This document shows, piece after piece, positions 1 through 64,000 of a DNA stretch of 64,000 nt. Source of the DNA: Tillus elongatus (Eukaryota; Arthropoda; Insecta; Coleoptera; Cleridae); contig OZ023267.1 of assembly GCA_964006375.1 (NCBI GenBank), positions 12,749,846-12,813,845 on the forward strand. The letters run 5' to 3'. Under the pieces are notes generated by a model that worked only from the letters and a program-made list of their open reading frames with translations, searched no databases and had not been told where the DNA came from. The position numbers and the translations under genes were made by a program. Every line of letters begins with the position of its first letter. Positions within the stretch are counted from its first letter, which is position 1.

Positions 1-181
1 AGGAGGAAAGAGGCAACTTGTTAATTCTGGACATAAAGGTTTGGAAGTTCGGAGGAGAAGGAAAAACATGTGCCGGCAAGGAATTCCACAACTTGGAAGT
101 CCTCGGGACAAAAGAGCCGGCATAACAAGATGTTCTATATCTGGTGACTTGGACAGTAAAAGGGTGGATTCGCTCTGTTCC
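1..181 (-). mobile_element. LINE family A, 3'-end fragment
   Basis: This stretch is the reverse complement of the 3' end of the LINE copy that follows it (compare about 2397-2575), with a handful of mismatches. It encodes the C-terminal end of the LINE ORF2, including the conserved SKLWN region, in the minus direction. The left end is cut by the window edge. At about 182 it abuts a plus-strand copy, so two family members lie tail-out or one inserted beside the other. Confidence 0.75.
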
Positions 182-268
182 TCTAGAAAGGAATGGCTAT
201 GATCTTCAAAAACCGATCCACAAGGAAGAGCAGCGGAGGCCTTCGCAGTCAGCAATTCTTTAGCCAAT

Positions 269-808
269 ATGGTTCAGCAATCTACTTACTTTCCTCGCAT
301 CCCAACACACAGCTTAAATCCCTTGGATCTCCTTACTACAAATACTGACTGCTATAAGATATCTGTCACCGCCCCACTGGGTCGCTCAGACCACGGCATG
401 GTCACTGCTTCCTGTGCAATGCAACTCGAGGTCACACAGTCATCACACCCACGTATCGTTTGGCACTACAACTCCGCATACTGTGACGAAATGCGAGATT
501 ACTTTCCCTCATTTCCATGGGCGTCTGTTTGCTTCTCTCATCCTGACCCCTATGATATCTCACAAAACGTCACCGAAATTATCCAAGCTAGCATGAAATT
601 ATTTATTCCACGTACACAGAAAACCTCTGCAGCCACTCAAAAGCCCTGGTTCTCTAAATCCTGTGACAAGGCCAGACTTGAAAAGTCAAAGCTCACAAAA
701 AGCTTCTACACAATCCCAGTCAAGAAAACCGTCAAGCATTTAACGACGCAAGAAACCGCTATGTCCGCATTCTCTCTGAGGCAAAAAACTCGTTTAATAA
801 TTACATAA
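269..808 (+). pseudogene. LINE-A endonuclease C-terminus and linker
   Basis: A 179-residue frame holding the last part of an exonuclease-endonuclease-phosphatase domain. The diagnostic GRSDH motif, whose D and H belong to the catalytic set of LINE endonucleases, lies near residues 38-42. The following residues form the basic linker before the reverse transcriptase, which continues in another frame from about 850, so at least one frameshift separates them. The N-terminal half of the endonuclease is absent here but appears at 63870-64000 in another copy. Confidence 0.7.
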
Positions 809-963
809 AAAACAAAGCCCTCTTAAGATCCAGCGGCAACAAACCCTTCTGGACTCTTGCTAAATCTATTGGGAATAATTTCTGCAAGAGCACGTTCCCA
901 CCTCTTGTCTCAGGGGATGAAATTGTTTCTACCGCCCTGGGCAAGGCTGAACTTTTTGCCTCG

Positions 964-2603
964 TTGTTCGCCGGCAATTCTACTCTCAACCTATCTCCAA
1001 ATGTTCAACCGCCAACAGTCCCCAATGTCGCGCATAAAATGACGGATATCATTTTCAAAACTAAAAAGGTGCTCTGTTCTCTTAATACCAGGAAAGCCTC
1101 TGGCCTTGACGAGATCCCAGCAATTGTTCTCAAAAAATGCGCACCAGAACTTGCTCCTGTCCTGACTCGTCTGTTTTAGACATCTTACAATAGAGGCATA
1201 TTCCCTAGTAACTGGAAAATTGCTCGAGTACAACCCGTCCCCAAGAGAGGATCCAAAGCGCTTCTTAGCAACTACATGCCTATTTCTCTTCTTTCAGTCG
1301 TCTCTAAAGTGATGGAAAAGTATATAAACACCGAATTACTAAAATTTCTTGAAAAACACAGTCTAATCCACTACATGCAGTATGGATTCCGTCAGCGCAG
1401 ATCCACTGCCGACCTCGTTTCCTTTGTCACCCATTTTTGGAACAAGTCTATGGAACTACACGGTGAATCCCAGATTGTCGCTCTAGACATATTCAAAGCA
1501 TTCGACCAGGTCTGGCACGCAGCGCTGCTTAATAAACTACCGGCCTATGGCCTACCACTAAAACTCTGTACGTGGACAGCAAATTTCCTCTCCAACCGGA
1601 GCATTTCTGTTGTCGTGGATGGCCATTCCTCTAAACTGTATCCAATTAATGCAGGAGTTTCTCAAGGTTCAGCTTTAGCCACTACTTTGTTTCTTCTCCA
1701 CATCAATGACCTCCTCTCTAGCACATCCAACCCAGTTCACAGTTACGCGGACGACAGCACCCTTTACTCAAATATACAATATTCTAAGCCTGTCTATTTA
1801 GCCCAATTAGATGAGGATCGCAGACTCATGGATGGTTCTGTCTCCGTGGATCTCCAAAAAATATTAGACTGGGGAAGTAGAAATCTTGTACAATTCAACC
1901 CCACCAAATCACAGTCTTGCTTTCTTTCTCATTAAAGATACACCAGCCCTGGACCCATCACAATAAACAACCAAGTTATTCAAAGTAATGAGCCCTTTTC
2001 ACTTGTTGGCATTTCTGTGGATCGAAATCTCAATTGGCACCATCATGTCACATCAATTGCAGAAGCGGCTGCTAAGAAATTAGGTTTCCTCTTCCGGTCT
2101 CGCAAATACTTTTCACCAGCTAATCTCTATACCTTATATACTTCACAAATAAGACCAAACCTCGAATACTGCTCCCACATCTGGGGTGCTGCTGCCGCTT
2201 CTACACTCGCTATCCTGGACTCCATTCAGAAGAGAGCTATACGTCTCAACGTAGACCCTACCCTCATCCAAAGGCTGCCATCCCTTGCCCACCGACTTGC
2301 CGTTGGTGACCTCTCTATATAGATATCTGCACGGGCACTGCTCAGAGGAGCTTTCTTCCATAGTTCCTCCACCTGCTGCCCCCCAACAGATCTACCAGGG
2401 GAACAGAGCGAATGCACCCTTTTACTGTCCAGGTCACCAGACATACAACATCTTGTCATGCCCGCTCTTTTGTCCCGAGGACTTCCAAGTTGTGGAATTC
2501 CTTGCCGGCACATGTTTTTGCTTCTCCTCCGAACCTCCAAACCTTTAAGTCCAGAATTAACAAGTTGCCTCTTTCCTCCTTGTTAACACCCACGGTACGA
2601 TAG
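964..2603 (+). pseudogene. LINE-A reverse transcriptase, broken
   Basis: Reverse transcriptase for target-primed reverse transcription. Visible blocks in order: KASGLDEIP (about 1096), PISLLSV (about 1279), YGFRQRRST (about 1381), the catalytic ALDIFKAFD (about 1483), an SQGSA block (about 1660) and the catalytic SYADDSTL (about 1741). The thumb region continues to 2322 and a C-terminal segment lies in a different frame at 2412-2603. Stops at 1177 and 1933 and a late frameshift disable it. Both YADD aspartates are present, so decay is recent relative to other copies. Confidence 0.85.
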
Positions 2604-2655
2604 TATTTAGGCTGTAAGCCCTCGTGATGTGTTGTTGAAATAAAAAAATAAAAAA

Positions 2656-3408
2656 AAGCAAGCCAGATAAATCTTTTGAGGCGATAAAGTTTCATTAATT
2701 TTTAATACCTTTAATTTGCATTGTTTGATTTCATTGCACCGTGCCGTAGAATACCTAGTTTAAGGGTAAAACATTGAAATGTTTTGCAAGAATTAATCGA
2801 GTTTTTTCAAAACTTCCAGAATAGCTTATAAATTCACCGTCAGCAATCCAAAGTTTTTCATGTTGTATCTATTTCTGGGACACCTATGTAGACGTAAATG
2901 CAATAGAAAGGAAATCCCTTAATTTGTTTTACATGTTTATAGTTCTGATCAAATTTTTCAAAAGTAAACTGGACTACTTATAAATATGTTAAAATTGATA
3001 TTAAGTCACTGATGTTATTATTATTTTACCTACTGCCTCTTATTTAAAGAAAAAAAAATGTTCATAAAGTAATATAAATAGGAAAAAAAAACAATATTGT
3101 AGCTATAAAAATTCAGCTTACCATATAATACCAAACAAATATGCAGAACGTAATCAGCCAAAAATGATGAAATGCTATAGCCAATGAAGGTATAGTTATA
3201 TAAAAATTAAGACGATATGAAATTTTACATAAAAGATAATAGCACGTCATCAGAATGTCAATCTGTCCGGTAATTTTTTTCTGGTCCTTTAATTTGATAA
3301 AACCACCTAAAATTAAATATATCCACATTAAATTTATAAAGGTATGATAAAGTGAGGATACTCTTACACTATAAAAGGAAACATTGCACAAGATAAGTAA
3401 AAAAAAAT
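2656..3408. other. AT-rich stretch, no gene recognised
   Basis: Begins with the LINE tail and continues as AT-rich DNA with no recognisable protein motif. One minus-strand open frame (3113-3466) is rich in aromatic and aliphatic residues but resembles no family I know, and it runs into the terminal repeat of the next element. I see no tRNA, satellite or microsatellite here. Confidence 0.4.
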
Positions 3409-3715
3409 CTGGACGCAGCAAAGGCGTGATGGTAGTGAATTTTCGTAAAAATGTTTTTAATAGCAAATATATCTTTTTTTAAGAAAGCTGGCAACAAATT
3501 TGGTTACCAGTATAACATATATATAGTAGAAACAATATGCAATATTTCATCAAAAAAACTTTATTGTCTGAAAATGGACAAAAATCTTCCGAAAATAAAT
3601 GTTCCCGAAAAACTGGTTTCCTGGTCAACGAACCTTTGGTTTATAGCAAATTAAGCTATCGAAAGAAACATTATATGAAAAATCGCTACCATCACGCACT
3701 TGCTGAGTCCCGAAT
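3409..3715 (+). mobile_element. MITE-like element, terminal inverted repeats
   Basis: Bounded by CTGGACGCAGCAAAGGCGTG at the left and its imperfect complement, CACGCACTTGCTGAGTCC, at the right. The same ends bound 39421-39720, and 25277-25600 has the left end. In those copies this unit forms one end of a larger 1.35-kb (AT)n-bearing element. Here the matching inner part appears again at about 5065-5345, so this may be one copy split by an insertion. Confidence 0.6.
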
Positions 3716-3775
3716 TTGTTTTCTTACAAACATGCATTGCATTTCGATGGAAAATGAATAAAATGCAATAGTAGG

Positions 3776-3855
3776 CCGAATAGCTCAGTTCACGAGGTGA
3801 GTAACCTCTAGAATTGGACTAGGAGGTCGCGGGTTCGAGTCCCGTATTCGAAAAA
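3776..3855 (+). other. tRNA-like sequence, probable SINE head or tRNA relic
   Basis: Contains an A-box-like TAGCTCAGT and a clear B box GGTTCGAGTCC, with a good T arm (CGGG/CCCG) and D arm (CTCA/TGAG). The acceptor stem pairs over only five of seven positions and the anticodon arm does not fold into a 5-bp stem with a 7-nt loop. It is therefore more likely a tRNA-derived SINE head or a decayed tRNA than a working tRNA. About 120 bp of unassigned sequence follows, which could be the SINE body. Confidence 0.5.
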
Positions 3856-4208
3856 TACAGTCGGTATTTTCACTCGAATGTGGAAAGGTGGGCTTGTGAT
3901 GAGTTATGGATGGTGTCCTTTGTCTGTGTGTCAGTGGCGACTCGTCAGATTACGCAAGTGAAGCGCTGCTTCACCTATATTTTTCGGTTAAACTAAACTT
4001 TTTTATTCAAAATCCGCCATAATTTTAATTTTTTTCACTCTCTCAAATTCATTTGCTACAACCACATAAAAATGTTATTACGTCGCGCCGCAGTTGATAA
4101 TGTATTTTTATAGTAATTTATGGTACGATATAAATTGCAAGCCCGTCCGTCATCACCGAATTGAATGTATACAAGCCGCAACGCGCAACGTTTACGTATT
4201 GCGGAACT

Positions 4209-4500
4209 GCAGAGCGTCAAGCAGCTGCGGATTGACTGAGCCAGATTTGTTCGTATACAAATGCTGCCTCTGTTTCGGGGTGCTTGCATGAGACGGTTGC
4301 CATGGTAACGGCACGCGTACCGGTAGGTTGGGCCACAAAAGTGATGCAGACTACTGTAGAGCGTCAAGCAGCTGCGGACTGACTGAGGCAGATTTTTTCG
4401 TATACAAAAGCTGCGTCTGCTTCCAAACGTGTGCATGAAACGGTTGCCATGGCAACGGCATGCTCAGTGGTAGGTTGGGTCACAAAAGTGACGCAGCCCT
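4209..4500. repeat. Two tandem copies of a 147-bp unit
   Basis: The segment starting GAGCGTCAAGCAGCTGCGG at 4212 recurs at 4359. Both copies continue through a run containing GGTTGCCATGG and end near CACAAAAGTGA. Divergence is moderate, so the duplication is not fresh. GC content is higher than in the surroundings. No coding function recognised. Confidence 0.8.
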
Positions 4501-4927
4501 CTGAGACTGCTTCAAATCTTAGTTTCTGTCGTTTGTTTAGATTGAGTCGGATCGTCAGAGGCATATTTTTATTTTTACTGTGGTGCCCTTAAATAATCTG
4601 GTATGTGTCACATTTACAGACTTTGAAAAGCTGGATTTTTCATGTTTCTTTTTGGTAAGTGGAATTGATTTGTTTATTATCACCTCTAAAAGAATAATTT
4701 CAAAATAATAAAATATTAAATATTAAATTAAATTGCGAGTTGTAAAAAATGGGAAGGGCATTGAATTTGAAAAAAAAAAATGTTTGTAGCTCTTCCTCTA
4801 TAAACAAATTTTCATAGGTAATACGCGCCGTATTATATTACCGTATGCGTGCGTGTACAGTATGTGTACAGTGTCCTCTCATCGAATATTCCTGATCATT
4901 ATTCCGAAAATTATTCCTTTTGTGAAA

Positions 4928-4930
<3 letters not shown>

Positions 4931-4993
<63 letters not shown>
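4931..4993. repeat. (GT)n microsatellite
   Basis: About 31 uninterrupted TG dinucleotides. It is the only long GT tract in a window dominated by AT tracts. Confidence 0.95.
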
Positions 4994-4995
<2 letters not shown>

Positions 4996-5064
4996 AGTTC
5001 CCCCGTGCAAGTCTAAGACTTCTGTATGCAGAGTTTGTCTACTGTGGTGTTATTATTATATAAG

Positions 5065-5345
5065 GCGTGTTCGATTCAGAAAAAAATTTATCACGAGCGA
5101 CTTATGGGCCAGCCTGTGATTGTAAAAATACTTTTATAAGATTCAGTTCCAGACACCGTATAATTAACTTACACATATTTTCTCGTATCTTATATAATAA
5201 TGGATATATCGAGCTTTACTTTAGAAATGCGTCACCCTGTATATGTGAAAACAGATAAAAACTGAAACTAACCCGGATATGGATTCTATGGGGCCAAGTT
5301 CGCGCTCATTTGAAGAAATCTTTTTAAAATTCAAAAGTCACTAAA
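5065..5345 (+). mobile_element. Inner part of the (AT)n-bearing 1.35-kb element, tract missing
   Basis: Matches the segment at 25690-25810 and, at its right end, the block containing ACCCGGATATGGATTCTATG and TTCGCGCTCATTTGAA found beside (AT)n tracts elsewhere in the window. No AT tract is left here. Probably belongs with 3409-3715. Confidence 0.5.
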
Positions 5346-5489
5346 ATTATATCCAACTAATGTGTAAAATTGTGATGACCAAAAAGAAAGATGAATGTAA
5401 GAAGAAGAGCATGCCTATATTTCTATTGCACATGTCAGAAAAGAAAATATTTATTTACATGTCACTTTGAAATTAGATCTGACATTTGT

Positions 5490-5847
5490 GGAACCTCGGT
5501 GGTTCAGGGGTAAGAACGTGTGCCTCTGAACCGAAGGGTACTGGGTTCGATCCCAGGGTACTCCTTTCACTTTTTCAGTACAAACTGTAACATTAACATC
5601 AACCGAGATTCTGGCATTGTATTTGAGCAAGTTGAATGCCTGCACGTTCCGCCCTTCGCAGGGGGTGTAAAGCCGTCGGTCCCGTGTCCATGCGATGTTG
5701 GGCACGTTAAATATCCCTACCCTCCTTACAGAAAGGCAGGGGTTCGGCAAAATTTCCAGGATAGTGAGGTGAAACTGCTCCCTGGCGTCGGTGATTGGCC
5801 ATAGTCGCGGAAATAGGCCGACGTTAAAGAAACAAAAACACACACAC
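5490..5847 (+). mobile_element. tRNA-Gly-derived SINE, full length with target duplication
   Basis: A 358-bp SINE. The head resembles tRNA-Gly: A box with TGGTTCAGGGGTA, B box GGTTCGATCCC. The body contains GCGATGTTGGGCACGTTAAA and ends GACGTTAAAGAAAC followed by a CA-rich tail. A perfect 13-bp direct repeat, ATCTGACATTTGT, flanks it at 5477-5489 and 5848-5860, as expected for LINE-driven insertion. Other copies: 47322-47672 (minus strand) and the 3' half at 60221-60382. Confidence 0.85.
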
Positions 5848-6032
5848 ATCTGACATTTGTCAAAATAATTTGTCTCTTGAATATGACATGTACTGTTGCC
5901 ATTAACTATTATGCACTATTGTATTACGCCTTATAACAATATTTTTTTTGGAGTACGAAAGCTGATTTTACTATTTTAATATTTTTCGACCCCTTAACAC
6001 GAAACGGTTTTCTTTTCTATAAAATTACATCA

Positions 6033-6276
6033 CTATGTGAAAACTGGAACCTGTGATGAGCACTGATAAGTAGACTTGGAGAACCCAAATCACCACAACA
6101 CATATTTTAAAGAGCTTACGATCGTTTCGCCGACAACGTCAACGTCATCAGAGGATGAAAAAATCTGTAGAATTCTACAGAATTTTTCATCCTCTGATGA
6201 CGCTCACGTTTTTGGCGAAACGATCGTAAGGTCTTTAAAATATGTGTTGTGGTGATTTGAGTTCTCCAAATTTACT
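6033..6276. mobile_element. 244-bp foldback element with hammerhead-like cores and 13-bp target duplication
   Basis: A near-perfect palindrome centred near 6175. Each arm contains, reading outward from the centre, CATCCTCTGATGAC, a short stem-loop, GAAACGATCGTA and a block containing TGTGTTGTGGTGATTT. The element is flanked by a perfect 13-bp repeat TAAAATTACATCA (6020-6032 and 6277-6289). Related copies: 7062-7547, 24718-24770, 27584-28421, 36225-36460. The terminal sequences may come from a Penelope-like element; that is inference. Confidence 0.75.
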
Positions 6277-6299
6277 TAAAATTACATCAATTATGTTCA

Positions 6300-6618
6300 T
6301 CATACAAAAATAGTTCGTCTTGTGTCCTCATTTGGCCTCCAGAATAACCCAAATTTTTGCATTAAATGTTTATATTTTTTTTTCTTTTAACTTAGAAACC
6401 TAAATTTCAATACATAGTTCAGCTTTAATGATATAAACCCGCGTACCAAATTTTAATACTATAGCTTTGTTATTTCCGGATATATAAATTTTTTTCCGGG
6501 AAAAACTGGTCCGAATCTCCTGACTAACGAATTGATCCAAGCCATTTGCAAAAGGAGGGTACTCACCAAATTTTATCAAAATCCGTCCATTATTTTTTAT
6601 GTTACCTGTGTGATACAG

Positions 6619-6620
<2 letters not shown>
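6300..6620 (+). mobile_element. Partial (AT)n-bearing element, left flank
   Basis: Shares the blocks around ATATAAACCCGCGTACCAAA and CCGGGAAAA with 26120-26400 and, inverted, with 38640-38880. It leads directly into the AT tract at 6621, the same arrangement as in the full copies. Confidence 0.6.
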
Positions 6621-6691
<71 letters not shown>

Positions 6692-6715
6692 CATACATAC
6701 ATACATATATATATA
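6621..6715. repeat. (AT)n microsatellite with internal (ACAT)n
   Basis: About 33 AT repeats, then five ACAT units, then more AT. Sits at the position of the AT tract in the mobile-element family described for 25266-26625. Confidence 0.95.
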
Positions 6716-6826
6716 GTGTGCCCCATTTTAAATGGGAAGACCACCGTAACTTTTGTATTTATTATTAGAATTTGATGAACAAAAGATCAAAAGATATAAA
6801 AAGAAAAACTCTATTAATGCTGTGAA

Positions 6827-7060
6827 AATTGTGCTGTGAAAATTGTTCTCTATGTCACATGACCAAGGCCTACTAATGCAGTTTTTCTATGTCAAAAAAT
6901 GGAAAAAAGGTTTAGCGCCATTTTTAGGGGGGAAAAAGTACGCCACTGCAACCGGCATCCCTCAAAATAGATATATGCCAAATGTTATCAAAAAAGGAGA
7001 CTTATTAACCATTTCAGAGAAGTTTATTTGTGTGACCCGTGTATATGGAAACACTTAAGT
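6827..7060 (+). mobile_element. MITE-like repeat, also present inverted at 21900-22130
   Basis: Starts GTGAAAATTGTTCTCTATG and ends near GTGACCCGTGTATATGGAAA. The same sequence appears reverse-complemented at about 21905-22130. No coding capacity seen. Confidence 0.5.
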
Positions 7061-7061
7061 G

Positions 7062-7543
7062 AAGATTGGAACCTGCGATGAGCACTGATAAGTACACTTG
7101 GAGAACCCAAATCACCACAACACATTTAAAAAAGACTCGACGATTGTTTCACTAACCAAGTTAGCGTCATCAGAGGATGAAAAATTCTAACTACTTTAAA
7201 AACTAACATCACCTTATATACCGGATCTTAGGTAAAGAGACCGAACTAGAGATGGGAAACTAACCGCAGGCAAAACTCTGCAGTGTATTGTATTTTTATC
7301 GCCGGACGATGTCTTTGCACTGTCCCTACTAACTTATCTAAAAGGTGTCCATCTTTAATAATTTTGGGAAGGTTCAACGACAACTAAATTAACATAGTTT
7401 CCTTTGGCGGAAATATCTGTATTCTTATGTTATCTTTAGGACGTGTTGAAACGTGGGAATTTATTTAACAAAGCAATCGATCAGGTGACTCGTAATCGGC
7501 GGTGGTGAAATGTTGATACATTTTTTGTTGTAACTATATTTCG

Positions 7544-7547
<4 letters not shown>
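7062..7547 (+). mobile_element. Single-arm copy of the hammerhead-like foldback family
   Basis: Begins AAGTGAAGATTGGAACC and carries the same outer block as the foldbacks at 6033 and 27584. The hammerhead-like core lies on the minus strand (about 7136-7190). The remainder (7200-7547) matches the segments on either side of the nested insertion in the septin intron (36340-36451 and 40532-40658). It runs into the AT tract that hosts the Bel element. Confidence 0.6.

Positions 7548-7621
<74 letters not shown>
7546..7621. repeat. (AT)n microsatellite, left flank of Bel insertion
   Basis: About 38 AT units ending directly at the first base of the 5' LTR. The tract resumes at the end of the 3' LTR (20813), so the retrotransposon landed inside one microsatellite. 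An AT-only target duplication cannot be delimited. Confidence 0.95.
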
Positions 7622-7622
<1 letters not shown>

Positions 7623-8044
7623 GTTGATGCAAGTTTGTATATATTTTTGAATTTGAAATTGCCGCCAGACATTTAGGGATTGCTGCTCGCCGTGGTTGGC
7701 ACCACTGAGAGGAGGAGAGGGGGCAGATTTTGTGACAGCCTCTCTCTCTCTCTCTCGCGACGTAAACCAGCGTCACTGCGTTAGAATCAGTCGTCCTGAA
7801 AACTGCTAGTACTCCAGACTAGGGATGTGCTCCAGATTTTCTGGTCTAATTTTCTTGTTACATAATTTTTTGCCTCATTTGGGGTGAAGATAGTCGCCCG
7901 ACCTCCAAAGAAGACCCTAAAACCCACGTGAAGATACAGTCCATTACACAGGTGAGTGCCTCTCTTATTTGTCTGGTATAATTTAAAATCTAACTTTATT
8001 GTAAACAATTCCTCTTTATTATTTCGTAATATCTTGCAACAACA
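7622..8044 (+). repeat. Bel/Pao 5' LTR
   Basis: 423 bp with imperfect terminal inversion TGTTGATGCAAG / CTTGCAACAACA. Contains a CT-rich run (about 7739-7756). The 3' copy at 20390-20812 has the same length and is almost identical, so boundaries are well fixed. Confidence 0.93.
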
Positions 8045-8047
8045 TTT

Positions 8048-8065
8048 TGGTCCATCGAAGCCGAT
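8048..8065 (+). promoter_or_regulatory. Putative tRNA primer-binding site
   Basis: TGGTCCATCGAAGCC begins four bases after the 5' LTR, the usual place and TGG start of a primer-binding site complementary to a tRNA 3' end. I could not identify the tRNA. Confidence 0.5.
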
Positions 8066-8419
8066 GCTTGTTTGATTAGAATTGACACTTGTGGGTGTTC
8101 ATATCGTGAATTTATGCACACGTGTTTGGCGGTTTTGTTGTTAAAAATCGTAATTTATAGCCTCCAGGGTTTGGTTAGAACACGTGTTCGGGTCGGCAAA
8201 TCCGTGTTAGTGTAATTGTTTTGCTTGTTTAATTTGTTTTACGGCCTTTTAGCGTCAAAATTGTTTTGTTTTTCAGTGTCTCGCAATCGGAGATTTTCGA
8301 GCTCTGTTACTTGTTTGAAACGTGTTTTTTTCGACGTGAAACACGTGGTTATCATCCGATTGGGTTCAGGTTATATCAGTCTTTTCTGGTTTGCCTTTTC
8401 GTTTTTTGTCATTTTTGAA

Positions 8420-11400
8420 ATGGAGGTGGAAAAGTTGATAAATAAACGTAACTCTGTTATGAATCGAGTGCAACACCTATCAAGGTTTGCATTAGACGCC
8501 AAGGCTGAACCCACAAAAAGGAATGAATTTAGAATCAGATACCAAGGTCTTAACGATTCTGTAAATTTGTTTGATTCTTTACATCTGGACATCGTGTCTT
8601 TAATGAAGGATAAGGATAATTTGGCTTTACAATCGGAGATTCAGACAGACTTCGACAACATACAGTACAGCATCAAGTCAATCTATTTTGAAATTTGTGG
8701 TAAGGTTACTGCTGATGCTGCCGATGTAGCTAAGTCGCTCGATAATGAGGCTCACTCTGATAGTGGAACGGGTGGCAGACGTAATGTTCGATTGCCTAAG
8801 ATCGATATTCCGAAATTTGACGGGGCGATTGGTCAGTGGCCACGTTTTTTCGATTTGTTTAGGACTCTGATTCATGAAAATGACACTTTGTCAGATATTG
8901 AGCGTTTCCAGTATCTTCTTGCTTCCTTGACAAAAGAACCAGCTTCAATAGTTCAAAACCTACCCCTCATTTCGGATAATTACCAAGTGGCATATAATTC
9001 GCTAGTTTCAAGGTATGAAAATAAACGTGTGTTGCTTACGAATTACTGGTTAGCTCTTCTTAATGCTCCGAAGGTGTCAGGCGATTCATCTCGAGATTTA
9101 AGGAATTTGTTGACAACATTTACTGAAAACGTATGTGCGTTAGATTTATATCAAGAGCAGCAGTATGATTTGTGGGACTTTACGAAATTCAATTTCCTTT
9201 TGCAAAAGTTAGATTCCTCTATCCGAAAGCAATTTGAAATACAGTTTGGTGACTGTGAGGTCCCCACGTACTCGCACCTTAGTGATTTTTTAGAAAAACA
9301 GTGCAAGGCTCTTGAAACATCTGCGCTAACCGTAGCACCGGTCTCAGTGAAGAAGGGTCCTCAAATGTTGAAAGGGAAACAGTTCGTGCAGCCGAAACCA
9401 ACCACTTCTTTGGTGACTAGTGTTAGTAAGTCAGATTCATCAATTTCTTGTGTGTGTTGCCAGGGGGAACACTCATTGACGAAATGTGACAAGTTCTTAG
9501 AAATGTCTCCTAAGGATCGTCATACCTTAGTGAAGAGGAAAAGTCTGTGCTATAATTGTCTGGCTGGGTCTCACAAACTCGCAGGGTGTACCTCGAAATT
9601 TAATTGTCGTGTTTGTACTAGGAAACATCACACATATTTGCATTTTACATCAAGCTCTGGTCAGACTGATACACAAACATGTGAGCAAGGTGATAACAGA
9701 CCCGACCAAGTAACCGGTCAAGTCGTATTGACAAGCACGCTTCCCAGCTTCCCTATTGTATTATTTGCCACATGTAAAGTGGATGTGTGTGATGCTTATG
9801 GGGTGTATCATAGATGTCGTGTGCTGCTCGATTGTGCAAGTCAGGCAAATTTCATTACGCAGCGCCTTGTAAGCAAACTTTCTCTGTCGAAGTCACATGC
9901 TTCTGTTCCAATTCAGGGGATAAATCAGATGGCCACCGTTACTGATTTGGGGGTTACTTCATTTAGGTTGAGACCTCGGGACAAACCTAATCCTAGTTTC
10001 GATATCGATGCTATTGTGGTTCCCAGAATCTGCGACAAGGCACCTTCAACGGACGTACAATCATATGTCTGGAATCATATCAAAGACCTTGCTTTAGCGG
10101 ATGATACTTTTGGTCAGCCAGGGGACATTGATATTTTATTGGATGCTGATATATATGCAATGGCATTGTTACCGGGACTTAGAAAGGGTAAGGATCAGGA
10201 ACCTACTGCTATCAATACAGTGTTTGGTTGGGTAATCTTGGGTAGTGTACCAGCCCAATCGAATTTAGTGGTTGATTCCTTTTGTACGTCGGTCGATGTT
10301 TCTCTGGACAAAACTCTCAGACAATTTTGGGAATTGGAGCAAGTGCCTCAGTGCACATTAGCGAGTCCGGAAGATGCCCTGTGTGAGAAGATCTTCCAGG
10401 ACACTCATTCACGTGACTCTAATGGTAGATATGTCGTGGGCCTGCCATTTCGTGATGGGATGCCAGATCTGGGTGAGTCACATTCCATGGCATTGAGACG
10501 GCTTCATGCTCTAGAGAGACGATTGTCCAAAGAGTCAGATATCCGTAGAAAGTATGTGGCTTTCATGCGTGAGTATCTGAGCGATGGGCACATGTCTCCT
10601 GTGTCGTGTAAGGTATCACATCCTAGTGCCGTCTACTACATCCCTCATCATTGTATCTTGAAACCCGAAAGTACTACTACAAAGTTACGGGTGGTGTTCG
10701 ACGCCAGTGCTAAGACCTCAAATGGCGTCTCGCTCAACAACACCCTATTGGTTGGACCCAAGTTGCAGCAGGATATTGTGACAGTCCTGTTGAATTTTCG
10801 GGCTCATCGAGTCGCCTTTACTGCAGACATTAAGCAAATGTTTCTGCAAGTATTGGTGGCAGAGGAGCATAGGGACTTCCAGCGCATTCTTTGGCGGTTT
10901 TCCAATTCTGAGCCAGTGCAAGAGTTCAGACTCAATACAGTGTCCTTTGGTGTTGCTTCTAGCCCCTATCTTGCCATTAGGACCCTCTTACAGGTGGCAA
11001 CAGATTTAGGTGGTAAATATCCTCTTGCAGCAGACGTCATAAGGTCTGACACGTACGTGGATGACATAGTAACTAGTGTGCCAGATTCCAATTCTGCAAT
11101 TGAAGTGAAATCTCAACTGATAGGAATGCTCGGAGAGGCTGGATTTGAGTTGCGAAAATGGGCAAGCAATGATCCCGAATTTCTTGCGTCTCTCCCCAGT
11201 AGTCATCAGCAATCTCTGTGTTTCGACTCTGATGACTTAGTGTCTGTCAAGATTTTAGGACTACAGTGGTGTCCAATGACTGACTGCTTCTCGTACAAGG
11301 TACATCCAATTGAACGCAAATGCACCAAGCGTAACATACTGTCAGAGCTTGCTAGAATCTTTGATCCTTTGGGTTTCTTGTCTCCCCTCACCCTCTCTGC

Positions 11401-12794
11401 GAAGCAGCTGATGCAGTTCCTGTGGCAGCTAGGCATTTCGTGGGATGAAAAACCACCACTAGAAGTCGAATCCAGGTGGGACACATACAAATCGCAACTT
11501 TCTTGTTTGTCATCGTTGTCAATTCCGCGGTATGTGTCTGCTGAAGGTACTACTTCTTCTACATTGCATGGATTCTCGGATGCGTCTGAGCTTGGTTATG
11601 GGGCCGTAATTTATCTTCGTGTTGTATCCGCCAGCGGAGCCATAAAGATATCTCTCTTGTGTGCTAAGTCTCGTGTCTCCCCACTAAAAAAAGTATCAGT
11701 ACCCCGATTGGAGCTTTGTGCAGCAGCCTTGTTAGCAGAGTTGATGGAGTTCGTTCAGGTTACATACCGAAAGACTATTTCTATTGATAATATATTTTGC
11801 TGGTCTGATTCCACAGTTGCCATTCAGTGGATTAAGTCATCTCCCCATCGATGGAAAACGTTTGTGGCCAATAGAGTGGCGCTCATACAAGAAAAGGTAC
11901 CCCCTGGTTGCTGGTCACATGTTTCGGGGTTAATCAACCCTGCAGATTGTGCATCGCGCGGACTTACTCCTAATGAGCTTCTCAATCACCCGCTATGGTG
12001 GACGGGTCCGGCTTTCTTGTCCGAACCATCCGATACATGGATTAGCGCAGAATCTTTAGGTGAAGAGTCCGATGTCATGATGTCGGAGCAAAGGCAAGTT
12101 GTGTGCATGACAAAGGTTGTTTCGTGTGATTGGCCGCTGAATTTGTTAGAAGGGTATTCTTCGCTGAGGAAAATTCAAGGTATCATTGCTTACAGTATGA
12201 GGTTTGTCAAAAATCTGAAATTACCCCGGAAGGACAGAATTTCGGGCGCATTGAGTGAGGCGGAGCTTTACACTGCACTGACTTTTCTTGTTAAAGCAGT
12301 ACAAAGGTTGGCGTTTGAGAGGGAAATGCGTGACATTGAGCATGGTCGACCTTGTGTAAAGTCTATCCGTAGGCTGGCCCCATTTGTGGATAGGGATGGT
12401 GTTCTCAGGGTGGGCGGTAGACTTAGATGCTCGGACTTGTCGTTTGATGCAAAGCATCCCATGCTTCTGCCACGTTCACACTTGCTCACTGACTTGGTGA
12501 TTCGTAGTGTCCATCAGAAACACTTACATCCTGGACCTCGTACCTTGCAGTATTTGTTGTCACAAAATTTTTGGATTCTTTCGGCCCGCCGGGCAATTAA
12601 TAGTGTGCTTGGGCAATGTTATCGTTGTTTCCGTGTTCGCCCGGTAACTTTGACACCTGTAATGGGGGATCTTCCTCCAGTAAGAGTTTCTCAGCTGAAA
12701 CCATTCTCTCACACTGGAATTGATTTTGCCGGTCCATTTCTCGTTACCCAGGGAAGATATCGTGGTGTCAGAAGTGCGAAGGCATATGTGTGTA
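8420..12794 (+). pseudogene. Bel/Pao gag-pol, N-terminal part through first half of integrase
   Basis: A single frame of about 1458 codons from the ATG at 8420. This start is chosen because the peptide MEVEKLINKR opens a normal Gag, although the frame is open from 8216. Domains in order: DUF1759-type Gag (about aa 125-300); cysteine/histidine knuckles (about aa 340-410); DUF1758 aspartic protease with LLDCASQ (about aa 470); reverse transcriptase with YVDD (about aa 878); RNase H with GFSDAS (about aa 1050); integrase zinc-binding region and first catalytic Asp in GIDFAGPF (about aa 1433). The frame then enters the satellite array and stops at 12850. The remaining integrase is at 19475-20275. 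Confidence 0.92.
12782..12794. repeat. Left copy of the array's target duplication
   Basis: GCATATGTGTGTA, repeated exactly at 19475-19487. Because the last bases also resemble the satellite junction, the true duplication is between 8 and 13 bp. Confidence 0.8.
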
Positions 12795-12800
12795 AGACTA

Positions 12801-12891
12801 GATGCATTCTCGCAACAATTAGAACCGCAGACCGGTTTCGCTCTCATTAGAGCTCCTCAGTACGGCACACTAATTGCAGCAAAAATGCACC
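12801..12891 (-). ncRNA. Type I hammerhead ribozyme, representative minus-strand copy (1 of 9)
   Basis: Same fold as the plus-strand copy described at 15521-15611. The complement of the CTGAGGA core is at 12854-12860 and the predicted cleavage falls between 12830 and 12829 on the minus strand. Distal stem I strands are GATGCATTCTCGC (12801-12813) and the region around 12881-12893. Further copies follow every 307 bp to the ninth at 15310. Confidence 0.85.
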
Positions 12892-15338
12892 AAAAATAAC
12901 ACGGCTATCGTATAGCCAGTCTCAAAACACTAAGTGAGTAGCGAACGTGTCGCCACCTAGTTCGGAACCAAGTACTATGTTGTCACGCCCGCTCCAAATA
13001 ATACAGAGTATTAAAAATAGAGACGGTATACAACTAACTAACAATTTAAAAAATTGTTAGCCCTGGCCCATTTCTACCCCAATATAGGGACAAAGTATGT
13101 AAGACTAGATGCATTCTCGCAACAATTAGAACCGCAGACCGGTTTCGCTCTCATTAGAGCTCCTCAGTACGGCACACTAATTGCAGCAAAAATGCACCAA
13201 AAATAACACGGCTATCGTATAGCCAGTCTCAAAACACTAAGTGAGTAGCGAACGTGTCGCCACCTAGTTCGGAACCAAGTACTATGTTGTCACGCCCGCT
13301 CCAAATAATACAGAGTATTAAAAATAGAGACGGTATACAACTAACTAACAATTTAAAAAATTGTTAGCCCTGGCCCATTTCTACCCCAATATAGGGACAA
13401 AGTATGTAAGACTAGATGCATTCTCGCAACAATTAGAACCGCAGACCGGTTTCGCTCTCATTAGAGCTCCTCAGTACGGCACACTAATTGCAGCAAAAAT
13501 GCACCAAAAATAACACGGCTATCGTATAGCCAGTCTCAAAACACTAAGTGAGTAGCGAACGTGTCGCCACCTAGTTCGGAACCAAGTACTATGTTGTCAC
13601 GCCCGCTCCAAATAATACAGAGTATTAAAAATAGAGACGGTATACAACTAACTAACAATTTAAAAAATTGTTAGCCCTGGCCCATTTCTACCCCAATATA
13701 GGGACAAAGTATGTAAGACTAGATGCATTCTCGCAACAATTAGAACCGCAGACCGGTTTCGCTCTCATTAGAGCTCCTCAGTACGGCACACTAATTGCAG
13801 CAAAAATGCACCAAAAATAACACGGCTATCGTATAGCCAGTCTCAAAACACTAAGTGAGTAGCGAACGTGTCGCCACCTAGTTCGGAACCAAGTACTATG
13901 TTGTCACGCCCGCTCCAAATAATACAGAGTATTAAAAATAGAGACGGTATACAACTAACTAACAATTTAAAAAATTGTTAGCCCTGGCCCATTTCTACCC
14001 CAATATAGGGACAAAGTATGTAAGACTAGATGCATTCTCGCAACAATTAGAACCGCAGACCGGTTTCGCTCTCATTAGAGCTCCTCAGTACGGCACACTA
14101 ATTGCAGCAAAAATGCACCAAAAATAACACGGCTATCGTATAGCCAGTCTCAAAACACTAAGTGAGTAGCGAACGTGTCGCCACCTAGTTCGGAACCAAG
14201 TACTATGTTGTCACGCCCGCTCCAAATAATACAGAGTATTAAAAATAGAGACGGTATACAACTAACTAACAATTTAAAAAATTGTTAGCCCTGGCCCATT
14301 TCTACCCCAATATAGGGACAAAGTATGTAAGACTAGATGCATTCTCGCAACAATTAGAACCGCAGACCGGTTTCGCTCTCATTAGAGCTCCTCAGTACGG
14401 CACACTAATTGCAGCAAAAATGCACCAAAAATAACACGGCTATCGTATAGCCAGTCTCAAAACACTAAGTGAGTAGCGAACGTGTCGCCACCTAGTTCGG
14501 AACCAAGTACTATGTTGTCACGCCCGCTCCAAATAATACAGAGTATTAAAAATAGAGACGGTATACAACTAACTAACAATTTAAAAAATTGTTAGCCCTG
14601 GCCCATTTCTACCCCAATATAGGGACAAAGTATGTAAGACTAGATGCATTCTCGCAACAATTAGAACCGCAGACCGGTTTCGCTCTCATTAGAGCTCCTC
14701 AGTACGGCACACTAATTGCAGCAAAAATGCACCAAAAATAACACGGCTATCGTATAGCCAGTCTCAAAACACTAAGTGAGTAGCGAACGTGTCGCCACCT
14801 AGTTCGGAACCAAGTACTATGTTGTCACGCCCGCTCCAAATAATACAGAGTATTAAAAATAGAGACGGTATACAACTAACTAACAATTTAAAAAATTGTT
14901 AGCCCTGGCCCATTTCTACCCCAATATAGGGACAAAGTATGTAAGACTAGATGCATTCTCGCAACAATTAGAACCGCAGACCGGTTTCGCTCTCATTAGA
15001 GCTCCTCAGTACGGCACACTAATTGCAGCAAAAATGCACCAAAAATAACACGGCTATCGTATAGCCAGTCTCAAAACACTAAGTGAGTAGCGAACGTGTC
15101 GCCACCTAGTTCGGAACCAAGTACTATGTTGTCACGCCCGCTCCAAATAATACAGAGTATTAAAAATAGAGACGGTATACAACTAACTAACAATTTAAAA
15201 AATTGTTAGCCCTGGCCCATTTCTACCCCAATATAGGGACAAAGTATGTAAGACTAGATGCATTCTCGCAACAATTAGAACCGCAGACCGGTTTCGCTCT
15301 CATTAGAGCTCCTCAGTACGGCACACTAATTGCAGCAA

Positions 15339-15343
15339 AAATG
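15339..15343. other. Orientation switch of the satellite array
   Basis: Left units contain GCAAAAATGCACC and right units contain GGTAGAAATGGGCC. The junction reads GCAAAAATGGGCC, so the two blocks join through the shared AAATG. This is head-to-head with respect to the ribozyme's 5' side. It may be a genuine template-switch or end-joining product, or an assembly join. Confidence 0.9.
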
Positions 15344-18300
15344 GGCCAGGGCTAACAATTTTTTAAATTGTTAGTTAGTTGTATACCGTCTCTATTTTTA
15401 ATACTCTGTATTATTTGGAGCGGGCGTGACAACATAGTACTTGGTTCCGAACTAGGTGGCGACACGTTCGCTACTCACTTAGTGTTTTGAGACTGGCTAT
15501 ACGATAGCCGTGTTATTTTTGGTGCATTTTTGCTGCAATTAGTGTGCCGTACTGAGGAGCTCTAATGAGAGCGAAACCGGTCTGCGGTTCTAATTGTTGC
15601 GAGAATGCATCTAGTCTTACATACTTTGTCCCTATATTGGGGTAGAAATGGGCCAGGGCTAACAATTTTTTAAATTGTTAGTTAGTTGTATACCGTCTCT
15701 ATTTTTAATACTCTGTATTATTTGGAGCGGGCGTGACAACATAGTACTTGGTTCCGAACTAGGTGGCGACACGTTCGCTACTCACTTAGTGTTTTGAGAC
15801 TGGCTATACGATAGCCGTGTTATTTTTGGTGCATTTTTGCTGCAATTAGTGTGCCGTACTGAGGAGCTCTAATGAGAGCGAAACCGGTCTGCGGTTCTAA
15901 TTGTTGCGAGAATGCATCTAGTCTTACATACTTTGTCCCTATATTGGGGTAGAAATGGGCCAGGGCTAACAATTTTTTAAATTGTTAGTTAGTTGTATAC
16001 CGTCTCTATTTTTAATACTCTGTATTATTTGGAGCGGGCGTGACAACATAGTACTTGGTTCCGAACTAGGTGGCGACACGTTCGCTACTCACTTAGTGTT
16101 TTGAGACTGGCTATACGATAGCCGTGTTATTTTTGGTGCATTTTTGCTGCAATTAGTGTGCCGTACTGAGGAGCTCTAATGAGAGCGAAACCGGTCTGCG
16201 GTTCTAATTGTTGCGAGAATGCATCTAGTCTTACATACTTTGTCCCTATATTGGGGTAGAAATGGGCCAGGGCTAACAATTTTTTAAATTGTTAGTTAGT
16301 TGTATACCGTCTCTATTTTTAATACTCTGTATTATTTGGAGCGGGCGTGACAACATAGTACTTGGTTCCGAACTAGGTGGCGACACGTTCGCTACTCACT
16401 TAGTGTTTTGAGACTGGCTATACGATAGCCGTGTTATTTTTGGTGCATTTTTGCTGCAATTAGTGTGCCGTACTGAGGAGCTCTAATGAGAGCGAAACCG
16501 GTCTGCGGTTCTAATTGTTGCGAGAATGCATCTAGTCTTACATACTTTGTCCCTATATTGGGGTAGAAATGGGCCAGGGCTAACAATTTTTTAAATTGTT
16601 AGTTAGTTGTATACCGTCTCTATTTTTAATACTCTGTATTATTTGGAGCGGGCGTGACAACATAGTACTTGGTTCCGAACTAGGTGGCGACACGTTCGCT
16701 ACTCACTTAGTGTTTTGAGACTGGCTATACGATAGCCGTGTTATTTTTGGTGCATTTTTGCTGCAATTAGTGTGCCGTACTGAGGAGCTCTAATGAGAGC
16801 GAAACCGGTCTGCGGTTCTAATTGTTGCGAGAATGCATCTAGTCTTACATACTTTGTCCCTATATTGGGGTAGAAATGGGCCAGGGCTAACAATTTTTTA
16901 AATTGTTAGTTAGTTGTATACCGTCTCTATTTTTAATACTCTGTATTATTTGGAGCGGGCGTGACAACATAGTACTTGGTTCCGAACTAGGTGGCGACAC
17001 GTTCGCTACTCACTTAGTGTTTTGAGACTGGCTATACGATAGCCGTGTTATTTTTGGTGCATTTTTGCTGCAATTAGTGTGCCGTACTGAGGAGCTCTAA
17101 TGAGAGCGAAACCGGTCTGCGGTTCTAATTGTTGCGAGAATGCATCTAGTCTTACATACTTTGTCCCTATATTGGGGTAGAAATGGGCCAGGGCTAACAA
17201 TTTTTTAAATTGTTAGTTAGTTGTATACCGTCTCTATTTTTAATACTCTGTATTATTTGGAGCGGGCGTGACAACATAGTACTTGGTTCCGAACTAGGTG
17301 GCGACACGTTCGCTACTCACTTAGTGTTTTGAGACTGGCTATACGATAGCCGTGTTATTTTTGGTGCATTTTTGCTGCAATTAGTGTGCCGTACTGAGGA
17401 GCTCTAATGAGAGCGAAACCGGTCTGCGGTTCTAATTGTTGCGAGAATGCATCTAGTCTTACATACTTTGTCCCTATATTGGGGTAGAAATGGGCCAGGG
17501 CTAACAATTTTTTAAATTGTTAGTTAGTTGTATACCGTCTCTATTTTTAATACTCTGTATTATTTGGAGCGGGCGTGACAACATAGTACTTGGTTCCGAA
17601 CTAGGTGGCGACACGTTCGCTACTCACTTAGTGTTTTGAGACTGGCTATACGATAGCCGTGTTATTTTTGGTGCATTTTTGCTGCAATTAGTGTGCCGTA
17701 CTGAGGAGCTCTAATGAGAGCGAAACCGGTCTGCGGTTCTAATTGTTGCGAGAATGCATCTAGTCTTACATACTTTGTCCCTATATTGGGGTAGAAATGG
17801 GCCAGGGCTAACAATTTTTTAAATTGTTAGTTAGTTGTATACCGTCTCTATTTTTAATACTCTGTATTATTTGGAGCGGGCGTGACAACATAGTACTTGG
17901 TTCCGAACTAGGTGGCGACACGTTCGCTACTCACTTAGTGTTTTGAGACTGGCTATACGATAGCCGTGTTATTTTTGGTGCATTTTTGCTGCAATTAGTG
18001 TGCCGTACTGAGGAGCTCTAATGAGAGCGAAACCGGTCTGCGGTTCTAATTGTTGCGAGAATGCATCTAGTCTTACATACTTTGTCCCTATATTGGGGTA
18101 GAAATGGGCCAGGGCTAACAATTTTTTAAATTGTTAGTTAGTTGTATACCGTCTCTATTTTTAATACTCTGTATTATTTGGAGCGGGCGTGACAACATAG
18201 TACTTGGTTCCGAACTAGGTGGCGACACGTTCGCTACTCACTTAGTGTTTTGAGACTGGCTATACGATAGCCGTGTTATTTTTGGTGCATTTTTGCTGCA

Positions 18301-19474
18301 ATTAGTGTGCCGTACTGAGGAGCTCTAATGAGAGCGAAACCGGTCTGCGGTTCTAATTGTTGCGAGAATGCATCTAGTCTTACATACTTTGTCCCTATAT
18401 TGGGGTAGAAATGGGCCAGGGCTAACAATTTTTTAAATTGTTAGTTAGTTGTATACCGTCTCTATTTTTAATACTCTGTATTATTTGGAGCGGGCGTGAC
18501 AACATAGTACTTGGTTCCGAACTAGGTGGCGACACGTTCGCTACTCACTTAGTGTTTTGAGACTGGCTATACGATAGCCGTGTTATTTTTGGTGCATTTT
18601 TGCTGCAATTAGTGTGCCGTACTGAGGAGCTCTAATGAGAGCGAAACCGGTCTGCGGTTCTAATTGTTGCGAGAATGCATCTAGTCTTACATACTTTGTC
18701 CCTATATTGGGGTAGAAATGGGCCAGGGCTAACAATTTTTTAAATTGTTAGTTAGTTGTATACCGTCTCTATTTTTAATACTCTGTATTATTTGGAGCGG
18801 GCGTGACAACATAGTACTTGGTTCCGAACTAGGTGGCGACACGTTCGCTACTCACTTAGTGTTTTGAGACTGGCTATACGATAGCCGTGTTATTTTTGGT
18901 GCATTTTTGCTGCAATTAGTGTGCCGTACTGAGGAGCTCTAATGAGAGCGAAACCGGTCTGCGGTTCTAATTGTTGCGAGAATGCATCTAGTCTTACATA
19001 CTTTGTCCCTATATTGGGGTAGAAATGGGCCAGGGCTAACAATTTTTTAAATTGTTAGTTAGTTGTATACCGTCTCTATTTTTAATACTCTGTATTATTT
19101 GGAGCGGGCGTGACAACATAGTACTTGGTTCCGAACTAGGTGGCGACACGTTCGCTACTCACTTAGTGTTTTGAGACTGGCTATACGATAGCCGTGTTAT
19201 TTTTGGTGCATTTTTGCTGCAATTAGTGTGCCGTACTGAGGAGCTCTAATGAGAGCGAAACCGGTCTGCGGTTCTAATTGTTGCGAGAATGCATCTAGTC
19301 TTACATACTTTGTCCCTATATTGGGGTAGAAATGGGCCAGGGCTAACAATTTTTTAAATTGTTAGTTAGTTGTATACCGTCTCTATTTTTAATACTCTGT
19401 ATTATTTGGAGCGGGCGTGACAACATAGTACTTGGTTCCGAACTAGGTGGCGACACGTTCGCTACTCACTTAGT
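15344..19474 (+). repeat. 307-bp retrozyme-like satellite, inverted block (ribozyme sense on plus strand)
   Basis: Thirteen full and one partial copy (13.5) of the same 307-bp unit in opposite orientation. The mark at the end of GAAATG recurs at 15343, 15650, 15957 and so on to 19334. No copy-to-copy difference was seen. Ribozyme cores CTGAGGA start at 15552 + 307k for k = 0 to 12. Besides the hammerhead, each unit holds three further hairpins: GGCTAT-ACG-ATAGCC, AATAC-TCT-GTATT, and CTAACAATTT-TTT-AAATTGTTAG. Confidence 0.97.
15521..15611 (+). ncRNA. Type I hammerhead ribozyme, representative plus-strand copy (1 of 13)
   Basis: Self-cleaving RNA motif. Core C3-A9 is CTGAGGA (15552-15558). 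Stem II is GCTCT/AGAGC closing an AATG loop (15559-15572), with the usual G10.1-C11.1 pair. GAAA follows at 15573-15576, then stem III as the palindrome ACCGGT (15576-15581) and C17 at 15582, so the cleavage triplet is GTC. Stem I pairs TGCGGT (15583-15588) with GCCGTA (15546-15551), has an internal loop T / TGT, then CTAATTG (15590-15596) with CAATTAG (15536-15542), then an extended helix reaching 15521 and 15611. The open stem I makes it type I, the form reported in metazoan repeats. Not tested by folding software. Confidence 0.88.
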
Positions 19475-20275
19475 GCATATGTGTGTATTTTTGTTTGCAT
19501 GACCACAAAGGCTGTGCATATTGAATCGGTATCAGACCTCACCTCGGAGGCTTTTCTTGCTGCTTTTCGGCGCTTTGTGGCTCGAAGAGGTCGTTGTGAC
19601 AATGTCTACAGTGACTGCGGCACTAATTTTGTCGGGGCCAACCGATTGTTGGTTTCATACGCACATCAGGTGACTGATTCCTTGTCAATTGAGTGGCATT
19701 GGAATCCCCCAGCAGCGCCGCACTTTGGAGGACTGTGGGAAGCAGGGGTTCGTTCCATTAAAACTCGCTTGCGTCGTGTTGTTGGCACACAGGTTCTGAC
19801 ATTCGAGGAACTGACCACTGTTCTGGCACAGATTGAAGCAGTTCTTAATTCCCGACCGCTCTGTAGTCTTAGTACAGACCCCAATGACATGACATCGCTT
19901 TCCCCTGCGCACTTCTTGACCATGGAGCCTCTTTGTGCCCCACCTGACCCAGACGTGACTGATGTCAAACTTACCAGACTTTCTCGTTGGCAACTTGTTT
20001 CCAGAATGCATCAAGATTTTTGGAAACGCTGGAAAAGTGAATATTTGCACACCTTGCAGCAGCGCAATAAGTGGTCTACCCCCCAAGAAGCTCCTTCGAT
20101 TGGTACTCTCGTTGTCATCAAAGATGAGACAGTGTCTCCGCTTGTGTGGAAGTTAGGGCGCATATTGAAACTCTATCCGGGTCGTGATGGTGTTGCCCGT
20201 GTCGCTCAAGTACGAACAAGCACAAGTATTTTAGATCGTCCTATGACCAAGCTGTGCCCTTTACCTTCGCAGTAA
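19475..20275 (+). pseudogene. Bel/Pao integrase, second half
   Basis: Continues the gag-pol frame after the satellite array: codon phase is the same on both sides of the duplicated GCATATGTGTGTA. It holds the second catalytic Asp in YSDCGTNF (about 19609) and the catalytic Glu in GGLWEAGV (about 19736), about 42 residues later as usual for Pao integrases. The C-terminal tail contains the LWKLGRI-like region (VWKLGRI) typical of the family. Stop TAA at 20273-20275. The array therefore separates the first catalytic Asp from the other two residues and abolishes integrase. Confidence 0.9.
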
Positions 20276-20389
20276 ACGGCCAGTACGCATCTCCCATTTG
20301 TATAGTTAGTTATAGTGTGTATCTACCAATTTAATTTAATCTTTGCATTTTTTAATCGGAAATAAGTAGTCCTTATTTGGTGGGCGGAA
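20276..20389 (+). other. Bel/Pao 3' untranslated stretch with weak polypurine tract
   Basis: Short spacer between the gag-pol stop and the 3' LTR. A purine-rich GGTGGGCGGAA directly precedes the LTR and is the best candidate plus-strand primer site. Confidence 0.5.
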
Positions 20390-20929
<540 letters not shown>

Positions 20930-20949
20930 TGATCATTATTATCCCAAAT

Positions 20950-21557
20950 ATGTCGGGTGACGGAAGATCTATCTATAGTACCGTAACGTAATTGGGCTAA
21001 GTGTTCTTTGAATCTAATTCAAATCGTTCTTTTTGTTTGTCTGACGTACTTAAGATGACAATCTTTACAACTTATTACATAAATTCCGTGCTATCCTTGT
21101 CTTTTGGGTTAGCTAGCAAGTTTTTTAAGGTATTTTTTGTCAAAAATATTAGCTGCAAGTTGACTTTTTTTAAAATGCTCTCTAGACCCCTCGTGATTCT
21201 AGGTTCAAATGGTAAGCAAACAAAGTTTTTTTCGGATTTCTCTCTTCTAAATGTCGTTGATCCTGTCAACATTTTATTTGTTTTCTGTTTGTTTATTAAT
21301 TTTTCCACGAGGCAAGCAGTGTATCCGTTATATTCGGTCACGTTCTTAATATAATTTAATTCTTTGGTATATCTACTTTTGTTTAAAGGAAAATTAATTA
21401 ACCGATTTACCAAAAAATTCAGACTGGCCATTTTGTGTGCGTACGTATGATGTGAGTCGTTCGGAATGTAGCTTAGTGTGGTGGTTTCCTTACTATAGAA
21501 AGGACGCGATTTTTTCAACGAGATCTCAAAAGATAGAAAATAAAGAAGTCTATACAT
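20950..21557 (-). pseudogene. Penelope-like element fragment: RT C-terminus to GIY-YIG start
   Basis: Minus-strand frame with the pattern of Penelope-like proteins after the catalytic RT core: SYIPNDSHHTYAHKMASLNF, then FVCLPFEPRITRGLESILKK, then TLKNLLANPKDK. Past a frameshift near 21075, another frame reads SCKDCHLKYVRQTKRTI followed by a stop and RFKEHLA, which matches the opening of the GIY-YIG endonuclease (usually a K(Y)VGQT core; here R replaces G). The catalytic RT motifs are missing, so this is a 5'-truncated dead copy. Penelope-like elements are known to carry hammerhead motifs, which matters given the neighbouring ribozyme array. Confidence 0.75.
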
Positions 21558-21559
21558 AC

Positions 21560-21840
21560 GGTGAAAATTGTTTCCTATGCCATTCGATCACGGCCGACTA
21601 AAACTATGTTCATGTCACAGCATTTATAAACTTGTTTCTCCAACTTTTGAGATGTTATTGTTGCCTTTCATAGTTCCGTCATAATAGTAATATTTTCTAC
21701 GAAATTTGGTAGGCAACAATTTTAAAGAATAGCGAATCCAGTGGCGTACTTATTTCTTTCATAAACGTAAAAATTTTGACAATTGAAAATAGTTTTAGTA
21801 GGCCGTGATCGAATGGCATAGAAAACAATTTTCACAGGAT
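21560..21840. mobile_element. MITE with about 45-bp terminal inverted repeats
   Basis: GGTGAAAATTGTTTCCTATG at the left and its complement, CATAGAAAACAATTTTCAC, at the right. Internal sequence is AT-rich and non-coding. Confidence 0.6.
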
Positions 21841-21904
21841 CTAGAGACTTCTCCATTTTATATCTTTTGAGATCTCGTTAAAAAAATCGCGTTATAAATA
21901 CAAG

Positions 21905-22130
21905 TTACAGTGGTGTTTCCAAATGAGAAGGGTCACACAAATAAACCTGTCTGAAATGGTTAATAATTTTTCTTTTTTGATGAAATTTGGCATATATCTA
22001 TTTTGGCCATGTCGAATGCAAGCGCGTAGTTATTTTTTCCTTAAAAAAACGTCCCTAAACGTTTTTCTCATTTTTTGACATAGAAAAACTGCATTAGTAG
22101 TCCTTGGTCAGGTGGCATAGAGAACAATTT
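21905..22130 (-). mobile_element. MITE-like repeat, inverted copy of 6827-7060
   Basis: Reverse complement of the 6827 repeat, including the blocks TTTTTGACATAGAAAAACTG and GGTGGCATAGAGAACAATTT. Non-coding. Confidence 0.5.
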
Positions 22131-22139
22131 TAGTTGTTG

Positions 22140-22450
22140 GGGTCGATATAGAGTCCTTCAAAAGTTAAGGCCACTTTTCTAAAACATCAGAGGCACATTT
22201 GACGGTCTGTATCTTCTTTAATATGTCAGCATGCAACACTATCGTGACAACGATCTGAAAAAGTCTTCTTCTTTCAACTTCAATCTATACAGGAAGAATT
22301 CCTTGAAAACAGTATACAGAGTAAGTAAAAACACTGGAGTCAAGTTTTCTCGAGAAATTAAAATGGAACACCCTCTATATTATAATCAATTTCGTTACAT
22401 CAACCAATGTTCTTTCAGTTTCATGGGGTACTCCCTATACCTAAAACCAG
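22140..22450 (-). mobile_element. Repeat shared in inverted orientation with 26860-27140
   Basis: Contains ACATCAGAGGCACATTTGAC and CGAGAAATTAAAATGGAACA. The same blocks occur reverse-complemented at 26860-27140. Family unknown; no coding capacity seen. Confidence 0.6.
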
Positions 22451-22465
22451 TACTTACTGAGATAT

Positions 22466-22469
<4 letters not shown>

Positions 22470-22556
<87 letters not shown>
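22470..22556. repeat. (AT)n microsatellite
   Basis: About 43 AT units. Confidence 0.95.
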
Positions 22557-22559
<3 letters not shown>

Positions 22560-22659
22560 AAATTAACAATGTATTGACTCACTTGTCAAGCATTAACTTA
22601 AACTATCGAGTAGTTATTTTCTCGTATTTGAATTATAACAAGCCGCTAAAATAAATTTC

Positions 22660-23700
22660 TCTCGATAAGAAATGATTGATATGATTTATATGTTAGAAGC
22701 AAGTAACAAAAACTGTTTATTCTCGACAAGAATCTATCATGAGAAATATCCCAATAGAAGACAACCACACAGAGGCGCTTTTGGAAGACTGTTGCGACGT
22801 TTTGACGAAACGGGGAGCACAGGATACAAGAAGACTGAGAGAACCAAGCCTGTTTTGAACGAAGAGAAATAGTTGATAGTAATTTTGAAAGTGATAGAAC
22901 ACCCTCATATCAGCTCAAGAAAAATAGCAAGGGAAATTGATAACAGTAAGAATTTTACGTAAAAACAAATTTCATGCATACCATATTTAACTCCTCCAAG
23001 AACTGTACAATGATGATCATTTTGTCACTGGGCATAGCAAAAAATCCAAAGAGATACAAGATTCTTCAATTTTCTGTTGTTCTTTGATAAAGCAACATTT
23101 CATCAGAACAGACATGTCAACAGACATATCTTTCACTACTATTCTACTGAAAACCCTCACTTTACTCACAAAATTAGTCAAAATAGGTGGTCTCTTAACG
23201 TCTGGGGTTAATTATTGGAAATTTTGTCATCGGTCCGCATTTAGTTGAAGAACGGCTCACTGCACAGCGATATCTTCAGTTTCTAAGAGAAGACCTTGGA
23301 CCATTATTAGACCAACTGCCTCTTAGCATACGTGATCATATGTGGTTTATGCATGACGGTGACCAATTCATCATACAGCTAACATCGATGCTTTTCTTAA
23401 CCACCATTTTCCAAAACGCTGGATTGGGAGAGGGGGGCCGAACGCATGGCCGCCTAGGACAGCTGATCTAACAAAAATTGACATCTTTTTATGGGATTAT
23501 GTAAAAAAATTAGTTTATCAGACACAACCGTCGTCGAAAAGATGAACGCAAGAATCTGTGGTGTATATGATGATATTAATTTAAGTGTATTACGAGACGC
23601 TAACTATTCTTTTGAAACTCGCTTAAACTTATGTGCTGAGAAAAATGGTGGTCATTTCAAACACTTAATTAACTATTTTTCACGGTTTTTGTGTAGGTAG
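22660..23700 (+). pseudogene. Mariner-like transposase (DUF4817 helix-turn-helix plus DDE), decayed
   Basis: The N-terminal frame at 22672-22872 reads MIDMIYMLEASNKNCLFSTR followed by the YPNRRQPHRGAFGRLLRRF block, the DNA-binding region typical of this arthropod transposase family. From about 23240, split over frames, come LTAQRYLQFLREDLGP, a WFMHDG segment holding a catalytic Asp, WIGRGG and LWDYVKKLVYQT. Several frameshifts and stops break it. The family normally has about 350 residues with a DD34D/E triad. No terminal inverted repeats were found. Confidence 0.75.
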
Positions 23701-23819
23701 TTGTTATATCATTGTTATCACAATTTTCCGTGGTTTGATACATTCTAATTTCAGTTTTAAGTTTTATTTCAATATCGCTAAATCCAAGAGTCTCTAATTT
23801 ATACTTGTTAAATTTTTCC

Positions 23820-24075
23820 ATTAAATTTTAAACAAATTGGAAGAAAATCTCTGGAAGGATCACCAAAGAGATGGTTAATGGTTACAAAGTTAGATTTTTT
23901 CGTCAACAAAAAAAGCGTGGCCATAACAGGAGTGTGAATTTTTTGTTAGCCAAGAAATAATAATCCTGAAAAAGCTAACCCAAAAAAGAAGAAAGCAACG
24001 GCAATGGCGAAGACAACGATGAGGACTACGACGTTGACAACGACCAAAACGAGTATCGCAATTTTAACAAAAATT
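23820..24075 (+). repeat. Left part of a segmental duplication, shared with 28470-28740
   Basis: Starts at ATTTTAAACAAATTGGAAGA and matches the second copy over its whole length with about 10 percent divergence. It includes a purine-rich run encoding Lys/Thr-rich or acidic peptides depending on frame; I do not believe any of them are real. The duplication continues into the receptor fragment. Confidence 0.75.
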
Positions 24076-24076
24076 A

Positions 24077-24725
24077 TCATTGACACATAGCTTCGAGTGT
24101 TTGCATACCATTTTTGTAACAGCAACCTTTAATTTTTACTAGCAAAATATTGATTATTTGAAATCTCCAATAAAAATTGAGTATTATAATAGTGAAATGG
24201 GCCGCAAAAACAGCAGCCACCAATAGCGGTACATCTATTACCATCCATATGTTAATATCCAAAAGAGAATAACCCAGTTTTGGAGATTCTCCAGCAGAGC
24301 ACATTGCAATCTGCAAAACAATTTGTACAGCAGTGGCTATTACTACGAAAATTACTATTACTATGAAATTAGAGATAAACCATAAAATATAGCTGCACTT
24401 TCCTGTAATGCACATAATTAAGTTTACCTCCAACACTTATAAGCATGCCATTAATTCTTATGAGTGTTTCATATATTTCTATAACCCCATAGGTAAACAA
24501 TGCGCTGTTCATTAGAATAAAGTAGTGCGCAGCAGTTCCGAAAACGATCTCGCACAGCATACCGAATTTCGACAAAGATTGTTTATATAACGTATCTAAT
24601 AAACCATCATCGTTATTGTCGTTTAAGATTCTACAAATGGCGACAGTTAAAATCATTCCATAGGACGCTGTAATAATAACAAAGTTTCTTATATGATAAG
24701 GTATATACTTGTTATTTCTCTTTAT
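24077..24725 (-). pseudogene. Gustatory-receptor-like fragment, copy 1, frameshifted
   Basis: Minus-strand relic of a multi-span membrane protein nearly identical in plan to copy 2 (28731-29441). The reading frame is split near 24370-24436, so it cannot be translated through. Hydrophobic segments include ILWFISNFIVIVIFVVIATA and VPLLVAAVFAAHFTIIILNF. The N-terminus present in copy 2 is missing: similarity stops at about 24720, where a piece of the hammerhead-like repeat family begins. Assignment to the 7tm_7 chemoreceptor family rests on general pattern. Confidence 0.6.
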
Positions 24726-24770
24726 TACTTATCAGTGCTCATCGTAGGTTCCAATCTTCACTTAGATACT
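24718..24770 (-). mobile_element. Terminal fragment of the hammerhead-like foldback family
   Basis: Reads ACTTATCAGTGCTCATCGTA and then GGTTCCAATCTTCACTT, the reverse complement of the outer end seen at 7062 and 27584. It truncates receptor copy 1. Confidence 0.7.
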
Positions 24771-25220
24771 TTCAAAAATAATTGAGTGGTGTCTTCGCAA
24801 AATTTCAGATGCTGGTCTGGTCAAAGTCCAAATTGGGAAATACATTGGAAAAGGGTATGTTTCCGTATTTATTATGAACATTCTGTATAAGATATTAGGA
24901 TGATATTGTGTGAATTGATACATTAGGTGACTCTTAATCCATTAGCATTCTAATATATGCAAGGCACTTAGTAGCGATATTGAAACTTGGTATTTGTGGT
25001 TTACAGATGTGCCTAAATCGATAGATAATTGTTTTTTTCGTAAAAAAAAGTTCCTAATATGTTTTTGGGGTCTTATTTATTATCTTAGTAGGCTATGGAA
25101 AAAGCGAATCTTAAAATAATGCATACCAGGATTTAAAGCTTTTGGAGTGCCTGGTTAAATTTTTTTTGAAAATCAGCAGACCCGTTATGAAATAATGATT
25201 TGTCGCACTTAAAGTGAAAC
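24770..25220 (+). repeat. Dispersed repeat, inverted partner of 29750-30270
   Basis: Shares AAACTTGGTATTTGTGG, TTTCCGTATTTATTATGAAC and the CTATGGAAAAAGCGAATCTT block with the reverse complement of 29750-30270. The two arms bracket the receptor duplication. Unknown family. Confidence 0.7.
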
Positions 25221-25265
25221 ACAGTGCATATATTAGCTAGCTAGGTAGCAATTTGTGCAGAGGTG

Positions 25266-26417
25266 ATTTAATAAAAGTCTGGACGCAGGAAGTGCGTTAT
25301 GGTAGTTAATTTTCATTTAAATGTTTTTAATTGCAAATATCGGTATTTTTTTTCAGAAAGCAGGCATCAAATTTGGTTACCAGTATGACCTATATAGTAA
25401 AAACAATGTGCCATGTTTCATCAAAATAACTTTATTGTTTGAAAATGTTCAAAAATCTCCTAAAGTAAACTTAAAGTGTTCCCGCAAAAACTCGTTTCTC
25501 TGTTAACCTTATAGTTTAAAAGCAAATTGAGCTATTCAAATATGAAGCATGTAATCAAAATTCGCTACAATAATGCACTTGCTGTGTCCAAAATTTCTTT
25601 TCTTACAAACATGTATTATATTTCGATGGAAAATGCAAAAATGCATTAACATAACATAACATGTGTTCGACTAAAAAAAAAAGCAAATTTGTATCATCAA
25701 CGACATATGAGCCAACTGTGACTCTAGAAATAATGTTTTAAGATGTGGCTTAAGAGACCCTATAATTAATGTATACAAGTATTTTTCATATCTTGTATAA
25801 TAACGGATATATTGAACTTTATTAATTTTTTACGAAAATTCGACAAAAATTATATACTATTAAAAGATAAACTCTATAGCTGAAACTACTGCCAAAGCAT
25901 TAGGTAAAGGGTCTATTTGAAATGAATTTTCTGGAAATATTTTAGTAAAATGTAGGACCAATGACGGTTGAAACTAAGACTTCAGGGTTTGTAAAACATC
26001 CTTCTTGAGACATTTTCTTTCCATAGCATGTATTAGATTTAGGTTCTTTACCTAAATGTTGCCAACTTTGACGTTTTAAACCGTGACCTTGACGTTTTCA
26101 GGAAAACCCTAATTTATTTTTCTTTAAATGCCTAAAACTTTTTTGTCTTTTAACCTACAGAGCTAAGTTTTGGTAAGTAATTGACCTACATTGATATAAA
26201 GTTTTGGTACGTAATTTACGTATAATTATATAAATCCGCGTACCAAATTTGGTCGCCCTTACTTTATTATTTCCGGAGATATCATTTTTTTTTCGAAAGA
26301 AAACACAACATTTTCCGGGAAAACCTGGGCCGATTTCTCCAAGCGACTTGCAAAAGGAAGGTCTCCACCAAATTTAATCCAAATCGGGCCATTATTTTTA
26401 AGTTAGCGGTGTGATAC

Positions 26418-26505
<88 letters not shown>

Positions 26506-26625
26506 ATATAAAAATTAAAACTGACCCCGGATATGTGTTCTAGGAGGCGTAATTAGCGCTCATTTGAAGAAATATTTTCAAAATTCAAAAGTCGGGATCG
26601 CCTCATTAGTGAATTTTTTTAAAGA
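25266..26625 (+). mobile_element. Full copy of a 1.35-kb (AT)n-bearing element
   Basis: Runs from CTGGACGCAGGAAGTGCGTT to TCATTAGTGAATTTTTTTAA, with an AT tract at 26419-26502. The same order, inverted, occupies 38343-39735 inside a piggyBac gene, which fixes the approximate ends. Shorter copies with the same left end, AT tract and right block (TAAACATATAAAAATTGAAA, ACTGACCCCGGATATG) are at 30280-30935, 31440-32115 and 55185-55740. No protein coding seen, so it is a non-autonomous element that carries its microsatellite with it. Confidence 0.8.
26419..26502. repeat. (AT)n microsatellite inside mobile element
   Basis: About 42 AT units within the element at 25266-26625. Confidence 0.95.
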
Positions 26626-27569
26626 GGTCAGAATAAGTACTAGGTTTTGAGCAGTAGTGACCGCAAATCTTAATATAATTCTTCATATACCCCAAGAAAC
26701 GATTAATAATCAAACCGAGAGAAGTCTAGACAGCAAACTGTATACAGGTGTTTCAAAAATAATACACTAATTGGTTCCTGTGTATAAATGTACATTTTTT
26801 CTTAAAAACACCCAATAATTGAGTAAATACTAGTTTTAGCTGTAGGGAATACTTCATGAAACTGAAAGAACATTTGTTGATGTACCGAAATTGATTATAG
26901 TATACAGGATGTTCCATTTGAATTTCTCGAGAAAACTTGACTCCAGGGTTTTACTCACCCTGTATACTGTTTTCAAGGATTTCTTCATGTATTGATTGAA
27001 GTTGAAGAAAAACACCTTTTCAGATTATTGGCATGATAGTGTTGCATTCTGACATATTAATGAAGATACAGACCGTCAAATGTGCTTCTGATGTTTCAGA
27101 AGAGTGGGCATAACTTTTGAACGGCTCTGTATAGACCCCACAACTATACACTGGATGTGTCGGCAAAACAAGAGAAATTTAAAAATGAAACAATATACAG
27201 GTGAACCATTTAAAAAAGTGAAGTTTGGGTTGTATCTAACTTATGCAAAATTTGTAACTAACGTTAGTACCTGCAACTTTTGTTCCAATTTTTTTTTAAT
27301 ATTTAAGATTAAAGGAAATATTGAACTTGAATGCAGTGTTGGACCACCCTGTATACAGGCAGACGTATCCTCAACTGGCGCTAAATTTATATAGAACACA
27401 TACCATACCATAACAGTTCGGCCAGTCCTGACATTGATCGTCCCTGATCAAGCCTAAGAAGTTTTCACATAACATAACAGGAAGGTAAGAGTGCAAGTTG
27501 GCAACCCTGTAAAGATCAATATTCATCACACAAGACCTGGTAAAACCGACTAACACCAAAATACAACAA
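26626..27569. other. Repeat-derived, no gene
   Basis: Includes an inverted copy of 22140-22450 at 26860-27140, containing ATACAGGATGTTCCATTTGA-like consensus. The rest is unassigned AT-rich DNA. The open frame at 27104-27394 starts inside this repeat and resembles no family. Confidence 0.5.
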
Positions 27570-27583
27570 TGGAAGAATAATGA

Positions 27584-28421
27584 CTAAGTGAAGATTGGAA
27601 CCTTTTGATGACCACCGACAAGTACACTTTGAGAACCCAAATCACCACAATACATCTATCTAAACACCTGACGATCGTTTCACTAACAAAGTTAGCGTCA
27701 TCAGAGGATGAAAAATTTTAAGCTACTTAATTACCACCAAACATCACATTTTATACTAAGCCTTAGGTAAAAACCGATAACGAGAGGGACGAAATATCAG
27801 GCATATTTTCTGTGTATTGTATTTAAATTGCCGGACGAGGTTTTTGAAGTTCCGCTATAACTTTACCCGCCGAGGTTCGCAATATTTTCTATGTCAAAGA
27901 TAGAATGTAAACAAAAGGCTATAAGTCAATAGCGGAACACGATTTAATTTATTGCCCTAGAAAGTTAAATACTTTCGTATGCATCTCACTTCGTTTGCTG
28001 TCTAAAACGTATCAAAAATGTTAGACAACCAGCAGCGACGTTAGATACGTACGAAAGTATTTATATTTCTAAGACAATAAACCATAAAAGTTCCTTAAAC
28101 CGAGCTCCGCCATTGATTTATAGCCCGTTGTTTACACTCTGTCTTAGACATAGAAGATATTCCGAAAGTCGACAGGTAAAGTTTTATAACCGAAGTTCAA
28201 AAACCTCGTCCGGCAATCAAAATACAATACACATTAAATTTGCCTGAGATTTCGTCCCTCTCTTTATCGGTCTTTACCTAATTAGTAGTATAAAAGGTGA
28301 CGTTTGGTTGTAAGTAGTTTAGAATTTTTCATCCTCCGATTACGCTAACTTTGTTAGTGAAACGATCATCAGGTCTTCAAAAAGGTGTATTGTGGTGATT
28401 TGGGTTTTCTATGTGTACTTC
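27584..28421. mobile_element. 838-bp foldback element of the hammerhead-like family
   Basis: A long imperfect inverted repeat centred near 28005. Left arm begins TAAGTGAAGATTGGAACC; arms share CCTCGTCCGGCAAT, GAACTTC-bearing and TTCATCCTC blocks. A 14-bp target duplication, TGGAAG(A/G)ATAATGA, lies at 27570-27583 and 28422-28435. The minus strand of the left arm keeps an intact hammerhead-like core (CTGATGAC, stem GCTAAC/GTTAGT, GAAACGATCGTC, about 27665-27720). The right arm's core is mutated (CCGATTA). Confidence 0.75.
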
Positions 28422-28469
28422 TGGAAGGATAATGAGGTAATAAAAAGTGAAGAAAAGCTATAAAAAATA

Positions 28470-28740
28470 TGCAAAAATTTTAAACAACTTGGAAGAAAAT
28501 CTCTGGAAGGATCACCAAAGAGATGGTTAATGGTTACAAAGCTAGATTTTTTCGTCAACAAAAAAAGCGAGGCCCTAACAGGAGTGTGTTAAGAAATAAT
28601 ATTACTGAAAAAGCGAACCCAAAGAAGAAGAAAGCAACGGCAATGGCGAAGACGACGATGACAACGACGATGTGGACTACGACGTTGACAACGACCAAAA
28701 CGAGTATCGCAATTTTAACAAAAATTATCATTAACACATA
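28470..28740 (+). repeat. Second copy of the segmental duplication, non-receptor part
   Basis: Matches 23820-24075. The apparent frame here (Lys- and Thr-rich, 28523-28741) is a translation of a GAC/ACG-rich simple region and is not treated as a gene. Confidence 0.75.
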
Positions 28741-29441
28741 GCTTCGAGTGTTTGCATACCATTTTTGTAACAGCAACCTTTAATTTTTACCAGCAAAATA
28801 TTGATTATTTGAAATCTCCAATAAAAATTGAGTATTATAATAGTGAAATGGGCGACAAAAGCAGCTGTCACCAATAGCGGTACGTCTATTACCATCCATA
28901 TGTCAATACCCATAACTGAACCCAGCTTTAGAGATTCTCCAGCAAAGCACAGTACAATCTGCAAAACAATGTGTACACCAATGATTATTACCACGAGATA
29001 AACCATAAAATATAGCTGCACTTTCCTGTAATGCACATAATTAAGTTTACCTCCAACACTTATAAGCATGCCATCAATTCTTATGAGTGTTTCATATATT
29101 TCTATAACTCCATAGGTAAACAATGCGGTGTTCATTAGAATAAAGTAGTGCGCAGCAGCTCCAAAAACGATCTGGCACAGCATACCGAATTTCGACAGAG
29201 GCTGTTTATAAAACGTATCTAATAAACCATCATCGTTATTGTCGTTTAAGATTCTACAAATGGCGACAGTTAAGATCATTCCATAGGATGCTGTGATAAG
29301 AACAAAGTTTCTTATATGATAAGGTCTATATTTGTCATTTTTCTTTATAAGAAACGCTGGGAACACGCCAAGAATAGCGCACAGAGTTATCGAGACTCTA
29401 AGGCTTTTATAAACTTGATTCGTGGGCTTGTTAAAGTTCAT
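28731..29441 (-). CDS. Gustatory-receptor-like protein, N-terminal exon or truncated gene, copy 2
   Basis: An open frame of 236 residues from ATG at 29441. It opens with MNFNKPTNQVYKSLRVSITL and continues through about five hydrophobic segments, such as the LVVIIIGVHIVLQIVLCF and VTAAFVAHFTIIILNFYW regions. The start resembles insect 7tm_7 gustatory receptors (a conserved SLR...LLGVFP-like opening). Members are usually 370-450 residues, so this is only the first half. A possible splice donor CTG|GTAAAA lies near 28790 on the minus strand, but no C-terminal exon with the family TYhhhhhQF motif was found downstream. It is either a first exon with distant partners or a truncated relic. Copy 1 is at 24077-24725. 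Confidence 0.6.
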   Translation of the reverse strand: MNFNKPTNQVYKSLRVSITLCAILGVFPAFLIKKNDKYRPYHIRNFVLITASYGMILTVAICRILNDNNDDGLLDTFYKQPLSKFGMLCQIVFGAAAHYFILMNTALFTYGVIEIYETLIRIDGMLISVGGKLNYVHYRKVQLYFMVYLVVIIIGVHIVLQIVLCFAGESLKLGSVMGIDIWMVIDVPLLVTAAFVAHFTIIILNFYWRFQIINILLVKIKGCCYKNGMQTLEAMC

Positions 29442-29749
29442 GTTGTGGCTTGTAGAGTGTAGAGGAACAGAAAAGCCGACGTATTCAAATCATTATTGGA
29501 AAAACGTTTCGGTAGGTATAATTCCTGGAACGCAGTAAACTTGTTTTTAATATACCCCTGAGATTAATAATCTGATAATATAAATACCCCTGAGATTAAT
29601 AATCTGATAATATATATTTCGGAATATCTAGCTAATTGTTTAGGATGACTTGTTGTTCGAAAAGAGTTAAGTACCATGTAATAATTAAATTTATAGTTAC
29701 TTACATGAATAGATTATGGCTTAAGAAAATTTTTATTTTCTGTTATTCT

Positions 29750-30270
29750 TTATACAGTAAGTTTCACTTTAAGTCGCGTCTAAGTCGCGTCAATTCATTG
29801 TTTCATAACGAGTCGGCCAATTTTCAAAAAAACATTTTTTTTAAGTAAAGTACTTCAAAAGCTCCACATCCTGGTATCCAATATTTTAAGATTCGTTTTT
29901 TCTATAGCCTACTACACTAACAAATAAGACCCCAAAAATGACTAAAACACATTAGGCATTTATTTACGAAAAAAAAACCAAATATCTCTATCGATTTACG
30001 TACATCTGTAAGCCACAAATCCCAAGTTTCAATATCGTAACTTATACCGAGTGTTCACACCTTGAGTGCAAAAAATGAAAAAATCGACTTTTGGGGTGCC
30101 GTGTATAAACGCTACTGAGTGCCTTGCAAATATTAGAATGCCAATGGATTGAGAGTCAGCTAATGTATCAATTCAGACAATATCATCCGCATATCTTATA
30201 CAGAGTGTTCATAATAAATACGGAAACATACCTTTTTGCAATGTATTCCCTGCCAGAAATGACTTATAGA
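29750..30270 (-). repeat. Dispersed repeat, inverted partner of 24770-25220
   Basis: Reverse complement of much of 24770-25220, with one arm containing an extra block (about 30050-30115). Non-coding. Confidence 0.7.
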
Positions 30271-30279
30271 AAACTCTGG

Positions 30280-30713
30280 ACGCAGCAAGTGCGTTATGGT
30301 AGTGAATTTTTATTAAATGCTTCAAATTTGAATAACTCAATTTTCTATAAACTTAGAAAGTTTAATTTTGGTATGTAGTTTAGTTTCAGAGGGCAAGATA
30401 TTCACCAAATTTCATTAAAACAACTTTGTAATTTTTGGAGAAAAAAATTTTTCGAAAGAAAATTTAAAATTTAAATAAGGCAATTTTCGATAAACTTTGA
30501 AAGTGGAATTTTGGTACTTAGTAAGGTCTCCTCCAAGGCAACATATATAGTAAATTACATTAAAACAGCTTTGTTATCTTCGGAGACAAATTTTTTTTTT
30601 GAAAGAAAACTCAAAATTTTCCCGGAAAACCCCATCTGATTTTCCTGGATAACGAACTCATCCAATCCATTATTCATTGAAATCGGTTAATTATTTTTTA
30701 AGTTATTAGACGG

Positions 30714-30811
<98 letters not shown>

Positions 30812-30935
30812 ATATAAAAATTGAAACTGACCCCGGATATGGGTTCTAGGGGTCCTAGTTCGCGCTCATTTGAAAAAATTTTTGCAAAGTCTCACCATCG
30901 ATCCCTCTCTAATAGTGATTTTTTTTAATGCAATT
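30280..30935 (+). mobile_element. Short copy of the (AT)n-bearing element
   Basis: Begins GGACGCAGCAAGTGCGTTAT, contains TTAAATGCTTCAAATTTGAA, leads into the AT tract and ends AATAGTGATTTTTTTT. Closely similar to 31440-32115 and 55185-55740, so a distinct subfamily. Confidence 0.75.
30722..30808. repeat. (AT)n microsatellite inside mobile element
   Basis: About 43 AT units at the conserved internal position of the element at 30280-30935. Confidence 0.95.
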
Positions 30936-31439
30936 CAAACGTAAATAATAAAACAAATGAATATTTGTATCTGTAGTTAATTACTACATGCATTTTGCTT
31001 TTGTTTCTGAAGAAGCCACATTTAACGAAACGGTTCATATTATAATTATATAGAGTGAATATCGTAATAATTTGTTTTATCACTATATAATTATATAAAT
31101 ATTTCCCTTCATTATTTAAATTCTTAAAATTAGAATACAATAACAGCCTAAAATTTTTGCCTTTAACTTAAAAGGAATGGATGTGTATTGTTGATTAAAA
31201 CTGACTGTCCATTAGGCACGTAATCGCATAACTTCCATGATTTTTCTTTTGGGCGCAAGCGATATTAGATCTTATTCATGTGCCAATACCAATACCGACC
31301 TGAAGCGATCGCCAGACGCCACATGCATTACACTATACTAAACAAAACTTAAACACTGCCACTGCCTATCCTCTCATGTGATCCTGATACTAGAGACGTG
31401 AAAATCGTTTCGTCGTTTCTACGATTTCTGTGGTAAAAA

Positions 31440-31440
<1 letters not shown>
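30936..31440. other. No gene recognised
   Basis: AT-rich spacer between two copies of the same mobile element. It contains no motif I can assign. Confidence 0.4.
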
Positions 31441-32118
<678 letters not shown>

Positions 32119-32704
32119 ACTATTAAAACGTATCAGGAAAACTATGTGGTTTGACTAGTCTTTATAAGGGTAACGGGAAATGTATGTGGAAGAGTTGTGA
32201 TTTATATGTGGATTTGTACGGAATTCCCTTTCTATGAATACCATATAGAACTCGATAGAGTAGTCTGTGGCGGTATTGTTTGGTTTCTATAAGGATCATT
32301 TTATGTAATAATTGAATATGCCACGGAAATCCATATAAGATGACGATGTCAAAAACCAATTAGAATCACAAAAGCTTAACTGTTACGTGATATGTATTGG
32401 CGAATATTGCTCGCTAATTTGCCGAGAGTCATTGTCAATTGTTCAACAATCAACGTTATTTATTTGTGTTTCGTACTTTCGAAGCTTTGGTTGGTATTGG
32501 GTTCTGCTTGTAAGTACAAAATAATTCAATTTATTCACAATAATTAACCCGTTTAACTATTAAAAACATTACTTAAACCTGTGGTCTAATTAACGTGTGT
32601 AAGGAACAACGTCGTTGGCATGTTTTATTTAATTGTTGTTATTTTCATTGCCGCTTTGGTTACCAAAGAGCGCCGTTTCGGCTTTAGTTCGTTTTAGCGA
32701 AAAC

Positions 32705-32706
<2 letters not shown>
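32119..32706. other. No gene recognised
   Basis: AT-rich DNA, no recognisable protein, RNA or repeat signature apart from the microsatellite that follows. Confidence 0.4.

Positions 32707-32787
<81 letters not shown>
32707..32787. repeat. (AT)n microsatellite
   Basis: About 40 AT units; flanks do not match the (AT)n-bearing element family. Confidence 0.95.
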
Positions 32788-32790
<3 letters not shown>

Positions 32791-33030
32791 CCCGCTATCA
32801 TTGTTGCGTCCTTTCATTGTGCAGTCTTCTTGCGTCCACTGGAAGCAATCATGGTGTGGTCAAGATCGGTAAAATATATAGATCTGCATCACACTTACAA
32901 CCTATATATGCCATAAAATAAAATATATATACATACCTATATAAAAAGTTTGATAAATAGAGAGTTTTTATATGACTATCATTAACACGTCTTTGCGATC
33001 TTCTATCAATACTGCAGCTATGAGTATACA

Positions 33031-33031
<1 letters not shown>

Positions 33032-33122
<91 letters not shown>
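33032..33122. repeat. (AT)n microsatellite
   Basis: About 45 AT units; flanks do not match the (AT)n-bearing element family. Confidence 0.95.
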
Positions 33123-33124
<2 letters not shown>

Positions 33125-33351
33125 ATGATTAAAATGAAATAATATATACCAAAACCACATTTGCTTTTAGATTTCCACCTCCTGAATCAATCTGTCTAAG
33201 TCTTTTGCGGTGTAAATTTATCATTAACAAAATATTCGAATTTAATGTAAACCTAACCTCAAAATTTATATCGTTTCTTTTTGCTTGAAACTTTCATATT
33301 TGATTTCCACTGATTTAAGCCCTAATCACATATTTTTTTATTTCAACAACA

Positions 33352-34215
33352 CACCACGAGGGCTCACAGCTTCAATACTACCGTAACGTGGGTGTCGACA
33401 AGGAAATCCTCGGGAGAAAAGAGCGGGCATAACAAGATGTTCTATGTCTGCTGACCTGGACAGTAAAGGGTGCATTCGCTCTGTTCTCCTGGTAGATCTG
33501 TTGGAGACAGCAGGTGGAGGAACTATGAAAGAAAGCTCCTCCGAGCAGTCCCCGTGCAGATATCTGTAAAAGAGAGAGAGGTCACCAACGGCACGTCGGT
33601 GGGCAAGTGATGGCAGCCTTTGGGTGAGGGTCGGGTCACCGATGAGACGTATAGCTCTCTTCTGAATGGAGTCCAGGATAGCGAGCGTAGAAGCGGCAGC
33701 GGCACGTCAGATGTGGGAGCAGTATTCGAGGTTTGGTCTTATTTGTGAAGTATATAAGGTATAGAGATTAGCTGGTGAAAAGTATTTGCGAGCCCGGAAG
33801 CGGAAACCTAATTTCTTAGCAGCCGCTTCTGCAATTGATATGACATGTTGGTGCCAATTGAGATTTCGATCCACAGAAATGCTAACAAGTGAAAAGGACT
33901 CATTACTTTGAATAACTTGGTTGTTCATTGTGATGGGTCTAGGGCTGGTGCATATCTTATGAGATAGAAGGCAAGACTGAGATTTGGTGGAGTTGAATTG
34001 TACAAGATTTCTACTTCCCCAGTCCAATATTTTTTGGAGATTCACAGATACAGAACCCTCCATGAATCTGCTATCCCCATCTAATTGGGCTAAAGAGGCA
34101 GTCTTAGAATATTGTATATTTGAGTGGAGGGTGCTGTCGTCCGCGTAACTGTGAACTGGATTGGATGTATTAGAGATGAGGTCACTGATGTGGAGAAGAA
34201 ACAAAGTAGGGGCTA
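33352..34215 (-). pseudogene. LINE family A copy, 3' half of ORF2
   Basis: Minus-strand 5'-truncated copy. The frame at 34204-33707 starts just after the RT SQGSA block and includes FLLHISDL, SYADDSTL and the thumb ending in RPNLEYCSH. It then shifts frame. The 3' end, near CACGAGGGCTCACAGC, corresponds to the tail at about 2620. A small deletion removes part of the C-terminus relative to the 182-2655 copy. Confidence 0.8.
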
Positions 34216-35769
34216 AAGCTAAAGGTAAAGGTAAAGCTAAAGCTTAATTTAAAAATAACATTTGATTGTAAGTCTACGCCGTTTCTTTCATAGTCAGATC
34301 GCGAAATGTTTGCGCTTAGCTCGTATATGGATACAAACTAGATATAAAATTGAAATGTAAAACGGTTTAAATTTCAATTTATATCAAGGACGAACTTAAG
34401 CATTCAAATTACTACACTGCTGAAATTAAGATATGTAGGTACCTACATTTTTCATTTTTCATTAGAGATCGGATGGATCGATACTTGAAAAGTTATTCTA
34501 GATCCATTACGTAGTTTATCAAACACGTTTTACATGTGCTTTCGTTAATTATTTTTTAATCGAAATTTTAAATAGTTATAAAAACTAGTTTAAGTACTGA
34601 AAACTTATAGACTTTCTCAAAGAAAAATAGTACTGCAAATCGAATCGTAACTTTGATGATATCTACTCTCTCAAGAAAGACTTTTTCATGAAATGAATTT
34701 GTAGTCGATGACTTGATTACAAAGAATTAACCTTGAAAGTATTCGTTAAAGTCAAATACAAGGTCACCTTCAGATAGCCAAGAAAATATTCTGAAGTTTT
34801 TGCCTTGACCTTTTCTCCCTGCGACTTGAACTTTCTGAGTTATGTGGCTGCTTTTTGTACACGAGCGGCTGATTTTCAAATGACCTTGAAAAGTAACTGC
34901 TCGAAGTCATATCTGGACGTGAAATTTTTTGATCTTCCGATTTCCGGGATCATTATTATGGGTTCCTACCCAAAAATACGAAGTTGGCCTTGATTTGACC
35001 TTGAATGTCAGTCAAGATCATGTCCAAGGTCACCTGCGGATAGCTAAAACTTGAACTTTCTGAGTTATATTCGGCAATGATGAAATTGAAAGCTTTCAAA
35101 TAAACAAAACCTAAAACGTTATAATAATCGAGCATATTAACGAAGAAATTTCAATTTTCACCAAATCACCCCCCTTTTCTCCCCTACCCACTTGAGCTAT
35201 TTTACCCAAAAACAATCCGAACCGTTCGTTTGTCGGGTACTAACTGTACGCCGAATTCGAAGACGATATCTCATTTCGTTCGAAAGTTATCGTACCTACT
35301 AACAGACAGACGTACAGATCGACAACAAAAATGTTCATTCTGAAATCATGTTTTCGATATGTTTTGAGACTCTACGCCGTTTTGGCAAACAAAGTTCGGA
35401 ATTTCTGTCACCGATACCATATCTACTTCTACACGTTGTAACGATGTGGTAGTAATAAAACACAAATGGGAACATTTGTTACAAAAAAAGTTTTCGGCAT
35501 GGAATAACCCGTTGTCTATGTACAATGTTCATAGAATCTGATCTATAAACCTTGCTGTCATCCCTAGAATATTCTCCTAAATTGGAAAAATGAGCTAATG
35601 GCAAAAAGTCACAGCCATAATTCGAGTAACACCACCAGCAACAATCCCTAGAAAATTGACATAACTTTATATTGGAGACACTGTTTTCTTAGTGACATAA
35701 GGGTGACACTTCAATGAAGTTAAATGACAGGAAGTGCCAGTGCAAGTGCAACAACGGAACAAAAGGTCG
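34216..35769. other. Unassigned intergenic DNA with an imperfect internal repeat
   Basis: Two related segments about 250 bp apart (about 34730-34860 and 34985-35070) share CAAGGTCACCT, ACTTGAACTTTCTGAGTTAT and GACCTTGA motifs, so a decayed repeat is likely. No protein family recognised. The right end lies upstream of the septin start and may include its promoter or untranslated exon, but I see no clear TATA box or initiator. Confidence 0.45.
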
Positions 35770-35866
35770 TATTTTGTGTTTGTGTCGTGTTATTTACTTA
35801 ATACATCAAGATAAATTAATTTTTGTTATCACAAATCGTGTTTTGTGAAAGGAATATACAATAACA

Positions 35867-35896
35867 ATGGCTCCTGTGGATGTAGAAAACCCACCG
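35867..35896 (+). CDS. Septin exon 1
   Basis: ATG at 35867 in a good context (ACAATGG) opens a 10-codon exon, MAPVDVENPP, ended by the donor GTGAGT at 35897. Short first coding exons of this kind are usual for this septin group. No competing upstream ATG in frame was noted in the preceding 60 bases. Confidence 0.85.
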
Positions 35897-36055
35897 GTGA
35901 GTTTCTTTTCATTTCCGCGTTAGATATTTCAGTAAATTTGTTGATAAAATACTTTCTGTAAACGACAGTTATTGGGTGTGCCCAGTTAAAAACCTCTATC
36001 TTAACAGTAGTTGTATATTCAACATTCCTTATTTATCTAAATTATGGACTTTCAG

Positions 36056-36173
36056 GTGGATACTCAGCTTAGAAATTTAACGCTCTCTGGCCATGTTGGA
36101 TTTGATAGTTTACCTGATCAGTTGGTTTCAAAAAGTGTTCAGAATGGATTTATTTTCAATATTATGTGTATAG
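36056..36173 (+). CDS. Septin exon 2
   Basis: Follows acceptor TTTCAG and ends ATA G before GTGAGT, leaving phase 1. It encodes the N-terminal region ending FIFNIMCIG, which leads into the P-loop split across the next junction. Confidence 0.9.
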
Positions 36174-36224
36174 GTGAGTCATTTCCTCTATCTTAGTAAG
36201 CGAAATAGAAAAATACCGTGGTTA

Positions 36225-36451
36225 TGATCCCGATAAGTACACTTGGAGAATCCAAATCACCACAACACATTTAAAAAAACCTAATTATCATTTCACTAAC
36301 CAAGTTATCGTCATCAGAGGATGAATAATTCTAAATATCTTATATCTACAACTCTATTTATATTCCTCTGCAGGTAGTCAGTCACTAACGATTTAGGGAG
36401 GTTCAACGACACCAAAAATTAACATTTTGTTTGGCAGGAACATCTGCATTC
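36225..36451 (+). mobile_element. Left half of a hammerhead-like repeat copy, split by the nest at 36452-40531
   Basis: Begins within the CACTTGGAGAATCCAAATC block and matches 7090-7400 in order, including GGTTCAACGACA. Its continuation, TGTATTCTTTAATTATCTGT onward, resumes at 40532 and matches 7420-7547. The core is degenerate (GTTATCGTCATCAGAGGATG on the plus strand). Confidence 0.7.
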
Positions 36452-36897
36452 GGTAAATGTGCACTTCACGCCCTCCAGTTCACTTTACTTCAACCACCCA
36501 TCTTTAAACCCCTCCCCCCACCGATTGTCTCTTCCCCTGACCCATAGTTTGCTTAACCCGGCGTCCGACATGTGGGGTGTGACAAATCCAGAGAGAACTA
36601 AAATGTCCGACGATTTCAAAAATACCGCGCTCACATGCATATCCGTCTCGTTAGCTTTCGGAAATTGTCGAGTCTCTTAGCGTGCGGAGCCATTTGACAA
36701 CAGTTTGCTAGAGTTTGTGTTAATGAACGGTTTAGTTTACCTAGGGTTTGTCAAACCTCACGATTGTGTTACAAAATTCGAACATTTCTCAAATAAATTT
36801 CTATCGCAGTTTACGTGCCTTTGCTTCAAATTTTGAGGTATATTTCCTTATTAAATGTCGATATTATTCACCAGCCCTTGAAATCATTAGGTTAACT

Positions 36898-38342
36898 ATG
36901 GGAGACTACGTAAAGGAAATGCGTCGCCTCCAGGATCTGTGGAAGGAGGTCCAAAGCGAAGATGAAGAAGTAATTGAATCAGACGATGAGAGTGAGATAG
37001 ACAATGTAAGCATAAACAGTGACTATCCAGATGTTGAGCAGGAAGCAAATAATGAAGATGGACAAGGTAACCTTATGGAAGCTGCCGGTGTTACCACTAA
37101 TGCACACGAAAATGATGTAACCGAAAATGAATCTGAAATAGTGCAAGATCGGGAAAAATACTATTTAGGGAAAAATGGAACTAAATGGAGAAAAACATAT
37201 TATAACAGGAATGTGAGAACCCGGGGCGAGAACCTGATAACTAAATTGCCTGGTGTCAAAAGATCCGCTAGAGATAAAAAAAAGTCCTCTTGAATGTTTT
37301 CTTATTTTCATCGATGAAGAAATGATAGACGATATTACGCGGTAGACAAATCAACGAATTGAGGAAAAAACACGTGAATGGTAGAAATCTTCTTATTATC
37401 AACCTACAAATAATATAGAACTAAAAGCTTTATTCGGACTGCTATATTTAGCAGGAGTTTTTCGAAACAACCACCGTTTACTGAATGATTTATGGAAAAC
37501 TGACGGAACCGGTTTTGAAATATTTCGAGTAACTATGACCCAAAGACGGTTTGAATTTTTGCTTACATGTTTGCGATTTGATAATAAAGAAAATCGCTCG
37601 CAAAGACGCGAAATAGATAAAGTTGGCACCTATTAGAGCCATAACAGAAAAATTTACTGATAATTGCAAAAATAGGCATTTTTGCAATTATCAGTAAATT
37701 TTTCGCCTGGTAGATATTTAACCATTGATGAGAAATTGGAAGCTTTTAGAGGCAGATGTCCATTTTGCCAGTACATACCGAATAAACCGGCTAAGTACGG
37801 CATTAAGGTTCAAGCTTTGGTAGATGCCCGAACGCATTATTTAGTAAACATGGAGGTCTATGTGGGTAAGCAACCTGATGGGCCCTTTGCTCTTAGTAAT
37901 ACTCCAACTGCAATAGTGGAACGGCTCGTCAGTCCATATGATGGTAGTCACAGAAATATTACGTGTGACAATTTGTACACAAGTTACAATATATTTGAAA
38001 AGCTCCGTACAAATCATCATCTGACTGGAATCGGTACAATTTGAAAAAATAAAAGGGAAATCCCTCCGACATTTTTGAATGTTCGAAATCGACCAATAAA
38101 GTCAAGTGTTTTTGGTTTTCAAGAAAATTTTACAATAGTATCGTACGTTCCAAGAAAGGGCAAGGTGGTTCTGCTGATGTCAACCCTTCATTATGACGAT
38201 TCCGTAGATGAATCCGAAGATAAGCTACCTGAAATAATTTCATTTTACAATCTAACGAAAGGAGGGGTAGATACAGTAGATGAATTGTCTGCAAACTATA
38301 ATGTATCTCGCAATAGCCGACGATGGCCTCTAACACTATTTT
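36898..38342 (+). pseudogene. piggyBac transposase, N-terminal and catalytic part, broken
   Basis: Opens MGDYVKEMRRLQDLWKEV followed by an acidic N-terminal region (to 37293), then stops. In other frames: LKALFGLLYLAGVF (about 37420), FLLTCLRFDNK (about 37560), LTIDEKLEAFRGRC with the first catalytic Asp (about 37725), CDNLYTSYNIFEKL with the second (about 37970), and GGVDTVDELSANYNVSRNSR with the third (about 38265). A short palindromic duplication scrambles 37640-37700. At 38342 the WPLTLF segment is cut by a mobile insertion. Confidence 0.85.
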
Positions 38343-39735
<1,393 letters not shown>

Positions 39736-40105
39736 TTTTTCTATAATGAACACTGCCGGTATCAATTCCCAGATAATTCATCGTGAAAATAATAATGGAT
39801 TAATTCTGAAAATAAAAGATTTTCTCAGAATGTTGGGGTTTGAATTGATTAATGATTATCAAAAAGCAAGGATGACCAACTTTAGAATACCTCGCGAAAT
39901 AAGGACGGCTTTGCTCAAAATCAGAGGAGAACCCGAAGACCCTCCTACAAAGAAACAAAGACCTAACAAACCGCGCAGATGTGATTTTTGTCCTCGTAAT
40001 CGTGATCGCAAAACAAAATATGTATGTGAGGCTTGCGAAAAAATGTTATGTTTAGAACACACGCTTATGTACTGCAAAAATTGTAGTCACTTTGCAAATG
40101 CATAA
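39736..40105 (+). pseudogene. piggyBac transposase, C-terminal part with cysteine-rich domain
   Basis: Continues the transposase after the insertion: SIMNTAGINSQIIH, then LKIKDFLRML, and a cysteine-rich DNA-binding domain (CDFCPRNRDR, CEACEKMLCLEH, CKNC) with stop TAA at 40103. The cysteine pattern is intact. Confidence 0.85.
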
Positions 40106-40531
40106 CTTTTTTGGTTTTACATATTTTGATTTAATTTTTTTTATATAGTACACTGCAATATATTATTTACTTATATTCTATTGTTTCTGTTTATTTGATG
40201 GTATAGAACCATTGTAAATAAAAGTTTGTTATAAACGTTTTTTTTTTACTGCCTAAAACAGGATGATGTGAGCTATTCTTTTCTAATTTTCTTCTTCTGA
40301 AGAAGTTTTTGTGTTGCTAATGAAGAAATGTTATATTTGTATTTAGTGTCATAAAAAATATATATCAAAAATTCAGTTAAAGGAAATTAAAAAAAAAAGT
40401 GGGGTATGTGATACCCCACATGTCGGAAGATGTTAAAGATTTTCACATGTCAGACGCCGGGGTAATGAAATGGTGGGGGGAAGGAAAACCATAGTGTAGT
40501 GGCACTAGCGGGCATGAAATGCACACTTACC

Positions 40532-40656
40532 CTGTATTCTTTAATTATCTGTCGGACGTGCTTATGCCGGTACTTATTTAGTAAAGTAATCTATTAGGAG
40601 ACTACGCATAGGCGGTGGAGCGAGATTAATACACTTCTTATTAGTACTATATTTAG

Positions 40657-40658
<2 letters not shown>
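40532..40658 (+). mobile_element. Right half of the split hammerhead-like repeat copy
   Basis: Matches about 7420-7547, including GGACGTG and GGCGGTGG, and leads into an AT tract just as the other copy does. Confidence 0.65.

Positions 40659-40709
<51 letters not shown>
40659..40709. repeat. (AT)n microsatellite
   Basis: About 25 AT units, shortest of the AT tracts, at the end of the split repeat copy. Confidence 0.9.
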
Positions 40710-40710
<1 letters not shown>

Positions 40711-40934
40711 TTTCGAAGGAGTTTAGCTGTCCTGGTTGTCTAACATTTTTTGTGGATGGTCGACTTAACCCTAACCGGAAATTACCAAAACTCACACACC
40801 ACAAGAAAGCGTATGTAATGTAATGTAATAATCTGAAAAAAAAATTACAGAAAATCCATAAATAACAGATTAATTGAGAAATTAGGTTCTCAAAAACACG
40901 ATTTGCACGTTTTGAATTGTCAGTGTTCAGCAGC

Positions 40935-41166
40935 ATTGCCACATTTAATGCCAAGAGTGTGTTCCCGCTTTAACGAAACAACAGATCTAAAATGCTTTTT
41001 ACACACAATCCTGTCAACCTGACCTTCTGGACCTGACAACAACGCCTATCTGCAATTTAATCCCAAGTGTGTTTTGCCGCTTTAACGAAATAAAAGATCT
41101 AAAATGCTTTTTACACACAATCCTGCCGACCTGACCTTTTGGACCTGACAACACCGCCTATCTGCA
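40935..41166. repeat. Two tandem copies of a 112-bp unit
   Basis: AAAATGCTTTTTACACACAA and GACCTGACAAC recur with a 112-bp offset. Both copies carry CCGCTTTAACGAAA. Mild divergence. Lies inside septin intron 2. Confidence 0.8.
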
Positions 41167-41936
41167 TCTAATATATCAGTCAACCACAGTCATAACCTCA
41201 GGTGCAAAAATATAGGTTTTTATTGCAAATCTAAACGTTTTAATTGCGTTTTCACGCTTTCTCTTAAGAGACATTTTATTGCAGTCGATGTTACACTTAC
41301 ACACCGAAATGACTTTAAAAGCACCAGTTTCTACTAAAACGTGACCAAAACTAAAATTCCATGCATTGAATGCGATGACTGTTCCTGGTTGGAACATAAA
41401 CTCGAATCTCATTTATTAGTTTCCGGCAATAGTTCTTTATGATTATAGCTTCTACTAGTATATCTAAAGCTTTGACGAGCTGACCAAATTCTCTGAAAAT
41501 ATAATATAAACTACCTGCTTACCGCCGTCCGCAACTAAGGTACATACTTGAACTGTTAGGACGTTCGTTGTGTTATTATTGTGATAAAATATTTAATCGT
41601 AAGTATGTAAATGAGGATCCCGGTTGATCCGCTTCTCAGTTAATAAGCTCCCGGTAAATCGATAGTCTACTGTACTGACTTTGGCTGATTTTGATAGGCA
41701 TCATGTCACAAATATTAAGCTGATACAATTGACTCCCAGACCATTTGGGTCAATGATGTATTTCCTGGGTCGTGGAAGAAAAGAAATAGCTATATCTTTG
41801 GACAGGAATCGAATATAAAAATTTTACAAATTGATTTATCTCTTATAGAATAATGCACTAGAATATTCAACTAAGAATGTAATTTGCCATATCATTATAC
41901 AACTTCATTTTAATGCCCTATTTTTTCTTTTAACAG
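41167..41936. other. End of septin intron 2, no gene
   Basis: No recognisable repeat or coding sequence. The final 50 bases are pyrimidine-rich ahead of the exon 3 acceptor. A minus-strand frame at 41176-41412 is unassigned and is likely chance. Confidence 0.5.
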
Positions 41937-42079
41937 GAGAAACTGGATTGGGAAAATCCACCCTGATGGATTCGTTATTTAATACCAACTTTGAATCATC
42001 TCCCAGTCCACACACATTGCCTACCGTCAAACTAAAGGCCCATACTTATGAATTACAAGAGAGTAGTGTACGATTAAAG
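41937..42079 (+). CDS. Septin exon 3 with GTP-binding P-loop
   Basis: Acceptor TTAACAG at 41936 and donor GTGGGT at 42080. The exon completes the P-loop GETGLGKST (aa 50-58), which binds GTP phosphates, and continues with DSLFNTNF and the HTYELQES strand. The switch I segment lacks an obvious catalytic threonine, as is characteristic of SEPT6-group septins that bind GTP without hydrolysing it. This is inferred from family knowledge. Confidence 0.92.
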
Positions 42080-42255
42080 GTGGGTTTTAAATCTCAGTCA
42101 ACTACACTGGCGAAAGAAATTAACTCATCATCATAAATGTATCATAATTTTGAGGTTAAGTATTGTCTGAACCAATCATTCAATTTTGATGATCTTTTAC
42201 CCTGATATTAGATTTCAAGTATTTTCAAAACACCCTGTGAATAACAATTGCATTT

Positions 42256-43622
42256 CAGTGACGTCGCGATAATCCGGACCAATTATAACCAGGTCGAACC
42301 GAATTAGCAAATTATCCGGATTATCAAAACATTTTTAAGTTAGTCTTTAAAAAAACGTAGATTTGCAATAAATGGTTAAAACGTACTTATGAAAACTTAT
42401 ATTAAAAGTAACATACATAATAATACTCTTAGTGAAAACTACTCATCACTTTCGTATACTTCTACTAGTTCATCATTTTCACCTTTTTCTTTGCTTTCAT
42501 CATCTCACAAGTTTTTTTTTTATTTGATTGAAAGAAATTCGTAATTTTAACTTGCCGACTATTGCATTGCTGTTTTTCATAGGCAATCTCTTTTAGATTT
42601 TGCAGTGTTATAATACCTGTTAACGGAATATTATTTTCTGTTGCCCTTAATTTTGTCCAGAGGAGTATTTTCTTCCATGCCATCTTCATCTGAATCTGAA
42701 TTGTCACCTAACTCACTCAGATGGTCCTTCTCAAGCAATTGGGCATCACCGTCAATCCAATCCAGAGCTTCACCAAGATCCACCTTATGACCCATGTTTT
42801 CGAGCATTGTAAAAAGCCCATCAATTACTTCTGCAACAACTGGTCGTATTCGTTGCTTTAGTACACTTAAAGGAATTAAATCGTCAGGATCCTCCTCTTC
42901 CAAATGTTCACCGTTATCTTTCAAAATTTTATTCCAACATTTTTTCAAAGAGCTGGGTGGAACTTTCTCCCAAGCGCTGTGAAGCAGGCATACAGCAAAT
43001 TTGAGGTTCAAACTTATTAGGCACTTAACAAGACCTTTTTCGTAGTTAGTTAGAATTTCATCCAGAAGACTTTTTTGATAGAAAAGCTTCGTTAAACGGA
43101 TGGCATTCTGGTCCATTGGCTGAATTAATGCTGTCGTATTTGGAGGTAAAAACATTGCAATAATGTAACCATCATCGCTAACTAATTCTTTTTCATCACA
43201 ATGACTAGAAGCATTATCAATGAGAAGTAGCGCCATTTCAGGTAATTTTTTCTCTCTCAAAACATTGACCAAACCACTGCTTGAACACTGCTGATGTCAT
43301 CCAAGCCTTGGCTGTAGCTTTATAATCGACAGGAAGCCAGATATTTTTGAATGCCCTGGGGTTTTTTGACTTACCAAAAACCAGAAGTTTAAGTTTATGA
43401 CTGCCATCAGAATTACAGGATGCTAAAAACGTGATTCGTTCCTTATTAGTCTTTCTTCCTGGTGCGGGTTTTTCCGTAGAAGTAACGAGCGTGCTATCTG
43501 GAAGCATTTTCCAGAACAATGCTGACTCATCAGCATTGTAAATTTGTGATGGCTGTAAGTCAAGAGATTTTATTGTTTGATCCAATTTGTTAATGAATGG
43601 TTCAACAGCTGCTCTGTCACTT
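42256..43622 (-). pseudogene. pogo/Tigger-type transposase (DDE_1), truncated and frameshifted
   Basis: Minus-strand frames at 43585-43238 and 43272-42631 cover the DDE_1 catalytic core: YNADESALFWKMLPD with the first Asp, LLLIDNASSH with the second, and QPMDQNAI with the third. A frameshift near 43250 separates them, and another near 42640 precedes a C-terminal KITNFFQ. The right terminal repeat, CAGTGACGTCGCGATAATCC, starts at 42256 and fits Tigger ends (TTATCCGG-like). The N-terminal DNA-binding half and the other TIR are missing: similarity ends at about 43622, where Tc1 sequence begins. Confidence 0.82.
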
Positions 43623-44600
43623 GATAATGTCCCATAATGTCACAGAGATGTTCTAGTGGATTAAGATTCAGACTACTGGCTGGCCATCGCATGGTGGGAA
43701 TATTAACTTCTAACTTCGGCAAGATATTGTTGTACAATTCTGGTACTATGGGGTCTAGCATTATCATGCATGAAAATAAAATTGTGCTCTACACAAGGCA
43801 TTACATGAGGTTCTAAAATGTTTTCAATGTAAGAAGCTGCTGTGATGTTTCTTCTTCGTATCACCACCATCTCCGTATGAGCCTCTGCAGTGATGCCTCC
43901 CCAGTGATGCCTCCCCATACCATAGTAAAGCCTCCATCAAACATAACTGTTTGAACAAGGTTTTTTTTCCCAGAGGGCTCGTCCGCGACTTTGCCGCCCC
44001 GATAGCACTGCAGCCTTTGTGCATTTGAACAATGTTACATTGTGTATAAAGTTCACCTGGCCGTCTATACACACGCGCCCGTCAGTCACTGTTATAGAGG
44101 CAAAATCTGGACTGGTCACTGAACATAACGTTAGCCCAATCGGCCTCTAACCAGTTAACGTGCTGTTAAGCAAATGTTAATCTGGTTCTACGATGCTCTA
44201 TGTTTAATTGAGGGCCTGTTGCAGGTCTTCTGGGTCTTAAATTAAAACCATGCAGCCGCTTTCATATAGTAACACAACTTACACGAACATTGTGCTTCTC
44301 TTCCAGCATATTTTGTAGCCTTGAAGCCGTAATAAACAGTTCCATTAACGTTTGCAGCAACAAAAATCAGTCTTCGACATCATTTGTGGCTTGTCTTCTC
44401 CCCTGACCGGGTCTTCTCACGTGCTCTTGAGTCTCACGATACCGCCGCAAGAGTCGGGATACGGTCGATTGATTAACACCAAGACTTCGAGCGATGTAAC
44501 GCTGACTCCTACCATCTTCGGCAAGAGTTGAAGTAGTAATAGCAGTGGTGGGGAGGCTAACGCCAAGCAAGTAGGCCACAATGGGCTCTTTTTGCCGACC
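43623..44600 (-). pseudogene. Tc1-type transposase, decayed
   Basis: Minus-strand pieces in several frames: the helix-turn-helix region RYIARSLGVNQSTVSRLLRR with the GRPGQGR-like linker GQGRRQ (44579-44367); a central block with DGRV and WYGEASLG; then RRRNITAASYIENILEPHVM, FIFMHDNARPH with a catalytic Asp, and the terminal RWPASSLNLNPLEH (43767-43570). Order and motifs are those of Tc1. Multiple frameshifts. It abuts the truncated Tigger at one end and LINE sequence at the other. Confidence 0.8.
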
Positions 44601-45640
44601 CCAGAAACCATGCTCTACTCTTCCTCGGTTCCATCGCCAAACCGCCTCGACCTCGAAATGACGTGACCGTCTGCAATTGGACGGTACTTACCTGATTCCT
44701 CTGCAGAGTCCTCGATCCGAACAATTCTGCTCGAAGACTCCCAAAAGCCTCGCACTCACAGGTAGTGGCAAGACGTTTCTTCATCCTCGCCGCATTTCTG
44801 GCAAATGGGATGCCTCTCTACGCCTATCAATGTGAGGTGTCTTCTAAGGGCGCAGTGGCCTGTCAGCACCCCAAGGATGCGGCGAAGCGTAGGTCGACTC
44901 CTACCGAGTAGCCAGACAACTTTATCTCTGTCCGGCCCCTTCACGAAGTTCCTTGCCTGCCTACAGCCACCAACCGACCCCCAGTGCCTCTCCATGGCTT
45001 CCTCAGTCCACCTGTCTAAGGCGACAGACACTGTCTTCCTACTTATGCCTATCTCAGGCTCCGGGCCACAGAACAGCCGCCGGGAACCAAGCCTTGCGAA
45101 ATTATTCGCTACCTCATTCCCCGCTACGTCACAGTGTCCCGGAACCCACAGCAGTTGCACCCCCTTTGTCCTGGCTAGTCCTTTGAGAGCGTCAGCGCAC
45201 TTCTGAACCAGTGTTGACCTGATTCTGGCTGCGCAGACTGCCTGGAGGACTGCCTGGCTATCCGAGCAAATGTATACACATTTCTCGGGGCTCCTCCTCA
45301 CATCCTGTCTATTGGCCACAGACAGGATAGCGTACACCTCTGTTTCGAATGCCGTGGTATATGCGCCCAGAGCTTAACTCTGGTGCACCCCCAGGCTCTC
45401 GATGTATATTCCTGTCCCGGAGGATTGTTGATCCTCCAGCCGCGATCCGTCGGTAAAACAAATCAGGCTTGCGGGCTGGAATGCAACCTCATTTTCTCTC
45501 CACTGGTCCCTACTGGGGATTCTGAGGGTATATGGCCTAGTCAACCTAATATCGTCCTCGACATTCTGTACCTTGATGGCGGAAATCGGAATTTCCTTTT
45601 CCACCTCCTTGGCGACTCTTGCATGCCCTATTACTGCTCC
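44601..45640 (-). pseudogene. Non-LTR retrotransposon 3' region with RNase H (I/R1/LOA-like)
   Basis: Minus strand. The frame at 45604-45374 contains ICFTDGSR, the first RNase H aspartate block. After a stop, the frame at 45337-44756 has YICSDSQAVLQAV, WVPGHCDVAGNEVAN (the remaining catalytic positions) and a downstream CCHC-like segment, CQKCGEDEETSCHYL. ORF2 with RNase H downstream of RT is a feature of the I, R1 and LOA groups. The reverse transcriptase itself is not present. GC content is higher than in the surroundings, suggesting younger or foreign composition. Confidence 0.8.
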
Positions 45641-46000
45641 CTCTCCTCACCAGTTTCCCGAATCTCGTATTCTAAGATGCGACGTCGGCAAGAGTTACTA
45701 AACGCCCAGATTCTTCAATATTTATGTTGCGATTCTGGCGAATATTTACATTCATGCTGAAATATTGCACTTACTGTTGATGTTTTGACAGAGGTTTTTT
45801 GAAATGAAACCATGTCAACAAAACACAAAAACAAACCTGCTATGCGTTTTCTTTTTTTCCATGTGCATAAAAAGGTCAAAGATGCAGTGTTATAAAAATG
45901 TGTATCTCCTTTAATCAAAGAGATAAGAAGGTGAATCAAAAAAGGAAATGTCAAGAACTAATGAGGCTATAGTTTGAGTCTAATTCGGATTTGTTAGTAA
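45641..46000. other. Interior of the outer element, unassigned
   Basis: No transposase or LINE motifs. It leads into the right arm of the outer TA-flanked element. Confidence 0.4.
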
Positions 46001-46344
46001 TGCAACTGTTATTCACAGGGTGTTTTGAAAATATTCGAAAAATCGAATATCAGAATAACACCCTGTATGTAAGAGAAACATGAACTTGTGTAAGAATCAA
46101 TGACATAGTAAAATGCTAGGAGAGTAATTGTACAATACAAAAAAAAAAGATAACAAAATTGGATGATTAGTTCGGAAAATACTTAACCTCAAAATTATGG
46201 TAAATTTATAGTGATGCATTTATTTCTTTCGCCAGTGTATTTTATAATTATAATTCTGTTCATAATTTTTATATTGTATGAAAATATATATTTTTTTAAT
46301 TTTGTACCTTTTTGTTCTTATTTCTGTTTCTGTTTCATTTGTAG

Positions 46345-47145
46345 CTCACACTTGTAGATACTGTTGGTTATGGTGATCAGATTAACAAAGAGGACAGCTT
46401 TAAGGCAATAGTCGACTACATTGACGCCCAATTTGAAAATTATTTGCAAGAAGAGCTAAAAATCAAGAGATCACTCTGCAACTACCATGACACACGTATC
46501 CACGTTTGTCTGTATTTTATATGTCCAACAGGTCACGGTCTTAAATCCATCGATCTAGTATGTATGAAAAAACTCGATGAGAAAGTCAACGTTATACCGA
46601 TCATAGCCAAAGCTGATACAATATCAAAGACCGAATTGCAGAAGTTCAAATCGAAAATAATGGCTGAATTACAGAACAACGGTGTTCATATCTATCAGTT
46701 TCCTACAGACGATGAATCTGTATCTGAAATTAACGAAACGATGAACTCTCATATACCATTTGCGGTGATTGGTAGTACAGACTTTGTCAGAATGGGTAAC
46801 AAGAATGTGAGAGCTCGTCAGTATCCTTGGGGCACTGTGCAGGTGGAGAACGAAAGCCACTGTGACTTCGTGAAGCTTCGCGAGATGCTGATCCGCACTA
46901 ATATGGAAGATATGCGGGAGAAGACTCACGGCCGTCACTATGAGCTCTATAGAAAGAAGCGTCTTGAACAAATGGGTTTTACGGATGTGGATGCCGATAA
47001 CAAACCCATTAGTTTTCAACAGACCTTCGAAGCTAAGAGATCGAATCATCTGCAGGAGCTGCAGCAGAAAGAGGATGAAATGAGACAGATGTTTGTGGTA
47101 AGAGTCAAGGAGAAGGAGGCTGAATTGAAAGAAGCAGAGAAAGAG
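46345..47145 (+). CDS. Septin exon 4: most of the G domain and start of the coiled coil
   Basis: Acceptor TTTGTAG, donor GTATTA. An 801-base phase-0 exon of 267 residues. It holds the switch II motif DTVGYGDQ (aa 102-109), the guanine-specificity motif AKAD (aa 185-188), and the septin unique element with [11 protein letters not shown] and [11 protein letters not shown] followed by [15 protein letters not shown]. The end, rich in Glu, Lys and Met (from about aa 325), begins the C-terminal coiled coil. Confidence 0.95.
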
Positions 47146-47321
47146 GTATTATTTATTATTAAAATCTACCTAATTTTCAGGTTGTTTTAAGTTTTCATTT
47201 ATACAGAAGATCTTTAGATGAAAAAGCACAAAATGATTTCATGAACAAAGAGCAGTAACATTATTTTTTATGGAAAAATTAGAGATTCAGTAGGCTCAAG
47301 TTGCTGTTTGTCAATAAAATG

Positions 47322-47672
47322 TGTGTGTGTGTGTTTTGTTTCTTTAACGTTTGTCTATTTCCGCGATTATGGCCCATCACCCACGCCAGGGAGGAGGTGC
47401 ACCTCATTTTCCCGGAAACTTTGCCGATCCCCTGCCTTTTTGTAGGGAGGATAGGGATCTTTAATGTGCCCAGCATCGCATGGACACTGCACCGACGGCT
47501 TTACGCCCTCTCCGAATGGCGGAATGTGTAGAGATTTAACTTGTTTATATACAATGCCACAACCTCGGTTGATGTTACAGTATGACCTGAAAAAGTGAAA
47601 GGGGAACGCTAGGAATCCAACCCACTACCCACGGTTTCAGAAACACACATTCTTACCTCTGGGCCTCTGAGG
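47322..47672 (-). mobile_element. tRNA-Gly-derived SINE copy
   Basis: Reverse complement of the 5490-5847 SINE with about 15-20 percent divergence. Its tail lies at the left, TCTTTAACGT, preceded by a GT-rich run equal to the CA tail; the tRNA-like head is near 47650. Located 176 bp into septin intron 4. No clear target duplication. Confidence 0.75.
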
Positions 47673-47679
47673 CTCTCTT

Positions 47680-48908
47680 TAATAAGATCAAACTAAAGAT
47701 TTTAAAGGTTTACTTAGATTCTGTCAATCTTAATCTGTACCTTTTAATACCACTTAGGCTTTTTAGCGAATTTTTGAAAAGTTTTGTTATGCATGAGATC
47801 ACGACTTTGAGGCTTTTGAAACATTTCGTCAAATGAGCGCAAATAACGCCTTAGACTGATTTGAATAAAACTTGGCATGCGTGTTCCTTTACTATAAGGC
47901 TTGGATAAGTTTATTAGCCAACAATATAAGATGGTTTTTCCGACTAATTTATAGGTTTCCTTAAAAAAAAAAAAGATTTTGTATTATAACGGTCTACTTC
48001 CGAAGGGTGGGGTGGGTCGGTGTTTTGATTGGAAAAAGGGTTTCTCTTGAGCGCCACCACTTTACTTGAGAGCTTGAAAGATGCTTGTGGGGGAATGTGG
48101 AAGTCCCAATGTTAAGGACACAGAGGTAGTGGATCACCCTGTGGGAATGTGTTGCTCAGAAAACTCAGGGGTCAGATTTTATAGCGACTTGCCAGGACAG
48201 CTATGCTAATAACGGAAAAGATATGCTTTGAAAACAAATAACATTTTATTCTTGAACATAAAGATACATATATACAAAATTATTTGCAAACAGTATTTAC
48301 AAGGGGAATATGATTCTCACCTGTGCTGACTGGTATGTATAGTGTGTGAAAAATAGAAAAAAACGGAGATATCGGATTTCTATTCCAGTTTTGACAATGC
48401 AGGTGCTTTTTCCGGAAAATCTGGTGGTGGTATTTCTCTTATTCCTAGCTGGTTCGGTTCCCAGTTTTTGGGGGAGGCTTTTATTACATGACGGCAATAA
48501 AAGAATGATATTTTACAACGTTGTAACACTCGGGCCTCACCTGGGGCAGCATTGAGTGATAACACATTGGAAAATATGTGTAGTTCTCCAAACTCCCAAG
48601 TTATTTCGTCAGCCTACGTTAACTGGGAGGTGGAAGTCACAATGGTACACAACGTTGTATACTTACTATTATTTCTTACGAAAACAGCTAGAAACGAGAG
48701 GAAATTATAGGGTGACTTACTACAGCCTTTGGTTATTCGTTGCGCGCTTGCACAATGAAAGAATAAAAATACAGAAGAGCTGACAAAACTCTGTCAATTC
48801 TCTTAAGTAAACTCTGTATTAGGGACACCTGTATATATGAAATATAAAAAAAATAAAATAAAATTAGTTCAATTTTCAGGGCAGCTATGTATGGTTTTGC
48901 AAAATAAA

Positions 48909-48910
<2 letters not shown>
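47680..48910. other. Septin intron 4, left part, no gene recognised
   Basis: AT-rich with a few GC-richer patches (about 47990-48120 and 48400-48560). No protein or RNA family recognised. Confidence 0.4.

Positions 48911-48985
<75 letters not shown>
48911..48985. repeat. (AT)n microsatellite in septin intron 4
   Basis: About 37 AT units. Confidence 0.95.
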
Positions 48986-48988
<3 letters not shown>

Positions 48989-50579
48989 AGAGAATAAACA
49001 AATTAAATACTTCTTGCGGAGGACTTAAATAATATTCTCAACTCACATTCTCAATTGCCCTGCTTGGCCGGTGGGCCAGCTTATATATGGTATAAAATTT
49101 TGGTGTCCTTGTTTACTTCTAGAACTTTTGTTCTCCTTATTTAATTCTTTCGTTACCATGTCTTAAAATAACAACTTATGGTATATCCAAAAATTCAAAT
49201 CTTAAAGTTGCAAGCAAAAAAGTTTTCAAGCATTAAACGGACAAATGTAGGTCACACTCGAGGTCAAAGAAGGGCACAAGACAAAAATTGTGTGGTAAAC
49301 GAAATCTATTAAGGGTACAAAATAAAGATGCAGTTTTTTTTAGTGCAAAAGGTTAAGAAAGAAGTACAAAAAAAACAGGGGCAGCAAGCCCATTATGGTA
49401 GTGAATTTCATAAGATTAATATTTTACCGATTAAGTAAAAGAAAATAACTACAAAAAAGACAAAATACATTATCGCCACATAAATCTGTACTAATTCTTT
49501 ATATACGGTGGGTTGCATTAAAAAGTCAAACAAAACAGGTAATGAACACGAAATGTAGTAGTAGTATTTGTCTCATGCTGCCTCAAAAACCACATTGTCC
49601 CTATTTGATTCCATTCAGAAACGAGCTATACCCCTTGTAGGAGATAACAGGGTTTAAAGGAAGTATTGCTGCAAAATGTGAAAAACGCACCTTTTCAAAG
49701 TTCGATTAAATGTTTATTTTTAGCATTTTTCGCTCAGATTTCCTCCCCGCCCAGCAACCCTATTAATTCTTGGTCCCTTAAGTTTCTTAGGGGTTGTTTG
49801 CACCAAATTTACCTTGTAGCTTGTGCATCCGAGGGGGTTCTCAGCATGTTTCTGAAAGAAACATCTAAATACCCACCTTGCAGTAAACTGTAAATTTACC
49901 AAAATTACATTCCACATTGTCGCCTATAATGTCTTTTTCAGATAATATCGAATACAGCACTAAAGTAAATAAATTCACTTGCTGTTTCACTCCTTTTTTT
50001 ATTTTTATAGTACATATACAAGCACAAGATAAGTAAGTATAATAAAGGGGACACCTTAATTAACATTGGGGCTACACAAACTTAAAAGTAGAGAAGACAT
50101 TTAGATCGTGTCTGTGTACACACAAAAATTTGTAAAATAAATTAGAAAATCTAATAAAAAACAACAGTTTTACGATATTATTTTAAATAAACCAATAGGC
50201 ATATGTTTCGAAGCTATTTCGCAATTCGCGAGTGTATGAATCTAAATTTTGTCCAAGACTACATTGAAATCTGGTGGACGCCGAAAGCGAGCACCTTTTA
50301 AATTAAGCTCGATAGGCTCGGACGCTAAACAAACGTAGGTACGTGTAATTTTAAGCGGGACTGTACCTGTTTGAAACGTACAATATGAGAAATACAGAAA
50401 GTGCTATTTACTAAACTCACAAAAAATAGTAACCTGCGAAATCATCTATAATAAAAATGATGGATCTGATAACTTATCTATCAGTATCGTTTTCATTTTT
50501 TGAGCAGGTTTTGATACTTGCAGAGAACATTGTCGCATGCTAAAATTTAGAGCTTTTGGAACCAAACATTGTCCCGGTA
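48986..50579. other. Septin intron 4, middle part, no gene recognised
   Basis: A CAGCAAGCCCATTATGGTAG at about 49381 is a decayed match to the end of the (AT)n-bearing element. Otherwise unassigned. Confidence 0.4.
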
Positions 50580-51063
50580 TTATAAAAGAAATGAGGCATA
50601 TTCCTTAGTAACTGGAAAAGTGCTTGAGTACAACCCATCCCCAAGAAAGGATCCAAAGCGCTTCCTAGACATGCAGAAGACAGCTATACGTCTCATCGGT
50701 GACCTTACCCTCACCCAAAGGCTGCCATCCCTTTCCCACTGCTGTTGGTGACCTCTCTCTCTTTTATAGATATCTACACGGGCACTGCTCAGAGGAGCTT
50801 TCTTCCATAGTTCCTCCACCTGCTGCCCCCAACAGATCTACCAGGGGAACAGAGCGAATGCACCCTTTTACTGTCCAGGTCAGCAGACATAGAACATCCT
50901 GTTATGCCAGCTCTTTTGTCCCGAGGACTTCCAAGTTGTGGAATTCCTTGCTGGCATATGTTTTTCCTTCTCCTCTAAACCTTCAAATGCAGAATTAACA
51001 AGTTGCCTCTTTCCTCCATGTTGAGACCCCCGGAACGATAGTATTTAGGCTGTAAGCTCTCGT

Positions 51064-51064
<1 letters not shown>
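50580..51064 (+). mobile_element. LINE family A copy with large internal deletion
   Basis: Starts in the RT region equivalent to about 1190, runs to the equivalent of 1268, then jumps to the equivalent of about 2225 and continues to the 3' tail. About 950 bp is missing, including the catalytic YADD. It ends at an AT tract in septin intron 4. Confidence 0.8.

Positions 51065-51065
<1 letters not shown>

Positions 51066-51141
<76 letters not shown>
51066..51141. repeat. (AT)n microsatellite
   Basis: About 37 AT units at the 3' end of the LINE copy. Confidence 0.95.
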
Positions 51142-51142
<1 letters not shown>

Positions 51143-51419
51143 CAAGTGTGGAATTTCAATGCTAGGTTATAATGAATGCATCAGTTTTGCCAGACAGCAC
51201 ACTTAGAACGAATTATAGTTATTTAATTGTCATACCTACTATAATCTTCAATTATTCAATAAATAAACAAAACATGCAAGTTGGTGATTATTTCCACTCA
51301 GATTGTTTTTCATGTATTATGTAATTTTAAAAAATTACATAATATACAAATCAAAGTGCCTTCATATAGTTCAAATACGTTGATCAGCTTAGAAAAGTAA
51401 CAATTTGGTTTTGTTGCAG

Positions 51420-51596
51420 TTACATGCGAAATTCGACAAACTGAAAAAAGATCATACAGAAGAGAAAAAGAAAATCGAAGAATCTCGAAAGAAACTGGAA
51501 GATGATATTGTGGAGTTCAATAGAAGGAAAGCGCAGTATCAGCAGATGGGTAGCAGCCATCATACATTGACTCTTGGGAAGAGTAAGAAAAAATAG
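51420..51596 (+). CDS. Septin exon 5: C-terminal coiled coil
   Basis: Acceptor TTGTTGCAG at 51419. Encodes 58 residues of continuous coiled coil (LHAKFDKLKK, EEKKKIEESRKKLEDD) and ends GKSKKK before TAG at 51594. Coiled coils of this group pair with the SEPT7-like partner in hetero-oligomers. A GTAAGA inside the last codons (51583) is a potential alternative donor. Confidence 0.92.
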   Translation, partial: LHAKFDKLKKDHTEEKKKIEESRKKLEDDIVEFNRRKAQYQQMGSSHHTLTLGKSKKK

Positions 51597-52489
51597 GATA
51601 TTTTTCTAGTTCTTTTTCTTTCAACTAAACCACATTTTCGTTTAAATATTCTATAGGTAATAGACGATTTTAACATTACAAATCTCACCTATGATCTTTT
51701 TAATCATTGTTAATCCATTATGTAATTAAAAATCATAACATTACATAATTTGCACTCACAATTTGTGAATAATCAGTTTTAGCACGAATTATGTTCTCTT
51801 TGTATGTCAAGTTTCTTATCAGTATTTGAAACGGCTATTTTTTCTATTTAATTTTAGTGATCAAGAAACATCTGTAAAGTGAGGCGAAGGGGAAAGAAAC
51901 ATGGATTCGTCTTCGCTAACTTAGTTCAGATTGTTTTAAAGGTAAATAAAATAATATTTAATACATCACTGACCTCGGTTTACAGAAATAGTTTTGATGA
52001 TTTTTAGTATTTATTGCGTACGTTTTTATTTGTAGGTAATAAAAAGAGTGTCTGGTATATGTGGTAGTAACTTTATTTTATTCTTTTGTATCATTTTATA
52101 AAAAGATATTTGGCATTTTGCGATTGGGTTATTTTTACCTTGCAACATAGAAAGGTGTTTTCAATCTAATATCGAAATCATCCTGATCATACATGTTGAA
52201 ATGTTTATATAAGAATCATAAGTTAAATGTGTGGGAAATAATTGATCGTAAAATGTATCAAGTTTTTCAAATCGAAAATTAGAACTAGAAACTTTTTAAT
52301 TTTGTATTTTATACGATATAGTTAGAATAAATATTCTATTTGATTAATAAGTAATAAATATGTATGTTTCACCAAAGTATATTTAAAATGTAATTTATAT
52401 TTATTATTTTTATTAAATACTATTATTTAGATGACTTTGTGTTTTCTTTAACAGACATATATACACGCTGCTCAAAAAGTAATAGTACA
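51597..52489 (+). other. Septin 3' untranslated region and flank
   Basis: Contains a good acceptor, TATTTAATTTTAG, ending at 51857 that could supply an alternative last exon, and several AATAAA-type signals (about 51945 and 52327). AT-rich. The true transcript end cannot be fixed from sequence. Confidence 0.5.
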
Positions 52490-52499
52490 CAAAGCAGTA

Positions 52500-54660
52500 A
52501 ATAGATAGATTGATAGATAGGTGCTTTATTGTCCAAAGATAAAAATCTTATTGACAAAGTTAACATAAAAAAGTAAAAGTTGTCAAAATATAAAAACACA
52601 AAAATATAAGTTCACAACAAATAGTAATATTAGTGCCTAAGTAACTAGTATAACTATATATAAATAACAATATAAAAAACAATATAAACATAAATACACA
52701 GCTAACCAACAATATAATATAAACACACAATTTACAGAAAGCAGTCCAAATGAAAACTCCCAAACAACACCAGTCGAATCTCTCAGTGTGATCATTACAA
52801 AATTCATCTATTGAATAATAACATTTTGCAATTAAAAAATCCTCAAGCTCTTTCCTAAAAATTTCTATGCCAATCCTCCTCAAGTTTAGTGGTATCTGGT
52901 TAAATATCTTCTTACTATTATATATTAATGACCTCTTTAACAATGATGTGGATGGTATAGGAAGAGGAATGCAATTCTTTTGTCTTGTATCACGAGAAGA
53001 CACTGACCTGATTTCATCTTTATATTTTTCATGCATAAAGGCATGCAATCTCCAACACAAACAGAGACGGTAGGGTCAATATCCGCTCAGAAACAAATAA
53101 AGGTCTACAAGAGTCACGGACACTAACCCCACACAAATATCTGAGGGCTCTTTTCTGCAGAATAAATATAGAATTGAAAAGATGACCTGCACAAGAGCCC
53201 CAGTAACAAATGCCATGCCTTAGATGGGACTCCGCAAGTGAGAAGTAAACACTTCTAGATGTACTCTTGTCCAAGCTTTTTGAAACAACTCTTAGTGTGT
53301 GACAACCTGATGAAAGCTTCTTACATAGATGATTTATATGTGTTTCAAATTTTAATGATTGATCAATGTATAGTCCCAGAAACCTAACGCAGCTCTCCTT
53401 CCCAAGTTCCTCAGCTGCTAGAGTCACAGCAGGCAGACTACATTTGAAATGCATGATATTAGTCTTAGAGACATTCCAAGTTAACATATTTGAAATGAAC
53501 CAGTTTTCTATCTGCCACAGTGCGCTCCAGTGCTCCAACACTATCACTACTCCACAAGATAGTTATATCATCAGCATATATATGACCCTTAATTTTCAAC
53601 ATAGACAGGTCATTAATATAAAGTAACAGCAGTGGACCAAGAACAGACCCCTGCGGAACACCAAGGTGAATATGTTGGTACCCAGAGCTAATATGACCAA
53701 GTTGAACACTCTGCTGACGATCAGATAAATAGGACCTCAACCATTCAAGCAAAGTCCCCCCAAAGCCATAAGTAGGAAGTTTACGTAACAGTATCTCATG
53801 GTCAACACAATCAAATGGTTTAGTGAGATCACATAACACTGCCGGAGCCACCTGATTGTTATTCAGTGAAAGGTACAGATTTTCAAGAAAATAAAATATT
53901 GCATCATTTGTACCTTTTTTAGGTTGAAATCCAAACTGGGAAGATGTTAGGAGCTTGTGTTTACCAAGAAATACCTGCATTCCATTTTTGATTAATTTCT
54001 CAACTATTTTAGAGATGGTAGGAAGTAGAGATAGAGCACGAAAACTATTTGGAGAATCTGTTTCACCTCCTTTTATGCAAGAATTACTCTAGCCATTTTC
54101 AGAGACGAAGGAAAATATCCCGTTATAATCGAACTATTAATTGCAACTGCCCAGATTTCAAGAACCCAGTACGGAAGGTGAAGAAGCAGTTTGACAGAGA
54201 TACCATCCCACCCGATAGAATCCTTGTTCTTAAAGTCATGAAGCACTCCATGAATCTCAGAATCGACCGGCGTAAAAAAGAAGGTGTCAGCGATAAAAAC
54301 ATCATCCATGAAGCCCAGTGGATCCGTCCAAGGGACCCTCCACTGTATTAGCCCAGAAGCAATGGAACAATAATAATCATTGAGATGATTAAGATCCAGT
54401 TCAAGAGTCACCCGATGAGAACCATGTCCTCCCGAAAGATCATTAACAATCGACCATGACTCTCTCTGTCTGTTTGAAGACCGCAATATCCTTTGTCTAT
54501 AATATTGTTGTTTTGCAACCTTTAAAATTCTTCTGTATATCCGTCGATAATGATTAAAATAGAATATGAATGAGGCATTGTTACCAGCATATTTTCTAAT
54601 TGTATGCAGGCAACGCAGGTTTCTTGATGACACTTTCAATCCTTTAGTAATCCATAGATT
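52500..54660 (-). mobile_element. LINE family B (CR1/Jockey-like), 5' truncated
   Basis: A minus-strand non-LTR element of about 2.2 kb, convergent with the septin gene. The 3' tail is the (CTAT)n-like repeat at about 52500-52522. It retains the linker, RT and C-terminal domain, broken into frames (see next entry). Distinct from family A: it has YADD followed by ITIL and a PQGSVLGPLL block. Confidence 0.8.
52800..54639 (-). pseudogene. LINE-B ORF2: linker, reverse transcriptase and C-terminus
   Basis: Minus-strand frames in order: 54639-54073 with the pre-RT linker and GWDGISVKLL; 53980-53465 with SSQFGFQPKKGTND, the first catalytic block (AVLCDLTKPFDCVDHEILL), GVPQGSVLGPLLLLYINDL and HIYADDITIL; 53547-53029 with the thumb (GLYIDQSLKFETHINHL) and RALRYLCGV; then a C-terminal piece at 53060-52800 with NQIPLNLR and FRKELEDFL. 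The breaks at about 54060, 53540 and 53060 are frameshifts or stops. The catalytic aspartates survive. Confidence 0.85.
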
Positions 54661-54679
54661 CTCGGCTTCAAAATATTAT

Positions 54680-55150
54680 GACTAAGCCAAACTTAAATCA
54701 CTTTTTTTAATTTAAAATATGGAATAAATCTTATATCAATCTTTTTTTTTATATTAGTTTTATACATATTTACATATATAATAATTAATTACCCATAAGT
54801 ATGTTTATTTGTATCTAATAACTTAAACATCTTTTTTTACAATGTTATATTGAAGCAAAACAAAAATCAAAATGAAGCTAACCTCAAAATGTTGCTATGC
54901 AATTAGGTAAGTCATTTTAAACATATAAAGAGTGCGTATTACCCCGCATATAAATTGACATTTTTATTTCAATTTCGCTTATATGTCATGTTTTGCAACT
55001 AAATATGAAGCAGAGATCAGTATTAGGTTATATACAAGGAAACAACGTTTCACCCAGTCGGCCAGAGAAATACTGAAAAAGCGATATTCTCGCTCGAATC
55101 CCCGCTCTATTGTAGGTGTCGACAAACGAACTGTCGGCCAAACGCAGTAG
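54680..55150 (+). repeat. Direct duplication, copy 1 (partner 60610-61110)
   Basis: Shares TTAATTACCCATAAGTATGT, TGTCATGTTTTGCAACTAAA and CTCGCTCGAATCCCCGCTCT with the second copy in the same orientation, about 470 bp long. Function unknown. Confidence 0.8.
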
Positions 55151-55184
55151 CTTGTGCTTTAATGCATTGGGGGTGCACAAGAAA

Positions 55185-55740
<556 letters not shown>

Positions 55741-56575
55741 AAATGAAGGGCTCACATATTTTTTCCCCGAAAATGCATTATAAAGAAACCTACTTACTAA
55801 ACTTAATAATTATTAACTACTTATCAAGTTTTCCTCTAGTTAGTTATACGTTATAGTAGTTAAAAAGTCCCTTAAAAAGTTAACCTTTAAATTTAAAATA
55901 TCCACTGAATTAATCACAGTATCACAATTATATTGTCCACTTATTAAGCAACCCGAAGTAGTAACCATAATAATAATAATAATTGTCTTGTTAGAACATG
56001 CAAACAACAACGAAATGATCTAATTAAAAATCAATCCGACGCGAAGACGAAAATTACTACGTAGTTGGTACACACGCTCTGCCTAAAGTTCACTACAAAC
56101 TGGAAAAGCGGGTCGTTTTCGACGAAGAGCATCAAGATTCGGTGATCATTTCGCACTGAAGTATCGCATTTCGTGAGAGCGCCGGAAAATACACACCGCC
56201 GTCCGACTGCTTTATGGATATGGATGTATATAACGTCTGCAACGATTAACACTATACTTATTCTGATTCTGTATTAATGGCTGCCGACTCTCTGCGATCC
56301 TCGATATACTAATTTTGTTTGTTGAATGCAGGAGGTAAAAAAGTAAATACAATTTATTAAAATATAACATAGCAAAAATATTGGTTTTTCCGTGGCAGTG
56401 CGCGTGCACAGGCGCACTTATTGAGGAGCCGTGCTGGCCAAACGATATGCCACGCTTTAAAATCAGTTCTGTGCAGTACATCGATCATTGTCCTTGCTGC
56501 AGCAACCTTCGAAATGTCGGCAAATGTGGTTTTTTGTGCCTCAAATAGCAAGCTGCATGTCAAGTTGTTTATAAA
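55741..56575. other. No gene recognised
   Basis: A patch of mixed composition at 56030-56560 has several open frames but no family match. One short stretch (CGATATGCCACG at about 56444) is shared with about 61108, so part of this may belong to the duplicated unit. Confidence 0.4.
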
Positions 56576-56579
56576 ATGA

Positions 56580-56700
56580 GAAAAAGTTGTGATCCAAGTA
56601 GAGATCCCCGAGGCACACCCCTTTCCACATTTTTCTTGTAACTAACTGTATTATTAAAATTAATCACTAGATTTCTATCATTATAACTTTTGACTGTCAA
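56580..56700 (-). pseudogene. Tiny LINE reverse-transcriptase fragment
   Basis: On the minus strand the sequence near 56590-56650 reads ...ERGVPRGSLLGSQLF, the conserved PQGSxLGPLLF block of non-LTR reverse transcriptases with substitutions. Only about 25 codons are recognisable. Confidence 0.55.
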
Positions 56701-56945
56701 CTATTATTATTGAGAAAAGAAATGATTAATAGAACCTGGAATGAAATTTTAATTCTGACATTTCCAGATGAATTTTTGACATCTGAACATGGTGGAAGAA
56801 TTATTTAGCAAATTATGCTTTATACATACACAGGCAGTAGTTTATTTTTGTAGTATTATGTATAATTATAAGCAACATATCAAATAATAATAAGAATAAT
56901 AAATTCATTGATTGTTGTTGCCCTTACTTGGTGAAACTTGTCCAT

Positions 56946-57274
56946 ACTGCATACAGACTTTGAGAATACTTCTCTGACTTCACTGTTGGTTTTTGTAGGT
57001 GAAGGACGTAGCCAGCGCGTGAGCTAATTGGAGCAAGTGGCCCTTCGAATTCTGGAAGTTCTAGGATGTTCTTCAATGCTTCTGTGACTATAGTTTCGCT
57101 GCTTGACAGCATTTTCAGACAGATTAAAATTGAATTTTAAGAAGCATTGAAGAACATCCTAGAACTTCCAGAATTGGAAGGGCCACTTGCTCCAGTTAGC
57201 TCACGCGCTGGCTCAGTCCTTCACCTACAAAAACCAACAGTGAAGCCAGAGAAGTATTCTCAAAGTCTGTATGA
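56946..57274. repeat. Inverted repeat with coding-like arms
   Basis: Arms 56946-57082 and 57141-57274 are reverse complements with only a few mismatches, separated by a 58-bp loop. The left arm (minus strand) and right arm (plus strand) encode the same peptide, containing ALKNILELPE and GPLAP, SSRAG, VLHLQKPTVK. Differences between arms are few. Family not recognised. Confidence 0.8.
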
Positions 57275-57660
57275 AGAATAATAAACTTAAATACTGAAAG
57301 ACAAATTTTCATATAATAACCACCATTATCCTCAATATACTTTGATATATGCCTGAGAAGATATGGTCTAGTTTTAAATAGTATTCCTTTATTTCTAAAT
57401 AAATTGACCGTTTCTACAATTGTTTGCCATAATTCTTCGAGGATCTTTCTTTTGATGCAAGAAAACAATCCTCTGCACATTGCTCGAAGTGTCATAGAGT
57501 ACTTGGATTACGTCAGTATCCGAACACGTATGACCAGCTTGGAGTCCTGATTTTAGCCCAATAGTCCACATCATGTTTTTTTTAACCAAACTATGAATTG
57601 TGAAATAAAGCATGTTCAACCTAGTTTGCCATCTGCAATTATCCTCGTATATTCTGAAAA
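57196..57660 (-). pseudogene. Unidentified broken coding sequence
   Basis: Minus-strand frames 57619-57395 and 57495-57196 look like one protein with a frameshift near 57490: MMWTIGLKSGLQAGHTCSD... then LRAMCRGLFSCIKRKILEEL and RPYLLRHISKYIEDNGGYYM. Composition is that of a normal helical protein rather than chance translation. I do not recognise the family. It runs toward the inverted repeat at 56946-57274, whose left arm is in the same strand and may be its continuation. Confidence 0.4.
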
Positions 57661-58920
57661 GTTAACATATCGATTCCTTTCAAACGCTGCCATCATAATG
57701 TTGTGAACAAACAAGGTGTTGGGACGCTAGGATATGTAAAATAATTAATTCTGTGATTGTTAAATGGCTCTTGTCAGGTCTCGATGTATCCTACCAACTG
57801 TTAGAAATACACATGAGTGAAATCTTCTCAAATTACACTACTGACTCTATAAAGCCAATACAGAGTATGAAGCGCTGTTATCGAGTTAATGTGGCCAGCA
57901 CTGTGTTACAACTTTGCTATATTTGGCAGCATGGAATGCCTGTAAAGTCCAATTTCAAAGTACTTTTGAGCAATGAAGAATTACGAACTTCGAACTACTC
58001 TATCATCAGCATAGGTACAGTTTTTAGAATCAAAAGTTATGTTCGGAGCTTTCCAGATTCCTAATAATTCGGGATCTACTGCACTGTGAATTTAATTATT
58101 AAAGAAAAACTGATAGTTTCTAGTTAATTTTGTTTGTATTATATTAAAACAATAAGGGGTGGTTTTAGGCACAAAATGAGCTATTTATTAAAAAAAATAT
58201 TTTTTGAATCTTTTATTGCTAAAGTTTACATACAAATAATGTATTCTTCCATAAACCTGCGTTCAAAACTTTGTTTGTCAATTCAACATCCATTTAACCA
58301 TCTTCACAAATTATCCTAGGTGTAATCCTGAAATTGAGTCCTTACTTTATGGAAAATTGTAGCTAGAATGTTCTAGTAACAAATTCACAGTTTAGTTTGG
58401 AAATTTCTATACAGTTGATTCTCCCGGTCTCACCAGTTTTGAAAACCCAGAATAATACGTAAATTTCTTTGCAAAATTTGGTACTTTCTCAATTTTCCTT
58501 TGGCGAATCATTGGTTTTATTTCCTTCCGGCAGTCCTGTATAAGTTATGAAAATTATTTCTATAAAATAATCATTTTATCAACAAGCAAATACCAAAAAT
58601 AATTACAAATAAAATATGCACTTAAATGTGGAAAGCTTTTACCAATAACTCTGTTATTAGCTCTATATTTCATGTATGTAATTATCATTTAAATAAAAAA
58701 TAACTTGTCTAAAAGCTATAATCAGTAAATTTTAATGCTTCTGGAAAACTATGGATTGTAACATAAAAATAGGCACCGATCATAATGTGTGCTTAATTTG
58801 AAAACATATTGTTTCCTAAGTAGTCAAACAAGCCTTACTTAAAAAGTAATTTCATTACTGACACTGATAATTTTGGTGAATCTCTCTACTCTCTAAATTG
58901 GTAAGAATTTTTAATGTCTA
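57661..58920. other. No gene recognised; one possible exon-like frame
   Basis: A plus-strand frame (57753-58064, 103 residues) includes the ordinary-looking stretch VNVASTVLQLCYIWQHGMPV. It could be a relic of an unknown gene. The rest is AT-rich and unassigned. Confidence 0.35.
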
Positions 58921-58929
58921 TAAATCAAG

Positions 58930-60115
58930 AGACCCCAGCAATTGTTCTCAAAAAATGCGCACCAGAACTTGCTCCTGTCCTGACTCCTCTGTTTCAGACA
59001 TCTTACAATAGAGGCATATGCCCTAGTAACTGGAAAACTGCTAGAGTACAACCCGTCCCCAAGAAAAGATCCAAAGCACTTCCTAGCAACAACACGCCTA
59101 CTTCTCTCCTTTCAGTCATCTCTGAAGTGATCGAAAAGTATATAAACACCGAATTACTAAAATTTCTTGCGAAACACAATCTAATCCACGACAGGCAGTA
59201 TGGATTCCGTCAGCGCAGATCAACTGCCAACCTCCTTTCCTTTGTCACCCATTCTTGAAACAAGTCTATGGAACTACAAAATGAATCCCAGATTGTCGCT
59301 CTAGACATATCCAAAGCATTCGACCAGGTCTGGCACGCAGCGCTGCCTAATAAACTTTCGGCCTATGGCCTACCACCAAAACTCTGTACCTGGAGAGCAA
59401 ATTTCCTCTCCCATCGGGGCATTTCTGTTGTTGTGGATGGCCATTCCTCTAAACTGTATCCAATTAATGCAAGAGTTCCTCAAGGTTCAGCTTTAGCCCC
59501 TGCTTTGTTTCTTCTCCACATCAATGACCTCCTCTCTAGCACATCCAACCCAGTTCAGTTACGCGGACGACAGCACCCTCCACTCAAATATACAATATTC
59601 TAAGCGTGTCTCTTTAGCCCAATTAGATGATGATCGCAGACTCATAGCGGGTTCTGTCTCTGTGGATCTCCAAAAAATATTAGTACTGGGGAAGTAGAAA
59701 TCTTGTACAATTCAACCCCACCAAATCTGTCTTGCTTTCTTTCTCATAAGAGATACACCAGCCCTCGACCCATCACAATAAACAACCAAGTTATTCAATG
59801 TAAATGAGTCCTTTTCACTTGTTGGCATTTCTGTGGATTGAAATCTCAATTGGCACCAATATGTCGCATCAATTGCAGAAGCGGCTGCCAAGAAATTAGG
59901 TTTCCTCTTCCAGGCACGCAAATAATTTTCACCAGCTAATCTCTATACCTTATATACTTAACAAATAAGGCCAAACCTCGAATACTACTCTCACATCTGG
60001 GGTGCCGCTGCCGCTTCTACACTCGCTATCCTGGACTTTCTTAGAAGAGAGCTATACATCTCATCGGTGACTCTACCCTCACCCAAAGGCTGCCATTCCT
60101 TGCCCACTATTGTCA
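58930..60115 (+). pseudogene. LINE family A copy, reverse-transcriptase region
   Basis: Equivalent to about 1110-2290 of the first copy. Frames 58914-59258 and 59268-59603 cover ETPAIVLKKCAPEL, YGFRQRRSTANL, ALDISKAFDQVWHAAL and the RVPQGSALAPALFLLHINDLL block. A 2-base deletion just before the YADD region shifts the frame (VQLRGRQ instead of YADD). The 3' end is lost beyond 60115. Confidence 0.82.
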
Positions 60116-60220
60116 TTCAGGCTTACAACAATTTATATCTTCTTCAAAAACAACGATTTATTCATAAGTATATTTATTTATATCTAACTCAACATATTTT
60201 TTTTGCACAAATAACTTTAA

Positions 60221-60382
60221 TGGCCCCGTGCCCATGCGATGTTGGGCATGTTAAAAATCCCTACCCTGCTTAGAGAAAGGCAGGGGTTCGGCAAAATTTC
60301 CAGGATAGTGAGGTGAAACTGCTCCCTGGCGTCGGTGATTGGTCATAGTCGCAGAAATAGGCGGACGTTAAAGAAATTTAAA
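60221..60382 (+). mobile_element. SINE 3' half
   Basis: Matches the body and tail of the 5490-5847 SINE from GTGCCCATGCGATGTTGGGC to GACGTTAAAGAAA, without the tRNA-like head. Confidence 0.8.
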
Positions 60383-60609
60383 AAAAAAACTTTAATGGGA
60401 TGGTCACATATTCAATTTCCAATGATTTTTTCTTCATTGCCTATATACATTTATAAAAAAAGAAGTACCTAACCTTCTGCCCCCAACCATAAATTTTCAA
60501 ACAATTGTGCAACTACGCATTATAAAATGTGAAAAAGTAGATGGCATCAAAGATACCTTTCTTGAAAATAAATGCTTAATAATATGTGGCTTCGCTTTAA
60601 ATCACATTT
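60383..60609. other. No gene recognised
   Basis: Short AT-rich stretch between the SINE fragment and the duplicated unit. Confidence 0.4.
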
Positions 60610-61110
60610 TTGTAATTAAAATATGGAATAAATCTTATATCAATGATCAATCGATTTTTTTATTAGAAAATGATCTTTTATTAAGTAGGTCAGGATTGAG
60701 TTTCATACATATTTACATATATAACAATTAATTACCCATAAGTATGTTTATTTGTATCTAATAACTTAAACATTTTTTTTTACAATGTTATATTAAAGCA
60801 AAACAAAAATCAAAATCAAACTAAATCTCAAAATATTGCTATGCAATTAGGTAAGCCATTTTAAACATATAAAGAGTGTGTATTGCCCTGCATATAATTT
60901 GCGGGGCCATTTTTGTTTCAATTTCGCTTATGTCATGTTTTGCAACTAAATATGAAGCAGAGATCAATATTAGGCTTTATAGAAGCAAACAATGCTTCAG
61001 CCAGTGGTCCAGACAAATACTGAAAAAAGCGGTATTCTCGCTCGAATCCCCGCTCTATTGTAGTGCCGACTAAACGAGCTGTTTGTCGAAAGAACTGTCG
61101 GCCGAACGAT
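60610..61110 (+). repeat. Direct duplication, copy 2 (partner 54680-55150)
   Basis: Same orientation as copy 1, with about 10 percent divergence by eye. Copy 2 has an extra GAACTGTCGGCC-type stretch at its right end. Confidence 0.8.
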
Positions 61111-61723
61111 ATGCCACGTCTAAAAGATGGTGCCATAACTAATTGATTCATTTGAAAGAAAGCACAGAAAAGCAACCTTTTTTATAAGAAAAATCCTAGT
61201 TCTAGTTCACAGCACAGGGTCTTGTGAAAAATGAAAATGTATGATATATATCTACCCAATTTGAATCACAGTTGGCTTTGTTCAATACGCCATCTTTAAA
61301 CAACTAAATTACCACCAGCCTTGGATTATTAAAAAAAACATTTTTGAGTTACAATCCATAAGTTCCCATAGCAAAGAATATATAAAGTGATTTTGCAGTG
61401 ATATATTTTAATAAAATCATACCTTTTGGTGGTGAATGTACTGCCTATTTATATCTAAGTCTTCAAAATGCTATAAAAAAGTGCAATAAAACAAAAGCAA
61501 TATACTAGTCGTTTATTTGTAGAAAAATATGTACAAAAGCTACCCTAATCAACTTAACATTAGTGAAATTTCTAAAAATTGCTTAATTAGTGTATTACGA
61601 CACTACAATTACAATAAAAACCAATAACAAAACATTAAAGTAAACATTTGAACTTGGCGGTGAAATTGGTATTAAAATCCTATACAATATTGATGCCCAA
61701 ATACATGTGATCTGTCCACATTC

Positions 61724-61726
<3 letters not shown>
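61111..61726. other. No gene recognised
   Basis: AT-rich spacer with no motif I can assign. Confidence 0.4.

Positions 61727-61820
<94 letters not shown>
61727..61820. repeat. (AT)n microsatellite
   Basis: About 47 AT units. Confidence 0.95.
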
Positions 61821-61821
<1 letters not shown>

Positions 61822-62934
61822 CTTTGCTTATAATATAACCGAAAATAAACTAAAATTGTATTTTGTTGATGTATTAAAATTTTAAGTACCTCCATTGATT
61901 AAACACACTGGGCACTAAAAGTAGCTTGATTTTTATGCCGTACTAATTGAATACTCGGTTTCTACAGTTTCACATATGTTGATGTGGAAATTCTTAATTA
62001 TTTTTCTTATTTATCAAACCCACATTTTTTAAATTCTGTTGCCATAATAAAAGTTACTAAAGACCTGCAAGAAGAGTATACCTCCCATAGCGAAGATTTG
62101 ATTTTGGCATTTTTCACCAACTGCAATGGTATTCACCAAAAGGGAATATCTCCACTGCATACATAGATATGAACCCAGACTTACGCGAATTCGACTTCAC
62201 GGCAATCGCTCGAACCCACCTACCGCGTAAATCCGGGGTATTACTGTATTCACCTAATTTGAAGCCTTTATATAAAAAAAAACTGTTAAAAATTTGTATA
62301 CATCCGCGCTAAGAATTACATTTGGACAAAATAGTTTGTTTCATAATGTTTTAAAGTTGCATAACAAATTGCCTGGTGCTCAAAAAGCAGAATAGGCTGC
62401 TGGAACCGAACTTTCAAGCCTAACAAATGCTTAACAATATTTAAGACTATCTGGCCATTTTGGAAGACACAATACCTGCCTTAAAGAATGATTTCAATGG
62501 ACAGACCACCGTACCGGCAGCAGTGCTAAACGCTAAATGGTTAAGATCAAAGATCAAGCTAAAGTGTGTTCAGCGAGTGACAGATTCACGTGGTGGAGGA
62601 CTACGATATTTGGCACGTATGTGTAGGAACTTTGAAGCACTAGCTGGTCTGTCGGGACTGTCTCTAGATATGACTTTCACCTGGCAAGGGTCGTGACGTA
62701 GCAGGAAATGATCCAACGTGTCCCAACCGCCTCCAACGCGGACCATCATGTGACGACCCTTCAGCAGCTACAAAATAATGTAGTAATAATAATATATACT
62801 CACCATACAGATACAAAAATATACAGTAAATCAGGACACACCTAAAATAACATCTAACAATACTTAGACTAAGGTTAGACGTTAAAAACAGCAAACATCT
62901 AAAGATAAATAAAACAATATCAAATATTCATAAA
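61821..62934. other. No gene recognised
   Basis: A plus-strand frame at 62460-62696 has ordinary amino-acid composition but no known motif. Nothing else assigned. Confidence 0.35.
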
Positions 62935-63170
62935 TGGACCTATGGCTTGGAGTTATGGAATCCCCTACCTATTTAAATATAACTGTTATATAGCAATTCC
63001 AGTCCAAAGCTGTTCTCATCGTGACAAACGCACCTTGGCATCTTAATAACAAAACAGTACATAAATACATATCTGAAGCTGCTATTTGTAACAGAAGAAA
63101 TCCCACAAATCTCACAAACATCGTCAAAATTTTGCACATTCTAATGAAGCCATAAGACACCTGTTTGAAA
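62935..63170 (+). pseudogene. Jockey-like LINE C-terminal fragment
   Basis: Plus strand translates, across frames, to YGLELWNPLPI ... LTNAPWHLNNKTVHKY, the conserved C-terminal region of Jockey-clade ORF2 (Y-G-hydrophobic-LWG followed by NAPWY). Highly degraded. Confidence 0.6.
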
Positions 63171-63642
63171 ATCAATAACATAAAAAATTTGCCTTCAGAT
63201 CTATGAATGTAAGGGAAAATGGAAAGAACAAGTTTACTGGATAGCACCACTCTGTGTGATTGTTTCAGATCCTAAATTAGTAAACAGATTATTAATTCAC
63301 AGCACTAAATGTGCATATAACTTGTTTTTTGTACACCTTGATGTTCCGATTGTTCATTTATTTTGCCAATATGAGAACATTCTGGAATTTTTTTGTATGA
63401 CCTATCTTTCACGTATCTTGAGCCGTTTAGAAAATAAACATTATTTTTTAAGAAATTTGGCAACTAGCAACTCTTAATGTGTGTGTGTTTGGAGAAAGGG
63501 ATGGCATTGGAAGGTTATCCATCAGCCACAGACTTTTATAATTGTTAGTTATTTTACTTGGTTCAGACTTGCAGCAGGAAAAAGAGAAAAAAAGTGGTGG
63601 TAGGTGGTAGTGGACTTTTCCTTTACGTGATAGTAAAGGATT
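63171..63642. other. No gene recognised
   Basis: AT-rich spacer before the last LINE copy. Confidence 0.4.
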
Positions 63643-64000
63643 TTTTTTCACGCCCGAGGAGGTACCACCCCTTACATCAGGTGAAGTCCCAACGGACGTT
63701 TCCGGTTCTGGTGTATGAGTCGTTTTCCCTTACAAACAAAAATCATGATGGCTCGTCCTTGTACAAAAGATTCCGGAGATAAAATACCCATCCATTCGGA
63801 TCTCCGGGAAGGAGGTGTACAGGGGGCGCCGGCATCAAGATTTATCCTTCTTGAATATATGTGACCTAAATTCTAACCTGAACTCCGTCCACCATTTCCT
63901 CCAGGCTAATAGGCCCCAACTCCTCTTCCTCACAGAAACCCAAATCAATGCCAAAACAGCCACTAATCACCTTAATTTCCTGAGGTATCAGCTCCTTACT
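63643..64000 (+). mobile_element. LINE family A copy, 5' end, cut by the window
   Basis: From about 63850 the sequence reads, in a plus frame, DLNSNLNSVHHFLQANRPQL then LFLTETQINAKT, the start of a LINE endonuclease with its catalytic Glu in TETQ. It therefore supplies the 5' part of the family that is missing at 182. The upstream 200 bp is probably its 5' untranslated region. Continues past the window. Confidence 0.7.

Follow-up and report, generated by a model that had tools for sequence, protein, structure and literature searches.

A block of identical 307-bp tandem units, found in a 64,000-nucleotide stretch of Tillus elongatus DNA (hereafter the window), is probably the result of one insertion of a likely non-LTR retrozyme, in which a small RNA circle would have been reverse transcribed starting at the two ends of a staggered break. 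Every unit carries a putative type I hammerhead, an assignment which we consider supported and which predicts that the RNA cuts itself. The evidence on the insertion comes from one locus, the features of which are collected in Table 1.

Table 1. Coordinates in the window of the arrays, of their host element and of one example hammerhead
Feature	Position	Strand	Remarks
Minus array	12791..15343	-	2,553 bp, 8.32 units, 0 mismatches, 9 hammerhead cores
Plus array	15339..19475	+	4,137 bp, 13.48 units, 0 mismatches, 13 hammerhead cores
Head-to-head join of the arrays	15339..15343	.	common 5-bp word AAATG
Example hammerhead (putative)	17069..17139	+	core at 17087-17117, with cleavage predicted 3' of 17117 (GGTC); Rfam HH9 26.3 bits
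Left copy of the target-site duplication, GCATATGTGTGTA	12782..12794	+	bases 12791-12794 shared with the unit
Right copy of the target-site duplication, GCATATGTGTGTA	19475..19487	+	base 19475 shared with the unit
BEL/Pao frame left of the insert	8216..12850	+	Peptidase_A17, DUF1759, Integrase_H2C2, RVT_1 (below cut-off); last codons inside the array
BEL/Pao frame right of the insert	19421..20275	+	DUF5641; first codons inside the array
5' LTR of the BEL/Pao element, aligned stretch	7620..8045	+	1 mismatch in 426 bp against the 3' LTR
3' LTR of the BEL/Pao element, aligned stretch	20388..20813	+	aligned to the 5' LTR

Two opposed arrays of one unit

Tandem Repeats Finder reports the block in two rows, both with a period of 307 bp and 100% matches. 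The two arrays together contain 6,685 distinct bp without a single mismatch to one 307-bp reference unit, which places the divergence among units below 0.045% (95% upper bound), provided that the units were not made uniform by polishing. The sense strands of the two arrays diverge: the 5' sides of the RNA face each other at the centre of the block, in a head-to-head arrangement. The initial annotation had given the span as 12795 to 19474, which is right to a few bases (the arrays run from 12791 to 19475). With its 307 bp and a GC content of 42%, the unit lies within the range of animal non-LTR retrozymes (about 150 to 450 bp, GC below 50%). It has no coding capacity, its ATG frames on a multimer of four units reaching at most 26 amino acids on the plus strand and 27 on the minus strand.

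The 31-base core of the hammerhead is present 22 times in the arrays, 9 times on the minus strand and 13 times on the plus strand. A looser pattern of this core matches 24 sites in the window, where 100 shuffled sequences yield 0.05 on average; 22 of the 24 are within the arrays and the other 2 in another repeat. We looked for diverged copies of the unit elsewhere in the window and found no second copy among the first 12 matches listed, of which the best has an E value of 0.39 and the lengths are 18 to 46 bases.

The insertion site

The block lies within a BEL/Pao retrotransposon, whose integrase region it splits. As it sits inside an element whose LTRs differ at 1 position of 426, the array is younger than the element. 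The target-site duplication is 8 to 13 bp long, since 4 bases on the left and 1 on the right are ambiguous with the unit; this length fits the duplications of animal non-LTR retrozymes, which, where present, exceed 4 bp. We found 133 relatives of the BEL/Pao protein, of which the best 120 were listed, and 60 of these 120 were put to local comparison. Both flanking pieces are matched in all 60, and in 40 rows of this comparison the match of the right piece begins 1 to 23 residues before the match of the left piece ends. The closest relative among the best 120 of the 133 (P0001, 72% identity) is uninterrupted and has a single copy of the duplicated residues, while a loose regular expression describing the uninterrupted motif gave 56 matches among the 120 relatives listed. 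The top eight organism-named relatives among these 120 are beetles (Anoplophora, Callosobruchus, Cylas, Anthonomus, Brassicogethes, Molorchus, Leptinotarsa and Tribolium). The best named relatives of a septin are also beetles: Rhamnusium (91% identity), Asbolus (94%) and Tribolium castaneum (92%). Both sets of relatives are in keeping with a beetle as the host. No tRNA gene was found in the window.

Because target-site duplications flank the block and two opposed runs lie inside the BEL/Pao integrase region, we read it as a single insertion. The block looks like one recent mobile insertion and not like an expanded satellite. The initial annotation had spoken of a 307-bp satellite: the 307-bp tandem repeat stands, but "satellite" misleads for two opposed runs within one duplication. 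The strand switch at 15339-15343, the duplicated GCATATGTGTGTA in the BEL/Pao integrase region and a stem III without a loop are features which were not part of that annotation.

The putative hammerhead ribozyme

Each unit contains the letters CTGAGGA, read as C3 U4 G5 A6 G7 G8 A9 in the hammerhead numbering. Stem II is GCTCT/AGAGC with the loop AATG; after it come GAA (12-14), ACCGGT (A15.1 to U16.1) and C17. Stem I is long, with 6 pairs, an internal loop and further helices. The core letters and both stems had been described in this way from the start; the sequence contains all of them, in agreement with the relaxed Rfam alignment. When the whole window is compared with Rfam at the gathering level, 0 families reach the cut-off. 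A relaxed scan of a 701-base stretch lists Hammerhead_HH9 twice, each time with 26.3 bits (E 3e-4), far below the gathering score of 52; the alignment to the unit deletes the five positions of the helix III loop of the model. The absence of any Infernal hit above threshold had been named beforehand as an outcome that would refute the hammerhead, and, taken literally, it is the outcome obtained. We nevertheless keep the assignment, since the core, helix I and helix II are all preserved.

The predicted folding of a 91-nt piece comprising the hammerhead points in the same direction: its energy is -43.1 kcal/mol against a mean of -22.5 (sd 3) for shuffled sequences (z -6.9; none of the 200 is as low). 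The type I hammerhead announced for every unit thus agrees with 22 intact cores, the relaxed HH9 score and this z of about -6.9. In the optimal folds predicted for the circle and for the 91-nt piece, the bases of the core are partly paired with each other. This means that the optimum is not the active form, which counts against the ribozyme reading.

We rejected as extra hammerheads the two loose matches outside the arrays, at 7139 and 27670, as their stem consumes the base required at position 12. Rfam lists nothing of the kind at 7139 even at E 10, and the match at 27670 sits in an inverted-repeat element, to which the match at 7139 is related.

Helix III and the predicted dimer

The hammerhead as initially drawn holds for its core and for stems I and II, but its stem III, which has no loop, cannot close. 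Within one molecule, the palindrome ACCGGT allows no more than a single A-U pair, closing over CCGG, while two copies of the palindrome can pair as a helix III of 6 bp. Helix III being a loopless palindrome, the ribozyme is predicted to act, and hence to cut, as a dimer. In a single unit, the form with an open core and an unpaired helix III has an energy of -39.3 kcal/mol, which is 3.8 kcal/mol above the optimum of -43.1. For two adjacent units, the nested double hammerhead has -154.4 kcal/mol and the free optimum -157.1, in a comparison which leaves loop-loop contacts uncounted. Opening helix III in the two-unit fold gives -149.5; the strands of stem II then pair across units, so that this value is no clean reference for two single ribozymes.

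As a circle, the RNA of the unit is predicted to be highly self-paired and compact. The plus-strand circle of 307 nt folds at -105.9 kcal/mol, against a mean of -74.9 (sd 4.5) for dinucleotide shuffles (z -6.9; 0 of 300 as low), and the minus-strand circle is less marked (-61.2 kcal/mol, z -2.3, 100 shuffles).

Junctions and proposed mechanism

Reading inwards, the two ends of the block differ (AGACTAGATG and CACTAAGTGA). They would place the starts of priming at positions 39 and 209 of the unit, that is 170 nt apart on the circle. At the central join the two cDNA ends share the 5-bp word AAATG; 5 or more shared bases were obtained in 0.45% of 200,000 random joins. The left outer end has 4 bases in common with the target, which happens by chance in 1.5% of cases. 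At the right outer end a single base is common, as it is for 44% of random ends, and this counts against the mechanism proposed below. The predicted cleavage sites are crossed in 22 cases out of 22 without a scar, no base being gained or lost. Template jumping between linear monomers is therefore disfavoured, and a closed circle fits.

The insertion probably proceeded as follows. The unit would be transcribed as a multimer, and the hammerheads, probably as dimers, are predicted to cut after GGUC. A host ligase would then close the 307-nt monomer, as is reported for other animal retrozymes. A reverse transcriptase acting in trans would nick both strands of the BEL/Pao element 8 to 13 bp apart, and both 3' ends would be extended on the RNA circle. 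The head-to-head layout can be seen as the outcome of this extension of cDNA from the two 3' ends of a staggered cut on a sense RNA. The structure displays one run of 8.3 laps and another of 13.5, each passing the cleavage site scar-free, and a 5-bp microhomology where they meet; we suppose that the runs arose as cDNAs, the ends of which united at this word. We lean, with some reserve, towards regarding the block as the footprint of such a two-sided target-primed reverse transcription on a 307-nt circle made by the ribozyme (8.3 + 13.5 laps, cDNAs annealed at 5 nt).

If this is true, the block is direct genomic evidence for the circular transposition intermediate proposed for animal retrozymes, and it points to Penelope-type enzymes as the helper. 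The published model has a circular template copied into multimers; in the available text of PMC7229834 and PMC7761336, the entry of retrozymes into new sites is only a model, and the helper element is left unidentified. A fresh insertion preserves the points of priming, the number of laps and the join of the cDNAs, so that the model can be checked at the resolution of single bases, also by setting one copy against another. The insertion moreover provides a one-step origin for perfect satellite-like arrays within other elements.

The helper enzyme

The helper would, on the comparison which follows, most likely be a Penelope-type reverse transcriptase. Like the insert of 307-bp units, Penelope-like insertions of rotifers combine target-site duplications (8, 9 or 10 bp), head-to-head inverted repeats and microhomology; some are without a duplication, and the authors prefer self-priming on antisense templates to explain the inversions (available part of PMC3846280). 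The duplication of 8 to 13 bp and the head-to-head layout of the insert agree with this type, and other target-primed insertions fit as well. One Penelope-like protein has been seen in vitro to cut both strands and to extend them, as we propose for the insert, an ability which the authors, in the part of their paper available, describe as not demonstrated for R2 and L1 (PMC11167929). Two observations in the same part speak against a simple transfer to our insert: the anole Penelope protein starts at identical internal sites whichever strand it extends, and the ribozyme of the anole element is dispensable for insertion in vitro. Unlike Penelope-like elements, the insert has no Penelope coding sequence; its priming points differ between the strands (positions 39 and 209), whereas those of the anole protein are identical. 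Among the scanned frames of the window we identified no Penelope-like gene; pieces of LINE-like reverse transcriptases are present.

Alternative explanations

A reading which we regard as unlikely is that a LINE, and not a Penelope-like element, brought in the same retrozyme RNA by twin or dual priming. The frames of LINE-like reverse transcriptases just mentioned speak for it, as does the fact that the twin priming of L1 yields, as in our insert, two opposed cDNAs within one target-site duplication (PMC2837659); moreover, the sea anemone retrozyme repeats have duplications of 15 bp which have been compared to those of LINEs (PMC4918200). However, neither end of the insert carries a poly(A) or any other tail in the sequence, and the target has no obvious TTTT/A site of the L1 type. 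The template of L1 twin priming is linear with a poly(A), unlike the circle proposed here, and the available text describes no multimers (PMC2837659). Finally, cutting and extension of both strands by one protein are known for the Penelope-like enzyme and are stated, in the available part of the source, to be unshown for R2 and L1 (PMC11167929).

It is improbable that extrachromosomal or genomic satellite DNA was taken up during break repair, or that an uncut multimeric transcript, and not a circle, served as the template. Tandem units and microhomology joins are possible either way, and a homogeneous donor array would yield identical units. The capture of DNA, however, does not predict a duplication of 8 to 13 bp with opposed cDNA-like runs, and a transcript of at least 14 units which remained uncut in spite of intact ribozymes seems less likely than a circle. 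We attach very little weight to an artefact of assembly, in which a palindrome would come from fold-back chimeric reads or from a mis-joining of repeats: chimeric reads can indeed yield large perfect palindromes and polishing can homogenise repeats, but the flanks differ from each other, together form a single coding region and carry the same duplication, a combination that would not come from a fold-back read, and the opposite orientation at the outer ends demands an inversion between them. Foldback elements have long inverted arrays of tandem units, a short target-site duplication and matching terminal inverted repeats; a DNA transposon of this type, which would account for the arrays and the duplication, is hardly credible, as the ends (AGACTAGATG and CACTAAGTGA, unit positions 39 and 209) offer no matching terminal repeats to a transposase and the hammerhead is left unexplained.

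Database and literature searches

As far as searched, the unit appears, from its sequence, to represent a new retrozyme family. A pattern of the core including CCGGTC has 2 matches in viral contigs and at least 118 in prokaryote genomes. We take these matches as chance, since about 120 are estimated for a pattern with 16 fixed positions in 257 billion bases, both strands counted. A 27-base piece of the unit has 0 matches in the viral contigs, and two units (614 bases) have no match in plasmids. Opposed retrozyme arrays within one target-site duplication were not found described in the titles and abstract openings of the literature searched, which includes few subscription papers. The main text of PMC7229834 does not contain the word "inverted", which appears once in PMC7761336 (in the reference list) and once in PMC4918200 (in the list of abbreviations), as far as the available texts of these papers go.

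Comparison with known systems

The available part of PMC7229834 describes animal retrozymes with tandem arrays and circles, and already notes insect repeats with type I hammerheads. Like the non-LTR retrozymes of coral, mussel and axolotl treated there, our unit has a type I hammerhead, tandem units of a few hundred bp, a GC content below 50%, no LTR, a target-site duplication (of more than 4 bp where it is present in those retrozymes) and a compact circular fold. The "retrozyme-like" of the initial annotation hence agrees with the published definition. Compared with these retrozymes, the 307-bp unit is set apart by a sequence which is new as far as searched and by its opposed arrays in one duplication. 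Animal non-LTR retrozymes are further characterised by linear and circular transcripts, by self-cleavage and by numerous copies dispersed over the genome.

Amphibian retrozymes (newt, and HHR_Amex1 of the axolotl) come closest in helix III: theirs, as in our unit, is one pair over a palindromic tetraloop, so that a dimer is expected, and their cleavage is poor in the single form and improves in the dimer (PMC7229834). Unlike HHR_Amex1, our unit belongs to an insect, and helix III is usually more stable in invertebrates according to the available part of that source. The cave cricket satellite pDo500 is, like our unit, an insect tandem repeat with a hammerhead, for which single and double forms have been proposed. 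In the double form of pDo500, stems I and II are formed between molecules and stem III is local (available part of PMC2837043), whereas in the 307-bp unit it is stem III which must pair between copies.

Repeats and gene-like frames around the probable retrozyme block

The two LTRs of the host BEL/Pao element, the retrotransposon interrupted by the retrozyme block, differ by one mismatch over 426 aligned bases, and an (AT)n stretch forms the surroundings of the element. The host element is young and became, in turn, the target of an insertion.

Features of the window
Feature	Position	Remark
Host BEL/Pao element	7620-20813
LINE-like reverse transcriptase pieces	203-1935, 33707-34243, 53465-54675
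Inverted-repeat element, two-armed copy	27620-28420
Inverted-repeat element, related pieces	7056-7335, 6029-6277, 36230-36335
Two-copy tandem duplications	4206-4496	period 147 bp
	30324-30596	period 143 bp
	31465-31761	period 145 bp
	40943-41166	period 112 bp
Chemosensory receptor-like frame	28731-29489	7tm_7, slightly below its cut-off
Septin frame	46345-47190

The inverted-repeat element, whose arms are 79% alike in the two-armed copy, is dispersed in the window. It bears a hairpin, CTGATGACGCTAAC..GTTAGTGAAAC, which fits our relaxed hammerhead core pattern but has no free G12 (core position 12), and which we therefore rejected as a hammerhead.

At least two LINE-like pieces (1180-1935 and 53465-54088) exceed or come close to the Pfam cut-off of RVT_1, the others being assigned from reading frames alone. 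The four tandem duplications are isolated in the window; the consensus units of the 143-bp and 145-bp ones are similar in appearance. The gene-like content, namely the receptor-like and septin frames, points towards an insect as host organism.
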